Assembly (NCBI GenBank): GCA_009746045.1
Contig: RPFO01000127.1
Span: forward strand, 1,117,720-1,181,719
Source of the DNA: Mesostigma viride
Lineage: Eukaryota > Streptophyta > Mesostigmatophyceae > Mesostigmatales > Mesostigmataceae
Length of the DNA: 64,000 nucleotides
Direction: 5' to 3'
Shown piece by piece: positions 1-64,000 of the stretch. The position numbers and the translations under genes are program-made. How positions within the stretch are numbered: position 1 is the first letter of the stretch; the number at the start of each line of letters is the position of its first letter. The notes under the pieces were generated by a model, which saw only the letters and a list, made by a program, of their open reading frames with translations, had not been told where the DNA came from and ran no database searches.

Positions 1-1642
<1,642 letters not shown>

Positions 1643-2425
1643 CTCGAGCGAGATGTCCATGTCAGAGTCGAAGCTGTCCGTGTGAAGACCCATCGCAAAC
1701 GAACCGTAGGCTGCCACACAGGCGCCCCGCCCATGCGGCCCCGTTTGCGGCAGCTGCGACGCCAAGTAGTCCAGCTGGTCCAGCAAGTTATTCCGCTGCA
1801 CGTCACGGCTCGGGTCCGGCTGCATTTTCTCGTACAGATGGCGCAGGAGGGGGTCCACCCAGCCAGGGAGGCGGGCGCTGGGGGGGCGTCGCTTCTGGGG
1901 CGACGACTTCCTTGCAACCTCGCCTGGCTCTAGTTCCTGGCTCTTGGGGTAAGGGGGTGTATCTTTGCCCGGGCCCTGGGCTCCTGGGGAAGGGGAAGGG
2001 GATGCACCGGTGGCACGTGGTGGAGCAGCTTGGGGTTGGCCCGAGGTTCCCGTCACCGCTACAGTGGATGAATGTACGGTCGCCAGCACGCCTGCATGAG
2101 ATAGCAAGGCAACGGGGGGCACGGATAGCTCTGGCGTGGGGGCATGCCCCCGGTTTGCCCGCATCGTCGTGCTCGTTGTCACCTCTGAGAAATCGCCTGG
2201 TGTCGCCAACATTGATGCGGTGGCAGCGGTGGCATGCCCCTTGCTTCCATTTTCCTGGCCACTCAACGTTTCCGAGCCGCTGTGCGACCTCTTGCGCATT
2301 TCCGGCTTGTACGGCCGTCGTTTCTGGCCGGGATTGGCGGCAGAGGCGGGCCTAGGCTGCGTAGCGGCGGCAGACGCCATATACTGTGGGGTGGTCACAT
2401 ATCCGACGCTATCCGCCTTCAGCAT
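1643..2425 (-). CDS. Nucleotidyltransferase, TUTase / non-canonical poly(A) polymerase type, N-terminal exon
   Basis: This 261-codon exon would encode the N-terminus of an enzyme that adds UMP or AMP to RNA 3' ends. The first ~175 residues are low-complexity, rich in Ser, Pro, Ala and Lys, with a basic stretch near the end (KSSPQKRRPP) typical of a disordered nuclear region. After that come an amphipathic part (WVDPLLRHLYEKM, NNLLDQLDYLASQL) and the catalytic signature GSFAMGL followed by SDMDISLE. These are the helical-turn GS motif and the first two metal-binding aspartates of polymerase-beta-like transferases. The exon ends exactly after SLE at a GTGAGT donor, so the rest of the catalytic domain, the third Asp and the PAP-associated domain lie in exons to the left. 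An in-frame stop lies 13 codons upstream of the chosen ATG. The family call rests on one motif block; I cannot tell a uridylyl- from an adenylyltransferase. Confidence 0.75.
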
Positions 2426-3054
2426 CAGACGAAAGAGTCTAGCAGCGGGGCAGGCCGCCCATCAGTGGTCTCTCCAAAACTCATGACGGAGCAGCCTCAC
2501 GGCCAGCCTTATCGCAACAAGAGCCTCTGTATCGACGGGAAGACACAGGGATGGCTATTCAGTTAGGATTGATCTTCGAGGCGATGGTCCATTGGCCACA
2601 GGGACGAGACCAAACATGCAAGCTGCGCCGACCTTTGTGAACTGCCAAGTACAGCCGATGAAGGACGCCGGGCGCATGCCACGCAGTCAAGCGTGCATTT
2701 TGCCTTTGTCTCCCCGCTCAATTTCTCATGCTACGCAATTTGAAACAGTACTGGCTGTCGTATTAAGCGCTGAGCAGTGCTGGTTACATGCACCAAGCAC
2801 TAAGGCGCATGGGCCCCGGCCAAGCACTCCGAACACGCTGCCATGTTCTCGCCCCCTATTGCCTTATTCCTTACTCGCCGATTGACGTTAAAAGCTAATC
2901 CATCGCTGAAGCAGCAAAAACATCCTACTTGGCTTTTAATTATGATGACGGACATAAAACCCCAGGGCAGGGCAAATAATCGGCAAGCAAATACGACCTG
3001 CGGTCAGTGGCTCAGTGCGGTGTGAGTTATCTCACGTTGTGACTTGTGCCTGAT
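2426..3054. other. Intergenic region, 5' flank of the nucleotidyltransferase gene
   Basis: I see no coding exon, RNA gene or clear TATA box here. Short open frames on both strands look random. Confidence 0.5.
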
Positions 3055-3062
3055 CTCACCAA

Positions 3063-4036
3063 CAGTGTTTTTTTTAGTGGCGATACACCGCCAAATGTGG
3101 CGGTGTGGCACTTTTTTTGGCAAAATGTGGCGGTGCCACCCACTTGGACAGGGCACCCAAGAAGCCACAATTTGGCCGTGCTGTTCTACTTTGTAGTTTC
3201 GTTTCGCCACAGGGTGGCCGTGCCTGAAGTTCACTCTAGTACAGGCTACGCCACAATTGGCGGTGTCAGCCGGTCTTCCGGCCGGCGTTCCGCCACAAGC
3301 CTCCCTAGTACTAGAACTACTATGAGTATTACTATGACTGACTGACTTACTGACTGCATAGTGCATGTACGTAGAGCCCGGACAAGTGCCAAGTGGCAAG
3401 TGGCCCGCTGCCAGAGACCAGAGTGCACTGTGCAGACTGCAGCTTGTGTGCATTTTCTGGCTTCAGCTGGCTGGCGGCCTGGCGGCTGGCGCCTCAGTTC
3501 CAGTCACTCGCCAGCCATACAGTACTGTACTGCATTGCATTGACTATGTGTTTCGACTTTCGGCACTTCAGTAATCGTTTTGTTAAGCAGTGGCTGTAGT
3601 GGTAATCGTTGTTGTTAATTTACCAAGTACGCCCGGCGCCGATGCCTGAGACGGAGACGCTCGCCCGCCTTGTGTACAGGCATTCACGCCTTAAGTTGGG
3701 TTCGAGGTTTTTGGTCAACCCAACTTCAGGCGTGAACCCAACTTAAGGCGTGAATGATTCTAATAAATTCTACTAGTTTGAACTTAAGATAATTAAACAT
3801 ACTGTTCTGAACTACTTTGAACTTGGAATGCCAGTACGGCGCCGCGCCGCGCTGACCCCGCTGCCGGTAGGGTCATTTGCTGCACCAAAAAGCCAGCCCG
3901 CCACACGTGGCCGTGCCAAGCCCAATTTTAATTGGCTTAAAGCCACACATTGGCCGAGTAAACTGAAGTTTTCATAGTTCGAAACGCCACAAGTGGCCTA
4001 GCGCCACTAGTAACGAAAACCTTAAAAAAAACACTG
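3063..4036. mobile_element. Non-autonomous hAT element (974 bp) with 8-bp target duplication
   Basis: Both ends carry the inverted terminus CAGTGTTTTTTTTA, and the element is flanked by the identical octamer CTCACCAA (3055-3062 and 4037-4044). An 8-bp duplication and a CAGTG-type end are hAT hallmarks. Subterminal regions are crowded with GTGGC/GCCAC pentamers in both orientations, often as small hairpins such as GCCAAATGTGGC, resembling the clustered transposase-binding motifs known at hAT ends. There is no transposase, so it must have been moved in trans. The perfect duplication suggests a fairly young insertion. Confidence 0.92.
3681..3756. repeat. Perfect 22-bp inverted repeat inside the hAT element
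   Basis: Arms 3681-3702 and 3735-3756 are exact reverse complements (core CACGCCTTAAGTTGGG). A third partial copy in the loop (3717-3734) could pair alternatively with the left arm. It is probably part of the element's filler DNA. Confidence 0.85.
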
Positions 4037-4044
4037 CTCACCAA

Positions 4045-5084
4045 CACAGAACACTTCTAGGGAAACAGAACATTAATAATATTTCTCGGCCTATCGCCGA
4101 GTCCACTGAATAGGATCCTTGAATAGGTTTATAAGCCCTTATGTAAGATACGTATCATTTACGTATCACAATTCGCCAACACTCATGGACCTCGTTGACC
4201 TGATACACCGTCCGCATTGGAAGTTCTAACTAAATAATTAGCTTCTGGAAAATGTTCTGGCTGAAAACCATAAAAAAAACAAAAGAAAATTAATTAATTA
4301 ACTCCGGGGGCTGAGGACTGGACTCAACAAACAAACAAACAAAATTAATTAATTAACTCATGTGGGCACGGGGTCGTCGCCCTGTTAGAAAACAAACAAA
4401 CACTTTATATTATATAATATAAAGTACATAAAACCTTCGAAAATACCTTGGACAGGCGGGGAACATGAAATATCGTGAAAATCGAAAAAAACCCGCGAGA
4501 CGCAGGCCGAGCGCGGGGTGAGGCGCGAACCAAGTGAACCGCTTTTGCATCCAGCAATCCACGCTCTACAGTACTGCCTCGGCAGGGCACGTCGGTCGGT
4601 ACTCAGTAGAGGCTGAGGCCTGAGCGTGTCTACAGATGTACATGTAAGATGTACTACTCATGTGCGATACTTATGCCTGGGCCTTGAGCAATTAAATAGG
4701 GTATCACTGACCTGAGACCTCCACTGACTATAGCCTGTGGCCGCCGAAAGGGGGGCCGCCGGGCCGGGTTGGGGACGGCGTGTACCATATCTACCAAACA
4801 AACAAAAGAAATTTAATTAAATAAGTACCCACGTGCCTTGAACGGCTGCAGGACAAACAAACAAACTAAAGGTTTTAATTAAATAATAAAAACCCGGGAC
4901 TCTAACTGGCTCCCCAACAAACAATCCAGGGTTATTCGTAATGAAAATACGGCAAAAATTGACCCATAATAACAAACTTCCAATGCGGACGGTGTAACTT
5001 GGAACTCAGTTACGCCCAGAGGAGAGACGGAGCACCCCTTGCGGTGGCTGCCGAACGCCGTCACAGAACAAGAGGACTGGTACT
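4045..5084. other. Intergenic, recurrent ACAA-run plus TTAATTAA motifs
   Basis: No gene was seen. At least four blocks combine (ACAA)n with TTAATTAA-type runs (about 4270, 4325, 4793 and 4855), and related ACAA runs lie near 4390 and 4912. They look like short tails of decayed retroposons. Confidence 0.4.
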
Positions 5085-5092
5085 GTGGTACA

Positions 5093-5745
5093 TAGGGCTG
5101 GCACATCCGCCGCATACCGAACACGGACATGTTCGGGCGAATACCGAACATGTGCGGTGTTCGGGTCGGCAAAAATGTTCGGCCGAACATGTGCTGTTCG
5201 GGTTCGGGTCACCTGGAAACTTCAGAACATGTTCGTGTCCGTATTCGGGTCACCCTGGGAACCGGGCGAACATGTTCGCCTCTGACCCGGTACCGAACAT
5301 TTTCTGGCGGAATCCCTGTAGTACCATCCAGTGATCCGACTAGGCAACGCTTCTCTGATGAAAAAGCGGCCTAGATTAGTCCGCCGACACGCTGGCAAGA
5401 GCAAAGCTGTTGTACGGTAGTAGAATTGTCTAAGCACGACCGGACTAGTTTAGGTAATGATTACGTAATCATTATTAATTTATTGCGTATTATGAAAAGT
5501 GACAACAAACTATGTATAGTTTCTCACTTATTTTAATTTATTTAGTGAATTGTTCGTGTTCGGTAAAATGTTCGGGTATGTTCGGGTTCGGGTTCGGGTC
5601 ACTTAATCCTAAACAGTACATGTTCGTGTTCGTGTTCGGGTCACCTGGGAATGTACCGAACATGTTCGGGTTCGGGTTCGGGTACTCTCCCCAGGTGTTC
5701 GTGTTCGTGTCCGGGTCGAGAAAATACCCGGATGTGCCAGCCCTA
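5093..5745. mobile_element. Non-autonomous hAT element (653 bp) with 8-bp target duplication
   Basis: The 17-bp terminal inverted repeats TAGGGCTGGCACATCCG are identical at both ends and match the TAGGG-type hAT terminus. Flanking octamers are GTGGTACA at 5085-5092 and 5746-5753. Subterminal regions hold dense copies of GTTCGGG and the palindrome GAACATGTTC, likely transposase-binding sites. The middle (about 5340-5560) is AT-rich and non-coding. This element is a different subfamily from the one at 3063-4036. Confidence 0.95.
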
Positions 5746-6465
5746 GTGGTACATAATTAAACTGGTAAACTGCATTAATGTTATGCTACCAGCCGCAGAG
5801 GCCGAACCCCCCTTGAGCCCTTGACCCCGCAATGGCGGGAAATTGTAATAATCACACCGGGAAAACACGGTGCCCGATCGAAAACCAGCAACAAAGCGGG
5901 CAATTTCTGCGAGCCACGAAGCTGCGATGCCGGTTAAGATGTTAATAAATTAGGTCAGCCTGGTTAATCCCTCGATGCCCTACGCTTAGAAGCAGATGGT
6001 GGGCATGGCGCTTCATTTGGTTGGATAAATTTTAAGATCGGGACAGAGGTAGCGACGATTTTCGACTAAGACAGCTGGCTTGGTAACGTCAAGTAAATTG
6101 CGTCGAGGCAGTTTGCGATGCAGCTTGTTATAAACGGGCTGGCGTCCATCACAGAATATGCAGTTTTGATGCTTATCTTTTAGCCTTTCCCCGTATTAGT
6201 GACACTTGCTGCTGAAATGACGGGGCAAAAAACGGTAGCGAGCATTGTCGACAAGCTCAACATAATGGTTTTTGAAGAGCGTCGTACGGTAAGTGGGGAC
6301 AGGCAGGGTGGATTCTCAACCGTGATAGTGGATATTCTTATAATTCCTATATACCACTGAAAATATCTCATTACGCTTGTGAAAGCGTGAGGGTGGTCTG
6401 GTACGCTGCACTCTTAACGACGCCCATGTTGGGCATGGTTGTCATCGGCTCTCGGAACTTTTGGC

Positions 6466-6474
6466 TATAAAATA
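6466..6474 (+). promoter_or_regulatory. TATA-box-like TATAAAATA
   Basis: A canonical TATA element lies about 1 kb upstream of the first recognised POLD3 exon and 13 bp upstream of a small open frame. It could serve the POLD3 promoter or be fortuitous. Confidence 0.3.
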
Positions 6475-6486
6475 CTTTCCCATAAA

Positions 6487-6657
6487 ATGGCTCGCAAACA
6501 TCGTTTTCGCCTGTGCGATTTAGCGACTAGGGGTTATCAAAGTAGCATGCTGGGCGGTTGTGCCCTGACTTTTGTAAGCGTAGCGATTGTGGCATGCATC
6601 TTAGCATCGTACATCGTTAGGGGGGAAAAACCCCTCAAGCTCGGACCCCTTGGATAA
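6487..6657 (+). CDS. Small ORF with one predicted membrane segment
   Basis: This is a 56-codon frame starting at ATG just after the TATA-like element. It has a basic N-terminus (MARKHRFRLCDLATRG) and one strongly hydrophobic stretch around residues 24-42 (ALTFVSVAIVACILASYIV), then a short basic-polar tail. No family was recognised. It may be a real micro-protein, part of a longer spliced gene, or chance. Confidence 0.2.
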   Translation: MARKHRFRLCDLATRGYQSSMLGGCALTFVSVAIVACILASYIVRGEKPLKLGPLG

Positions 6658-7467
6658 CCAGCATCAACACAAGCAGGCCTGGGAAGCACGCAATCTTGTC
6701 TCGAGAGGTCCAGGACAAAGGGTTTCTTCCAAGGTGCCCAGATGGAATTGTCTGGCGGCAGGTAGAACCAGTCAGCATGGTGGGTGCCAGTGACATCACT
6801 CACCAAAAGTTGTGGCGTGCTGATGGCGGGCATATATGAGCGGTAATCTCTCTCATTCCACTAACCGCCTTGACCCCAGGGCTTTGTGTCCAACTTTCCC
6901 GCGCTATGTAAACCCCCCCTTGTTTGTCACTCCTTTTCTTTGCCCATAACCTAGCACCTTGCGCAACTGTGTTCCACTGGAAGTCTGCAACTGTCATGTT
7001 GCTGCCACCCACATGCCCCTCCCTCATACTGCCCAGGCGTCATGCCCCTCTCTCCTACTGCCCTGGCGTCATGCTCCCTCGTTGAGCTCCCTGCCCCCAC
7101 CTGGCACTTGCTTCCTTGGTGCCATGCCTTGCCCATGCCTTGCACGTACTTCCTTTGTACCGGTCCTAACTTTGCTCTTTCTTCACTTTCCTGATACATC
7201 GCGTATGTCACACCATGCAGCATGCTCCGCACACACCTCCTGCCCATGCCTCTCTTATGCTCCCTTATGCTTCGTATCACTCTCCTTATGCTTCGTATCA
7301 TGCTCCCTTATGCTTCTTACAGCGCTCCTATGCTCCTTATGCTTCCTATTACGCTCCACTATGCTTTTTATCACGCTCCCTTATGCTTTTTATTTTTACT
7401 GTATAATCAGGATCCTTATCGTGATTTCTTATGCTTCTTATCACGCTCCCACCCACCGCAACTGCAG

Positions 7468-7523
7468 GTCACGTTCAAGTGGCTCAGCCGCATCCTGTCC
7501 CTGCCATCCGACACCGCCAAACA
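7468..7523 (+). CDS. POLD3: POLD3 exon encoding VTFKWLSRILSLPSDTAK
   Basis: The acceptor is CAACTGCAG and the donor CA|GTACGT, ending two bases into a codon. This is the KWLS motif of the POLD3 N-domain. The frame at entry is phase 0. Confidence 0.88.
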
Positions 7524-10500
7524 GTACGTGCCACCTGGCAGCCTGGCCCCTCTGTTGTATCGATAAAAACCAGTTATTGAAATGGGAGTCTAGCGTAGAT
7601 CATGTACCCTGGTGTGCGGCATGGGTCGCCGCTTCCTGTGCTTGCTATGGCATCCGGCCCGCGGGTTCCCTAATCCATGCGTGAATAGCGCGCCAGCATC
7701 AGGCGGTATTGTCGCTGTTAAACCTCTGCGGGAAGCGTCATCCTATTGAACCACAGTGCGCCGCACCGCCCCATTGAACCACGGTGGAAAGGAGCAGCCT
7801 TTGTGTCCAGTTTGGAGATCCCCTGCCTTGGCTCGCGGTCTTTCTAGTGGTGAGGCACCGGTTCTCCTGTGACGAGAGCGAACAGCAGGGGGAGAACTAG
7901 GCAATGCTTTCCCTGCATAGTACCGCAGCGTTCGTTTCGAGCGTTTCTGTTTCCATCCCGCGTCTTCATTGTGCTTTCTGTTGTCATCTACAACTAAACA
8001 GCTGTTTGTCTGGCTAGGTTTCTCTTCCATTTACCTTGTCATTTTCGTTGGGGTCCTCATCCAGGATGGTTGGAGTTCCGGGGTTGGTACATTAAATCCC
8101 TTCAGGAAACCCAAACCAGATGGTAAGGATAGGAAGGAAAGAGGAAAGGAAGGAAAGGAAGGAAAGAGGGGAATAGGAAAGGAAGGATGGAAGGAAAGGA
8201 AGGAATAGGAAAGGAAGGAAAGGAAGGAAAGAGGGGAATAGGAAAGGAAGGATGGAAGGAAAGGAAGGAATAGGAAAGGAAGGAAAGGAAGGAAAGAAGG
8301 GAATAGGAAAGGAAGGATGGAAGGAAAGGAAGGAATAGGAAAGGAAGGAAAGGAAGGAAAGAGGGGAATAGGAAAGGAAGGATGGAAGGAAAGGAAGGAA
8401 TAGGAAAGGAAGGAAAGGAAGGAAAGAGGGGAATAGGAAAGGAAGGATGGAAGGAAAGGAAGGAATAGGAAAGGAAGGAAAGGAAGGAAAGAGGGGAATA
8501 GGAAAGGAAGGATGGAAGGAAAGGAAGGAATAGGAAAGGAAGGAAAGGAAGGAAAGAAGGGAATAGGAAAGGAAGGATGGAAGGAAAGGAAGGAGAAGAT
8601 AGGAATGAGGGAAAGGAGAGGCGGAGGAGGAGGAAAGGGAGGATGTAAGTGGAAAGTTTCATTTCTCGCGAACAAGGTGCCCATCATGTAGTCTTTGTCG
8701 CTTAAAAACATTGGCGAGATTCTTGTAATAAGGAGAATTCGCGAATCTTCCTCCTTCCCATTTTGCTGCTGCTGTCGCCACCGCTGCTGCTGCTGCTGCC
8801 CTGGATGCCACTGTTAAGGCTGCTGCCGACTGTGCTTGTGCTGGTGTTGCTGCTGCTACGGCCAATGGTGCCCCAGGCTCCTGTTCACCTTTTCCAAGTC
8901 TTGCGCTCCCGACCAGCTGGACGTGGTCTTCATGCTCAGTGGGTGGACCAAGGGGGCGGAGCCGCGCCACGTCATCACCCTGGTCGCCGCCAAGGACCTG
9001 CCAGGTGGGCACATGGGGCCGTGCTGCACTGGCCAGGCTTTTGGACGTGGGATGAGCGCTCGCCTGTCATGAGAAATATTATCTTTGGGGTGTGCAATCT
9101 TGCACCCACGGTCTGGGCCCTGAGTCCTCCATGTATGCTAAGAATTCTCTAGAAGGTCTTGCGTTCGCGTCAATTGCTGCCAGCTGCTGTTTTTTTTTGC
9201 CCTTGTGAGATGAGCCGCGCTGGGCATATGATTGCAAATAGCCCTTTTAATGCCTCGTGAACCGGGTTTCCCGGTTGCCAGTTTGAAGGGCAGCGTGCTG
9301 TGGTTGAACCTTGTGTAGGTGCTGACCATACTGTTTCAAAGGGCAGGGTGGTGGTTCCAGCGTTGCACTATAAGTAATACTTTATCATCGGGTTCCATGA
9401 TAGCTTCTGCCCTCTGCCACTGCTTCCTTACCTTAACCTGTCGCCTTCTGCATTCTCCCGTACCAAAGCCTTGACGGACAACAGCAGCCTAATGCATGAC
9501 TATGACCAGTAAGCTTACCGAATTCCTCTGCTGCGCTCCCGTTGCTTGCCCTCGCCCTTTCTCCTCGCCTTCATCTCCCAGTGTGATTTTGCCCTGTCAT
9601 GATATAATGATTAATCGTGACTTTGCACGACGGCTTTGCTAGGCAACGGCTATGTGGCTCCCCCGACGTCGCCCTTCTGTTGCGTCACTTCACCTCCCTT
9701 TGCTGGGTACTACCTTGCCTCTCCTCACCACTCTCCCTCGCTCGCCTTCCCAGGGGCAAAGGGCTCCCTGGACCCCGTGTCAGCGCTCCACGTGTACAGC
9801 GTGCGGCCTGCCATCCCCAGTACACCCGCGGATGATGAACACAGCGATGGCAAGGTCCACGAGCACACCACCAACGGAGACGTGGACATGGATGGGGAGG
9901 GGGGGGCAGATAATAATTCTGCCGCCGCCACGCCCTCGGGGGCATCCAAGGCGTCGGCACTAGCGCACACGCTGTCGCTGGTGGTGGCCGAGGACTTGGG
10001 GGAGCGGCTGCACGCGTTCAACAAGCTCGCAGGGGAGGGGGCAAGCGGGCCATTGTGGGACAATAGGTGGGTGGGTGGGTCCGTGGGGCCCTAGGCTTCA
10101 CAGGGGTGGCAGTATGTGGTTGAGCGAGGGCAACCCTAGTGCAAGGGGTCGCCTTTATTAGTTCCTAGTCGTGCTTATTTGTGGGCAGTGAGGGCGCCCT
10201 GGCGCCACCTGCTCGATGATGGGTGGGCAACACTGGTGGGGAAGGGGAGAGGGCAATGCCCCTGATTGGATGCTGCGGATAAAAGTTAAGTGTGAAGAAA
10301 CAGTATCGTGCCAGATGTCAGATTAGGATATGCCATATGCGTGATTAGGATATGCCAGATGCCATTGGTTAGGATTCGTCTACTAGACAAAAGCTTGCGG
10401 TGCCTGGAAGGGCACAAAGGTGACGACGGGTGTTGGGTAACACGAGCGCGGGTACTAGAGAGCAGGCAAGGATTTCGAAGACTAAACTGTGTCGGAACTT

Positions 10501-13500
10501 TTGGACTTGACACGCTCCTAGGGCTCCCTCAAAGGGCAGTAAGTGGGGGCATCGTGCTGCCACGTGGGGACAGGAAGCAGGATGGGCAGCACGACTCTGA
10601 GATTAGAGATGTCTATGGTTTGAAATGGCCATACCCGTGTGTCGCTGCAAGTGCAGGCACTCTCCACCGCCAAGGCAATCCCCTGACATTTTCAGCCACC
10701 GTGGCTGTGGGCTGCTTCCTTTCCTCCCACATGCCCGTTTCCCTCTCATCTCTCGCCGCGCGCCTAGGGGGCGGCGGGGTGCCTTCTGTTCGTGCTCACT
10801 GTATCACAAACATGACCAGCGTGTATCTGACGAGTGTGTTTTTCTTCCCGGATCACACCTTGTACCGGCGAGATATCAAAAACATGACCAGCGAGATATC
10901 CCCAGTGGTCCACACCTTGTCATTTCACGCCCCATATCCCTCAAGGTAAAGTCATTAATCTCTCACCTCATGTCACATTTGCACCGTTTGCTCCTGCCTC
11001 CACCCGTTTGTCCCACTGCCGGTACCGCGATCCCGCGCACGCGACCGGCCTGCAGGTTCAGCTCGGTCTCCTGCGACCAAGTCCAACGCGCCAAAGCGGG
11101 CCGGCCGGCTGGCGCGTGCCAGACGGCCCCCGCCGTGTCCCCCGTGGTGACGGCTGCCAGCGGCCGGAGCAGCGTCGGGACCCACCCCGGCTCTAAAGCG
11201 GACACCATGCCGACACTGCCGTCCAAACAGGCCGCCCAAACAGAGGCAGCAAAGGCATCCATGAACACTGCGGTCACGGGGGACAAAGAGGGGGGGGCGG
11301 AGGCAGCTCGGGGAGCGGCCGCCAAGTCGGCAGAGGTATATATATATTAAAATTTATATGAGGTATATATATTAAAAATATAATTACTTACAGCAGAGTG
11401 AAATCACTCAAACCAAAGCAAACGCCCAGCTATCAATTATATGAGGTATATATGTGCTACTGTACTGCTGTACTTCTATACCGCTGTACTACTATAGATA
11501 GTAGTCGTTGTAGTATAGTAGTGTACCAGTATACAAACACCAATCAGCACGCATGATTATCCCATCTCGCGGATGTAACATCATTCGATCCTTTAGTTTC
11601 TTCACGACTTGATGGGCGCAAAGCCTGTTGGGTCGTTGGCGGAATGGAGCCTGGTGGAGGGTTGGTTGAATTGTTCCGGGAACTGTAGATTTTTGCTAGA
11701 CTACTGACACGTAGCATGGGTTGACCATGTTCTGAGGATGGCAGTAAGGGGCTTTGGGGCTTTGGGGCTTTGGGGCTTTGGGGCTTTGGGGCTTTGGGGC
11801 TTTGGGGCTTTGGGGCTTTGGGGCTTTGGGGCTTTGGGGCTTTGGGGCTTTGGGGCTTTGGGGCTTTGGGGCTTTGGGGCTTTGGGGCTTTGGGGCTTTG
11901 GGGCTTTGGGGCTTTGGGGCTTTGGGGCTTTGGGGCTTTGGGGCTTTGGGGCTTTGGGGCTTTGGGGCTTTGGGGCTTTGGGGCTTTGGGGCTTTGGGGC
12001 TTTGGGGCTTTGGGGCTTTGGGGCTTTGGGGCGTTGGGGCGTTGGGGCGTTGGGGCGTTGGGGCTTTGGGGCTTTGGGGCTTTGGGGCTTTGGGGCTTTG
12101 GGGCTTTGGGGCTTTGGGGCTTTGGGGCTTTGGGGCTTTGGGGCTTTGGGGCTTTGGGGCTTTGGGGCTTTGGGGCTTTGGGGCGTTGGGGCGTTGGGGC
12201 GTTGGGGCGTTGGGGCGTTGGGGCGTTGGGGCGTTGGGGTGTTGGGGCTTTGGGGCGTTGGGGCTTTGGGGCTTTGGGGCTTTGGGGCTTTGGGGCTTTG
12301 GGGCTTTGGGGCTTGGGGGCTTGGGGGCGTGGGGGCGTGGGGGCGTGGGGGCGTGGGGGCGTGGGGGCGTTGGGGCGTTGGGGCGTTGGGGCGTTGGGGC
12401 GTTGGGGCGTTGGGGCGTTGGGGCGTTGGGCGTTGGGGCGTTGGGGCGTTGGGGCGTTGGGGCGTTGGGGCGTTGGGGCGTTGGGGCGTTGGGGCGTTGG
12501 GGCGTTGGGGCGTTGGGGCGTTGGGGCGTTGGGGCGTTGGGGCTTTGGGGCTTTGGGGCTTTGGGGCTTTGGGGCTTTGGGGCTTTGGGGCTTTGGGGCT
12601 TTGGGGCTTTGGGGCGTTGGGGCGTTGGGGCGTTGGGGCTTTGGGGCTTTGGGGCTTTGGGGCTTTGGGGCTTTGGGGCTTTGGGGCTTTGGGGCTTTGG
12701 GGCGTTGGGGCGTTGGGGCGTTGGGGCGTTGGGGCTTTGGGGCTTTGGGGCGTTGGGGCGTTGGGGCGTTGGGGCGTTGGGGCGTTGGGGCGTTGGGGCG
12801 TTGGGGCGTTGGGGCGTTGGGGCGTTGGGGCGTTGGGGCGTTGGGGCGTTGGGGCGTTGGGGCGTTGGGGCGTTGGGGCGTTGGGGCGTTGGGGCGTTGG
12901 GGCGTTGGGGCGTTGGGGCGTTGGGGCGTTGGGGCGTTGGGGCGTTGGGGCGTTGGGGCGTTGGGGCGTTGGGGTGTTGGGGCGTTGGGGCGTTGGGGCG
13001 TTGGGGCGTTGGGGCGTTGGGGCGTTGGGGCGTTGGGGCGTTGGGGCGTTGGGGCGTTGGGGCTTTGGGGCGTTGGGGCTTTGGGGCTTTGGGGCGTTGG
13101 GGCGTTGGGGCGTTGGGGCGTTGGGGCTTTGGGGCTTTGGGGCTTTGGGGCTTTGGGGCTTTGGGGCTTTGGGGCGTTGGGGCGTTGGGGTGTTGGGGCG
13201 TTGGGGCGTTGGGGCTTTGGGGCTTTGGGGCTTTGGGGCTTTGGGGCTTGGGGGCTTGGGGGCGTGGGGGCGTGGGGGCGTGGGGGCGTGGGGGCGTGGG
13301 GGCGTGGGGGCGTGGGGCGTTGGGGCGTTGGGGCGTTGGGGCGTTGGGGCGTTGGGGCGTTGGGGCGTTGGGGCGTTGGGGCGTTGGGGCGTTGGGGCGT
13401 TGGGGCGTTGGGGCGTTGGGGCGTTGGGGCGTTGGGGCGTTGGGGCGTTGGGGCGTTGGGGCGTTGGGGCGTTGGGGCGTTGGGGCGTTGGGGCGTTGGG

Positions 13501-16500
13501 GCGTTGGGGCGTTGGGGCGTTGGGGCGTTGGGGCGTTGGGGCGTTGGGGCGTTGGGGCGTTGGGGCTTTGGGGCTTTGGGGCTTTGGGGCTTTGGGGCGT
13601 TGGGGCGTTGGGGCTTTGGGGCGTTGGGGCGTTGGGGCGTTGGGGCGTTGGGGCTTTGGGGCTTTGGGGCTTTGGGGCTTTGGGGCTTTGGGGCTTTGGG
13701 GCTTTGGGGCTTTGGGGCTTTGGGGCTTTGGGGCGTTGGGGCGTTGGGGCGTTGGGGCGTTGGGGCGTTGGGGCGTTGGGGCGTTGGGGCGTTGGGGCGT
13801 TGGGGCGTTGGGGCGTTGGGGCGTTGGGGCGTTGGGGCGTTGGGGCGTTGGGGCGTTGGGGCGTTGGGGCGTTGGGGCGTTGGGGCGTTGGGGCGTTGGG
13901 GCGTTGGGGCGTTGGGGCGTTGGGGCGTTGGGGCGTTGGGGCGTTGGGGCGTTGGGGCGTTGGGGCGTTGGGGCGTTGGGGCGTTGGGGCTTTGGGGCGT
14001 TGGGGCGTTGGGGCGTTGGGGCGTTGGGGCGTTGGGGCGTTGGGGCGTTGGGGCGTTGGGGCGTTGGGGCGTTGGGGCGTTGGGGCGTTGGGGCGTTGGG
14101 GCGTTGGGGCGTGGGGGCGTGGGGGCGTTGGGGCTTTGGGGCTTTTGGGCTTTGGGGCTTTGGGGCTTTGGGGCAGTCCCGGCAGGGTATGGATTCCGGA
14201 GCGCATGAAAACGATCGTGTGATCGTGTGATCATGTGTGGTCACTGAGCCTTGGCAGGAGTAGCCCAACGATGATCTGGTTTCAGTGCGGTAATAGAACA
14301 CTTCAGTGCTAGTTTGGATCAGGCGTGACAAGCTGTACGGTAAGAAACTGTGCTCAACACATCGGCCAACTGTTTGCAACGTGCCATCCAATCTGCCAAT
14401 CCCATGAAGCTGTCACCAACGGTCGGCAGCTACAAGCCTCTGGTTTCGTGAAAACAGGGCAGGTTGCTTTACGATGGTGAATGCACTGTTTATGAACGGC
14501 TCCTATGGATCTCTCGCGCCAACATCATGTCCAAGTCCGTGCCGAGTGTTCCGGATGTCGGTGCACACAGTTTCGTGCTCGCACATTCATCGCGTGGGGC
14601 AAATGCTTTCCTTTTGTTTGATGCTTGCACCTGCAGGCAGCGCAAAAGGAGGGCAGCAAGGCAACGCCTGCCACCGCCGGCGCAAATAACAAGAATGCAA
14701 AGGCAGGCGCCGCAAAGGTACGTTGAGACCCCGGCGCGTCTGCCAGCATGAGGCATGTGCCTCTGGTTGGCCCAGCTATCGGTGCCATCAGAGAGGCCTG
14801 TCGGGTGCCGCCTGACGTGCACAGCCTGCAGCATGGCTGTGTGTGGCTTGTGGCAGACCTCATCCACCTGGGATGTGAGCCCATCAGATATATGCCTACC
14901 TATTTGTCATACGCCGGTTGGTGTCACCCTGGCCTTTTGTCAAGCTGCTGTTGCTTTCAAAACTACTTTTTCTGCCACTTCATTATCAGTGCGCATCTAA
15001 TGCTGGGTGCCGAAATGCCTGAGCTCTTAATGCCTGAGCTCTTTCCTCGTTTTGGGCGAAACGTGACGCATCGCATCGGTATGTGCTCGGTACTGTGCCG
15101 CTCTACCCAATGATGGTGACTCTCTATTCAAAGCATCGCGAACAGCATAGAACAAGAAGTATACCTGCTGGTTGCATGACTCATTCGTAGTCCAAGTCTG
15201 TATAGAAAAGCCTGGCATGAACGTGCGCATGCACCCAGTCTAGCTTGTGCGCTCTAACGCTTGCGCGCTGTACTGCTTCTCCTTCCCCATGAGTACGCAT
15301 ATACGTTCACTTATTACAGCTATGACTGATCCTATACTGACTGATAATAATAATGAATGAGAGTTAGAGTGCTTTTGATAGCGATGCATGCCCAACCAAG
15401 CTTGTGCCACTTGTGCCACTTGTCAAGTGCGGATGCTTCTCCCATCTCTTCACTGGCCATCGCTCCGCCTGGGATGAATGATTCTTCGCCGTGCTCTAGT
15501 GTGTGTGCCGCGTGTGCTGTAATCCGCTGTGTGTGCAAAGCACTGTTGTTGCCCGCGCGCTAACGTGAGGCCGAACATTTTTCTGTTCCCCATTCGTTGG
15601 GTTTATATCTGCATCGACTGGTTGTCTTGCTACTGGGCATACTTGGCTGCGAACGTATGCCCCAGGCCGCGCCCGCACCCGCACCCGCGCCCGCCGCCAA
15701 GAAGAACCACCTGGCCTCCATGTGGGCGTCCGCGGGACCCGCCAAGGCCAAGCCGGTGGCCGCAGCACCTTCAGGTCGCGCGGCCGCACCGTCCAGCGCT
15801 GAGGCGTTGATCCGCGCGCAGGAGGTGCGCGGCCTGTGCCTGCTGTCATCATGTCATTCCACACAGAAGTATCAATAACAAAAGTTGATGTACACATGCC
15901 ATGCACATTCCAAGCGCCTGTGGTTGTGGGAGCCGTGCCCATGCACTGCAAGCGTGTTTCATGCAAGGACGTGACTTGGTACGGTGCAAGGATGGCACTG
16001 GCTTCCGGGAGGGGTGCAAGAATGGCAAGGATCTCCTCCTGGTGTAGAGGAGGTTTTTGAGAGTGTATAAGAATGGCCCGACCTGTTACCAATCATGAGG
16101 TTGGGATTAGTATCACTATCGATGGTGTGACACTTGGTCACTGGAACAGCAGACGTCTGACCTGGCGGCCAGCAGGGAGGGTTGTGCCGTGCAGGGCTCG
16201 CACCGGTTCAATAGCTGGAAGCATCAGAATTGCTATGAATGAATGATTTCAGGTCAAGTGAGTAGTTGGAAAAGCCGGTTTCCTTCTGCGCTTGGTTGCC
16301 CTTCAAATGACATGCCTCCTTGGTCCTATGAATACCTGTTGCAGCTCGCCCCTCCAGGGTTTTTTCTTTTTGTGTCGTAGTGATGCATGCGGTCAGATAG
16401 CCAGGATGCTACTGTAACTGCATCGGTGTGCAGATTCGTTCGCTAGTTAAGCATATTCGTTGGCTAGTCAGGAGCATCACTGCCCCTGTTGCAGGTCCCA

Positions 16501-19500
16501 AGCATTCAAGGGGCAGGGCAACCCTCCCCTGGTGTGTCACGGCTGCTGGCTGCCTCCTCTGTCAACACACCGCTGACAACAAATGTGTACAAATTGATTC
16601 TGTTTGTTGTGTCACCTTTTTAAACGTAATTAAATGCCCTGCTTCTGCGACGGTCGGCGACAGGCAGCCGACGACGAGGAGGACGAGGAGGATGAGGAGT
16701 TTGTGCGACCAGCGCAGAGGGCAGCCAGTGGCCGGGCCAACGGCGGAGCGGCCCGCAGCAACCGCCGCCACGTGCTCTTGGACGAGGAGGAGGAAGAAGA
16801 GGTGGACGAGGAGGAGGATGGCAAGGGGGGCCGAGCCGAGGACGCTGGGCCAGACCAGCCAATTGGAAGGGGGCAGATGTCAGACGTGGCTATGGAGGGC
16901 GCGGGGGGAGGGAAGCCATCCGCAGCCACCGCGGCACACGAGGTATGATATGTGCCAGGTGGGCGTCAGGGTAGGTTCTGGCCAGGGTGTGCATCCTGTG
17001 GGCTGCCTTTGAGGTCTGGATTTTTCACACTGTCCATCCGTTTTTTGGTATAATCGTTTATTGGGCATCGCTAAATTAATGAAACGATCTAAGAAGTTGT
17101 GTGCGTTGTGTCTTGTGTTCCTCTGGGCGACGGGCGTAGGAATGGGACAAGTACCAAGAAAGACAAGCAGATGCCTGACCCGCTCTGCCTCTCTGCCCTA
17201 GCAGGAAGATATTTTGCGGCCTTCATGCGTTTCCCAGCGGCCCCAGCAGGTCTTTGTGGACCGTTCCATGCCCAATGCCTTTGTGATCGCGTTGTGGTCT
17301 CCTCAGGATTGCCTTGCGGTCGCCTTGTGGTTGGCTTTGGAGAGCTGTGTGACAGCTTCGTGACTGTCCATGGGTGGGATCCGTGAACTGTTTGTTCCCT
17401 GGGCACCCACAGGATGCTGCGATGGACGTTGACACGGATCCTGGTACGGCAGCGGGGCAGGACGCCGTCGAGGAGCGGGCCGACGGGAAGCCCGTCACCG
17501 ACATGGAGGATGAGGAGCAGGAGCAGGAGGGGGGGTCCTCGCAGAACAAAGGAGAAGGGATGGCCAGCCAGGACGAGGGCGCGTCGGACAACATACCTCT
17601 GGCCCAGGCATCCCAGGGAGGCTCGCAGGGGTCGGGCCGAGGGACGCACGCATCGCCTCAGGTGCCGAGCCCTGTGGCGACGCGGAAGCGGAAGGTGGTC
17701 ACGGAGACGTTCATCGACGACAAGGGGAACGAAGGTGAGGGGGGTCTGGGGAGCAAAGGTGGGTGGGGGGTGGGGACGGATGGTGGGTGGGGGCTGGGGG
17801 ACAAGGGTGCGTGGGGGCTGTATGACGGTGGGGGCTGCGCAACAATGTTGGGGGCTGGGCAACAACGGTGGGGGCTGCGCAACAAATGTGGGGGCTGGGC
17901 AACGACGGTGTGGAGCAACAAATGTGGGGGCTGGGCAACAGAGGTGGGGGCTGGGCAACAAATGTGGGGGCTGCGCAACAAATGTGGGGGCTGCGCAACG
18001 ACGGTGTGGAGCAACAAATGTGGGGGCTGGGCAACAGAGGTGGGGGCTGGGCAACAAATGTGGGGGCTGGGCAACAGAGGTGGGGGCTGAGCAACAAATG
18101 TGGGGGCTGCGCAACAGAGGTGGGGGCTGGGCAACAAATGTGGGGGCTGCGCAACGACGGTGTGGAGCAACAAATGTGGGGGCTGGGCAACAGAGGTGGG
18201 GGCTGAGCAACAAATGTGGGGGCTGCGCAGCGACGGTGTGGAGCAACAAATGTGGGGGCTGGGCAACAGAGGTGGGGGCTGAGCAACAAATGTGGGGGCT
18301 GCGCAACAAATGTGGGGGCTGCGCAGCGACGGTGTGGAGCAACAAATGTGGGGGCTGGGCAACAGAGGTGGGGGCTGAGCAACAAATGTGGGGGCTGCGC
18401 AACAAATGTGGGGGCTGGGCAACGACGGTGTGGAGCAACAAATGTGGGGGCTGGGCAACAGAGGTGGGGGCTGAGCAACAAATGTGGGGGCTGCGCAGCG
18501 ACGGTGTGGAGCAACAAATGTGGGGGCTGGGCAACAGAGGTGGGGGCTGAGCAACAAATGTGGGGGCTGGGCAACGACGGTGTGGAGCAACAAATGTGGG
18601 GGCTGGGCAACAGAGGTGGGGGCTGAGCAACAAATGTGGGGGCTGCGCAACAAATGTGGGGGCTGGGCAACGACGGTGTGGAGCAACAAATGTGGGGGCT
18701 GGGCAACAGAGGTGGGGGCTGAGCAACAAATGTGGGGGCTGGGCAACAGAGGTGGGGGCTGGGCAACAGAGGTGGGGGCTGAGCAACAAATGTGGGGGCT
18801 GCGCAACAAATGTGGGGGCTGGGCAACGACGGTGTGGAGCAACAAATGTGGGGGCTGGGCAACAGAGGTGGGGGCTGAGCAACAAATGTGGGGGCTGGGC
18901 AACAGAGGTGGGGGCTGAGCAACAAATGTGGGGGCTGGGCAACGACGGTGTGGAGCAACAAATGTGGGGGCTGGGCAACAGAGGTGGGGGCTGAGCAACA
19001 AATGTGGGGGCTGCGCAACAAATGTGGGGGCTGGGCAACGACGGTGTGGAGCAACAAATGTGGGGGCTGGGCAACAGAGGTGGGGGCTGAGCAACAAATG
19101 TGGGGGCTGGGCAACAGAGGTGGGGGCTGAGCAACAAATGTGGGGGCTGCGCAACAGAGGTGGGGGCTGGGCAACAAATGTGGGGGCTGCGCAACGACGG
19201 TGTGGAGCAACAAATGTGGGGGCTGCGCAACAGAGGTGGGGGCTGAGCAACAAATGTGGGGGCTGCGCAACAGAGGTGGGGGCTGGGCAACAAATGTGGG
19301 GGCTGGGCAACGACGGTGTGGAGCAACAAATGTGGGGGCTGGGCAACAGAGGTGGGGGCTGAGCAACAAATGTGGGGGCTGCGCAACGACGGTGTGGAGC
19401 AACAAATGTGGGGGCTGCGCAACAAATGTGGGGGGTGCGCAACAAATGTGGGGGCTGGGCAACAAATGTGGGGGCTGGGCAACAAATGTGGGGGCTGGGC

Positions 19501-21081
19501 AACAAATGTGGGGGCTGGGCAACAAATGTGGGGGCTGAGCAACAAATGTGGGGGCTGCGCAGCGATGGTGGGGGTTGGGGAACAATGGCGGGGCCTGTGA
19601 TGTTGACTGCTCAGTTACTAAGCTGTTTGCTAGTGTTGATGGCGTGTTAGGGCTGGGGTTCGCGTGACCTCGCCTCCTGCTCAGACGCTGCTATTGTAGC
19701 CACACTGGCAATGCCTAGAAATATATGTGCTAGGAACAAACATCATTCTTGATGTGTGTGGCTAGTGTGCTGGCAGGCCTCAGCTCCTAGTGTGCTTGTC
19801 CACCAAACCAAATGGGCGCGCGATCCTCACGCACATTGTGCTAGTCTCAAGTTTGGCGCTCTGTCCTCTTGCTGTGCGGGGCCATCCCCGGGAATCTTCT
19901 AGCTGGTCAAAACTATGCTCTCGTTTCTGTTATCTTATAGCTGGTCTTTAGCAGACCATAGCAGAGCGTTTGCAGGCCACCCGCATGTGCTGAGTTGCTG
20001 CGTGAGCATGAGTAATTCTGGACGGTCAGTTCTGGGCCGCGCGCAGCATGTAGCGCAGTGAGCAAGGCGGTGAGCTGTAACTAGAGCAGGTGAGCAATGA
20101 GGGGGAAGAAGGGACGGGGCGTCTCAGCCTTTTTCCTTGCCCATATAGGGCAGATCCCAAGTAGGGATGGCCGCTGCGTCGCCAAGGCAGGAAAATGAAG
20201 CGAGCTAGCGCGGCACATGCTGGCGTGTGGTGGCGTATGTTAGCACCCGGATGCCTTGACAAGCTAGTCACGGGCCACATATGGTGCAATTGTGGAGGGG
20301 GAGGGGGTACAGCTCATTTGAGTCATCTGGCTGTTTGCGACAGCCCGGAGCGAGTGTGCACTACCCGCCCCCCCCCCCCACTCGAGGGGGGGGGAGGGGG
20401 GGGCGGGGTCTCAACCCACCCCCTACCAGGGGGTGGGGGGGTTCGGACCCTCAACCCTCCCCCCCCCCCTATTTCCCCTGCTAGTACTGCAGAAGGGGGG
20501 GCGGGGGGGGGGGGTCTCGACCCGCCCCTACCACCTCGACCAGTACCAGGGGGTGGGGGGGGTCGGACCCTCAACCCCCCACCCCCCTGACCAGGGGTGG
20601 GGGGGCGGGGAGGGTCTGACCCCGCCCCCCCCCCTGCAAAACTCGCTCCGGGCTTGTCGCAAACAGCCAGTTACGGTTGAGCAGGATGCTCGGGCAGCTG
20701 GCAGTTCCACGTTGTTCCTGGCTTGAGCCATGTGAGTTGACGCCAGCAGTATCATGGTCCTCGGTGTATCCCTTACCCACCACGTGTGGCGATATCTCGC
20801 AGTGACACGTGTCGTGGAAGAGGGGGGGTTGGCGTCGCCAGAGAAGAAAGGACCGGCCAGCAAGGCACCGCCGCCCATGTCCTCACCAGCCAAGACGAGT
20901 GGGCCGCCGCCGGCCAAGGAAGAGGCTGTCAAGAAGGTCACCCCTAAGGTAGGGGCATCCGAGTGATCTTTTCTGTTGATTCTTGTGAGGCAGGCCGACA
21001 AGCATGTGGTGCATTTCAATGCACTTGAACTTGTTCATACCGGCTGTCGTTGTGTGTATGTGTATCTGTGTGTTTGAGACA

Positions 21082-21122
<41 letters not shown>

Positions 21123-22864
21123 GGGGGGAGGAGGGAGGGAGGGAGGGAGGGAGGGAGGGAGGAGGGAGGGAGGGAGGGAGGAGGGAGGGAGGGAGGGAGG
21201 GAGGGAGGGAGGGAGGGAGGGAGGGAGGGAGAGGAGGGAGGGAGGGAGGGAGGGAGGGAGGGAGGAGGGAGGGAGGGAGGGAGGGAGGGAGGGAGGGAGG
21301 GAGGGAGGGAGGGAGGGAGGGAGGGAGGGAGGGAGGGAGGAGGGAGGGAGGGAGGGAGGGAGGGAGGGAGGGAGGGAGGAGGGAGGAGGGAGGGAGGAGG
21401 GAGGGAGGGAGGGAGGGAGGGAGGGAGGGAGGGAGGGAGGGAGGGAGGGAGGGACAGAGAGTGGGGGGGTCAGCCATCCACAGCCAGCAATCGCTTCAAT
21501 ATTCTCCTTGAACAGGTGGCATAGAATGGATGGCCCCGTTGTCGCGCCTAGTCATGTGCATCGGTGTGCTGGACGCATACCAAGGCCTGTTCGACCAATA
21601 GTTTGTGCAACCGCCCCTTGTTCAGCCTCTGCATGCTGTGCACTGCTGTGCTGTGCCATTGTGTATTGCTGCCTAGTCTATCTCTGTCTGCCTTTTGCCT
21701 CTGGAGACGGCAGTATGGAGACAACTACCTGTGTGTTCCCATCCGTGTCTCCGCACATGTGTGTTAGCTGTCCTGCGTTTCATGCAGCTGCCCCCATAGT
21801 CACTGTCAAACTGCTGCCTGCTTGCCGTGCACATTCGACTCGGTTGTCTGCATCGCTGATTCCCCAACGCCCTAGTTTGGCTGCCGGAGGTGGCAGGATT
21901 TCTTTTGTGAGATCTTGAGTATGTGTCTATGTGAAGTTGCTTCTTGCTTGAGCACTCTTACCAGGTGGTCTCTTAATTAATGCGTGTTCATTAATCACTC
22001 AATTAATTAATGTTATCTCTTACTTAATCGCGTGCATCCCATGTTGTTTCTCCCCCCTTCTCCCCCCTTCTCCCCCCTTCTCCCCCCTTCTCCCCCCTTC
22101 TCCCCCCTTCTCCCCCCTTCTCCCCCCTTCTCCCCCCTTCTCCCCCCTTCTCCCCCCTTCTCCCCCCTTCTCCCCCTTCCCCCCTTCTCCCCCCTTCCCC
22201 CCTTTCTCCTTCTCCCCTTCTCCCCCCTTTCCCCCCTTCTCCCCCTTCTCCCCCCTTTCTCCCCTTCTCCCCCCTTCTCCCCCCTTCTCCCCCTTCTCCC
22301 CCCTTCTCCCCCTTCTCCCCCCTTCTCCCCCTCCCCCCTTCTCCCCCCTTCTCCCCCTTCTCCCCCTTCTCCCCCTTCTCCCCCTTCTCCCCCCTTCTCC
22401 CCCTTTCCCCCCTTCTCCCCCCTTCTCCCCCCTTCTCCCCCTTCTCCCCCCTTCTCCCCCTTCTCCCCCCTTCTCCCCCCTTCTCCCCCCCCTTCTCCCC
22501 CCTTCTCCCCCCTTCTCCCCCTTCTCCCCCCTTCTCCCCCCTTCTCCCCCCTTCTCCCCCCTTCTCCCCCTTCTCCCCCCTTCTCCCCCTTCTCCCCCCT
22601 TCTCCCCCCTTCTCCCCCTTCTCCCCCTTCTCCCCCTTTCTCCCCCTTCTCCCCCCTTCTCCCCCCTTCTCCCCCCTTCTCCCCCCTTCTCCCCTTCCCC
22701 CTTCTTCCCCCTTTCCCCGTCAATCTTCCTAGGCGGCGGAGCCAAGGAAGCCTGCAGCAGCCGTGACGCCAAAGCAAGCGCCTGCAAAAAAGGCAGCACC
22801 GCCGGCAAAACCAGGGCCCAAGCAGGGTTCCATCACCAGTTTTTTCTCAAAGAAGCCTGCCTGA
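7468..22864 (+). CDS. POLD3: DNA polymerase delta subunit 3 (POLD3/p66), ten exons, 5' end missing
   Basis: This is the non-catalytic subunit of replicative DNA polymerase delta, which bridges the polymerase to PCNA. Exons are 7468-7523, 8877-9004, 9754-10066, 11056-11335, 14637-14717, 15666-15824, 16664-16942, 17413-17734, 20803-20948 and 22733-22864, giving 1,896 nt (631 residues plus stop) with every GT-AG junction in phase. Residues 1-~100 match the conserved POLD3 N-domain (VTFKWLSRIL, AKQLLFTF, VFMLSGWTKG, ALHVYSVRPAIP), and DNRFSSVSCDQV across the exon 3/4 junction matches the plant-type continuation. Ala/Pro/Lys-rich linkers follow, with an NHLASMW segment at 300-306 and acidic runs at 340-351 and 379-391. 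The basic motif KRKVVTE at 524-530 leads into GNEVTRVVEE across exons 8/9. The protein ends in a PIP box QGSITSFF at 619-626. The first ~15-30 residues are not located. Identity is inferred from motif order, without an alignment search. Confidence 0.93.
8120..8605 (+). repeat. 65-bp purine minisatellite in a POLD3 intron
   Basis: About seven copies of a ~65-bp unit made of GGAAA, GGAAT and GGATGG words, marked by GAGGGGAATA every 65-66 bp. Purines are on the sense strand of POLD3. Stop-free frames on the minus strand (FPSFLPFL repeats) are artefacts. Confidence 0.95.
8877..9004 (+). CDS. POLD3: POLD3 exon encoding LLFTFSK...VFMLSGWTKG
   Basis: The acceptor is GTGCCCCAG and the donor CCAG|GTGGGC. 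The first base completes the split Gln codon, giving AKQ-LLFTF, the expected POLD3 continuation. It exits in phase 1. Confidence 0.9.
9005..9753 (+). other. POLD3 intron
   Basis: A plain intron of 749 bp between the VFMLSGW and VYSV exons. No repeat or gene was seen. Confidence 0.8.
9754..10066 (+). CDS. POLD3: POLD3 exon with ALHVYSVRPAIP
   Basis: The acceptor is CCTTCCCAG and the donor AATAG|GTGGGT. It carries the conserved VYSV strand, then an acidic low-complexity insert and GPLWDN before the donor. Confidence 0.9.
10067..11055 (+). other. POLD3 intron with short local duplications
   Basis: It begins with a GGTGGGTGGGTGGG run. A GATTAGGATATGCCA word occurs twice near 10320-10352, and an ACATGACCAGCG word recurs at 10811 and 10883. 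No gene was seen. Confidence 0.7.
11056..11335 (+). CDS. POLD3: POLD3 exon starting RFSSVSCDQVQRAK
   Basis: The acceptor is GCCTGCAG and the donor CAGAG|GTATAT. The first base completes Arg, giving DNRFSSVSCDQV across the junction. The rest is Ala-, Ser- and Thr-rich linker. Confidence 0.88.
11748..14174 (+). repeat. 8-bp G4-prone minisatellite (GGGGCTTT / GGGGCGTT)n in a POLD3 intron
   Basis: About 300 tandem octamers, in runs of GGGGCTTT or GGGGCGTT with patches of GGGGCGTG and GGGGTGTT. G4 tracts recur every 8 nt on the POLD3 sense strand, so quadruplex and R-loop formation is expected. Because 8 is not a multiple of 3 and the unit lacks stops, five frames stay open for over 800 codons; none is credible as a gene. 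It fills most of the 3.3-kb intron 11336-14636, whose edges are AT-rich with no other feature. Confidence 0.98.
14637..14717 (+). CDS. POLD3: POLD3 linker exon, 27 codons
   Basis: The acceptor is CACCTGCAG and the donor AAAG|GTACGT, phase 0 on both sides. It encodes an Ala/Lys/Asn linker (AAQKEGSKATP...). The junctions and phase make it likely despite low sequence complexity. Confidence 0.75.
14718..15665 (+). other. POLD3 intron
   Basis: A 948-bp intron. A short direct repeat (ATGCCTGAGCTCTT) lies near 15015-15045. No gene was seen. Confidence 0.75.
15666..15824 (+). CDS. POLD3: POLD3 exon with NHLASMW segment
   Basis: The acceptor is TATGCCCCAG and the donor CAGGAG|GTGCGC, phase 0 on both sides. 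The KKNHLASMWASAGPAKAK stretch resembles the internal GMF/ASLW-type segment of animal and plant POLD3 linkers. Confidence 0.82.
15825..16663 (+). other. POLD3 intron
   Basis: An 839-bp intron with no repeat or gene recognised. Confidence 0.75.
16664..16942 (+). CDS. POLD3: POLD3 acidic exon
   Basis: The acceptor is GGCGACAG and the donor GAG|GTATGA, 93 codons in phase 0. It carries two Asp/Glu clusters separated by a basic patch (RSNRRHVLL). Confidence 0.8.
16943..17412 (+). other. POLD3 intron
   Basis: A 470-bp intron between the acidic exon and the KRKVVTE exon; nothing else was seen. Confidence 0.75.
17413..17734 (+). CDS. POLD3: POLD3 exon with the KRKVVTE motif
   Basis: The acceptor is CACCCACAG and the donor GAAG|GTGAGG, exiting in phase 1. 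KRKVVTETFIDDKGNE matches the conserved basic motif near the POLD3 C-terminus. Confidence 0.9.
17745..19605 (+). repeat. 20-bp minisatellite in a POLD3 intron
   Basis: The unit is GGGCAACAAATGTGGGGGCT with variants carrying CAGAGG or CGACGGTGTGGA, arranged in higher-order blocks of roughly 76-116 bp. It starts about 10 bp after the exon donor. The sense strand is G-rich. Open frames on either strand (QQMWGLGNRGGG, CCSAPTSVAQPPHLL) are artefacts. Confidence 0.97.
19606..20326 (+). other. POLD3 intron, unique part
   Basis: Unique-looking DNA between the 20-mer satellite and the inverted-repeat element. No coding exon was recognised. Confidence 0.6.
20327..20670. mobile_element. Inverted-repeat element with poly-G/poly-C core (344 bp)
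   Basis: Arms 20327-20355 and 20641-20670 are near-perfect inverted repeats (CTGGCTGTTTGCGACA then GCCCGGAGCGAGT). The core is a set of G-run/C-run blocks with repeated GGGGTGGGGGG and ACCCTCAACCC words that can fold back. I found no convincing target duplication, so the class is unknown. It lies inside the intron before the VTRVVEE exon. Confidence 0.6.
20803..20948 (+). CDS. POLD3: POLD3 exon starting VTRVVEEG
   Basis: The acceptor is ATCTCGCAG and the donor CCTAAG|GTAGGG. Its first two bases complete Val, giving KGNEVTRVVEE across a 3-kb satellite-filled intron. Confidence 0.9.
21086..21455 (+). repeat. Poly-G run and (GGGA)n tract in the last POLD3 intron
   Basis: About 35 consecutive G are followed by ~330 bp of GGGA and GGA units. 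Purines are again on the sense strand. The exact G count is prone to sequencing error. Confidence 0.95.
21456..22048 (+). other. Last POLD3 intron, unique part
   Basis: Unique sequence between the purine and the pyrimidine tracts, with a TTAATTAATTAATG-like AT patch near 21973-22012. No gene was seen. Confidence 0.6.
22049..22717 (+). repeat. (CTTCTCCCCC)n pyrimidine tract abutting a 3' splice site
   Basis: About 670 bp with only C and T on the sense strand, ending about 14 bp before the AG acceptor of the last POLD3 exon. It may act as an extreme polypyrimidine tract and could base-pair in RNA with the GGGA tract 600 nt upstream. Confidence 0.95.
22733..22864 (+). CDS. POLD3: POLD3 last exon with PIP box
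   Basis: The acceptor CTTCCTAG lies directly after a 670-bp pyrimidine tract. It encodes a Lys/Ala/Pro linker and QGSITSFFSKKPA, then TGA. Q, I and the FF pair occupy the canonical PCNA-interacting positions. Confidence 0.93.
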   Translation, partial: AAEPRKPAAAVTPKQAPAKKAAPPAKPGPKQGSITSFFSKKPA

Positions 22865-23766
22865 GACTGCTGGATTTGTGAATGTACCTTGAGTCATGTC
22901 ACGGTAGAGAATGCTGGGTGGCTCTTGCTGATGTGGTGGCAGCTCAGTGGTTCTCACTTGTGCTTTGTGACCGGCCGCATGTGGTGAGGCGGTGATGGTC
23001 GTGTGTGTTTCTTCTGCAGGTCGTCAAGGCTATTCTGTGCCTTATGCTCAGGTCGTTGCTAGCATGATCAGTACACATGCATGGCGCAGGATGCATATGG
23101 AAGTCGGTGGCACTTTGTCATCGGTTGCCGCGTGCTCATGCATATAATCTATTCATTAAATTGTTTTGTAAAAAATATATGTAATTAAAATGCCAGCTCA
23201 TACTAGGCTCTGTTTGATTTCTACTGGGGTTTACATGCATCAGGCCCAGTGAGTGTTTTCTTCCAACAATTACCTGACCATTAAAAATGCCTTCTTGCTG
23301 GTGCAGCGTGTTGTCCCATGCTGGTATGGACCGCAGGCGACAAGAACACGCTTGCAGGCATATGTACCCTACTTGCCGATGTACACCCTACAGCTTGAAT
23401 GAGGCCGGTATTTATATAGTGTGCCCAAATGGGGGATTTAGGGATTTCCGGGCCGGACAAAAAAGGGACGGATTATCCTGTGTGCTCAAAGTAACATCGA
23501 GAATCATGAGTCATGAGTGCGCGGCACGACTTCGCGGCAAGTCCGAAACGCGCAACTATTCAAACTACCAACATTACAAAGTAGATTATTCTCATGAGCT
23601 GCCAAGCAAGGAGCCAATTCATGGCGGTGTACATGTTATTCGATTCCACTTACGTTTGTGAATGAATGCAACAGAAATTTGCATGAATGTAGCAGCAGCC
23701 TGTAGGATCGAATCGACCGACGGTAAATCTTTTGAAGTGGCCGGTGTGAATGCTTCTTCTGTGATT
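22865..23766 (+). other. POLD3 3' UTR and downstream flank
   Basis: The 3' UTR probably runs about 320 nt to the TGTAA motifs. A 124-codon open frame at 23287-23661 has no recognisable domain and is not called. Confidence 0.5.
23167..23184 (+). terminator. Candidate poly(A) signal, two TGTAA motifs
   Basis: TGTAA occurs at 23167-23171 and 23180-23184, about 300 nt after the POLD3 stop, in an AT-rich setting. TGTAA is the usual signal in chlorophyte algae. Confidence 0.4.
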
Positions 23767-24182
23767 GTGGCTATCCGGGTTGGCAAATACGGGTACGGGG
23801 TATAATACGCGGACCTAAAATACGCGTATTATACGTAAGGGGTGTAAAATACGCGGCGGTAAAATACGCGACAGTTTTTGTGGTCCAATTGTCAGTCACC
23901 CAATTAGCACGCTCCTTGATGATGGTCATGCAGTTATTGCAACTGAAATTTGGTGTATATGCTTATTTATTAACATCTTCCATTAATTTATGCCCTGCAA
24001 TCCTATCTGATTATGATTTGTTAAATGCTGGGGGGAGCAGACTGCAACGGGAACTGTAAGGAATCAATTAATTAGTTAATTGTAAGGAAAGCCATCCACT
24101 ATATAATGCATGAGAGGACATAAGACACAACTAAGGACCATGCTCTCAAGGATCCCACAACAAGCTCCATACACATACACAC

Positions 24183-24542
24183 ATGTGCACACACATTCCG
24201 AGAAGGAGGGGTGACGTGCCCTCCTTTGTACTGGATCATGCCGGCCACCATCTGCTTGAAAGAGGCGCTCTCAGCCGCATTGAAGGCAATGCCGTTCTCG
24301 ATAAAAAATTCGGCAGCCAGCAGCTGGACACCTTGTTCGTAGACGGGAACCAGCCATTTGGTGATGCTCAGCTGGCCTTTGCTGGGAACCGACGACAAGT
24401 CAGCCGGCGCAGCCCCTCCTATCTCCGCCATTGCCCTGTTCAAATTGTGATGCTTCTTGGCGTCTGACTTCTGCAACTTGTTGCTAGCAATCCTGAGAAA
24501 CCTGCTCCGGATATTCGGTGGAATTTTGTCGCAGGGTAACAT
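24183..24542 (-). pseudogene. hAT transposase fragment, end of BED region and DUF659 start
   Basis: The frame reads LPCDKIPPNIRSRFL, the usual stretch after a BED finger, then about 30 residues later AAEFFIENGIAFNAAESASF and MVAGMIQY ending PPSR. This is the start of the DUF659 catalytic region of hAT transposases. The frame then runs into ACA/TGTG-rich DNA without similarity. The ATG at 24542 is internal; the true N-terminus lies on the far side of the nested insertion. Confidence 0.85.
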
Positions 24543-24565
24543 CCCTTCCCCTGCGATTCCGGCAA

Positions 24566-27500
24566 CACATCACCTAAAAATGGCCTTTTTTGTTACATGG
24601 GGTCATATCTCCCACGCATATAGTCAGATCGGGGTGCCTTCCTGGACTTAAGGTCCCCCTAGGACCCTGTTCATATCACATAAATTGGGGGGCCAACTGA
24701 CCTATTTTTAGCATCAAACCGTGACGTGGAAAAGTGCAAAAAACGATGTTTTCCAGGCATATGGAGGCATAGCAGCCACACACAAGTAGTAAATGTAGTC
24801 CAATTCAGCTGGAAATGGTTATGCTTATTAATTTACATCCAAAGACAAAAACCGCCCTTAAGTATGCAATGTAGGACCAAACTATGTGCTATAATTCTGG
24901 CATACATGAGCCAAAACACCGTTTTAGTGCATTATTTTCAAACTTATGAAGCCCCTGCCAGCACATATGTGGCCCAATCATGCCAGAATTCGTCACATTA
25001 ATAGCACAATACTTGAATTTACACTAGAACACAAGTTGGACATATTAGGACCACTGCCGGCCCACTAAAAGTGACGGATGCAAGCAGAAATAGAGCGATT
25101 TTTGCAAAAATACTCCATATTCTGCGCCATTGTCTTGGAAAACTTTGCATTCTTCACTCAATTATCGTCATGGCTGTCATGGGATTCATATACATGCCAC
25201 TGGGGCTGGATACATTAGCCAACACAGACTAAAAAAGCGATCATCAAGGGACAAAATCACCATCAATCACAGTAGATGCTGGCATTCGGAACAAGCACCA
25301 TAGTGCCTACAAGCCTCAAGAAGGGGAGCTTGGCTGACCAGTCGTGCCTGTCGGCTGACCAGTCTCTTTTCTAAACGGGCCCCGCTCGGCAGCACACACA
25401 ATCTCCTTTGCAGTACTTGGCCCACTCTGCTGGGCACCCCTGCTGTGCGTGTCTTATAGCAGCTAATCCAAATATATATCTGCCAGGTGCCTCTCTGCTA
25501 CATGGAAATACAAAGCGCAATCAAGGACAGCAGTGGCTTGGGCTGCTAGCTATTCAATTGAGCTCAGCACCTAGCTGCTGTACAACATAATTCTGCATCA
25601 GTGCCTGTCCTAATTGCGCCCCCCCGCCCCCTTGCCATCATCGTCATGCTCATCATAGTCTTTGGAACGTGCACTGAACTCCAACCCTTGGACAGTCCAT
25701 AGGTCATTAAGAATCTGTGCATGTAATGCTAGCTCTTCTCAGTTGAACTCATCTACCACCCTCTCATGGTCGTGTCATCTCTCATGTAATCCACCTAGGT
25801 TTATCGTGGCCACTGATCTTTCAGCCCCTCCTGACATCAAAATCTGGGCAAACACACTGTTGACATCGCCCTTCCTTTTTAGCCTGCATGGCTCCTCATG
25901 TTTATCCTTATCTCATCCCTCAACACACCTAGAACTGTCTATTCATCCCCCTTGCATAGGCGGTGCATAACTGCGGCATGATGGGGGATTGCCAAAAATA
26001 GGTGTAAAATGCATGGGATGGCACGGGGAGGCTCACACTCATCGGTTTACAATCACACTCATGTGCTAACAGTGTCCCTCTCTGCTTTTGACACTGCATG
26101 CACATGCATTTCCTACCGGCTATATCAAGCCTTTAGTGTGGTTTGGTGCATCAAGAGAAATGGCAGGTCAGCTGAGTGCATCAGACCACATTTGTGTTAA
26201 GTGTACGCTTGCAACGCTGTTTGCCCACCGCATGGAGCTCCCCTTTCGGACAGTGGCACAAGTAGCACTTACACCTTACTCCCAGCCGCTCACCCTGCCC
26301 ATGCTAGCAACAAGAACAAATGCATGGTCCCCATCCCAACGTAAGGTGCATCACATGGATGGCCCTGCCATCACCTAGCAGTGTGCCACCCCTCTCCACC
26401 TCAACCTACTCTGAAATGCCAGGGCCCCAACAAACCTTTCAAGACATGGCACTCCTCAAAGAAGGCAACCCCTCAAAGAAGGCGAGGCAGTTTAGGTCTA
26501 GGGGGGCTTTGGGTAAGTTAAAAGATGATAGAGTTCACTAACACAGGCCACGGCAACGACAACCTGCTCACCCGCTGCATCCATACATCACAAGCCATAA
26601 ACTGCACAGCCTGGCATGATTGCCTAAGGGTCACGTGATCCAAGTGCCCTTCAGGCTCACCCCAGCACACCGGCCCATCCTCACCACCCCACTGGTCATA
26701 GTCATCTACAGTGGCATCAAACTCCTCTAGGACAGAGTGCAGTAAAGGCAACATAGACGTCCTGACACAATTGAATAAGAACGTGGCTGCTACCTACTGC
26801 CCTTAAAAAAAATGTCCATTGCTTGCACAATACGCATTCAATTCTTCAAGCAAGCATGCTAACACCTTCACAGCACATCCCAAGGTTACATCCATCGAGC
26901 TTTGTCAACAAGCATGACTTCCTGATGCAAACTTAGCTGTCAAGCTAGGAGGAGGTGAGATAGACCCCCCACAGCACCTTCCTGCACCAAAACCATGACA
27001 ATATCATCCAGAGCTTGCTAAATACGTACAGCTAACCGGTAGCGGGCGACCTTGCAGTCCAGGTTCAGCGCGAACATCTCGTGTCAGCACCCGGCGGAGA
27101 TGGCGGACGCGAACCCACAATGCTATAAAAGCGAGTCATAAGACTATTTCGGGGAGCGGTGAACGGCTTGGAACACCGAAGGTATGCCGCGACAAAAGCC
27201 TGAAGTTTTTCTCGGAAATACACGCCTGGATGTGGATTAGGGCACCGTTGTCGTGCTTGTGCTTGCGTTGCGAGCAGGCAACCAGTGTTTCTTGCAGTGT
27301 CGAGCAGTAACAGATGGTGGCGCGAGAGCAATATGTGACTTTTAAATCATGGCTACACAGCTTACACCTCCGCAGGCATGTTGGAACAAGCCCCGCCATG
27401 CCGTGAGCCGAAAAAAAGGAAGAAACGCATCAAGCAAGGACGGTCGTAAACGTCACTGAAAACAGCAAAATCTGACCTGCCGGCAGGTAATGCGACAGCC

Positions 27501-27944
27501 TGGAAAATGTGATTCGTTTCTCGAAAAACTGATTAGCGCTCGTGAAAGTAGACTTGAAGCCCATTCGGATTCGACCTTTTGGGAATTGTGAGCTTCCAAC
27601 AAAAAAGTTTCCCCCACAATTAATAAACATGCATTTTCGCTGCCAATTCCAGATCTGGCCGACACAAAAAATCAGCGTCTCAGTTTGCGAATTATTTTGA
27701 CGCATGAACATACGCGAGTAATATCTACCATGCATCATCGCAAAGCAGGAGAGTTTACGCGTCGTTTGCATCCATCGCAGCGACTTAACATGCATAATTG
27801 ACTTTGGACTGATATTCCGGCGGACATAGGGTCGACAGCCATGCGAGGTGGAATTTTTCTGGTCCCGTCGTCCTCAACGCGACGCGTTCGCGCCAAAATT
27901 CCCAGGATCTCATGTAACCGGACGGACCGATTTTAGGTGATGTG
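24566..27944. mobile_element. CACTA-like element (3,379 bp) nested in the hAT transposase
   Basis: Terminal inverted repeats CACATCACCTAAAA are identical for 14 bp, and a GTTACATG word recurs at matching subterminal positions. Flanks carry the dinucleotide AA on both sides (24564-24565, 27945-27946). Removing the element with one AA copy restores the BED finger frame exactly (VRAHF-AGIAGEGMLPC), which fixes the boundaries. A CAC start and a 2-3-bp duplication suggest EnSpm/CACTA, but no transposase was recognised inside. A 78-codon frame at 26518-26754 (minus) could be a remnant exon; I do not recognise it. Confidence 0.8.
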
Positions 27945-28142
27945 AAAGTGTGCACGGACTCGGAATACGCTGATTGGCCCCGCCTTGTAGGAGAAGTTCT
28001 TGTTGCAAAATGAGCAGAACATCCTCGACACATACTGCGTTGTGTTACTAACAGCATCTGTGACTGCTTCTTTCTTCTCGACAACGAAATCCCATTCAGG
28101 CCCTTTCTTCGGCATGGCTGCAAATCGAAAATGGCTGCACAC
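27945..28142 (-). pseudogene. hAT transposase N-terminus with BED zinc finger, truncated
   Basis: The frame starts MPKKGPEWDFVVEKKEAVTD and reaches FCSFCNKNFSYKAG, then SVFRVRAHF. The CxxC pair and the His of RAHF are BED-finger ligands. It is cut at HF by the nested element, and the continuing frame ends in a stop within the insertion terminus. The remaining ligand would come from the downstream part. Confidence 0.8.
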
Positions 28143-28530
28143 TATCGCACAGTCGCACTGGCCTCGTCGTCGCTATATTGCATTACACCGTCAGTAGCAC
28201 AGCTGGCATTTGCTGGCATTATGCGTTATGTACCTAGTCCTATACTAGCTGTCTCCTACCGGCCAAAGATTTTGCAAGGCTTGCGCTTTATGGAAAGAAC
28301 TGTACGCATCTACTTCTAGTAGTAAAAATCTCAAATGTGCAGTGAACGCGCCGCGCCCAGAACCTGGGCACCGCGCCAGTGCCCGCTGCCCGCTGGTACC
28401 CCCGAAAAATTCTAAGTCCAAACCGCGTATTCTGAAGTAAAGTACGCGTATATACGGCGGAGGCCTTCAGTGTACGTTTTCCCGTATTTTTGCGGCTCCG
28501 TACGGCGTACTGACCAACCCGGGTGGCTAT

Positions 28531-28889
28531 ACCGGCTACATTGGCAGTTGAAAACCGCAATGTCGAATCAGCTGAAACGATGTATACATCAGCTTGAAGA
28601 TCGGAAAACGATGTCGACGCAGTCACGTGTCTAGATTAATTCATTAATTAACGATGTCGAACTGTCGGTAAAAGATCGGAGGATGTGGACTGGGCACCGA
28701 ATTCTGTACCCAACATTTTGCACTCTCATCATGCCACTGATCACAATCGGATTGCATGCTACACCGGCACGCGCCGTGGTCCCCCGCACTAGCGTCTCCT
28801 ACCACACGACTGATGAGTTATGGGGGTCTACAAGCTAAGTTATGCGGGCGGATTGTGGATCGTGGCATCCAATGTATTGGATTAAGTCT
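28531..28889. other. Intergenic DNA right of the hAT element
   Basis: It contains a repeated ACGATGTCGA word and a small CAGCTGAAACGATG...CATCAGCTTG inverted repeat. No gene was seen. Confidence 0.4.
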
Positions 28890-29045
28890 CCCAACGAGGA
28901 CGGACATGTCACAGGTGGCCGCTGTTTGCACCCCCCCCCTCCCCTGCAGGTGGTAGCCCAGAATGAACCATATGCCCCTTCTCAGGGATGTATGTTTCCT
29001 ATATACCTGGCACGGGCCGGAGTTATGTTCTTAATTAATTAATTA
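28890..29045 (+). mobile_element. LINE 3'-tail fragment
   Basis: CATATGCCCCTTCTCAGGG, GGAGTTATGTT and a terminal TTAATTAATTAA run match the 3' ends at 35755-35925 and 38815-38984. It is a severely 5'-truncated, non-coding copy. Confidence 0.65.
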
Positions 29046-31260
29046 AAATGAATTAAATTAATTCCTTAAATTAATTGCCAATCAAAGTCAATGTTTGTTT
29101 GATTTTATTAATTCTATGAATTGATATCTACAAACTAATACATGCATGTCCAGCGCTGGTTCTCTCTTTGATATTTCTTACCGCCAGCGCGCTGCCACCA
29201 TGCGGCACTAATTAGCTTGGACTGCTTCCAACCCGCGCCTAAAAATAGGCGCCAGTTGCACCTTGCATGGTAATGTCCACAAACCAAAAACAATTTATAT
29301 AGTGTCCATAGTGGGACCGAAGCACACACATATATGGACTTACTCAGGGGTCATGTCATTCCAGGTCATGTTGCAATGTCCTATGGGTGCTAAATACAGC
29401 ATCACCCTCAAGGGGGTGCGCGAGTGCGAGAAAAACAAACATGTATAATGCAGCATTACACCTGACAACATTTTAAAGGCAGTTGCTTGGGTAGCCAGGC
29501 AAGGCTTCTTAACACTAACATCACAGGTTATCCCAGGGACCCAGATGCACTATCTAAAATAACTCACGCCTACAAATAGGGGCCAGTTTGGCTGGTGACA
29601 TTTGCTAGGATAACAAGGCAGGCGCCTCACTCCATAGCATCAAACAACATCATAAATGATCAAACATGCACTATTTCATCAATTCCAGCATGCAGAACAT
29701 CCATAACAGCCACGCCAATGCACAGTCACATTCGCGCGTATCATGGCATGGTAAGGGCAAAGACACCCTGGCACCACACAAGCCTACCACATGCACAGTT
29801 TTTCTCACACGCCAATGCTAGACTAAATGAGTAAAAGTATTAAAGCCTAGATAATTGGCAATGCTCAGTTTAGCTCCTTCTATGCTGGGCTTCATCATTT
29901 CAGCTGCTAACTGACTACGGGGCGACATGCGACACTAAGTAGCATTGTAACGGTATGAGGCGTGCACAATGGTGCTTGTGAATTGCTGGGTAATACTCAA
30001 AATGATCCCTAACTCACAGCTTTAACTATGCTTCATATTGTTGTAAAGAAATCACCACCATGTAGTGGCTACCAAGCTCTACTAGCAGGTATACCACTGT
30101 GCCAAGGCCCAAATGCGTGCACGCGTGCAGGGGGCTACGTAACCCATGCATCCACAACATAGGAAATGACCTCCATATGCTTGCCTGCTCAAGGTGAAAA
30201 TACACAGAGACAATTCATGGGCCTTCTTCTGTATGCAAGCAGGGCACTGGGGCCTCCACAGGTGCTACATGAAGACAGATGGGGTGAGTGCACAACAGCA
30301 TTACTAACGAAGCCAAAAGGCTAACCAAAAACTGGCCAGGATACCATCTAATCTTAAGGATATAGGCTATAGAAACCGTAGTGATACCATATATAACTCA
30401 TGTACATGTAAGTGATGTAACACCAATCATTATTTTAGTAAATTTGGTGCAGACGCAGCCAATCATGAACAAAATGGATGAAAATCTGACCGTAATGGTT
30501 ATGCGCAACCACCACCACAAATCATTACAGAAAAGTAGTAACGAAGCGACTTTTACATCCCAAACCTTCGCAAATGATTCCGAGATTACTTACCGAATGA
30601 TAGGACGACCTTAACTTGTCGACGGTAACCGCAGGGACACTAAACTGCGCCAGGTCGAAACCGCCAAAAAAAGGCTCACGGACAGCTAGCAAGCTGACGA
30701 CAGGGCCGATGCGTTGAGACTTTCCTGGCCCACGACACTAATGAAATTATCCAAATACATCGTAAGAAATTTACTCGATGCCAAATATTCAATTAAAAAG
30801 CCGCTGATAACAAGTGCTAGCTTCATCGTCACTCCCGTCACAATAAACACGCGTAAAACCCAGTCCGGGCGAGATAATTGCGCGCCTCATTAGATGTTGC
30901 TCGATAGCGGCTATAGCATTTTTATAACGCATAAATCATGCCTACAAAATCTGGAACGAATCCATGCATCGATGCTCCTACACCAATCAGTTTTCTGCAC
31001 CGCCATAGCCTCGAATTTGCATGTACGTAACTATTTTCATTACTGTATTTTACAATCACTTTCGTCCCGGTGGACCATGCTGATGTACATGCCGGGGCGC
31101 AACCGTTCGGGAACCGGTTGTCTACTTTTGTCTACTTTTGCCCAACTGGGGCGCAACCGGTCGGGAACCGGGTGTCTACAATTGTCTACAATTGTCTACT
31201 TTTGTCTACGTACTTCGTCGGGCAGTCTATGGCGATGTTCCACCCTGCCGAAAAACCGCA
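29046..31260. other. Gene-poor AT-rich stretch
   Basis: No coding exon, RNA gene or complete element was recognised. A direct repeat lies at 31093-31205: GGGGCGCAACCG, then GGGAACCGG, then GTCTACTTTTG-type words, twice. Confidence 0.45.
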
Positions 31261-31262
31261 TA

Positions 31263-32294
31263 CAGTCATTCCCGCGTTAAGTTGCGATCGCCCCCTAAAA
31301 CTTGGCGCCGCAACTTAACGCGGGAACGCAACTTAACGGTAGAATTAGGCTAGCAGCCCACCACCTCCTCCTCTGACGGACATCTATACGGCATTCGACA
31401 GCTCTCGTCAAGCCCGATCCAGCTGCACCGTCAAAGCCGGCCAAAGTCCATTTTCCAGGCCAGATATTTTGGACAAAGGCGGGCTGCAAAACACGCCGTG
31501 GGCAGCCACGCAGTGCCTGCGTTTTATTATACCACTAATGCCGGTGTGTTTTAACCCTCTGACTTCGGCTCTCTTTTTGGCGGGTTACTTAATTGCCAGC
31601 CGGCTTCACGTTTGAATGTGACAAAACATGGGAACAGTCGTGAGGGAAGCTTCATTTACTGTCAAAGGCCTGCATGTAAACAATAATAACGCAACATTGT
31701 CTTTGGCCCTTCTGTGGTGCATTCGGCATGACTATGGTGGTAATTTCCATCAAGATGTCTCAATTACAGACCCTGCATGGTCGTGGCGTTTTGATGAGTA
31801 GTGTAGTTAGGCTTTTCTAGACTACCTAGATAGCTTAGAGTTAGGTTAGTTCGATTACGCGGCTTCCTCCACTCCACCCACCCATCATGGAATATGTGCT
31901 ACATGATCTCCCAACGGAGGCATGTTATAATTTATTTTAATTTAATTTAATGGTCGTGGATTCTTATGTACCGCAGCCCGCAGGCTGCAAAACTGAATTT
32001 GTAAGGTTGCATCATTCACGCTTTTCACCTAAGCCAGCAGGCAGGCAGGAAATTTGCGCGCCAGTGGGGCTTGCGTATTTTGCCGCCTAAAATCACGTAG
32101 CGGGTCCGGACTTGACTGGCAAAAAATGGCCTCCTGCGCGGCCAAAAAAGGCCTGACACCTACAAATTGAGTCATTACCGCGTTAAGTTGCGATGGCCTC
32201 CATGCTTAAGTTGCGGTCGCCCCCCAAACTTCGGCGCCGCAACTTAACGCGGGAACGCAACCTTAAGAAACGCAACTTAACGCGGGAATGACTG
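31263..32294. mobile_element. Tc1/mariner-like non-autonomous element with TA target site
   Basis: Both ends carry a 24-bp inverted terminus that begins CAGTCATTCCCGCG and continues TTAAGTTGCG, and each is flanked by TA (31261-31262, 32295-32296). CAGT ends and a TA duplication are typical of Tc1/mariner. GTTAAGTTGCG words recur inside near both ends, including a degenerate end at about 32169. Two partly deleted MITEs flanking other DNA is therefore an alternative reading. A LINE tail is nested inside. Confidence 0.65.
31787..31965 (+). mobile_element. LINE 3'-end fragment nested in the mariner-like element
   Basis: It starts in the last codons of the RT ORF (GGCGTTTTGATGAGTAG, reading RFDE-stop), carries the same 3' UTR as the copy at 36016-37028, and ends in a TTTAATTTAATTTAA tail. 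Only about 180 bp were copied. Confidence 0.75.
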
Positions 32295-32296
32295 TA

Positions 32297-32996
32297 GATG
32301 GACCCGAAAAATAGAAAAAACCCGAAAAACCGCATACATGTACATAGATGGAACCGAAAAACCGCATAGATTGATCCGAAAAACAACATCACAACATCAA
32401 CATCAACATTCAACATTCCAACATTCGACAACAACTCTGGTTTACACTAGCAGCCAACAACCTGGACGCACACCACCATGCCAGCGCGAGTGCGCGACAA
32501 ATGGCGCGAAAAGCGTGCTCCATCAAAGCTTCAGCAGAAAAAGCATCGAAACCAAAGATGCCACAATGATGCGCATGCTGAGGGCATCAGCCCGGCATCG
32601 TATCAAATTATGCCGGAAGTCTGCGGTGCTCAAGTGGCCCCGGACTAGCTGTACTGTGGTTTCGGGCACACATGAGGTGAAGTCAATCGCAGCGTCGTAT
32701 GCACGGTATGCCATTTTGTCTGAAGGAATATTCCCTTGTATGGTGTAAGCCATTGAATGCAGGCACAAGGGCCGTCTTTCGGCAGGTAAGGGGCTTCCGG
32801 TGCCTGCACAGCATCAACCCTTCCCTGCCGCCGCGGCCTTTATTTTGAAGATTAACAAAATTTCTGGCTCAGCGAGTGCGGTACATTTCTCACGGACATG
32901 CCGCGGATTTGCTGAAGCAGAGGGGATCCGATATTCGCCTCGTACCCTAAGTTGCTTCGCCGAAATCCCCCGCAGTCATATCTTGTTTCTCCCGCG
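32297..32996 (+). other. 5' flank of the inositol-kinase-like gene
   Basis: It contains three ACCCGAAAAA / CCGAAAAACCGCATA-type repeats (32300-32380) whose related copy lies left of the mariner-like element at 31248. A 56-codon basic frame at 32478-32648 begins MPARVRDKWREKR. It is only faintly like ribosomal protein eL41 and is not called. Confidence 0.4.
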
Positions 32997-35376
32997 ATGG
33001 CGCCCGTAATCTGGGCGCTTCTTGTTACCATGCTGGCGCATTTCCCGAACGCTTGGGCTAGTCAGGAAATTCAAAGCCGTTCGAATCCATTTACGATGGC
33101 GGCCGGATTCGATATGGGTAGAGGGGGAAGAAAAGAAAAGTTCTGGCCGGGTGGTGTCACAGAGACGGCAACTGCGGCAATCAATGGCGACATGGTCGGC
33201 AACCGCGCTGCGCAACCCTCGGACGTCCCCACGGGAAATTCTTTGTCTAATGCCACGCGAGACGGTGCTTTCAGGAACCGCCGTTTGCTGGCGGGCGACG
33301 CGCCCGCGGCCCCGGCGATGTGCGCCCACGCGATGGTTACCGCCTACGCCGAGCCCAACTACGGCGGCCCGATGGTCTCCTTCGGCTGTTCCTCGAGCGA
33401 CCTCTCGCTCATGCTCTGCTTCCCCCTGGCCTCCCTGGCCCTCAAGCCAGGTGTCACCGTGGCTCTCTACTCGCAGGTCGGCTTCACAGGCTCGATGCTG
33501 GTACTCCAAGGCAGCGAGCCCAACCTGTATGCCGAGTACCCCCGCAAGTATGCGTTCGCTCGCTCGATGGCCATCTGCGGGGCGCAGGTGGAGGACCCGA
33601 TCCGAGATTGCCCTTCGGAGGGCGCCACGACGCTCCGGATTTGTCCCGAAGAGTCTCCTGTGGGGCCGCGTGGCGAGGTGAACTCGATCACAACCACCCA
33701 CCCCGACGGGGAGCACTTCCGTGTGACCACCGACGGTCGGTTCGTGCTCAAGTACATGCGACCACGGCAGCTATTCTGGCAGACCCCGGGCCCTGAGGCA
33801 TGCTTCTACAAAACTTACGTGCGGGAGGCCCAGATGGGGTGTCTTCCCACTGAACATTCCGCGTTCCAGGCCATTGCGAACGAGTACATCCCCCACTACT
33901 ATGGTGCCGTGCAAAACTTTGTATACGGGGGGGGCGAGTGGATTGTTCTGGAGAATGTGGCTCACGGGATCGTGCACGCGTCGGTCATGGATTTGGACCC
34001 CGGGTTTGGCAAGTGCACGCGATGCGGCGTGGACATCCGGCGCTATAAGACGTACGTGCCGGCCAAGGGCGACTACAAATTGGTGGGGCACGAGGACATC
34101 AACAAGCGGCATGCGAGCACGAGCAACAAGCGCAAGCTGATCATGCACGAGGTGGGCGAGTTCCTGTTCAACGGCGGGACCCCCTCCTCACGCGGTGACA
34201 TCGCGAAGCAGCTGATGCCCAAGCTGGAGCGGTTACACCAGCTTCTGACGGCCAATCGGCTCGTCTCGTTGGTCGACGCATCGTTGCTGGTGTTGTATGG
34301 CGAGCAGGGGGCCAAGAGCAAGGAGAGCAAGGAGCCGTCCGTGGTGTCTCGCGCGTTCCCTTCAGGGGGAGTGACTGCGCGCGTGCACTTGGTTGACTTT
34401 GGCAACATCATGCACCACGACTTCAGCAAGGCGATGGTACGTGTTGTGCTAAGGACGAGAGAGAATGATACCCCTTCTCCCTAGCAGGATGTGGTGGGAT
34501 CTTGTGGTGCCATGCTGGCTTGAACTACAGGCGCTGCTACATGCTTTTTTACCGTCAAGTCTACTCAGTCATTTCCCGGTGGCTTCCTGTTTCGAACCTG
34601 ACTTGGCCTGGTTAGCTGGTGCATGAGTTTCCTGCATCCTGCGTTGATTGGTTGAGAAGGCTGTTGCTGGTCATTCTGGTGGGGAGGGTGGCTTTTGTTA
34701 TGGGATGGCCATATCTGGTGATGTGTTTCGTGATGCATGCAAATTCTTTTATAGCAAGGGAACTCCCTCCCATGTTGTACCTGAAGTTATATCTAGTTGT
34801 ACATGAAGTATATAGATATATCGGCGCAAGGGGCACAGTATCAGGCATGTAGTCCACGGGCAGCAATCTTATCGGGTGTTGGAAAACCTTTTTGGCTGGC
34901 ACGCATCCCTTGGCTTAATGCCATCACCAGTCACGCATGCCTGCATGGTCTCAGTAACAGGTCATTATAAAAGCTAATATCATCACTGTGACACCTGGGT
35001 CATTATATATACAGGCTGATTCTAACATGTCAAAACGTGCCGCTGATGCCTTGCTGTGGGTTGTCCCTCTCCCCCCCCCCCGCCCCCCCCCCCTATGCCT
35101 GCCACCCGGCGTGCTATGCTTGTCTGCCGCTACTACTTGCTGGCCCCGAACTGTCACCCGAAACAGTCCATCATGCCACCCATGTTCCATATGAAGCCCC
35201 CAGGGGTGGTGCAGGAAGATAGCAGCACATTGGTTCCCACACAGGAGATGCACACGCGCGGCGGTGCCGGCTTCACCTGTGGTGTGCTGGAACTAAGCCT
35301 CCAGCTGAATGGGTTAGCCAATAGCGGCAAGATGAAAACCGACAACTGCCTGGCGCCCTGCTTGCGTTGCCGGTAG
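32997..35376 (+). CDS. Secreted beta/gamma-crystallin / inositol polyphosphate kinase-like fusion protein
   Basis: The first ATG gives a classic signal peptide (MAPVIWALLVTMLAHFPNAWA, then SQE), implying entry to the secretory pathway. Residues ~113-191 read as a beta/gamma-crystallin Greek-key domain (YAEPNYGGPMVSF; LYSQVGFTGSMLVL; AFARSMAI). From ~245 the protein follows the IPMK/IP6K fold: RFVLKYMRP, ACFYKTY, YIPHYYGAV, WIVLENV (~315), MDLDPG (~332), LMPKLERLHQLL, ASLLVLYGE (~429), VHLVDFGN (~466). Exon 1 ends at 34436 (ATG|GTACGT, phase 0). An acceptor at 35166 opens an exon 35167-35376 in the same phase, with GAGFTCGVLELSLQLNGL matching the family's closing GxxxGLxxLI segment, then TAG. 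The substrate motif PxxxDxKxG is altered (Pro to Ala, Lys to Asp), so catalysis is uncertain. Exon 2 is inferred. An open frame reaching back to 32952 starts at TTG and is not used. Confidence 0.88.
34437..35166 (+). other. Intron of the crystallin/inositol-kinase-like gene
   Basis: The donor is GTACGT, and a C-rich tract (35070-35095) lies 70 nt before the proposed acceptor AAACAG. Reading through the intron gives 16 extra codons and a stop, which would delete the kinase C-terminal segment. Confidence 0.6.
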
Positions 35377-35650
35377 TAGCTGGGGTTCATGCATCGCCGG
35401 CCCCTGTATTGTACAGTCATATTTGTTCATAACCTGACAATGAGCTCTACATTTGCGCGGCAGAGATCTGAATAAGCCGGCGCAGTAACTCTGGGCTTTT
35501 TTCCCCTGGTCATATGATAGGCGCCAGATCACTAGCAAATTTTTTGATTCCATTGTTGGGTTTTTTTAGTTTCCCCTCACAATGATGAAAGTAATCAGGT
35601 GATGATGGCCTACTCTCCCAGTCGCAGGCTTGGACTGTGACACTGTGTAA
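35377..35650 (+). other. 3' flank of the kinase-like gene with TGTAA
   Basis: A TGTAA motif at 35646-35650 is a candidate poly(A) signal about 270 nt after the stop. No other feature was seen. Confidence 0.4.
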
Positions 35651-35654
35651 AACC

Positions 35655-35750
35655 ACTTAATTAATTAATTAGCATAATTAATTAATTAAGAACATAACTC
35701 TGTTGGGAGTATACGTAACACATATCCCCTTCGCTGGGTGTTGCCTGAAA
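35655..35750 (-). mobile_element. LINE 3'-tail fragment, minus orientation
   Basis: On the minus strand it reads TACTCCCAACAGAGTTATGTT followed by TTAATTAATTAA runs, the same 3' end as the plus-strand copies nearby. Confidence 0.65.
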
Positions 35751-35754
35751 CTCT

Positions 35755-35925
35755 GGGTGGTGCAGGTGCCCTAGTGCACCTAGAGCAAGTGTTGTTTACA
35801 TTCCCACCCTTGCAGGAAGTAGCTTAGAATGTATGATAGGCCATATGCCCCTTCTCTGGGCTATGTGCTACATATACTCCCAACGGAGTTATGTTACAAT
35901 TCAATTCAATTCAATATCCCTGGGA
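35755..35925 (+). mobile_element. LINE 3'-tail fragment, plus orientation
   Basis: Carries TGCAGGTGCCCTAGTGCACC, TTGCAGGAAGTAGCTTAGAA and ACTCCCAACGGAGTTATGTT, ending in (AATTC)n. Its tail meets a convergent minus-strand tail at the same microsatellite. Confidence 0.7.
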
Positions 35926-36015
35926 AGGGGCATATATGTTTTTTTTTTACAGTCTGGGCTACAACCTGCAGGTGGGGGGTGTAAACAGCCACCTACTCTG
36001 GGTGCACCTGCACCA
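35926..36015 (-). mobile_element. LINE 3'-tail fragment converging on the previous one
   Basis: On the minus strand it reads GTAGCCCAGACTG, CATATATGCCCCTTCCC and a (GAATT)n tail. It shares the region also seen at 28899-28990. Confidence 0.6.
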
Positions 36016-37030
36016 CCATTAAATTAAATTAAATTAAATTATAACATGCCTCCGTGGGGAGGTCATGTAGCACATATTTCATGATGGGTGGGGTGGAGGA
36101 AGCCGCGTGATCGAACTATCCTAACTCTATCTAGAAAATCCTAACTGCACTACTCATCAAAACGCCTCCTCCGCTTGGGGGGAGGTGGCTTGCCCACAGG
36201 GTCGGGCGTGTGCGCCTTGACAATCTTCTTCCACCGCGTCTTGTCCTGCATGGCAGTCCAAAGACGGGAGAGAGAGTGGATGCGGTGCTCAAACTGGGCT
36301 GGGACCACTAGGTCGTCCAGCAACATCTGAACGTAGTTCGTGACAGGTTTCCCTACCCTTTTGGGAATGTCCTTGGGGCCAGGCCAGGTCAGAATGTGCC
36401 GCCCTGGCTGTCCAAGCCGCTGGGGGCCGGCCAGACCGAGGGTGGTGTCGACCTGGCTGGTGCGTGCAAGGTGTCCTACAAATGCTATCCTACGCTGCCT
36501 AATCTCGTCCGAAACACGAGGCATGCCATGATACAAAGACTCTGATGACGGACGCTCGGAAAAACCTACATTAAGGACCTGCCGGAGCATCCTGTAAACT
36601 GTGCCGTCGAGCCGAGCTGCCAGTTTGGGTGGGAGGGTCCACGCCTCGGCGCCATACGTGAGCACCGTGAGGACGAGGACCTTGAAGAGCATGCGCTTGC
36701 GGTGCCCGTTAAGGCCCTTCGAGCGCCAGTAGGGTGTGAGCGAACGGAGCTTGGCCCAGGCAAGGCCGATGCGGGTGTCCACATCGTCGGCGGTGTCAGG
36801 AAGCCAGCTCCCCAACAGCTTGAAGCGGTCGCGGAACGGGACCTCCGTCCCGTCGAGCAGGCGCGGCAGCGGTGGTTTACTGGATGCTCCTATCACCATC
36901 GCCTCAGTTTTGACACTAATCTCCAGCCCCACCGCCCGCGCCTCCAGGCCCAGGCAGTCCAGCCAGGTCTGAATGTGCTCGGGGCGCTCGATGAGGGTGG
37001 TATCATCCGCATAAATCAGCACCACCATGA
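36016..37030 (-). mobile_element. 5'-truncated LINE, RT C-terminal half plus 3' UTR
   Basis: The copy starts just before the RT active-site YADD and ends in a (TTTAA)n tail at about 36016-36040. The upstream RT motifs, endonuclease and ORF1 are absent, as expected from incomplete target-primed reverse transcription. Confidence 0.88.
36150..37028 (-). pseudogene. LINE reverse transcriptase, C-terminal part
   Basis: The intact 292-codon frame begins MVVLIYADDTTLI, which holds RT motif C with both metal-binding Asp. It continues VGLEISVKTEAMVIG, FKLLGSWLPDTADDVDTRIG, FKVLVLTVLTYGAEAW and RRIAFVGHLAR, the order seen in non-LTR RTs after the fingers/palm. The C-terminus is basic (PPPPKRRRRFDE). 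Sequence upstream of YADD carries a stop, so it is a truncated copy without its own start. Confidence 0.9.
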
Positions 37031-37208
37031 TGTATCATACCCTAAGGTCTGGCATGGGGTGGATGTAGCACGAGCCACGAGGTAGCCATGGCTGTCGGAG
37101 CTCATAACTTTCACGTTTGAGCACCGAATTTAGCCGTCAATATCACTATCGCTTCGTCTTTCTAAGACGCACATGGTGATATAATTTTCCGAATCAAAAT
37201 CGTTATAT

Positions 37209-38554
37209 ATGACGAGCAAACGCCCGTCGACGCAACGCAGTTTGGCGGATGCGCTCGCCCATGAAAATGTGGCAGCTGCGGCTGCAGCTTTGCCAGCTCC
37301 GGCAGGCAGCGGTGACACTAGTCGTGCACAGGTGGTCGCCCAGCAACCTCCCGGGCTCAATGCCTCGCCATCGGCATCGCCTGACCCTAAACGCGCCCGC
37401 TTCGCCGACAAAACTGGAGGGTCTTCACGCCCCTCGGAACCGCGCTGTCGGCTCCAACCAGGTCGATGATCACGACTGTCCAGACCAACATGTCTCCGTC
37501 CGATGCTCTGCACTGCACATCAGTTCTACGGGGACTACGCCTCGCTTTACGACCTGTGCCTCCATCTCCACGACACCGGACGCCTTCGCTGCACCGACGG
37601 AAGCCGCTGGCACAACGTCAGCATGGTTTTCGGCTCCCCCCGCCCCCGCCTCCAGCATGCCATCCTCAACTCCCTTCTCCAGGCTGCGCTCTGACGGCGA
37701 GATCTGGGCTCCATCCATCTCCGCCCCCACCCTCCGTTCCATCCTCACGGAAGCCTTTCAGCAGCACGTGACCCCCCTTGCTGCCGACGTCGCAGCAATG
37801 GGTGGCACGCTGACTGCTGAACTTCCTCACATTTCCACCGCCGCCGCCTCCACCTCCACTGCCTTTTCCGCCTCCACTGCCGACATCAAAGCCCAGCTCC
37901 TCGACCTCGACCACCGCCTTCAAGCCACCGCCACCGCCCTTGAGAGCTTGCATGACACCGCCGGCCTCACCGCCCAGGTGGTGAAGGACATCGCCGCCCA
38001 GCCGGCACCTGCTGGCCCGGCCGGCGATGCTCCCTCCACCTGGGCGGACTTGCTTAAAAGCAGCACACCACCTCCACCACCTCCACCATCTCGGCACAAC
38101 TCAAGCAACAAGCCCTCGACCTTCGCGAGGAAGCCGACATCGCCCGGCGCAGCCACAATGTCATCGTCAAGCACTTCGACCAGCCGGCAGGTGAGATCTC
38201 CACGAGCCTTCTTGAGGCATTTAAGCGCGCCATTTTAATTTGCCCCCATGTTACTCACTGTAATGCATGTCGGCTGTTCGCCTCCCCCGCGCGCGGGGGA
38301 AGGCTGGCCCGGCACCCGTGCTCCTCACCTTTAAGTACATGGCGGACAAGGTGTTGTTTCTTAAAAACCGCAAGAAGCTCTCGAGGACTCACTTCACGTT
38401 GGACGACGACCTGACCCTGGCCCAGCAACAACGGAGACGCGAACTATGGCCGACCTACCTCCAGATACGGCAAAGCGCAGGGGGGAAACCGGTATACTGG
38501 AGGGGGGACGTCATCCATGTCGACCACAAGCCTTGGCAGGCATCCCCCGTCTAG
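37209..38554 (+). pseudogene. LINE ORF1-type nucleic-acid-binding protein, frameshifted
   Basis: The pieces fall in different frames. Residues from MTSKRPSTQRSLADALA form an Ala/Pro-rich N-terminus. A second frame encodes a coiled-coil-like part (IKAQLLDLDHRLQATATALE). A third has REEADIARRSHNVIVKHFD, resembling the ORF1 RRM. The final frame (38267-38554) has PVLLTFKYMADKVLFLKNRK and AQQQRRRELWPTYLQ, the ORF1 C-terminal domain. At least two frameshifts and a deletion near 38240-38270 make it non-functional. No endonuclease or RT follows, only a 3' tail. Confidence 0.75.
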
Positions 38555-38984
38555 GGAATATAGCAGTAGTGTAGATTTAAGGCTAGCCTACCACGCGGCC
38601 CCAGCGCATGTGCGCCCATAATGGCCATGGATGATGCATTTAAGAATTTAGCCACGCCATGCCTATAACGGGACCCCCATGGATGTTGCACTAAGAATTT
38701 AGCCATGCTATGCCTATGCAGAGAGATGCTCTCTGTCGAGACGCCATGTCCTAGCTCTAGTATAGCCATGATGATCTTCCCCCACATAACATACTCCCCC
38801 TTAGCTGGGCATAGTGTGAAGATTATGAGGGTGCAGGTGCCCTGGTGCACCTAGAGCAAGGGTAGCTTACATTCCCACCCTTGCAGGAAGTAGCTTAGAA
38901 TGTATTAAAAGCCATATGCCCCTTCTCAGGGATATGTGCTACATGTACTCCCAACGGAGTTATGTTTCTAATTAATTAATTAAT
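38555..38984 (+). mobile_element. 3' UTR and tail of the ORF1-only LINE copy
   Basis: Carries a duplicated GAATTTAGCCAYGC block (38640-38720), then the shared end TGCAGGAAGTAGCTTAGAA, CTCCCAACGGAGTTATGTT and TTAATTAATTAA. The tail is followed at once by another ORF1 copy. Confidence 0.75.
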
Positions 38985-39306
38985 GTTACTCACTGGTGAG
39001 CTGGACATGTCGGCTGTCCGCCTCCCCCGCGCGCCGGGGAAGGCTGGCCCGGCACCCGTGCTCCTCACATTTAATACATGGCGGACAAGCTGGCGTTCCT
39101 TAAATGCCGTGCAAGAAGCTCTAGGAGACTCGCTTCACGCTGGACGACGATCCTTGACCCTGGCCCAGCAACAGCGGCGACGCGAGCTATGGCCGACCTA
39201 CCTTCAGCTCCGGCAGAGCGCAAGGGGGAAGCCGGTATACTGGAGGGGGGCGGTCATCCACGTTGACCACAAGCCCTGGCAGCCCCCTCCTGCCACCTCA
39301 GACTAG
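38985..39306 (+). pseudogene. Second LINE ORF1 C-terminal copy, frameshifted
   Basis: It starts directly after the preceding TTAATTAATTAA tail with GTTACTCACTGGTGAGCTGG and repeats PAPVLLTF, AQQQRRRELWPTYLQLRQ and GKPVYWRGAVIHVDHKPWQ. A frameshift at about 39075 breaks the domain. A further 70-bp fragment of the same segment lies at 39347-39416. Confidence 0.8.
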
Positions 39307-39419
39307 GAATATATATACCAGTAGTGTAGATTAGTAAGGCTTAGCCTAGCACGCTGGACGACGACTTGACCTTGGCCCAGCAACAGCGGCGACGCGAGCT
39401 ATGGCCGACCTACCTGGGA

Positions 39420-42100
39420 AGGCCCACACTAAATCACTAATCGAAAATTACTTGGGAAATGTTGTCTCGGGCTGATGGACATGTGTGCCCCTCAATTGCG
39501 GAGTTAAATTGGATGTATAATTGAATGAAATACATTATTACATTCCATGCATCGATGCTCGAGTCATCGCGATATCTGAATATCTTACATAATTACAGAC
39601 CCATCAATTGGAAGATCAGAAAGCTCCAGTGCATCTGCTCTACGACCGGACGTCTCAATCGTACGTAGTGCTTTCGAGTTATAATTACCCTCAATGTATG
39701 TCTGGAAAATCCACGTGCAGGCAGTGTCAAATGCATGGTATATGAACTAGTTATGTACATGTCAAGATGATGACAGTCAAGCGAGGCCATACATGTTGAC
39801 GGACAAGTGAGCCTGTAGACCTACGTCGATCCCCAGTTCCTCGATGTCGTGCGCAGCCCCGATATCATCAGATTTCCAATCCCCAACGGCCGTCGGCTCC
39901 GCAAAATCCACGTTCGCGATTAAACAGTGCAACCGCGAGGGCCGTTCTAACTTGTAATCCACCTATATAATGGGCTCCGTCTCGTCACCGTGCGTTCGCA
40001 TCAACAGGACAGCCACGGGTGTCGCGACGTCTCGGACGCTGTGCACTACACGCATCATCTCGGTCATCGCAGCCGTCGAGCACGTCACAAGCATCAATTA
40101 TTCTCTGGACGAATTCTCGTGACCGTGTTGATATTAATGTCTGCCAACTTCACGACTGTGAACAGCAGCCTCACGCACGTCCGGTCCATCCGACTCCGTC
40201 AGGCGGTGTTGCGAATGGCGTCCTGCGTGCAAAAACCAGTACATGAAGGACAATAATGTTAGCCCGTTAGACAGATTTGTCTGTGGTTCCGCTTACAGCA
40301 GTACTAATCACCCGTTACGCGGATTTCGGGCAAGTGGGTATCCTCCTACATTACATGTATCCAATTATGGACGGGAGATTTAAAATGGGAAACAAGTATC
40401 AGCGAACCCAGAATCAAGGTATCCACGCAACGGTTTTGAAGAAACGGCTATGTACATATAGACACAATGAACTGAACAAAACTTTAGTAGCTCACTCGTC
40501 GTTCACTTGTTAGTCGTAACGGAGGCAGTCATTCAGTCAGTTTGCAAGTTCAGTTGGCAAGTACGGAAACACACGCAAGTGCGTAACGGAGGCAGTCAGT
40601 CAGTCAGTTTGCAAGTGCAGTTGGCAAGTACGGACCACCAACCGCGTGTGTACGTCCATGATATCGCAATAATATAATCAAGAATAACAGGGAACGGTTA
40701 ATGTATCCTTTACGCAGCTTTTTCGTTCAGGGCATGTTGAAATAACGAAAGTGGGGTCAGGTGTTCGAACCTTCCAAGTGCCGAATTTTTTACGAACCAG
40801 CGCATTCACGAACCTTGCACTGGGGACGCGGTGGACGTGTACCATTACCCCGGCCTAATTCTAGCATTGTACACAAGGGGCGGTGGCTAGCAGTAAAGAA
40901 GGGCATCCTAGTCATAACGCTGGGCAAGTTTAAAAGCACCAACGGCCGTTGAGTAGGAAAAAAAAAGAGCAGGAGAAGAGCACGTCGACGTTTCAACAGC
41001 AAGACAAAAATATTGAACCCCGAGTACCAATGAAAATGCTTTCATGCATGTCCACCCCGACGAGGCACAAATTCATGCATGCCCACCCCGACGAGGCACA
41101 AATTAATGAACGACAGATTTCTCACCCCCCCCCGGCACATGGAACAAGTGCCATCGCACGCACACACTTTGTAGACAGGAGAGTTTCGAGAGTCCAACGG
41201 CCGTTGGCTCGGAGAAATTGACAGTACACCCGTAAAGACATTAAAATTATCACTTTGTTGTCTTATGTGTGCCGTGTCATTTCCCAAGGTCAAAAGCCGT
41301 CAACTTCTGCACCTCTTGTCCCTCCCACCCGTACGCACTAAGCATGCCCACCTTACACTACCACATGTGGCTCTTGAGAAAACTCCCCCCGACGATGCAC
41401 ATGTGCCATTCACGCACACACCTTCAGACAAGGCTATCAGTTTTTCGAAGTCCAACGGCCGTTGGCTCCGAGAAATGCTGTTACAACTCAAAATTACAAT
41501 GGTGACATCCACGAGCTAGTGGTACGCCGAACAAGTGCTTGTATGACATATGGCGACTGCCCGTGAGGAAAAGTCCACCACCACACACGGTCAGTTTTTT
41601 GAGTCCAACGGCCGTTGGCTCCGAGAAATGCTGTTACAACGCAAAATTACAATGGTGACATACATGAGCTAGTGGTACGCCGAACAAGTGCTTGTATGAC
41701 ATATGGCGACTGCCCGTGAGGAAAAGTCCACCACCACACACGGACAGTTTTTTGACTCCAACGCAAGAACAGACGTAATGCACACCAAGTGACCAAGTGG
41801 CAAGATAAAGACACCCTTGCCAATCTCTACCCACAAAAACTTAGCCCCGAAATCCGTAGCCCCGAAATCCGTGATTGATTTGTACATTGTAGATGACAAT
41901 GCAGCGATCACATGTATTCTGAAACCAACACGTTTTTACCTAGTTATCATGGTAACCAATTTATGGTTACCTAGTTATCCATGGCTAGAAAGTTGTAAAT
42001 ACACGATGTGGCCACACACGCCATAGATGAAAATCATAACCAGATCACGCACATGATCATGGAAGGGGACTCTATTGATCTCAAAAAAGAAAGCTCAAGA
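39420..42100. other. Gene-poor region with local duplications
   Basis: No gene was recognised. It holds a ~75-bp tandem duplication (40515-40645, GTAACGGAGGCAGTCA), a 33-bp duplication (41044-41105) and the CCAACGGCCGTTGG family listed separately. A minus-strand frame at 39777-39962 has no recognised domain. Confidence 0.5.
41438..41760 (+). repeat. ~153-bp tandem duplication with CCAACGGCCGTTGG palindromes
   Basis: Two nearly identical units each contain the palindrome CCAACGGCCGTTGG (41452-41465, 41605-41618), and a third broken start lies at about 41745. Diverged relatives of the palindrome lie at 40940-40951 and 41194-41207 in similar contexts. Confidence 0.9.
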
Positions 42101-42165
42101 CACCCTACACCCTACACCCTACACCCTACACCATACATCCTACAACCTACACCCTTAACTCTCCA
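42101..42165 (-). repeat. Telomere-like (TGTAGGG)n interstitial repeat
   Basis: About eight heptamers CACCCTA on the plus strand, the first four perfect. The G-strand reads TGTAGGG, one base from the plant-type TTTAGGG. Confidence 0.7.
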
Positions 42166-42191
42166 CCCTTAGCTTACGTGACCTTTTTTTC

Positions 42192-42260
42192 GGAGAAATG
42201 TCCGAGTGGAATGCTATGTATGGGGTAACTTTCCCAAGGGTTCGAATCCCTCTTTCTCCA
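42192..42260 (+). pseudogene. Deleted organelle-type trnS relic
   Basis: A 7-bp acceptor stem (GGAGAAA with TTTCTCC), a D-arm start TCCGAGTGG, a variable arm GGGG...TCCC and a T-arm AGGGTTCGAATCCCT are present. At 69 nt it is about 20 nt short of a serine tRNA: the 3' D-stem, the 5' anticodon stem and the anticodon are missing. The sequence style and AT-rich flank suggest an organelle fragment in nuclear DNA. Confidence 0.7.
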
Positions 42261-42362
42261 TTAGAGTTTTGTTTAGCTTCTATTCTCGTCTACACATAAT
42301 TCACACGAAGTACGCTTGCAAATACTTTATTACTATTTTGTTTGATATACTACACTAATATT

Positions 42363-43585
42363 AGTTACGTTAAATAGTGCCGGAACCTTTTGCCGCCTGA
42401 GGCAAATCGGTCCGTCACACTATTTTGCCCGGAATAACCACTTCCGAGCACCCAAGTTAATTCGGCCGAATTAACTTGGGTGCTCGGAAGTGGTTATTCC
42501 GGGCAAAATAGTGTGACGGACCGATTTGCCTCAGGCGGCAAAAGGTTCCGGCACTATTTAACGTAACTAAAACCTGGCCTCGTGGAGGGGGACGAAGAGC
42601 CCGAGACATCCGCCTAGGCCGCTGAGCACGCACCACTAAATGCGCCGGAGCTGCCTCAGTGAGGATTCGAACCCCTGACCTCCAAGGTGCACAGGTTTTA
42701 GTTACGTTAAATAGTGCCGGAACCTTTTTGCCGCCTGAGGCAAATCGGTCCGTCACACTATTTTGCCCGGAATAACCACTTCCGAGCACCCAAGTTAATT
42801 CGGCCGAATTAACTTGGGTGCTCGGAAGTGGTTATTCCGGGCAAAATAGTGTGACGGACCGATTTGCCTCAGGCGGCAAAAAGGTTCCGGCACTATTTAA
42901 CGTAACTAAAACCTGGCCTCGTGGAGGGGGGACGAAGAGCCCGAGACATCCGCCTAGGCCGCTGAGCACGCACCACTAAATGCGCCGGAGCTGCCTCAGT
43001 GAGGATTCGAACCCCTGACCTCCAAGGTGCACGGGTTTTAGTTACGTTAAATAGTGCCGGAACCTTTTTGCCGCCTGAGGCAAATCGGTCCGTCACACTA
43101 TTTTGCCCGGAATAACCACTTCCGAGCACCCAAGTTAATTCGGCCGAATTAACTTGGGTGCTCGGAAGTGGTTATTCCGGGCAAAATAGTGTGACGGACC
43201 GATTTGCCTCAGGCGGCAAAAGGTTCCGGCACTATTTAACGTAACTAAAACCCGTGCACCTTGGAGGTCAGGGGTTCGAATCCTCACTGAGGCAGCTCCG
43301 GCGCATTTAGTGGTGCGTGCTCAGCGGCCTAGGCGGATGTCTCGGGCTCTTCGTCCCCCTCCACGAGGCCAGGTTTTAGTTACGTTAAATAGTGCCGGAA
43401 CCTTTTTGCCGCCTGAGGCAAATCGGTCCGTCACACTATTTTGCCCGGAATAACCACTTCCGAGCACCCAAGTTAATTCGGCCGAATTAACTTGGGTGCT
43501 CGGAAGTGGTTATTCCGGGCAAAATAGTGTGACGGACCGATTTGCCTCAGGCGGCAAAAAGGTTCCGGCACTATTTAACGTAACT
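42363..43585. mobile_element. Compound palindromic element, copy 1 (1,223 bp)
   Basis: Flanked by the 5-bp duplication ATATT (42358-42362, 43586-43590). The order is palindrome 42363-42568, spacer 42569-42699 (+), palindrome 42700-42907, spacer 42908-43039 (+), palindrome 43040-43246, spacer 43247-43377 (inverted), palindrome 43378-43585. Each palindrome is two ~103-bp arms meeting at TTCGGCCGAA, with outer ends AGTTACGTTAAATAG. The spacer contains GGTTCGAATCC, a perfect pol III B-box consensus, and no ORF. No known superfamily is recognised. Confidence 0.92.
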
Positions 43586-43590
43586 ATATT

Positions 43591-43750
43591 ATAATAGTTG
43601 TGTGTGTGTGTTGTTCACGTGTGCGTGTGTGTGTTGTGTGTGTTGTGTGTGTTGTGCGTGTGCGTGTGCGTGTGCGTGTGCGTGTGCGTGTGCGTGTGCG
43701 TGTGTGTGTGTATATAATTTTTTGTTGTGTGTGTGTGTTGTGTGTTGTAC
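43591..43750 (+). repeat. (GT)n/(GTGTGC)n microsatellite
   Basis: TG dinucleotides with CG steps lead into the 40-bp satellite. Almost all of it alternates purine and pyrimidine. Confidence 0.95.
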
Positions 43751-46700
43751 GTGCAAGGTGTATGTACATGTGTGTGCAGCCGGCCCTTGCGTGCGCGGTG
43801 TGTGTACGTTTCTGTGCAGCCGCCCCTTGCGTGCGCGGTGTATGTACGTGTGTGTGCATGCCGGCCCTTGCGTGCATGGTGTGTGTACGTGTGTGTGCAG
43901 CCGCCCCTTGCGTGCGCGGTGTATGTACATGTGTTTGCACTCGCCCATTGCGTGCGCGGTGTATGTACGTGTGTGTGCAGCCGCCCCTTGCGTGCGCGGT
44001 GGATGTACGTGTGTGCGCACTCGCCCCTTGCGTGCGCGGTGTATGTACGTGTGTGTGCAGCCGCCCCTTGCGTGCGCGGTGTATGTACATGTGTGTGCAT
44101 CCTTGTCCTTGCGTGCATGGTGTATGTACATGTGAGTGCCGTCGCCCCAACCGTGCATTGTGTATGTACGTGTGTGTGCAGCCGCCCCTTGCGTGCATGG
44201 TGTGTGTACATGTGTGTGCATCCTTGTCCTTGCGTGCATGGTGTATGTACATGTGTTTGCACTCGCCCCTTGCGTGCGCGGTGTGTGTACGTGTGTGTGC
44301 AGCCGCCCCTTGCGTGCATGGTGTGTGTACATGTGTGTGCATCCTTGTCCTTGCGTGCATGGTGTGTGTACATGTGTGTGCAGCCGCCCCTTGCGTGCGC
44401 GGTGGATGTACATGTGCGGGCAGTTGCCCCTTGCGTGCGCGGTGTATGTACATGTGTTTGCACTCGCCCCTTGCGTGCGCGGTGTATGTACATGTGTGTG
44501 CAGCCGCCCCTTGCGTGCATGGTGTATGTACATGTGCTTGCACTGGCCCCGTGCGTGCGCGGTGTATGTACGTGTGTGTGCAGCCGCCCCTTGCGTGCGC
44601 GGTGTATGTACGTGCGTGTGCAGCCGCCCCTTGCGTGCGCGGTGTATGTACATGTGTGTGCATCCTTGTCCTTGCGTGCGCGGTGTATGTACATGTGTTT
44701 GCACTCGCCCCTTGCGTGCGCGGTGGATGTACATGTGTGTGCAGCCGCCCCTTGCGTGCATGGTTTATGTACATGTGTGTGCAGTCGCCGGCCCCGTGCG
44801 TGCGCAGTGGATGTACGTGTGTGTGCAGCCGCCCCGTGCGTGCATGGTGTGTGTACGTGTGTGTGCAGCAGCCCCTTGCGTGCGCGGTGTATGTACGTTT
44901 CTGTGCATGCCGGCCCTTGCGTGCATGGTGTATGTACATGTGCTTGCACTGGCCCCTTGCGTGCGCGGTGTATGTACGTGTGTGTGCAGCCCCCCCTTGC
45001 GTGCGCGGTGTATGTACGTGTGTGCGCACTCGCCCCTTGCGTGCGCGGTGTATGTACGTGTGTGTGCAGCCGCCCCTTGCGTGCGCGGTGTATGTACATG
45101 TGTGTGCAGCCGCCCCTTGCGTGTGCGGTGGATGTACATGTGCGGGCAGTTGCCCCTTGCATGCGCGGTGTATGTACATGTGTTTGCACTCGCCCCTTGC
45201 GTGCGCGGTGTATGTACATGTGTGTGCAGCCGCCCCTTGCGTGCATGGTGTATGTACATGTGCTTGCACTGGCCCCGTGCGTGCGCGGTGTATGTACGTG
45301 TGTGTGCAGCCGCCCCTTGCGTGCGCGGTGTATGTACGTGTGTGCGCACTCGCCCCTTGCGTGCGCGGTGTATGTACGTGTGTGTGCAGCCGCCCCTTGC
45401 GTGCGCGGTGTATGTACATGTGTGTGCATCCTTGTCCTTGCGTGCGCGGTGTATGTACATGTGTTTGCACTCGCCCCTTGCGTGCGCGGTGTATGTACAT
45501 GTGTGTGCAGCCGCCCCTTGCGTGCATGGTTTATGTACATGTGTGTGCAGTCGCCCCGTGCGTGCGCAGTGTATGTACGTGTGTGTGCAGCCGCCCCTTG
45601 CGTGCGTGGTGTGTGTACATGTGAGTGCAGCCGCCCCTTGCGTGCGCGGTGTATGTACGTGTGTGTGCAGCAGCCCCTTGCGTGCTTTGTGTGTGTACAT
45701 GTGTGTGAATCCTTGTCCTTGCGTGCATGGTGTGTGTACGTGTGTGTGCAGCCGCCCCTTGCGTGCATGGTGGATGTACATGTGAGTGCCGTTGCCCCTT
45801 GCGTGCGCGGTGTATGTACGTGTGTGTGCAGCCATCCCTTAATTGCGTGCGCGGTGTGTGTACGTGTGTGTGCACTCGCCCCTTGCGTGCGCGGTGTATG
45901 TACGTGTGTGCAGCCGCCCCTTGCGTGCGCGGTGTATGCCAGTGTGTGTGCATGCCGGCCCTTGCGTGCAAGGTGGTGTGTAAGTGTGTGTGCAGCCCCT
46001 TGCGTGCATGGTGTATGTACGTGTGTGTGCAGCCGGCCCTTGCGTGCATGGTGTGTGTACATGTGAGTGCAGCCGTCCCTTCCGTGCATGGTGTGTGTAC
46101 GTGTGTGTGCAGTTGCCCCTTGCGTGCGCGGTGTATGTACGTGTGTGTGCAGCAGCCCCTTGCGTGCTTTGTGTGTGTACATGTGTGTGAATCCTTGTCC
46201 TTGCGTGCATGGTGTATGTACGTGTGTGTGCAGCCGTCCCTTAATTGCGTGCGCGGTGTGTGTACGTGTGTGTGCACTCGCCCCTTGCGTGCGCGGTGTA
46301 TGTACGTGTGTGCAGCCGCCCCTTGCGTGCGCGGTGTATGCCAGTGTGTGTGCATGCCGGCCCTTGCGTGCAAGGTGGTGTGTAAGTGTGTGTGCAGCCC
46401 CTTGCGTGCATGGTGTATGTACGTGTGTGTGCAGCCGGCCCTTGCGTGCATGGTGTGTGTACATGTGAGTGCAGCCGTCCCTTCCGTGCATGGTGTGTGT
46501 ACGTGTGTGTGCAGTTGCCCCTTGCGTGCGCAGTGTATGTACGTGTGTGTGCATGCCGGCCCTTGCGTGCATGGTGTGTGTACGTGTGTGTGCAGTTGCC
46601 CCTTGCATGCGCGGTGTATGTACATGTGAGTGCAGCCGCCCAAGAGTATGTACATGTGAGTGCCGTCGCCCCTAATTGCGTGCATTGTGTGTGTAAGTGT

Positions 46701-47012
46701 GTGTGCAGCAGCCCCTTGCGTGCGCGGTGTATGTACGTGTGTGTGCAGCCGCCCCTTGCGTGCATGGTGTATGTACATGTGAGTGCCGTTGCCCCTTGCG
46801 TGCGCGGTGTATGTACGTGTGTGTGCAGCCGTCCCTTAATTGCGTGCGCGGTGGATGTACATGTGCGGGCAGTTGCCCCTTGCGTGCGCGGTGTATGTAC
46901 GTGTGTGTGCAGCCGTCCCTTGCGTGCGCGGTGTATGTACGTGTGTGTGCAGCCGCCCCTTGCGTGCATGGTGAGTGTAAGTGTGTGTGCAGCAGCCCCT
47001 TGCGTGCGCAGT
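43751..47012 (+). repeat. 40-bp satellite, left block
   Basis: The unit is TGTATGTACGTGTGTGTGCA followed by GCCGCCCCTTGCGTGCGCGG, with many point variants. Nearly the whole unit alternates purine and pyrimidine except the GCCGCCCC core. It lacks stops in all six frames, which gives very long repetitive open frames with no credible gene. Confidence 0.97.
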
Positions 47013-47017
47013 GTATG

Positions 47018-47811
47018 AGTTACGTTAAATAGTGCGTTAAATGTGAGTTGCGTTAAATAGTTATTCCGGGCAAAATAGTGTGACGGACCGATTTGCCTCA
47101 GGCGGCAAAAGGTTCCGGCACTATTTAACGTAACTAAAACCTGGCCTCATGGAGGGGGGACGAAGAGCCCGAGACATCCGCCTAGGCCGCTGAGCACGCA
47201 CCACTAAATGCGCCGGAACTGCCTCAGTGAGGATTCGAACCCCTGACCTCCAAGGTGCACAGGTTTTAGTTACGTTAAATAGTGCCGGAACCTTTTGCCG
47301 CCTGAGGCAAATCGGTCCGTCACACTATTTTGCCCGGAATAACCACTTCCGAGCACCCAAGTTAATTCGGCCGAATTAACTTGGGTGCTCGGAAGTGGTT
47401 ATTCCGGGCAAAATAGTGTGACGGACCGATTTGCCTCAGGCGGCAAAAGGTTCCGGCACTATTTAACGTAACTAAAACCTGTGCACCTTGGAGGTCAGGG
47501 GTTCGAATCCTCACTGAGGCAGTTCCGGCGCATTTAGTGGTGCGTGCTCAGCGGCCTAGGCGGATGTCTCGGGCTCTTCGTCCCCCCTCCATGAGGCCAG
47601 GTTTTAGTTACGTTAAATAGTGCCGGAACCTTTTGCCGCCTGAGGCAAATCGGTCCGTCACACTATTTTGCCCGGAATAACCACTTCCGAGCACCCAAGT
47701 TAATTCGGCCGAATTAACTTGGGTGCTCGGAAGTGGTTATTCCGGGCAAAATAGTGTGACGGACCGATTTGCCTCAGGCGGCAAAAGGTTCCGGCACTAT
47801 TTAACGTAACT
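47018..47811. mobile_element. Compound palindromic element, copy 2 (794 bp), inserted in the satellite
   Basis: Flanked by the 5-bp duplication GTATG (47013-47017, 47812-47816), which is satellite sequence on both sides. The order is collapsed palindrome 47018-47135, spacer 47136-47267 (+), palindrome 47268-47473, spacer 47474-47605 (inverted), palindrome 47606-47811. The first palindrome lost most of its left arm and shows scrambled AGTTACGTTAAATAGTGCG repeats, as after hairpin breakage and repair. Confidence 0.92.
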
Positions 47812-47816
47812 GTATG

Positions 47817-50800
47817 TACGTGTGTGTGCAGCCGCCCCTTGCGTGCGCGGTGTGTGTATACTGTGTGTGCATGCCGGCCCTTGCGTGCATGGTGTGTGTA
47901 CGTGTGTGTGCAGCCGCCCCTTACATGGGCGGTGTATGTACGTGTGTGTGCATGCCGGCCCTTGCGTGCGCGGTGTATGTACGTGTTAATGCAGCCGCCC
48001 CTTGCGTGCGCAGTGTATGTCCATGTGTGGGCAGTTTCCCCTTGCGTGCGCGGTGTATGTACGTGTGTGTGCAGCCGGCCCTTGCGTGCGCGGTGTGTGT
48101 ACATGTGTGTGCAGTTGCCCCTTGCGTGCGCGGTGTATGTAAGTGTGTGTGCAGCCGGCCCTTGCGTGCGCGGTGTGTGTACATGTGAGTGCAGCTGCCC
48201 CAAGCGTGCGCGGTGTGTGTACATGTGTGTGCAGTTGCCCCTTGCGTGCGCGGTGGATGTACGTGTGTGTGCATGCCGGCAATTGCGTGCATGGTGTGTG
48301 TACGTGTGTGTGCAGCCGCCCCTTGCGTGCGCGGTGTGTGTACGTGTGTGTGCACTCGCCCCTTGCGTGCGCGGTGGATGTACATGTGTGTGCAGCCGCC
48401 CCTTGCGTGCATGGTGTATGTACGTGTGTGTGCAGCCGCCCCTTGCGTGCGCGGTGTATGTACGTGTTAATGCAGCCGCCCCTTCCGTGCGCAGTGTATG
48501 TCCATGTGTGGACAGTTTCCCCTTAATTGCGTGCGCGGTGTATGTACGTGTGTGTGCAGCCGCCCCTTGCGTGCGCGGTGGATGTACGTGTGTGTGCAGC
48601 CGCCCCTTGCGTGCGCGGTGTGTGTACGTGTATGTGCAGCCGCCCCTTGCGTGCGCGGTGTAGACAGTATGTACATGTGAGTGCCGTCGCCCCAAGCGTG
48701 CATTTTGTGTGTCAGTGTGTGTGCAGCAGCCCCTTGCGTGCGCGGTGTATGTACGTGTGTGTGCAGCCGCCCCGTGGTTGCGCGGTGGATGTACATGTGA
48801 GTGGAGTTGCCCCTTGCGTGCGCGGTGTATGTACGTGTGTGTGCAGCCGCCCCTTGCGTGCGCGGTGTAGGTACGTGTGTGTGCAGCCGCCCCAAGCGTG
48901 CGCGGTGTATGTACGTGTGTGTGCAGCCGGCCCTTGCGTGCATGGTGTGTGTACGTGTGTGTGCAGCCGGCCCTTGCGTGCGCGGTGTAGGTACGTATGT
49001 GTGCAGTCGCCCCTTGGGTGCGCGGTGTAGGTACGTATGTGTGCAGCCGCCCCTTGCGTGCGCGGTGTATGTACGTGTGTGTGCAGCCGCCCCTTGCGTG
49101 CATGGTGTATGTACATGTGAGTGCCGTTGCCCCTTGCGTGCGCGGTGTATGTACGTGTGTGTGCAGCCGTCCCTTAATTGCGTGCGCGGTGTGTGTACGT
49201 GTGTGTGCAGCCGCCCCTTGCGTGCATGGTGAGTGTACCTGTGCGTGAAGTCGCTCCTTGCGTGCATGGTGTGTGTACGTGTGTGTGCAGCCGCCCCTTG
49301 CGTGCATGGTGTATGTACATGTGAGTGCCGTTGCCCCAAGCGTGCATTGTGTGTGTAAGTGTGTGTGCAGCCGGCCCTTGCGTGCATGGTGTGTGTACAT
49401 GTGAGTGCAGCCGGCCCTTGCGTGCATGGTGTGTGTACGTGTGTGTGCAGTTGCCCCTTGCGTGCGCGGTGTATGTACGTGTGTGTGCAGCCGCCCCTTG
49501 CGTGCGCGGTGTGTGTACATGTGAGTGCAGCCGCCCCAAGCGTGTGTACATGTGTGTGCAGTTGCCCCTTGCGTGCGCAGTGGATGTACGTGTGTGTGCA
49601 TGCCGGCAATTGTGTGCATGGTGTGTGTACGTGTGTGTGCGGCCGCCCCTTGCGTGCGCGGTGTGTGTACGTGTGTGTGCACTCGCCCCTTGCGTGCGCG
49701 GTGTATGTACGTGTGTGCAGCCGCCCCTTGCGTGCGCGGTGTATGCCAGTGTGTGTGCATGCCGGCCCTTGCGTGCATGGTGAGTGTAAGTGTGTGTGCA
49801 GCCCCTTGCGTGCATGGTGTATGTACGTGTGTGTGCAGCTGCCCCTTGCGTGCGCGGTGTGTGTACGTGTGTGTGCAGCCGCCCCTTGCGTGCGCGGTGT
49901 ATGTACGTGTGTGTGCAGCCGGCCCTTGCGTGCATGGTGTGTGTACGTGTGTGTGCAGCCGGCCCTTGCGTGCGCGGTGGATGTACATGTGTGTGCAGTC
50001 GCCCCTTGCGTGCGCGGTGTAGGTATACGTATGTGTGCAGCCGCCCCTTGCGTGCGCGGTGTAGGTACGTGTGTGTGCAGCCGCCCCAAGCGTGCGCGGT
50101 GTATGTACGTGTGTGTGCAGCCGGCCCTTGCGTGCATGGTGTGTGTACGTGTGTGTGCAGCCGGCCCTTGCGTGCGCGGTGGATGTACATGTGTGTGCAG
50201 TCGCCCCTTGGGTGCGCGGTGTAGGTACGTATGTGTGCAGCCGCCCCTTGCGTGCGCGGTGTATGTACGTGTGTGTGCAGCCGCCCCGTGGTTGCGCGGT
50301 GTATGTACATGTGTGTGCAGTTGCCCCTTGCGTGCGCGGTGTATGTACGTGTGTGTGCAGCCGCCCCTTGCGTGCGCGGTGTAGGTACGTGTGTGTGCAG
50401 CCGCCCCAAGCGTGCGCGGTGTGTGTACATGTGTGTGCAGTTGCCCCTTGCGTGCGCGGTGTGTGTACGTGTGTGTGCAGCCGCCCCTTGCGTGCGCGGT
50501 GTATGTACGTGTGTGTGCAGTTGCCCCTTGCGTGCGCGGTGGATGTACGTGTGTGTGCAGCCGGCCCTTGCGTGCGCGGTGTGTGTACATGTGAGTGCAG
50601 CTGCCCAAGCGTGCGCGGTGTGTGTACATGTGTGTGCAGTTGCCCCTTGCGTGCGCGGTGGATGTACGTGTGTGTGCAGCCGCCCCTTGCGTGCGCGGTG
50701 TAGGTACGTGTGTGTGCAGCCGCCCCAAGCGTGCGCGGTGTGTGTACGTGTGTGTGCACTCGCCCCTTGCGTGCGCGGTGGATGTACATGTGTGTGCAGC

Positions 50801-53800
50801 CGCCCCTTGCGTGCATGGTGTATGTCCATGTGTGGGCAGTTGCCCCTTGCGTGCGCGGTGTATGTACATGTTTTTGCACTCGCCCCTTGCGTGCATGGTG
50901 TATGTATGTGTGTGTGCAGCCGCCCCTTGCGTGCGCGGTGGATGTACGTGTGTGTGCAGCCACCCCTTTCGTGCGCGGTGTATGTACATGTGAGTGCCGT
51001 CGCCCCAAGCGTGCATTTTGTGTGTAAGTGTGTGTGCAGCAGCCCCTTGCGTGCGCGGTGTATGTACGTGTGTGTGCAGCCGCCCCGTGGTTGCGCGGTG
51101 GATGTACATGTGAGTGGAGCCGGTCCTTGCGTGCGCGGTGTATGTACGTGTGTGTGCAGCTGCCCCTTGCGTGCGTGGTGTGTGTACATGTAAGTGCAGC
51201 CGCCCCTTGCGTGCGCGGTGTATGTACGTGTGTGTGCAGCCGCCCCAAGCGTGCGCGGTGTGTGTACATGTGAGTGCAGCTGCCCCAAGCGTGCGCGGTG
51301 GATGTACGTGTGTGTGCATGCCGGCAATTGCGTGCATGGTGTGTGTACGTGTGTGTGCAGCCGCCCCTTGCGTGCGCGGTGTGTGTACGTGTGTGTGCAC
51401 TCGCCCCTTGCGTGCGCGGTGGATGTACATGTGTGTGCAGCCGCCCCTTGCGTGCATGGTGTATGTCCATGTGTGGGCAGTTGCCCCTTGCGTGCGCGGC
51501 GTATGTACATGTTTTTGCACTCGCCCCTTGCGTGCATGGTGTATGTATGTGTGTGTGCAGCCGCCCCTTGCGTGCGCGGTGGATGTACGTGTGTGTGCAG
51601 CCACCCCTTTCGTGCGCGGTGTATGTACATGTGAGTGCCGTCGCCCCAAGCGTGCATTTTGTGTGTAAGTGTGTGTGCAGCAGCCCCTTGCGTGCGCGGT
51701 GTATGTACGTGTGTGTGCAGCCGTCCCTTGCGTGCGCGGTGTATGTACGTGTGTGTGCAGCCGCCCCTTGCGTGCATGGTGAGTGTAAGTGTGTGTGCAG
51801 CCGCCCCTTGCGTGCGCGGTGTAGGTACGTATGTGTGCAGCCGCCCCTTGCGTGCGCGGTGTATGTACGTGTGTGTGCAGCCGCCCCAAGCGTGCGCGGT
51901 GTGTGTACATGTGAGTGCAGCTGCCCCAAGCGTGCGCGGTGTGTGTACATGTGTGTGCAGTTGCCCCTTGCGTGCGCGGTGGATGTACGTGTGTGTGCAT
52001 GCCGGCAATTGCGTGCATGGTGTGTGTACGTGTGTGTGCAGCCGCCCCTTGCGTGCGCGGTGTGTGTACATGTGAGTGCCGTCGCCCCAAGCGTGCATTT
52101 TGTGTGTAAGTGTGTGTGCAGCCGCCCCTTGCGTGCATGGTGTATGTACGTGTGTGCGCACTCGCCCCTTGCGTGCGCGGTGTAGGTACGTATGTGTGCA
52201 GCCGCCCCTTGCGTGCGCGGTGTATGTACGTGTGTGTGCAGCCGCCCCAAGCGTGCGCGGTGTGTGTACATGTGAGTGCAGCTGCCCCAAGCGTGCGCGG
52301 TGTGTGTACATGTGTGTGCAGTTGCCCCTTGCGTGCGCGGTGGATGTACGTGTGTGTGCATGCCGGCAATTGCGTGCATGGTGTGTGTACGTGTGTGTGC
52401 AGCCGCCCCTTGCGTGCGCGGTGTATGTACATGTGTGTGCATCCTTGTCCTTGCGTGCGCGGTGTATGTACATGTGTTTGCACTCGCCCCTTGCGTGCGC
52501 GGTGGATGTACATGTGTGTGCAGCCGCCCCTTGCGTGCATGGTTTATGTACATGTGTGTGCAGTCGCCGGCCCCGTGCGTGCGCAGTGGATGTACGTGTG
52601 TGTGCAGCCGCCCCGTGCGTGCATGGTGTGTGTACGTGTGTGTGCAGCAGCCCCTTGCGTGCGCGGTGTATGTACGTTTCTGTGCATGCCGGCCCTTGCG
52701 TGCATGGTGTATGTACATGTGCTTGCACTGGCCCCTTGCGTGCGCGGTGTATGTACGTGTGTGTGCAGCCCCCCTTGCGTGCGCGGTGTATGTACGTGTG
52801 TGCGCACTCGCCCCTTGCGTGCGCGGTGTATGTACGTGTGTGTGCAGCCGCCCCTTGCGTGCGCGGTGTATGTACATGTGTGTGCAGCCGCCCCTTGCGT
52901 GTGCGGTGGATGTACATGTGCGGGCAGTTGCCCCTTGCGTGCGCGGTGTATGTACATGTGTTTGCACTCGCCCCTTGCGTGCGCGGTGTATGTACATGTG
53001 TGTGCAGCCGCCCCTTGCGTGCATGGTGTATGTACATGTGCTTGCACTGGCCCCGTGCGTGCGCGGTGTATGTACGTGTGTGTGCAGCCGCCCCTTGCGT
53101 GCGCGGTGTATGTACGTGTGTGCGCACTCGCCCCTTGCGTGCGCGGTGTATGTACGTGTGTGTGCAGCCGCCCCTTGCGTGCGCGGTGTATGTACATGTG
53201 TGTGCATCCTTGTCCTTGCGTGCGCGGTGTATGTACATGTGTTTGCACTCGCCCCTTGCGTGCGCGGTGTATGTACATGTGTGTGCAGCCGCCCCTTGCG
53301 TGCATGGTTTATGTACATGTGTGTGCAGTCGCCCCGTGCGTGCGCAGTGTATGTACGTGTGTGTGCAGCCGTTCCTTGCGTGCGTGGTGTGTGTACATGT
53401 GAGTGCAGCCGCCCCTTGCGTGCGCGGTGTATGTACGTGTGTGTGCAGCAGCCCCTTGCGTGCTTTGTGTGTGTACATGTGTGTGAATCCTTGTCCTTGC
53501 GTGCATGGTGTATGTACGTGTGTGTGCAGCCGTCCCTTAATTGCGTGCGCGGTGTGTGTACGTGTGTGTGCACTCGCCCCTTGCGTGCGCGGTGTATGTA
53601 CGTGTGTGCAGCCGCCCCTTGCGTGCGCGGTGTATGCCAGTGTGTGTGCATGCCGGCCCTTGCGTGCAAGGTGGTGTGTAAGTGTGTGTGCAGCCCCTTG
53701 CGTGCATGGTGTATGTACGTGTGTGTGCAGCAGGCCCTTGCGTGCATGGTGTGTGTACATGTGAGTGCAGCCGTCCCTTCCGTGCATGGTGTGTGTACGT

Positions 53801-56800
53801 GTGTGTGCAGTTGCCCCTTGCGTGCGCAGTGTATGTACGTGTGTGTGCATGCCGGCCCTTGCGTGCATGGTGTGTGTACGTGTGTGTGCAGTTGCCCCTT
53901 GCATGCGCGGTGTATGTACATGTGAGTGCAGCCGCCCAAGAGTATGTACATGTGAGTGCCGTCGCCCCTAATTGCGTGCATTGTGTGTGTAAGTGTGTGT
54001 GCAGCAGCCCCTTGCGTGCGCGGTGTATGTACGTGTGTGTGCAGCCGCCCCTTGCGTGCATGGTGTATGTACATGTGAGTGCCGTTGCCCCTTGCGTGCG
54101 CGGTGTATGTACGTGTGTGTGCAGCCGTCCCTTAATTGCGTGCGCGGTGGATGTACATGTGCGGGCAGTTGCCCCTTGCGTGCGCGGTGTATGTACGTGT
54201 GTGTGCAGCCGTCCTTGCGTGCGCGGTGTATGTACGTGTGTGTGCAGCCGCCCCTTGCGTGCATGGTGAGTGTAAGTGTGTGTGCAGCAGCCCCTTGCGT
54301 GCGCAGTGTATGTACGTGTGTGTGCAGCCGCCCCTTGCGTGCGCGGTGTGTGTATACTGTGTGTGCATGCCGGCCCTTGCGTGCATGGTGTGTGTACGTG
54401 TGTGTGCAGCCGCCCCTTACATGGGCGGTGTATGTACGTGTGTGTGCATGCCGGCCCTTGCGTGCGCGGTGTATGTACGTGTTAATGCAGCCGCCCCTTG
54501 CGTGCGCAGTGTATGTCCATGTGTGGGCAGTTTCCCCTTGCGTGCGCGGTGTATGTACGTGTGTGTGCAGCCGGCCCTTGCGTGCGCGGTGTGTGTACAT
54601 GTGTGTGCAGTTGCCCCTTGCGTGCGCGGTGTATGTAAGTGTGTGTGCAGCCGGCCCTTGCGTGCGCGGTGTGTGTACATGTGAGTGCAGCTGCCCCAAG
54701 CGTGCGCGGTGTGTGTACGTGTGTGTGCAGCCGCCCCTTGCGTGCGCGGTGTATGTACATGTGTGTGCATCCTTGTCCTTGCGTGCGCGGTGTATGTACA
54801 TGTGTTTGCACTCGCCCCTTGCGTGCGCGGTGGATGTACATGTGTGTGCAGCCGCCCCTTGCGTGCATGGTTTATGTACATGTGTGTGCAGTCGCCGGCC
54901 CCGTGCGTGCGCAGTGGATGTACGTGTGTGTGCAGCCGCCCCGTGCGTGCATGGTGTGTGTACGTGTGTGTGCAGCAGCCCTTGCGTGCGCGGTGTATGT
55001 ACGTTTCTGTGCATGCCGGCCCTTGCGTGCATGGTGTATGTACATGTGCTTGCACTGGCCCCTTGCGTGCGCGGTGTATGTACGTGTGTGTGCAGCCCCC
55101 CCTTGCGTGCGCGGTGTATGTACGTGTGTGCGCACTCGCCCCTTGCGTGCGCGGTGTATGTACGTGTGTGTGCAGCCGCCCCTTGCGTGCGCGGTGTATG
55201 TACATGTGTGTGCAGCCGCCCCTTGCGTGTGCGGTGGATGTACATGTGCGGGCAGTTGCCCCTTGCGTGCGCGGTGTATGTACATGTGTTTGCACTCGCC
55301 CCTTGCGTGCGCGGTGTATGTACATGTGTGTGCAGCCGCCCCTTGCGTGCATGGTGTATGTACATGTGCTTGCACTGGCCCCGTGCGTGCGCGGTGTATG
55401 TACGTGTGTGTGCAGCCGCCCCTTGCGTGCGCGGTGTATGTACGTGTGTGCGCACTCGCCCCTTGCGTGCGCGGTGTATGTACGTGTGTGTGCAGCCGCC
55501 CCTTGCGTGCGCGGTGTATGTACATGTGTGTGCATCCTTGTCCTTGCGTGCGCGGTGTATGTACATGTGTTTGCACTCGCCCCTTGCGTGCGCGGTGTAT
55601 GTACGTGTGTGTGCAGCCGCCCCTTGCGTGCGCGGTGTATGTACGTGTGTGCGCACTCGCCCCTTGCGTGCGCGGTGTATGTACGTGTGTGTGCAGCCGC
55701 CCCTTGCGTGCGCGGTGTATGTACATGTGTGTGCATCCTTGTCCTTGCGTGCGCGGTGTATGTACATGTGTTTGCACTCGCCCTTGCGTGCGCGGTGTAT
55801 GTACATGTGTGTGCAGCCGCCCCTTGCGTGCATGGTTTATGTACATGTGTGTGCAGTCGCCCCGTGCGTGCGCAGTGTATGTACGTGTGTGTGCAGCCGT
55901 TCCTTGCGTGCGTGGTGTGTGTACATGTGAGTGCAGCCGCCCCTTGCGTGCGCGGTGTATGTACGTGTGTGTGCAGCAGCCCCTTGCGTGCTTTGTGTGT
56001 GTACATGTGTGTGAATCCTTGTCCTTGCGTGCATGGTGTGTGTACGTGTTTGTGCAGCCGCCCCTTGCGTGCATGGTGGATGTACATGTGAGTGCCGTTG
56101 CCCCTTGCGTGCGCGGTGTATGTACGTGTGTGTGCAGCCGTCCCTTAATTGCGTGCGCGGTGTGTGTACGTGTGTGTGCACTCGCCCCTTGCGTGCGCGG
56201 TGTATGTACGTGTGTGCAGCCGCCCCTTGCGTGCGCGGTGTATGCCAGTGTGTGTGCATGCCGGCCCTTGCGTGCAAGGTGGTGTGTAAGTGTGTGTGCA
56301 GCCCCTTGCGTGCATGGTGTATGTACGTGTGTGTGCAGCCGGCCCTTGCGTGCATGGTGTGTGTACATGTGAGTGCAGCCGTCCCTTCCGTGCATGGTGT
56401 GTGTACGTGTGTGTGCAGTTGCCCCTTGCGTGCGCAGTGTATGTACGTGTGTGTGCATGCCGGCCCTTGCGTGCATGGTGTGTGTACGTGTGTGTGCAGT
56501 TGCCCCTTGCATGCGCGGTGTATGTACATGTGAGTGCAGCCGCCCAAGAGTATGTACATGTGAGTGCCGTCGCCCCTAATTGCGTGCATTGTGTGTGTAA
56601 GTGTGTGTGCAGCAGCCCCTTGCGTGCGCGGTGTATGTACGTGTGTGTGCAGCCGCCCCTTGCGTGCATGGTGTATGTACATGTGAGTGCCGTTGCCCCT
56701 TGCGTGCGCGGTGTATGTACGTGTGTGTGCAGCCGTCCCTTAATTGCGTGCGCGGTGGATGTACATGTGCGGGCAGTTGCCCCTTGCGTGTGCGGTGTAT

Positions 56801-59800
56801 GTACGTGTGTGTGCAGCCGTCCCTTGCGTGCGCGGTGTATGTACGTGTGTGTGCAGCCGCCCCTTGCGTGCATGGTGAGTGTAAGTGTGTGTGCAGCAGC
56901 CCCTTGCGTGCGCAGTGTATGTACGTGTGTGTGCAGCCGCCCTTGCGTGCGCGGTGTGTGTATACTGTGTGTGCATGCCGGCCCTTGCGTGCATGGTGTG
57001 TGTACGTGTGTGTGCAGCCGCCCCTTACATGGGCGGTGTATGTACGTGTGTGTGCATGCCGGCCCTTGCGTGCGCGGTGTATGTACGTGTTAATGCAGCC
57101 GCCCCTTGCGTGCGCAGTGTATGTCCATGTGTGGGCAGTTTCCCCTTGCGTGCGCGGTGTATGTACGTGTGTGTGCAGCCGGCCCTTGCGTGCGCGGTGT
57201 GTGTACATGTGTGTGCAGTTGCCCCTTGCGTGCGCGGTGTATGTAAGTGTGTGTGCAGCCGGCCCTTGCGTGCGCGGTGTGTGTACATGTGAGTGCAGCT
57301 GCCCCAAGCGTGCGCGGTGTGTGTACGTGTGTGTGCGGCCGCCCCTTGCGTGCGCGGTGTATGTACATGTGTGTGCATCCTTGTCCTTGCGTGCGCGGTG
57401 TATGTACATGTGTTTGCACTCGCCCCTTGCGTGCGCGGTGGATGTACATGTGTGTGCAGCCGCCCCTTGCGTGCATGGTTTATGTACATGTGTGTGCAGT
57501 CGCCGGCCCCGTGCGTGCGCAGTGGATGTACGTGTGTGTGCAGCCGCCCCGTGCGTGCATGGTGTGTGTACGTGTGTGTGCAGCAGCCCCTTGCGTGCGC
57601 GGTGTATGTACGTTTCTGTGCATGCCGGCCCTTGCGTGCATGGTGTATGTACATGTGCTTGCACTGGCCCCTTGCGTGCGCGGTGTATGTACGTGTGTGT
57701 GCAGCCCCCCTTGCGTGCGCGGTGTATGTACGTGTGTGCGCACTCGCCCCTTGCGTGCGCGGTGTATGTACTTGTGTGTGCAGCCGCCCCTTGCGTGCGC
57801 GGTGTATGTACATGTGTGTGCAGCCGCCCCTTGCGTGTGCGGTGGATGTACATGTGCGGGCAGTTGCCCCTTGCGTGCGCGGTGTATGTACATGTGTTTG
57901 CACTCGCCCCTTGCGTGCGCGGTGTATGTACATGTGTGTGCAGCCGCCCCTTGCGTGCATGGTGTATGTACATGTGCTTGCACTGGCCCCGTGCGTGCGC
58001 GGTGTATGTACGTGTGTGTGCAGCCGCCCCTTGCGTGCGCGGTGTATGTACGTGTGTGCGCACTCGCCCCTTGCGTGCGCGGTGTATGTACGTGTGTGTG
58101 CAGCCGCCCCTTGCGTGCGCGGTGTATGTACATGTGTGTGCATCCTTGTCCTTGCGTGCGCGGTGTATGTACATGTGTTTGCACTCGCCCCTTGCGTGCG
58201 CGGTGTATGTACATGTGTGTGCAGCCGCCCCTTGCGTGCATGGTTTATGTACATGTGTGTGCAGTCGCCCCGTGCGTGCGCAGTGTATGTACGTGTGTGT
58301 GCAGCCGTTCCTTGCGTGCGTGGTGTGTGTACATGTGAGTGCAGCCGCCCCTTGCGTGCGCGGTGTATGTACGTGTGTGTGCAGCAGCCCCTTGCGTGCT
58401 TTGTGTGTGTACATGTGTGTGAATCCTTGTCCTTGCGTGCATGGTGTGTGTACGTGTGTGTGCAGCCGCCCCTTGCGTGCATGGTGGATGTACATGTGAG
58501 TGCCGTTGCCCCTTGCGTGCGCGGTGTATGTACGTGTGTGTGCAGCCGTCCCTTAATTGCGTGCGCGGTGTGTGTACGTGTGTGTGCACTCGCCCCTTGC
58601 GTGCGCGGTGTATGTACGTGTGTGCAGCCGCCCCTTGCGTGCGCGGTGTATGCCAGTGTGTGTGCATGCCGGCCCTTGCGTGCAAGGTGGTGTGTAAGTG
58701 TGTGTGCAGCCCCTTGCGTGCATGGTGTATGTACGTGTGTGTGCAGCCGGCCCTTGCGTGCATGGTGTGTGTACATGTGAGTGCAGCCGTCCCTTCCGTG
58801 CATGGTGTGTGTACGTGTGTGTGCAGTTGCCCCTTGCGTGCGCAGTGTATGTACGTGTGTGTGCATGCCGGCCCTTGCGTGCATGGTGTGTGTACGTGTG
58901 TGTGCAGTTGCCCCTTGCATGCGCGGTGTATGTACATGTGAGTGCAGCCGCCCAAGAGTATGTACATGTGAGTGCCGTCGCCCCTAATTGCGTGCATTGT
59001 GTGTGTAAGTGTGTGTGCAGCAGCCCTTGCGTGCGCGGTGTATGTACGTGTGTGTGCAGCCGCCCCTTGCGTGCATGGTGTATGTACATGTGAGTGCCGT
59101 TGCCCCTTGCGTGCGCGGTGTATGTACGTGTGTGTGCAGCCGTCCCTTAATTGCGTGCGCGGTGGATGTACATGTGCGGGCAGTTGCCCCTTGCGTGCGC
59201 GGTGTATGTACGTGTGTGTGCAGCCGTCCCTTGCGTGCGCGGTGTATGTACGTGTGTGTGCAGCCGCCCCTTGCGTGCATGGTGAGTGTAAGTGTGTGTG
59301 CAGCAGCCCCTTGCGTGCGCAGTGTATGTACGTGTGTGTGCAGCCGCCCCTTGCGTGCGCGGTGTGTGTATACTGTGTGTGCATGCCGGCCCTTGCGTGC
59401 ATGGTGTGTGTACGTGTGTGTGCAGCCGCCCCTTACATGGGCGGTGTATGTACGTGTGTGTGCATGCCGGCCCTTGCGTGCGCGGTGTATGTACGTGTTA
59501 ATGCAGCCGCCCCTTGCGTGCGCAGTGTATGTCCATGTGTGGGCAGTTTCCCCTTGCGTGCGCGGTGTATGTACGTGTGTGTGCAGCCGGCCCTTGCGTG
59601 CGCGGTGTGTGTACATGTGTGTGCAGTTGCCCCTTGCGTGCGCGGTGTATGTAAGTGTGTGTGCAGCCGGCCCTTGCGTGCGCGGTGTGTGTACATGTGA
59701 GTGCAGCTGCCCCAAGCGTGCGCGGTGTGTGTACATGTGTGTGCAGTTGCCCCTTGCGTGCGCGGTGGATGTACGTGTGTGTGCATGCCGGCAATCGCGT

Positions 59801-60750
59801 GCATGGTGTGTGTACGTGTGTGTGCAGCCGCCCCTTGCGTGCGCGGTGTGTGTACGTGTGTGTGCACTCGCCCCTTGCGTGCGCGGTGGATGTACATGTG
59901 TGTGCAGCCGCCCCTTGCGTGCATGGTGTATGTACGTGTGTGTGCAGCCGCCCCTTGCGTGCGCGGTGTATGTACGTGTTAATGCAGCCGCCCCTTCCGT
60001 GCGCAGTGTATGTCCATGTGTGGACAGTTTCCCCTTAATTGCGTGCGCGGTGTATGTACGTGTGTGTGCAGCCGCCCCTTGCGTGCACGGTGGATGTACG
60101 TGTGTGTGCAGCCGCCCCTTGCGTGCGCGGTGTGTGTACGTGTATGTGCAGCCGCCCCTTGCGTGCGCGGTGTATGTACATGTGAGTGCCGTCGCCCCAA
60201 GCGTGCATTTTGTGTGTCAGTGTGTGTGCAGCAGCCCCTTGCGTGCGCGGTGTATGTACGTGTGTGTGCACTCGCCCCTTGCGTGCGCGGTGGATGTACA
60301 TGTGAGTGGAGTTGCCCCTTGCGTGCGCGGTGTATGTATGTGTGTGTGCAGCCGCCCCTTGCGTGCGCGGTGTAGGTACGTGTGTGTGCAGCAGCCCCAA
60401 GCGTGCGCGGTGTATGTACGTGTGTGTGCAGCCGGCCCTTGCGTGCATGGTGTGTGTACGTGTGTGTGCAGCCGGCCCTTGCGTGCGCGGTGTAGGTACG
60501 TATGTGTGCAGTCGCCCCTTGGGTGCGCGGTGTAGGTACGTATGTGTGCAGCCGCCCCTTGCGTGCGCGGTGTATGTACGTGTGTGTGCAGCCGCCCCTT
60601 GCGTGCATGGTGTATGTACATGTGAGTGCCGTTGCCCCTTGCGTGCGCGGTGTATGTACGTGTGTGTGCAGCCGTCCCTTAATTGCGTGCGCGGTGTGTG
60701 TACGTGTGTGTGCAGCCGCCCCTTGCGTGCATGGTGAGTGTACAGTTGGA
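47817..60750 (+). repeat. 40-bp satellite, right block with higher-order repeats
   Basis: It continues the same 40-bp unit for ~12.9 kb. Rare variants (a GTGTATACTGTGTG unit near 47850, 54350, 56955 and 59365; a GTGGTGTGTAAGTG unit near 53670, 56278 and 58687) recur with ~2.4-2.6-kb spacing in the right half, revealing a higher-order repeat of about 60-65 units. Long frames (up to 2,124 codons, HTHVHTPRTQG-type repeats) arise because the unit is stop-free. Confidence 0.97.
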
Positions 60751-61540
60751 TGGAGACTAGGAACGACGAACAACTGCTGAAGCTGAAAGCGAATGATGAT
60801 TGTATTACAATAATACAATGAGAGAGCGATGAAAGCTGAGGGCTCAGAATGGAACTGGGCAAACTCGGGTGCTGTGGCACTCCCCAGTGCTACGCCTATA
60901 TGCCTATGGCGGTGCTACCTGCAGCACACGACCAGTGGACAACTGTACACTGCAATGCCATGCGACCACGTCACTAGCAACCAGCTAAGACTCGGCCCGT
61001 CAGGCCCGGCTACACCGGACCTGGCGGGTCGAGCTAGCACCTAGGAACAGTCTGGCACTAACCGCACATCGGTCCACATGACACCTCAGTACCGTACACC
61101 CTGCCGTACTGTACTGAGGTGTCCCGCTCAGCCGCGGTAGGCAATACGCGGCGCGCAGGCCGGAAATCCGTGTGTCAGCCTAAGCATCTCATCTAACTCC
61201 CATTATGTTTTCCTTTCAGGTTGAAGGCTAGCGACTTCAAGCCTGACCCTGCCCAGCTAGGAGACTGACTCCAAGCTGACTGAGGTGCTGAGCAACTGAC
61301 ACCCATACTGCAACATCTGGACTGAAAAAGATGGGCCCCAGAACTCGTGCAATACTTGTGATGGCATCACGTTTAGCTCAACATGCCCGGGGAGTTCCTC
61401 CTCCTCGCGAGCTCACAAGGGAGATAGCTATGCCTGTCTGCCTATCCAGGGAGTGCATCACCAGCCAAGAAAGCCATTGTAAAAAAAATGCCAAGGTAAC
61501 CGTTTAAGAGGTTCCATGTTGTTCCATCATCATCGCCCAC
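60751..61540. other. Unique flank right of the satellite
   Basis: No gene was seen. It contains an 18-bp inverted repeat with one mismatch (61080-61097 / 61106-61123, GACACCTCAGTAC arms) and may be part of the copia 3' LTR or host DNA. Confidence 0.4.
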
Positions 61541-62239
61541 TCAGAGAGAAAATACCCAGCCAGGCTGGGTCAACTGAGCTCAGGTTACCTGCAACCTGAG
61601 GAGTGACAGTGGACAGGTTTATTGCACCCTGCACTGTCCATGTTGTACCTGCACAACATGTGAGGACCAGCCACCCCTGCCCTGCACAGAGGGGGCTGAA
61701 GTCCGAGTGACAGGTGACAGGACTAGGACATCCTGGACCTGGCCACGTTGCACCTGCACAACGTGTGAGACCAGCCACCCCTGCCCTGCACATGGGTGAC
61801 TTGAGTCCTGGTGACAGGTGACAGGAATATGTCATCCTGCACCTGTGCTGAGCACGTTGTACTGGACAACATGACAGCATCCATGCCTTTACTGCCACTG
61901 AACAGGAAGGCCAGGTGGCCCAGGATATCCACAGTGAACTGGGGTCCTGGGTAACCACCTGTCAAGGGAGCTTTGACCCTCCACTTGCATGGGGGCACCT
62001 GAGCCACTGAGCTCAAGGCCAATCCACCAAGGCATACGCCCTAGTGAAGAAAGTTGTGAGATACATCCCATGCCCACCTATGAAGGTGTGTATAACGAAA
62101 TTCCATGGTGTTGACAAAATCAAAACAGATTTTATTGGGCATAGGGCACGCAGATGTATGAAAAACAGACTCCAACCAACCCCCCTTGCTGGAAGCCACA
62201 ACCTACCCCTTGGACCTGCCCAAGGGGTACTGGGTGACC
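61540..62239 (-). mobile_element. Probable 3' LTR / 3' end of a Ty1-copia element
   Basis: On the minus strand, downstream of the RNase H frame, a polypurine-tract-like AAGGGGGG (62180-62187) is followed by TTGGTTGGAGTCTG and an AATAAAA signal, the usual order of PPT then LTR. An imperfect ~125-bp tandem duplication (CCAGCCACCCCTGCCCTGCA at about 61665 and 61772) lies inside. The LTR left end and target duplication were not found. Confidence 0.45.
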
Positions 62240-62247
62240 TAGGCGGC

Positions 62248-63468
62248 AGTTACGTTAAATAGTGCCGGAACCTTTTGCCGCCTGAGGCAAATCGGTCCGT
62301 AACACTATTTTGCCCGGAATAACCACTTCCGAGCACCCAAGTTAATTCGGCCGAATTAACTTGGGTGCTCGGAAGTGGTTATTCCGGGCAAAATAGTGTT
62401 ACGGACCGATTTGCCTCAGGCGGCAAAAGGTTCCGGCACTATTTAACGTAACTAAAACCTGGCCTCGTGGAGGGGGGACGAAGAGCCCGAGACATCCGCC
62501 TAGGCCGCTGAGCACGCACCACTAAATGCGCCGGAGCTGCCTCAGTGAGGATTCGAACCCCTGACCTCCAAGGTGCACGGGTTTTAGTTACGTTAAATAG
62601 TGCCGGAACCTTTTGCCGCCTGAGGCAAATCGGTCCGTAACACTATTTTGCCCGGAATAACCACTTCCGAGCACCCAAGTTAATTCGGCCGAATTAACTT
62701 TGGGTGCTCGGAAGTGGTTATTCCGGGCAAAATAGTGTTACGGACCGATTTGCCTCAGGCGGCAAAAGGTTCCGGCACTATTTAACGTAACTAAAACCTG
62801 GCCTCGTGGAGGGGGGACGAAGAGCCCGAGACATCCGCCTAGGCCGCTGAGCACGCACCACTAAATGCGCCGGAGCTGCCTCAGTGAGGATTCGAACCCC
62901 TGACCTCCAAGGTGCACAGGTTTTAGTTACGTTAAATAGTGCCGGAACCTTTTGCCGCCTGAGGCAAATCGGTCCGTAACACTATTTTGCCCGGAATAAC
63001 CACTTCCGAGCACCCAAGTTAATTCGGCCGAATTAACTTGGGTGCTCGGAAGTGGTTATTCCGGGCAAAATAGTGTGACGGACCGATTTGCCTCAGGCGG
63101 CAAAAGGTTCCGGCACTATTTAACGTAACTAAAACCTGTGCACCTTGGAGGTCAGGGGTTCGAATCCTCACTGAGGCAGCTCCGGCGCATTTAGTGGTGC
63201 GTGCTCAGCGGCCTAGGCGGATGTCTCGGGCTCTTCGTCCCCCCTCCACGAGGCCAGGTTTTAGTTACGTTAAATAGTGACGGAACCTTTTGCCGCCTGA
63301 GGCAAATCGGTCCGTAACACTATTTTGCCCGGAATAACCACTTCCGAGCACCCAAGTTAATTCGGCCGAATTAACTTGGGTGCTCGGAAGTGGTTATTCC
63401 GGGCAAAATAGTGTTACGGACCGATTTGCCTCAGGCGGCAAAAGGTTCCGTCACTATTTAACGTAACT
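62248..63468. mobile_element. Compound palindromic element, copy 3 (1,221 bp), inside the copia element
   Basis: Flanked by the 5-bp duplication GCGGC (62243-62247, 63469-63473). The order is palindrome 62248-62453, spacer 62454-62585 (+), palindrome 62586-62792, spacer 62793-62924 (+), palindrome 62925-63130, spacer 63131-63262 (inverted), palindrome 63263-63468. This is the same layout as copy 1. It belongs to a variant with GTAACAC in place of GTCACAC on both arms. Confidence 0.92.
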
Positions 63469-63492
63469 GCGGCCCTGGTGAACAGGACCCTG

Positions 63493-63999
63493 CTAGGCGT
63501 CCCCCCTATGGGGCAGGGTTGCCTGCTTGCCATAGGGGTTCATCAAGTGGTACAACAGCTGGTATTGGTCAGCTGCCTGCTGAGGCACTTTAGTGAGTGC
63601 ATCAGCAGCGTTGTGTTTGTCCTCCACGTGACGGGTGGACTCCCAGTAGGTGGACTCCTGTTTCAGGACCACCCAGTCAAGATCAGTATGCACAGCATAG
63701 GGGTTAGCAAGGAAACTGAGGACTGACTGACTGTCAGTGAGCAAGTGTGCCACCACCCCAGCATCGCTGCCTGCTTGCATCTGCAACCAAACCAGCACAT
63801 GATTCAAGTACCTGGCATGAAGCACTGCTGACACCACTGCCCTGCACTCAGCAGCATTGCTGCTGACAGCCTTGCGTCTATGCAACCGGCTGTACCATGA
63901 AATGAGAGACAAGGGTGCATCATCATTCTGCACAAAATACAAGCCTGACTCCCTTGCCTGCAACTTGGTAATCTGCCTGGACTCCATGGAACTATCCAT
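63493..63999 (-). pseudogene. Ty1/copia RNase H, 3' end of pol (runs off the window)
   Basis: The frame reads LISWYSRLHRRKAVSS, NAAECRAVVSA, HLLTDSQSVLSFL and HNAADALTKVP, the standard copia RNase H order ending in the ADxLTK motif near the C-terminus of Pol. The catalytic Glu (AAEC) and Asp (TDSQ) are present; the first Asp would lie outside the window. The stop is at 63493-63495, 25 bp from the compound palindromic element. It could be an intact ORF end, but the element's 3' part is interrupted, so retrotransposition competence is doubtful. Confidence 0.85.
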
Positions 64000-64000
64000 C

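Follow-up and report, generated by a model that had tools for sequence, protein, structure and literature searches.

Three palindromic insertions in one stretch of DNA

A stretch of 64,000 nucleotides from the green alga Mesostigma viride (contig RPFO01000127.1, positions 1,117,720 to 1,181,719), here called the window, contains three related arrays of long palindromes and spacers, which raises the question whether such an array can move as a unit and to which kind of mobile element it belongs. An earlier note, made from the letters alone, had placed the copies at 42363–43585, 47018–47811 and 62248–63468 with target duplications ATATT, GTATG and GCGGC, respectively. These coordinates, ends and duplications are all exact. 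The longest exact match between the flanks is 5 bp for each copy. Two random window positions share a 5-bp match with a frequency of 0.0026, but copy 2 sits in a 40-bp satellite where chance matches would be commoner than that.

The palindromes (P) measure 206–208 bp, and their outer ends are AGTTACGTTAAATAG and its complement. The spacers (S) are 131–132 bp long in the window copies, start with AAAACC and end with GGTTTT. Copies 1 and 3 have the order P S+ P S+ P S- P. In copy 1, the left ATATT (42358–42362; the second lies at 43586–43590) is followed by palindrome 1 (42363–42568, 206 bp, identical arms), a forward-strand S+ of 131 bp (42569–42699) with a sequence resembling a tRNA 3'-half on its reverse strand, palindrome 2 (42700–42907, 208 bp), a second S+ (42908–43039, forward), palindrome 3 (43040–43246, 207 bp, one indel between the arms), the inverted S- (43247–43377, reverse) and palindrome 4 (43378–43585). 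The longest stop-to-stop frames listed within this copy comprise 124 and 92 codons. In copy 3, GCGGC (62243–62247 and 63469–63473) encloses palindrome 1 (62248–62453), S+ (62454–62585, forward), palindrome 2 (62586–62792, 207 bp, one indel between the arms), a second S+ (62793–62924, forward), palindrome 3 (62925–63130, one mismatch between the arms), S- (63131–63262, reverse) and palindrome 4 (63263–63468). Palindromes differ from one another within a single insertion; in copy 3, both arms of palindrome 4 contain GTGACGG, whereas palindromes 1–3 read GTGCCGG. Single-base run-length differences are present among the copies.

Copy 2 lies between GTATG at 47013–47017 and at 47812–47816 and starts with a rearranged block of 118 bp (47018–47135) which keeps the terminal motif and about 18 bp of the first palindrome's left arm but forms no palindrome. 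It continues with S+ (47136–47267, forward), a central palindrome (47268–47473), S- (47474–47605, reverse) and a right palindrome (47606–47811). Its S- equals its S+ exactly, including two bases unlike most spacers. The described alternation of palindrome and spacer holds, except in the left block of copy 2, but the spacers are not uniformly oriented, the last one being inverted in each copy. The palindromes had been described as perfect; most of them are, and three (the two with an indel and the one with a mismatch) are not.

Abundance in the genome

The 440-Mb assembly (2243 contigs) contains 2414 exact matches (1206 + 1208) to the 15-bp terminus, compared with 2 (1 + 1) for the reversed control. 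In 1588 of these (796 + 792; 65.8%), the terminus is preceded by GGTTTT and thus belongs to an internal junction, while three palindromes per element would lead to an internal share of 66.7%. Subtraction leaves about 826 outer ends, hence about 413 insertions with 2.9 palindromes each, an estimate from exact matches only, in which mutated junctions would inflate the number of outer ends. A looser pattern requiring CGGAACC, with one mismatch allowed, matched 3676 places (1827 + 1849; control 0) and also covers AGTTAGG and AGTTATT forms. Hundreds of sites in the genome carry the element, which has been mobile recently.

Evidence for insertion

Insertion is proved for copies 2 and 3 by empty sites. 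Joining the flanks of copy 2 around a single GTATG gives a sequence that agrees with two stretches of the satellite at 70 of 70 positions with no gaps. For copy 3, the joined flanks with one copy of the target match at 107 of 107 positions in all 40 genome places scored out of 354 candidates. Because its flanks match many uninterrupted repeats perfectly, copy 3 is a recent insertion relative to the repeat that it interrupts. It just follows the stop of an open reading frame which we take to resemble a Copia RNase H; no Pfam match was obtained for this frame at E values up to 1.

Target duplications were then scored in fetched pieces of the genome, a non-random set consisting of the best-scored arm matches, the first listed termini and non-canonical ends. 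Termini were clustered within the pieces and the outermost pair of each of the 55 clusters was scored. Both ends and the 5-bp duplication were present in 41 clusters, a terminus was missing in six, one was cut by the piece, and seven were scored as having no duplication. The six comprise truncated elements (L016, L021, L022, L092, L095) and a chance motif at window position 29550. In each of the seven (the first cluster of L078, L088–L091, L093 and L094), spacer sequence (GTTTT, AAAAC or AAGAC) stands in the place of one flank, which we take to mean that the edge of the contig or piece lies inside the element.

The duplication was present in every one of the 41 placements whose two outer termini are contained in the fetched piece. 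Two insertions occur twice in the set (L033/L083 and L080/L085, flanks 99.5–100% identical), hence 39 placements are distinct; by flank similarity, six of these lie within the 40-bp satellite, in which a 5-bp match by chance is more likely than the frequency given above. Exact flank identity extended to 5 bp in 37 of 38 placements of the family found in the window (family A) and to 7 bp in one, and it extended to 5 bp in four of four placements of a second family (family B, below), several placements in this count having been chosen because the duplication was already visible. Copies without duplications, or with differing ends, would have pointed to recombination products according to the earlier note. 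Since complete copies keep their ends and 5-bp duplications, in 41 of 41 of these non-randomly chosen cases, its reading as a transposed unit stands.

Array forms and spacer order

Among 37 elements (two duplicates dropped, L086 and a 78-bp element of L006 left out), the number of palindromes was one in two elements, two in six, three in 17, four in eight, five in three and seven in one. The commonest form, P S+ P S- P, is a long inverted repeat of three palindromes with fixed spacer orientation. The spacers read +- in 17 of 17 three-palindrome arrays and, on one strand, ++- in eight of eight four-palindrome arrays. Two five-palindrome arrays read +-+- and one (L020) has an irregular +++-, and the seven-palindrome array L011 reads +++-- once a 27-bp fragment is dropped. 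All 29 arrays with at least two long spacers open with a + spacer and close with a - spacer. Free tandem alternation, as envisaged in the earlier note, does not describe this series with its fixed orientation, its three-palindrome base form and its one to seven palindromes.

Exchange in inverted register, which the symmetry of P allows, should additionally yield ++ and -+ arrays, and none was present among the 17 three-palindrome arrays. The forms are the set predicted by direct unequal exchange between palindromes starting from +-, although L011 and L020 require more than one round. Spacers of a 132-type and a 124-type occur together in L006, L011, L023, L033, L067, L073 and also L084, and because single elements mix the two subtypes, copies must also exchange sequence with one another.

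Minimal forms

The mobile unit had been thought to be the alternation of palindrome and spacer. A lone P (L068) has AAGGG on both sides, a diverged lone form of 236 bp (L044) has the duplication ACATG, and a 78-bp miniature (L006, 628–705), in which the terminus and a single hairpin are all that is present and S and most of P are missing, has CCCCT. Since the miniature and L044 carry duplications of the same kind, the alternation is unnecessary for mobility. Taken together with L068 and the 18-bp left-arm remnant of copy 2, they indicate that spacers, the second hairpin and the centre of the palindrome are probably dispensable, and mobility may require no more than a hairpin and the terminal 13–18 bp. 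It is possible that the reduced forms arose instead by deletion after insertion.

A second family

Family B has arms about 77% alike to those of family A over 80 bp and a different spacer body. Its ends are AGTTATTATAAATAG, its palindromes (P') measure 212–214 bp and its spacers (S') 197–198 bp. The element that led to it, L102, lacks the right terminus, so its duplication cannot be judged. All six complete copies show the layout and the 5-bp duplications of family A. Four are three-palindrome copies with TCCAT, ACCAG, GTAAC and GTTAA, and two further copies with GAGAA (C667) and GCGGT (C114) each harbour a retroelement, of which the ends and a single internal piece were read. The spacers of the two families share the start AARACCT, a stretch GGGGTTCGAATCC and TTTT at the outer edge, and otherwise seem unrelated. 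In family B, the central palindrome has an asymmetric core, which lies one way round in L103 and L105 and the opposite way in L104. When folded with RNA parameters, the arms of both families form two nested hairpins, the first comprising about the first 60 bp of the arm and a smaller one following it.

The tRNA-like junction

In both families, the sequence next to the central palindrome is a tRNA 3'-half, in which the two share a T-arm stretch with the B box of a Pol III promoter. The Rfam tRNA model aligns over the junction of P and S with 16.3 bits in family A (42652–42741 on the reverse strand in copy 1) and 17.4 bits in family B, below the gathering score of 29, and the family B junction reached 21.7 bits with the mascRNA model, again below gathering. 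ARAGORN found no tRNA in L104 or inside the window copies. With all Rfam scores below gathering and ARAGORN negative in these elements, a full tRNA over the junction is not established. The Rfam microRNA matches mir-3145 and MIR6426 were also below their gathering scores and were discarded as a mere effect of long hairpins.

The B box was found in the scanned elements of both families. In family B (L104), a consensus A box, TGGCAAAAAGG, lies 52 bp upstream of it, while neither of the two scanned elements of family A contains one. A Pol III unit in the element is possible. The anticodon side and not the acceptor end of the tRNA-like part lies beside P, an orientation which speaks against a primer site of the retroviral type.

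Homogenisation of arms and halves

Arms were identical in 62 of 111 comparisons within the same palindrome, in 139 of 536 between different palindromes of the same element and in 2093 of 23884 between elements. At non-consensus columns, the two arms of a palindrome shared their state 150 times and differed 94 times. Rare variants were symmetric at 29 sites and confined to one arm at 50, and a state private to a single palindrome occurred once in both of its arms and 12 times in just one. Spacers of the same element differed almost as much (mean 6.36) as spacers of different elements (6.79). The halves of family A elements showed 6.85 differences within and 9.40 between elements, and 38 of 2000 shuffles gave a value as low. 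In family B, halves were identical in three of four elements and had one difference in the fourth, compared with a mean of 4.2 between elements, and shared eight non-consensus columns versus one differing, although these four elements are best matches and hence lean to the family consensus. The data partly support a homogenisation that would amount to partial self-correction of hairpins, and this is not proof of hairpin replication.

Relation to known mobile elements

The resemblance to foldback elements noted earlier proved apt. The element is mostly inverted repeat and repetitive inside, and it combines inverted-repeat ends with a target duplication of fixed length, which is characteristic of foldback and non-autonomous long-TIR elements; FB of Drosophila is a long-TIR transposon of the foldback type. 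With 5 bp, the duplication fits neither hAT (8 bp) nor Tc1/mariner (TA), as had also been recognised. Nor does it fit MULEs (about 9–11 bp), the longest flank match being 5 bp in 41 of 42 placements and 7 bp in one. Transib and 5-bp hAT groups have 5-bp duplications with CAC... or CAG... termini; the length fits here, but the termini AGTTA do not. MITEs are similarly short, without a recognised gene, of high copy number and equipped with TIRs and a duplication of fixed length, whereas the present elements form a unit-number series of up to seven palindromes and over 2 kb, contain a B box and are not assignable to a superfamily. tRNA-derived SINEs have a tRNA-related segment with a B box and TTTT after it. 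The present elements share these features and the lack of a recognised gene, but they are bounded by TIRs, and neither variable duplications nor a 3' tail, the signs of target-primed insertion, were found.

The earlier note had found no matching class of DNA transposon; long and tandem TIRs do have precedents in MULEs (PMC3310237) and Galileo (PMC3573991). Foldback elements and Galileo, a member of the P superfamily, likewise have long inverted repeats with a variable number of internal repeats, forms of just two TIRs and recombination between repeats. Galileo, however, makes duplications of 7 bp and includes a form that encodes a transposase, whereas the present elements make duplications of 5 bp, no partner was found among the places read, and perfect palindromes alternate with a tRNA-like spacer. 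MULEs with tandem TIRs (PMC3310237) are also multi-copy and mostly non-autonomous and have extra internal terminal repeats with no duplications round them, but these extra TIRs are arranged in tandem and the duplications are 9–11 bp, unlike the palindrome-spacer arrays with 5 bp described here. No description of this architecture was found in the literature searched, which included neither Repbase nor most subscription papers, and one may be in print.

The best reading is a real, recently active group of foldback-type transposons with 5-bp duplications and no recognised gene. Palindromes that are perfect over 200 bp tend to be unstable in genomes; here they are retained and have spread. The natural series of one to seven palindromes in hundreds of copies and two families makes transposition separable from palindrome recombination, and recent activity and clean empty sites help to read the two apart. 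A tRNA-like junction common to both families makes a possible link between a Pol III unit and a TIR element testable.

Proposed mechanism and alternative explanations

We consider it fairly probable that the elements are non-autonomous DNA transposons of the foldback type, mobilised in trans and varying in palindrome number mainly by unequal exchange. An enzyme supplied in trans would recognise the outermost terminus AGTTANNNTAAATAG, probably together with the hairpin just inside it, cut the target with the 5-bp stagger seen in the duplications and carry out the insertion that the empty sites document. The base form P S+ P S- P consists of a pair of long inverted repeats, each made up of P + S + half P, that join in the central palindrome. 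Judging from the forms, those with 1, 2, 4, 5 or 7 palindromes would derive mainly from direct unequal exchange or replication slippage, the former paralleling the formation of solo and tandem LTRs. Arms, and sometimes whole halves, may be partly homogenised via self-templated repair or hairpin gene conversion, with partial support from the comparisons above. The tRNA 3'-half with its B box beside the central palindrome would direct any Pol III transcript outward to the TTTT of the outer spacer.

Alternatively, a folded single strand might be copied back, as in parvovirus-like hairpin amplification, to give P S+ P S- P before integration. The base form is indeed an inverted dimer centred on P, every arm contains nested hairpins, and the near-identical halves and the two core orientations of family B would be explained. 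However, family A halves are weakly homogenised and often mosaic, the family B halves come from the consensus-leaning best matches, and ordinary gene conversion would give a similar pattern, which makes this account unlikely. Improbable as well is a distinct class of element in which the Pol III tRNA-like unit and the nested palindromes would be functional, a self-folded strand would remake the inverted dimer in each round, and palindrome number would be a by-product.

TRIM retrotransposons have solo and tandem forms which share repeats. In an LTR-type (TRIM-like) retroelement, P would be a palindromic LTR and S the internal part, integrase would produce the 5-bp duplication, and LTR-LTR exchange the array forms. 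The occurrence of solo P, of P-S-P and of tandem arrays, all with duplications on the outside, resembles that of solo LTRs and tandem TRIMs, and duplications of 3–6 bp are given for LTR elements in PMC10045372. However, the ends are AG...CT and not TG...CA, no primer binding site was seen (the tRNA-like part being the wrong way round) and no purine tract was found by eye. The inversion of spacers inside a single element, palindromes that differ within one insertion and a miniature without S and most of P also argue against this proposal, and it is quite doubtful.

It is more doubtful still that the elements are mobilised by an integrase from a Polinton- or virophage-like source. This group has AG...CT ends and 5–6 bp duplications, features to which the termini and duplication length observed here come near. 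For Polintons, PMC10045372 gives 6 bp, and here the duplications are 5 bp. A recombination or assembly artefact can practically be dismissed, as perfect duplications at 39 distinct sites, the empty sites of copies 2 and 3 and the same design in two families outweigh the difficulty of assembling long palindromes and the run-length differences seen.

Search for an autonomous partner

Three patterns for the ends with another interior matched 50 places, 41 places (control 17) and 15 places (control 0), respectively. Ten stretches were read, covering 15 of the 50 first-pattern and nine of the 41 second-pattern places, five of the nine having been read already. Neither a longer copy with the same ends encoding a transposase, as the earlier note had suggested looking for, nor any other autonomous element was found at these places in this limited search. 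One candidate for an autonomous end (L087 on C335) proved to be the end of an element into which an LTR retroelement had inserted. L108 and L109 at first suggested a composite mobilised as one piece. Their right junctions show the same LTR family at the same nucleotide of two different family B elements, one solo and one with three palindromes, which makes recurrent insertion as likely as a composite move.

In viral contigs, the 17-base end gave five matches, all single, and longer patterns of the element gave none; prokaryote genomes yielded no match. With the third pattern, two hairpin ends converging at a distance of about 300 bp came to light at C36:645960–646420, which hints at a further short family. 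Of its matches listed, among 15 places, most were a hairpin directly followed by the terminus, which suggests that more miniatures exist.

LTR retroelements in the ends of palindrome elements

LTR retroelements of one family were identified on two contigs of the assembly, at C114:363754-385770 and C667:2499552-2510680 (pieces L106, L108, L109 and L114-L116), and a third member lies on contig C335 (pieces L087 and L112). The LTR ends of this family read TGTTACG...CGTAACA with an LTR likeness of 91%, and piece L114, inside the C667 insert, codes for a Ty3-like integrase end that carries a chromo domain. Two elements of family B, which shares the palindrome/spacer layout and 5-bp duplications of family A but has another spacer body, were hit in the outer arm by this retroelement at the identical nucleotide (target GTGAC) on C114 and C667, and the C335 member was inserted in the end of a family A element. 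Palindrome ends are a possible insertion hot spot.

In L086 (C2167:957600-961100), a palindrome is interrupted by an additional insertion holding long direct repeats, and the element containing it is flanked by CCCCC. At C36:646042-646357, two ends with hairpin-1, the hairpin formed by the first ~60 bp of the palindrome arm, converge with ~300 bp between them and are followed by different sequence, perhaps representing another short family.

Surroundings of the elements in the window

Family A copy 2 (47018-47811) is located within a 17-kb array of a 40-bp satellite (43750-60730), and this satellite also borders further element copies (L006, L012, L045, L049 and L084). A tRNA-like stretch (42192-42260), ~100 bp to the left of copy 1, scored 21.9 bits with the Rfam tRNA model, under the gathering score, and resembles a tRNA-Ser remnant, presumably plastid, with a shortened anticodon arm. 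Elsewhere, the 8-bp unit GGGGCGTT is repeated over 2.4 kb (11748-14174; matches 98%), and Pfam detects the inositol polyphosphate kinase domain PF03770 (E 1.2e-08) in an open frame of 522 codons (32916-34481, plus strand).
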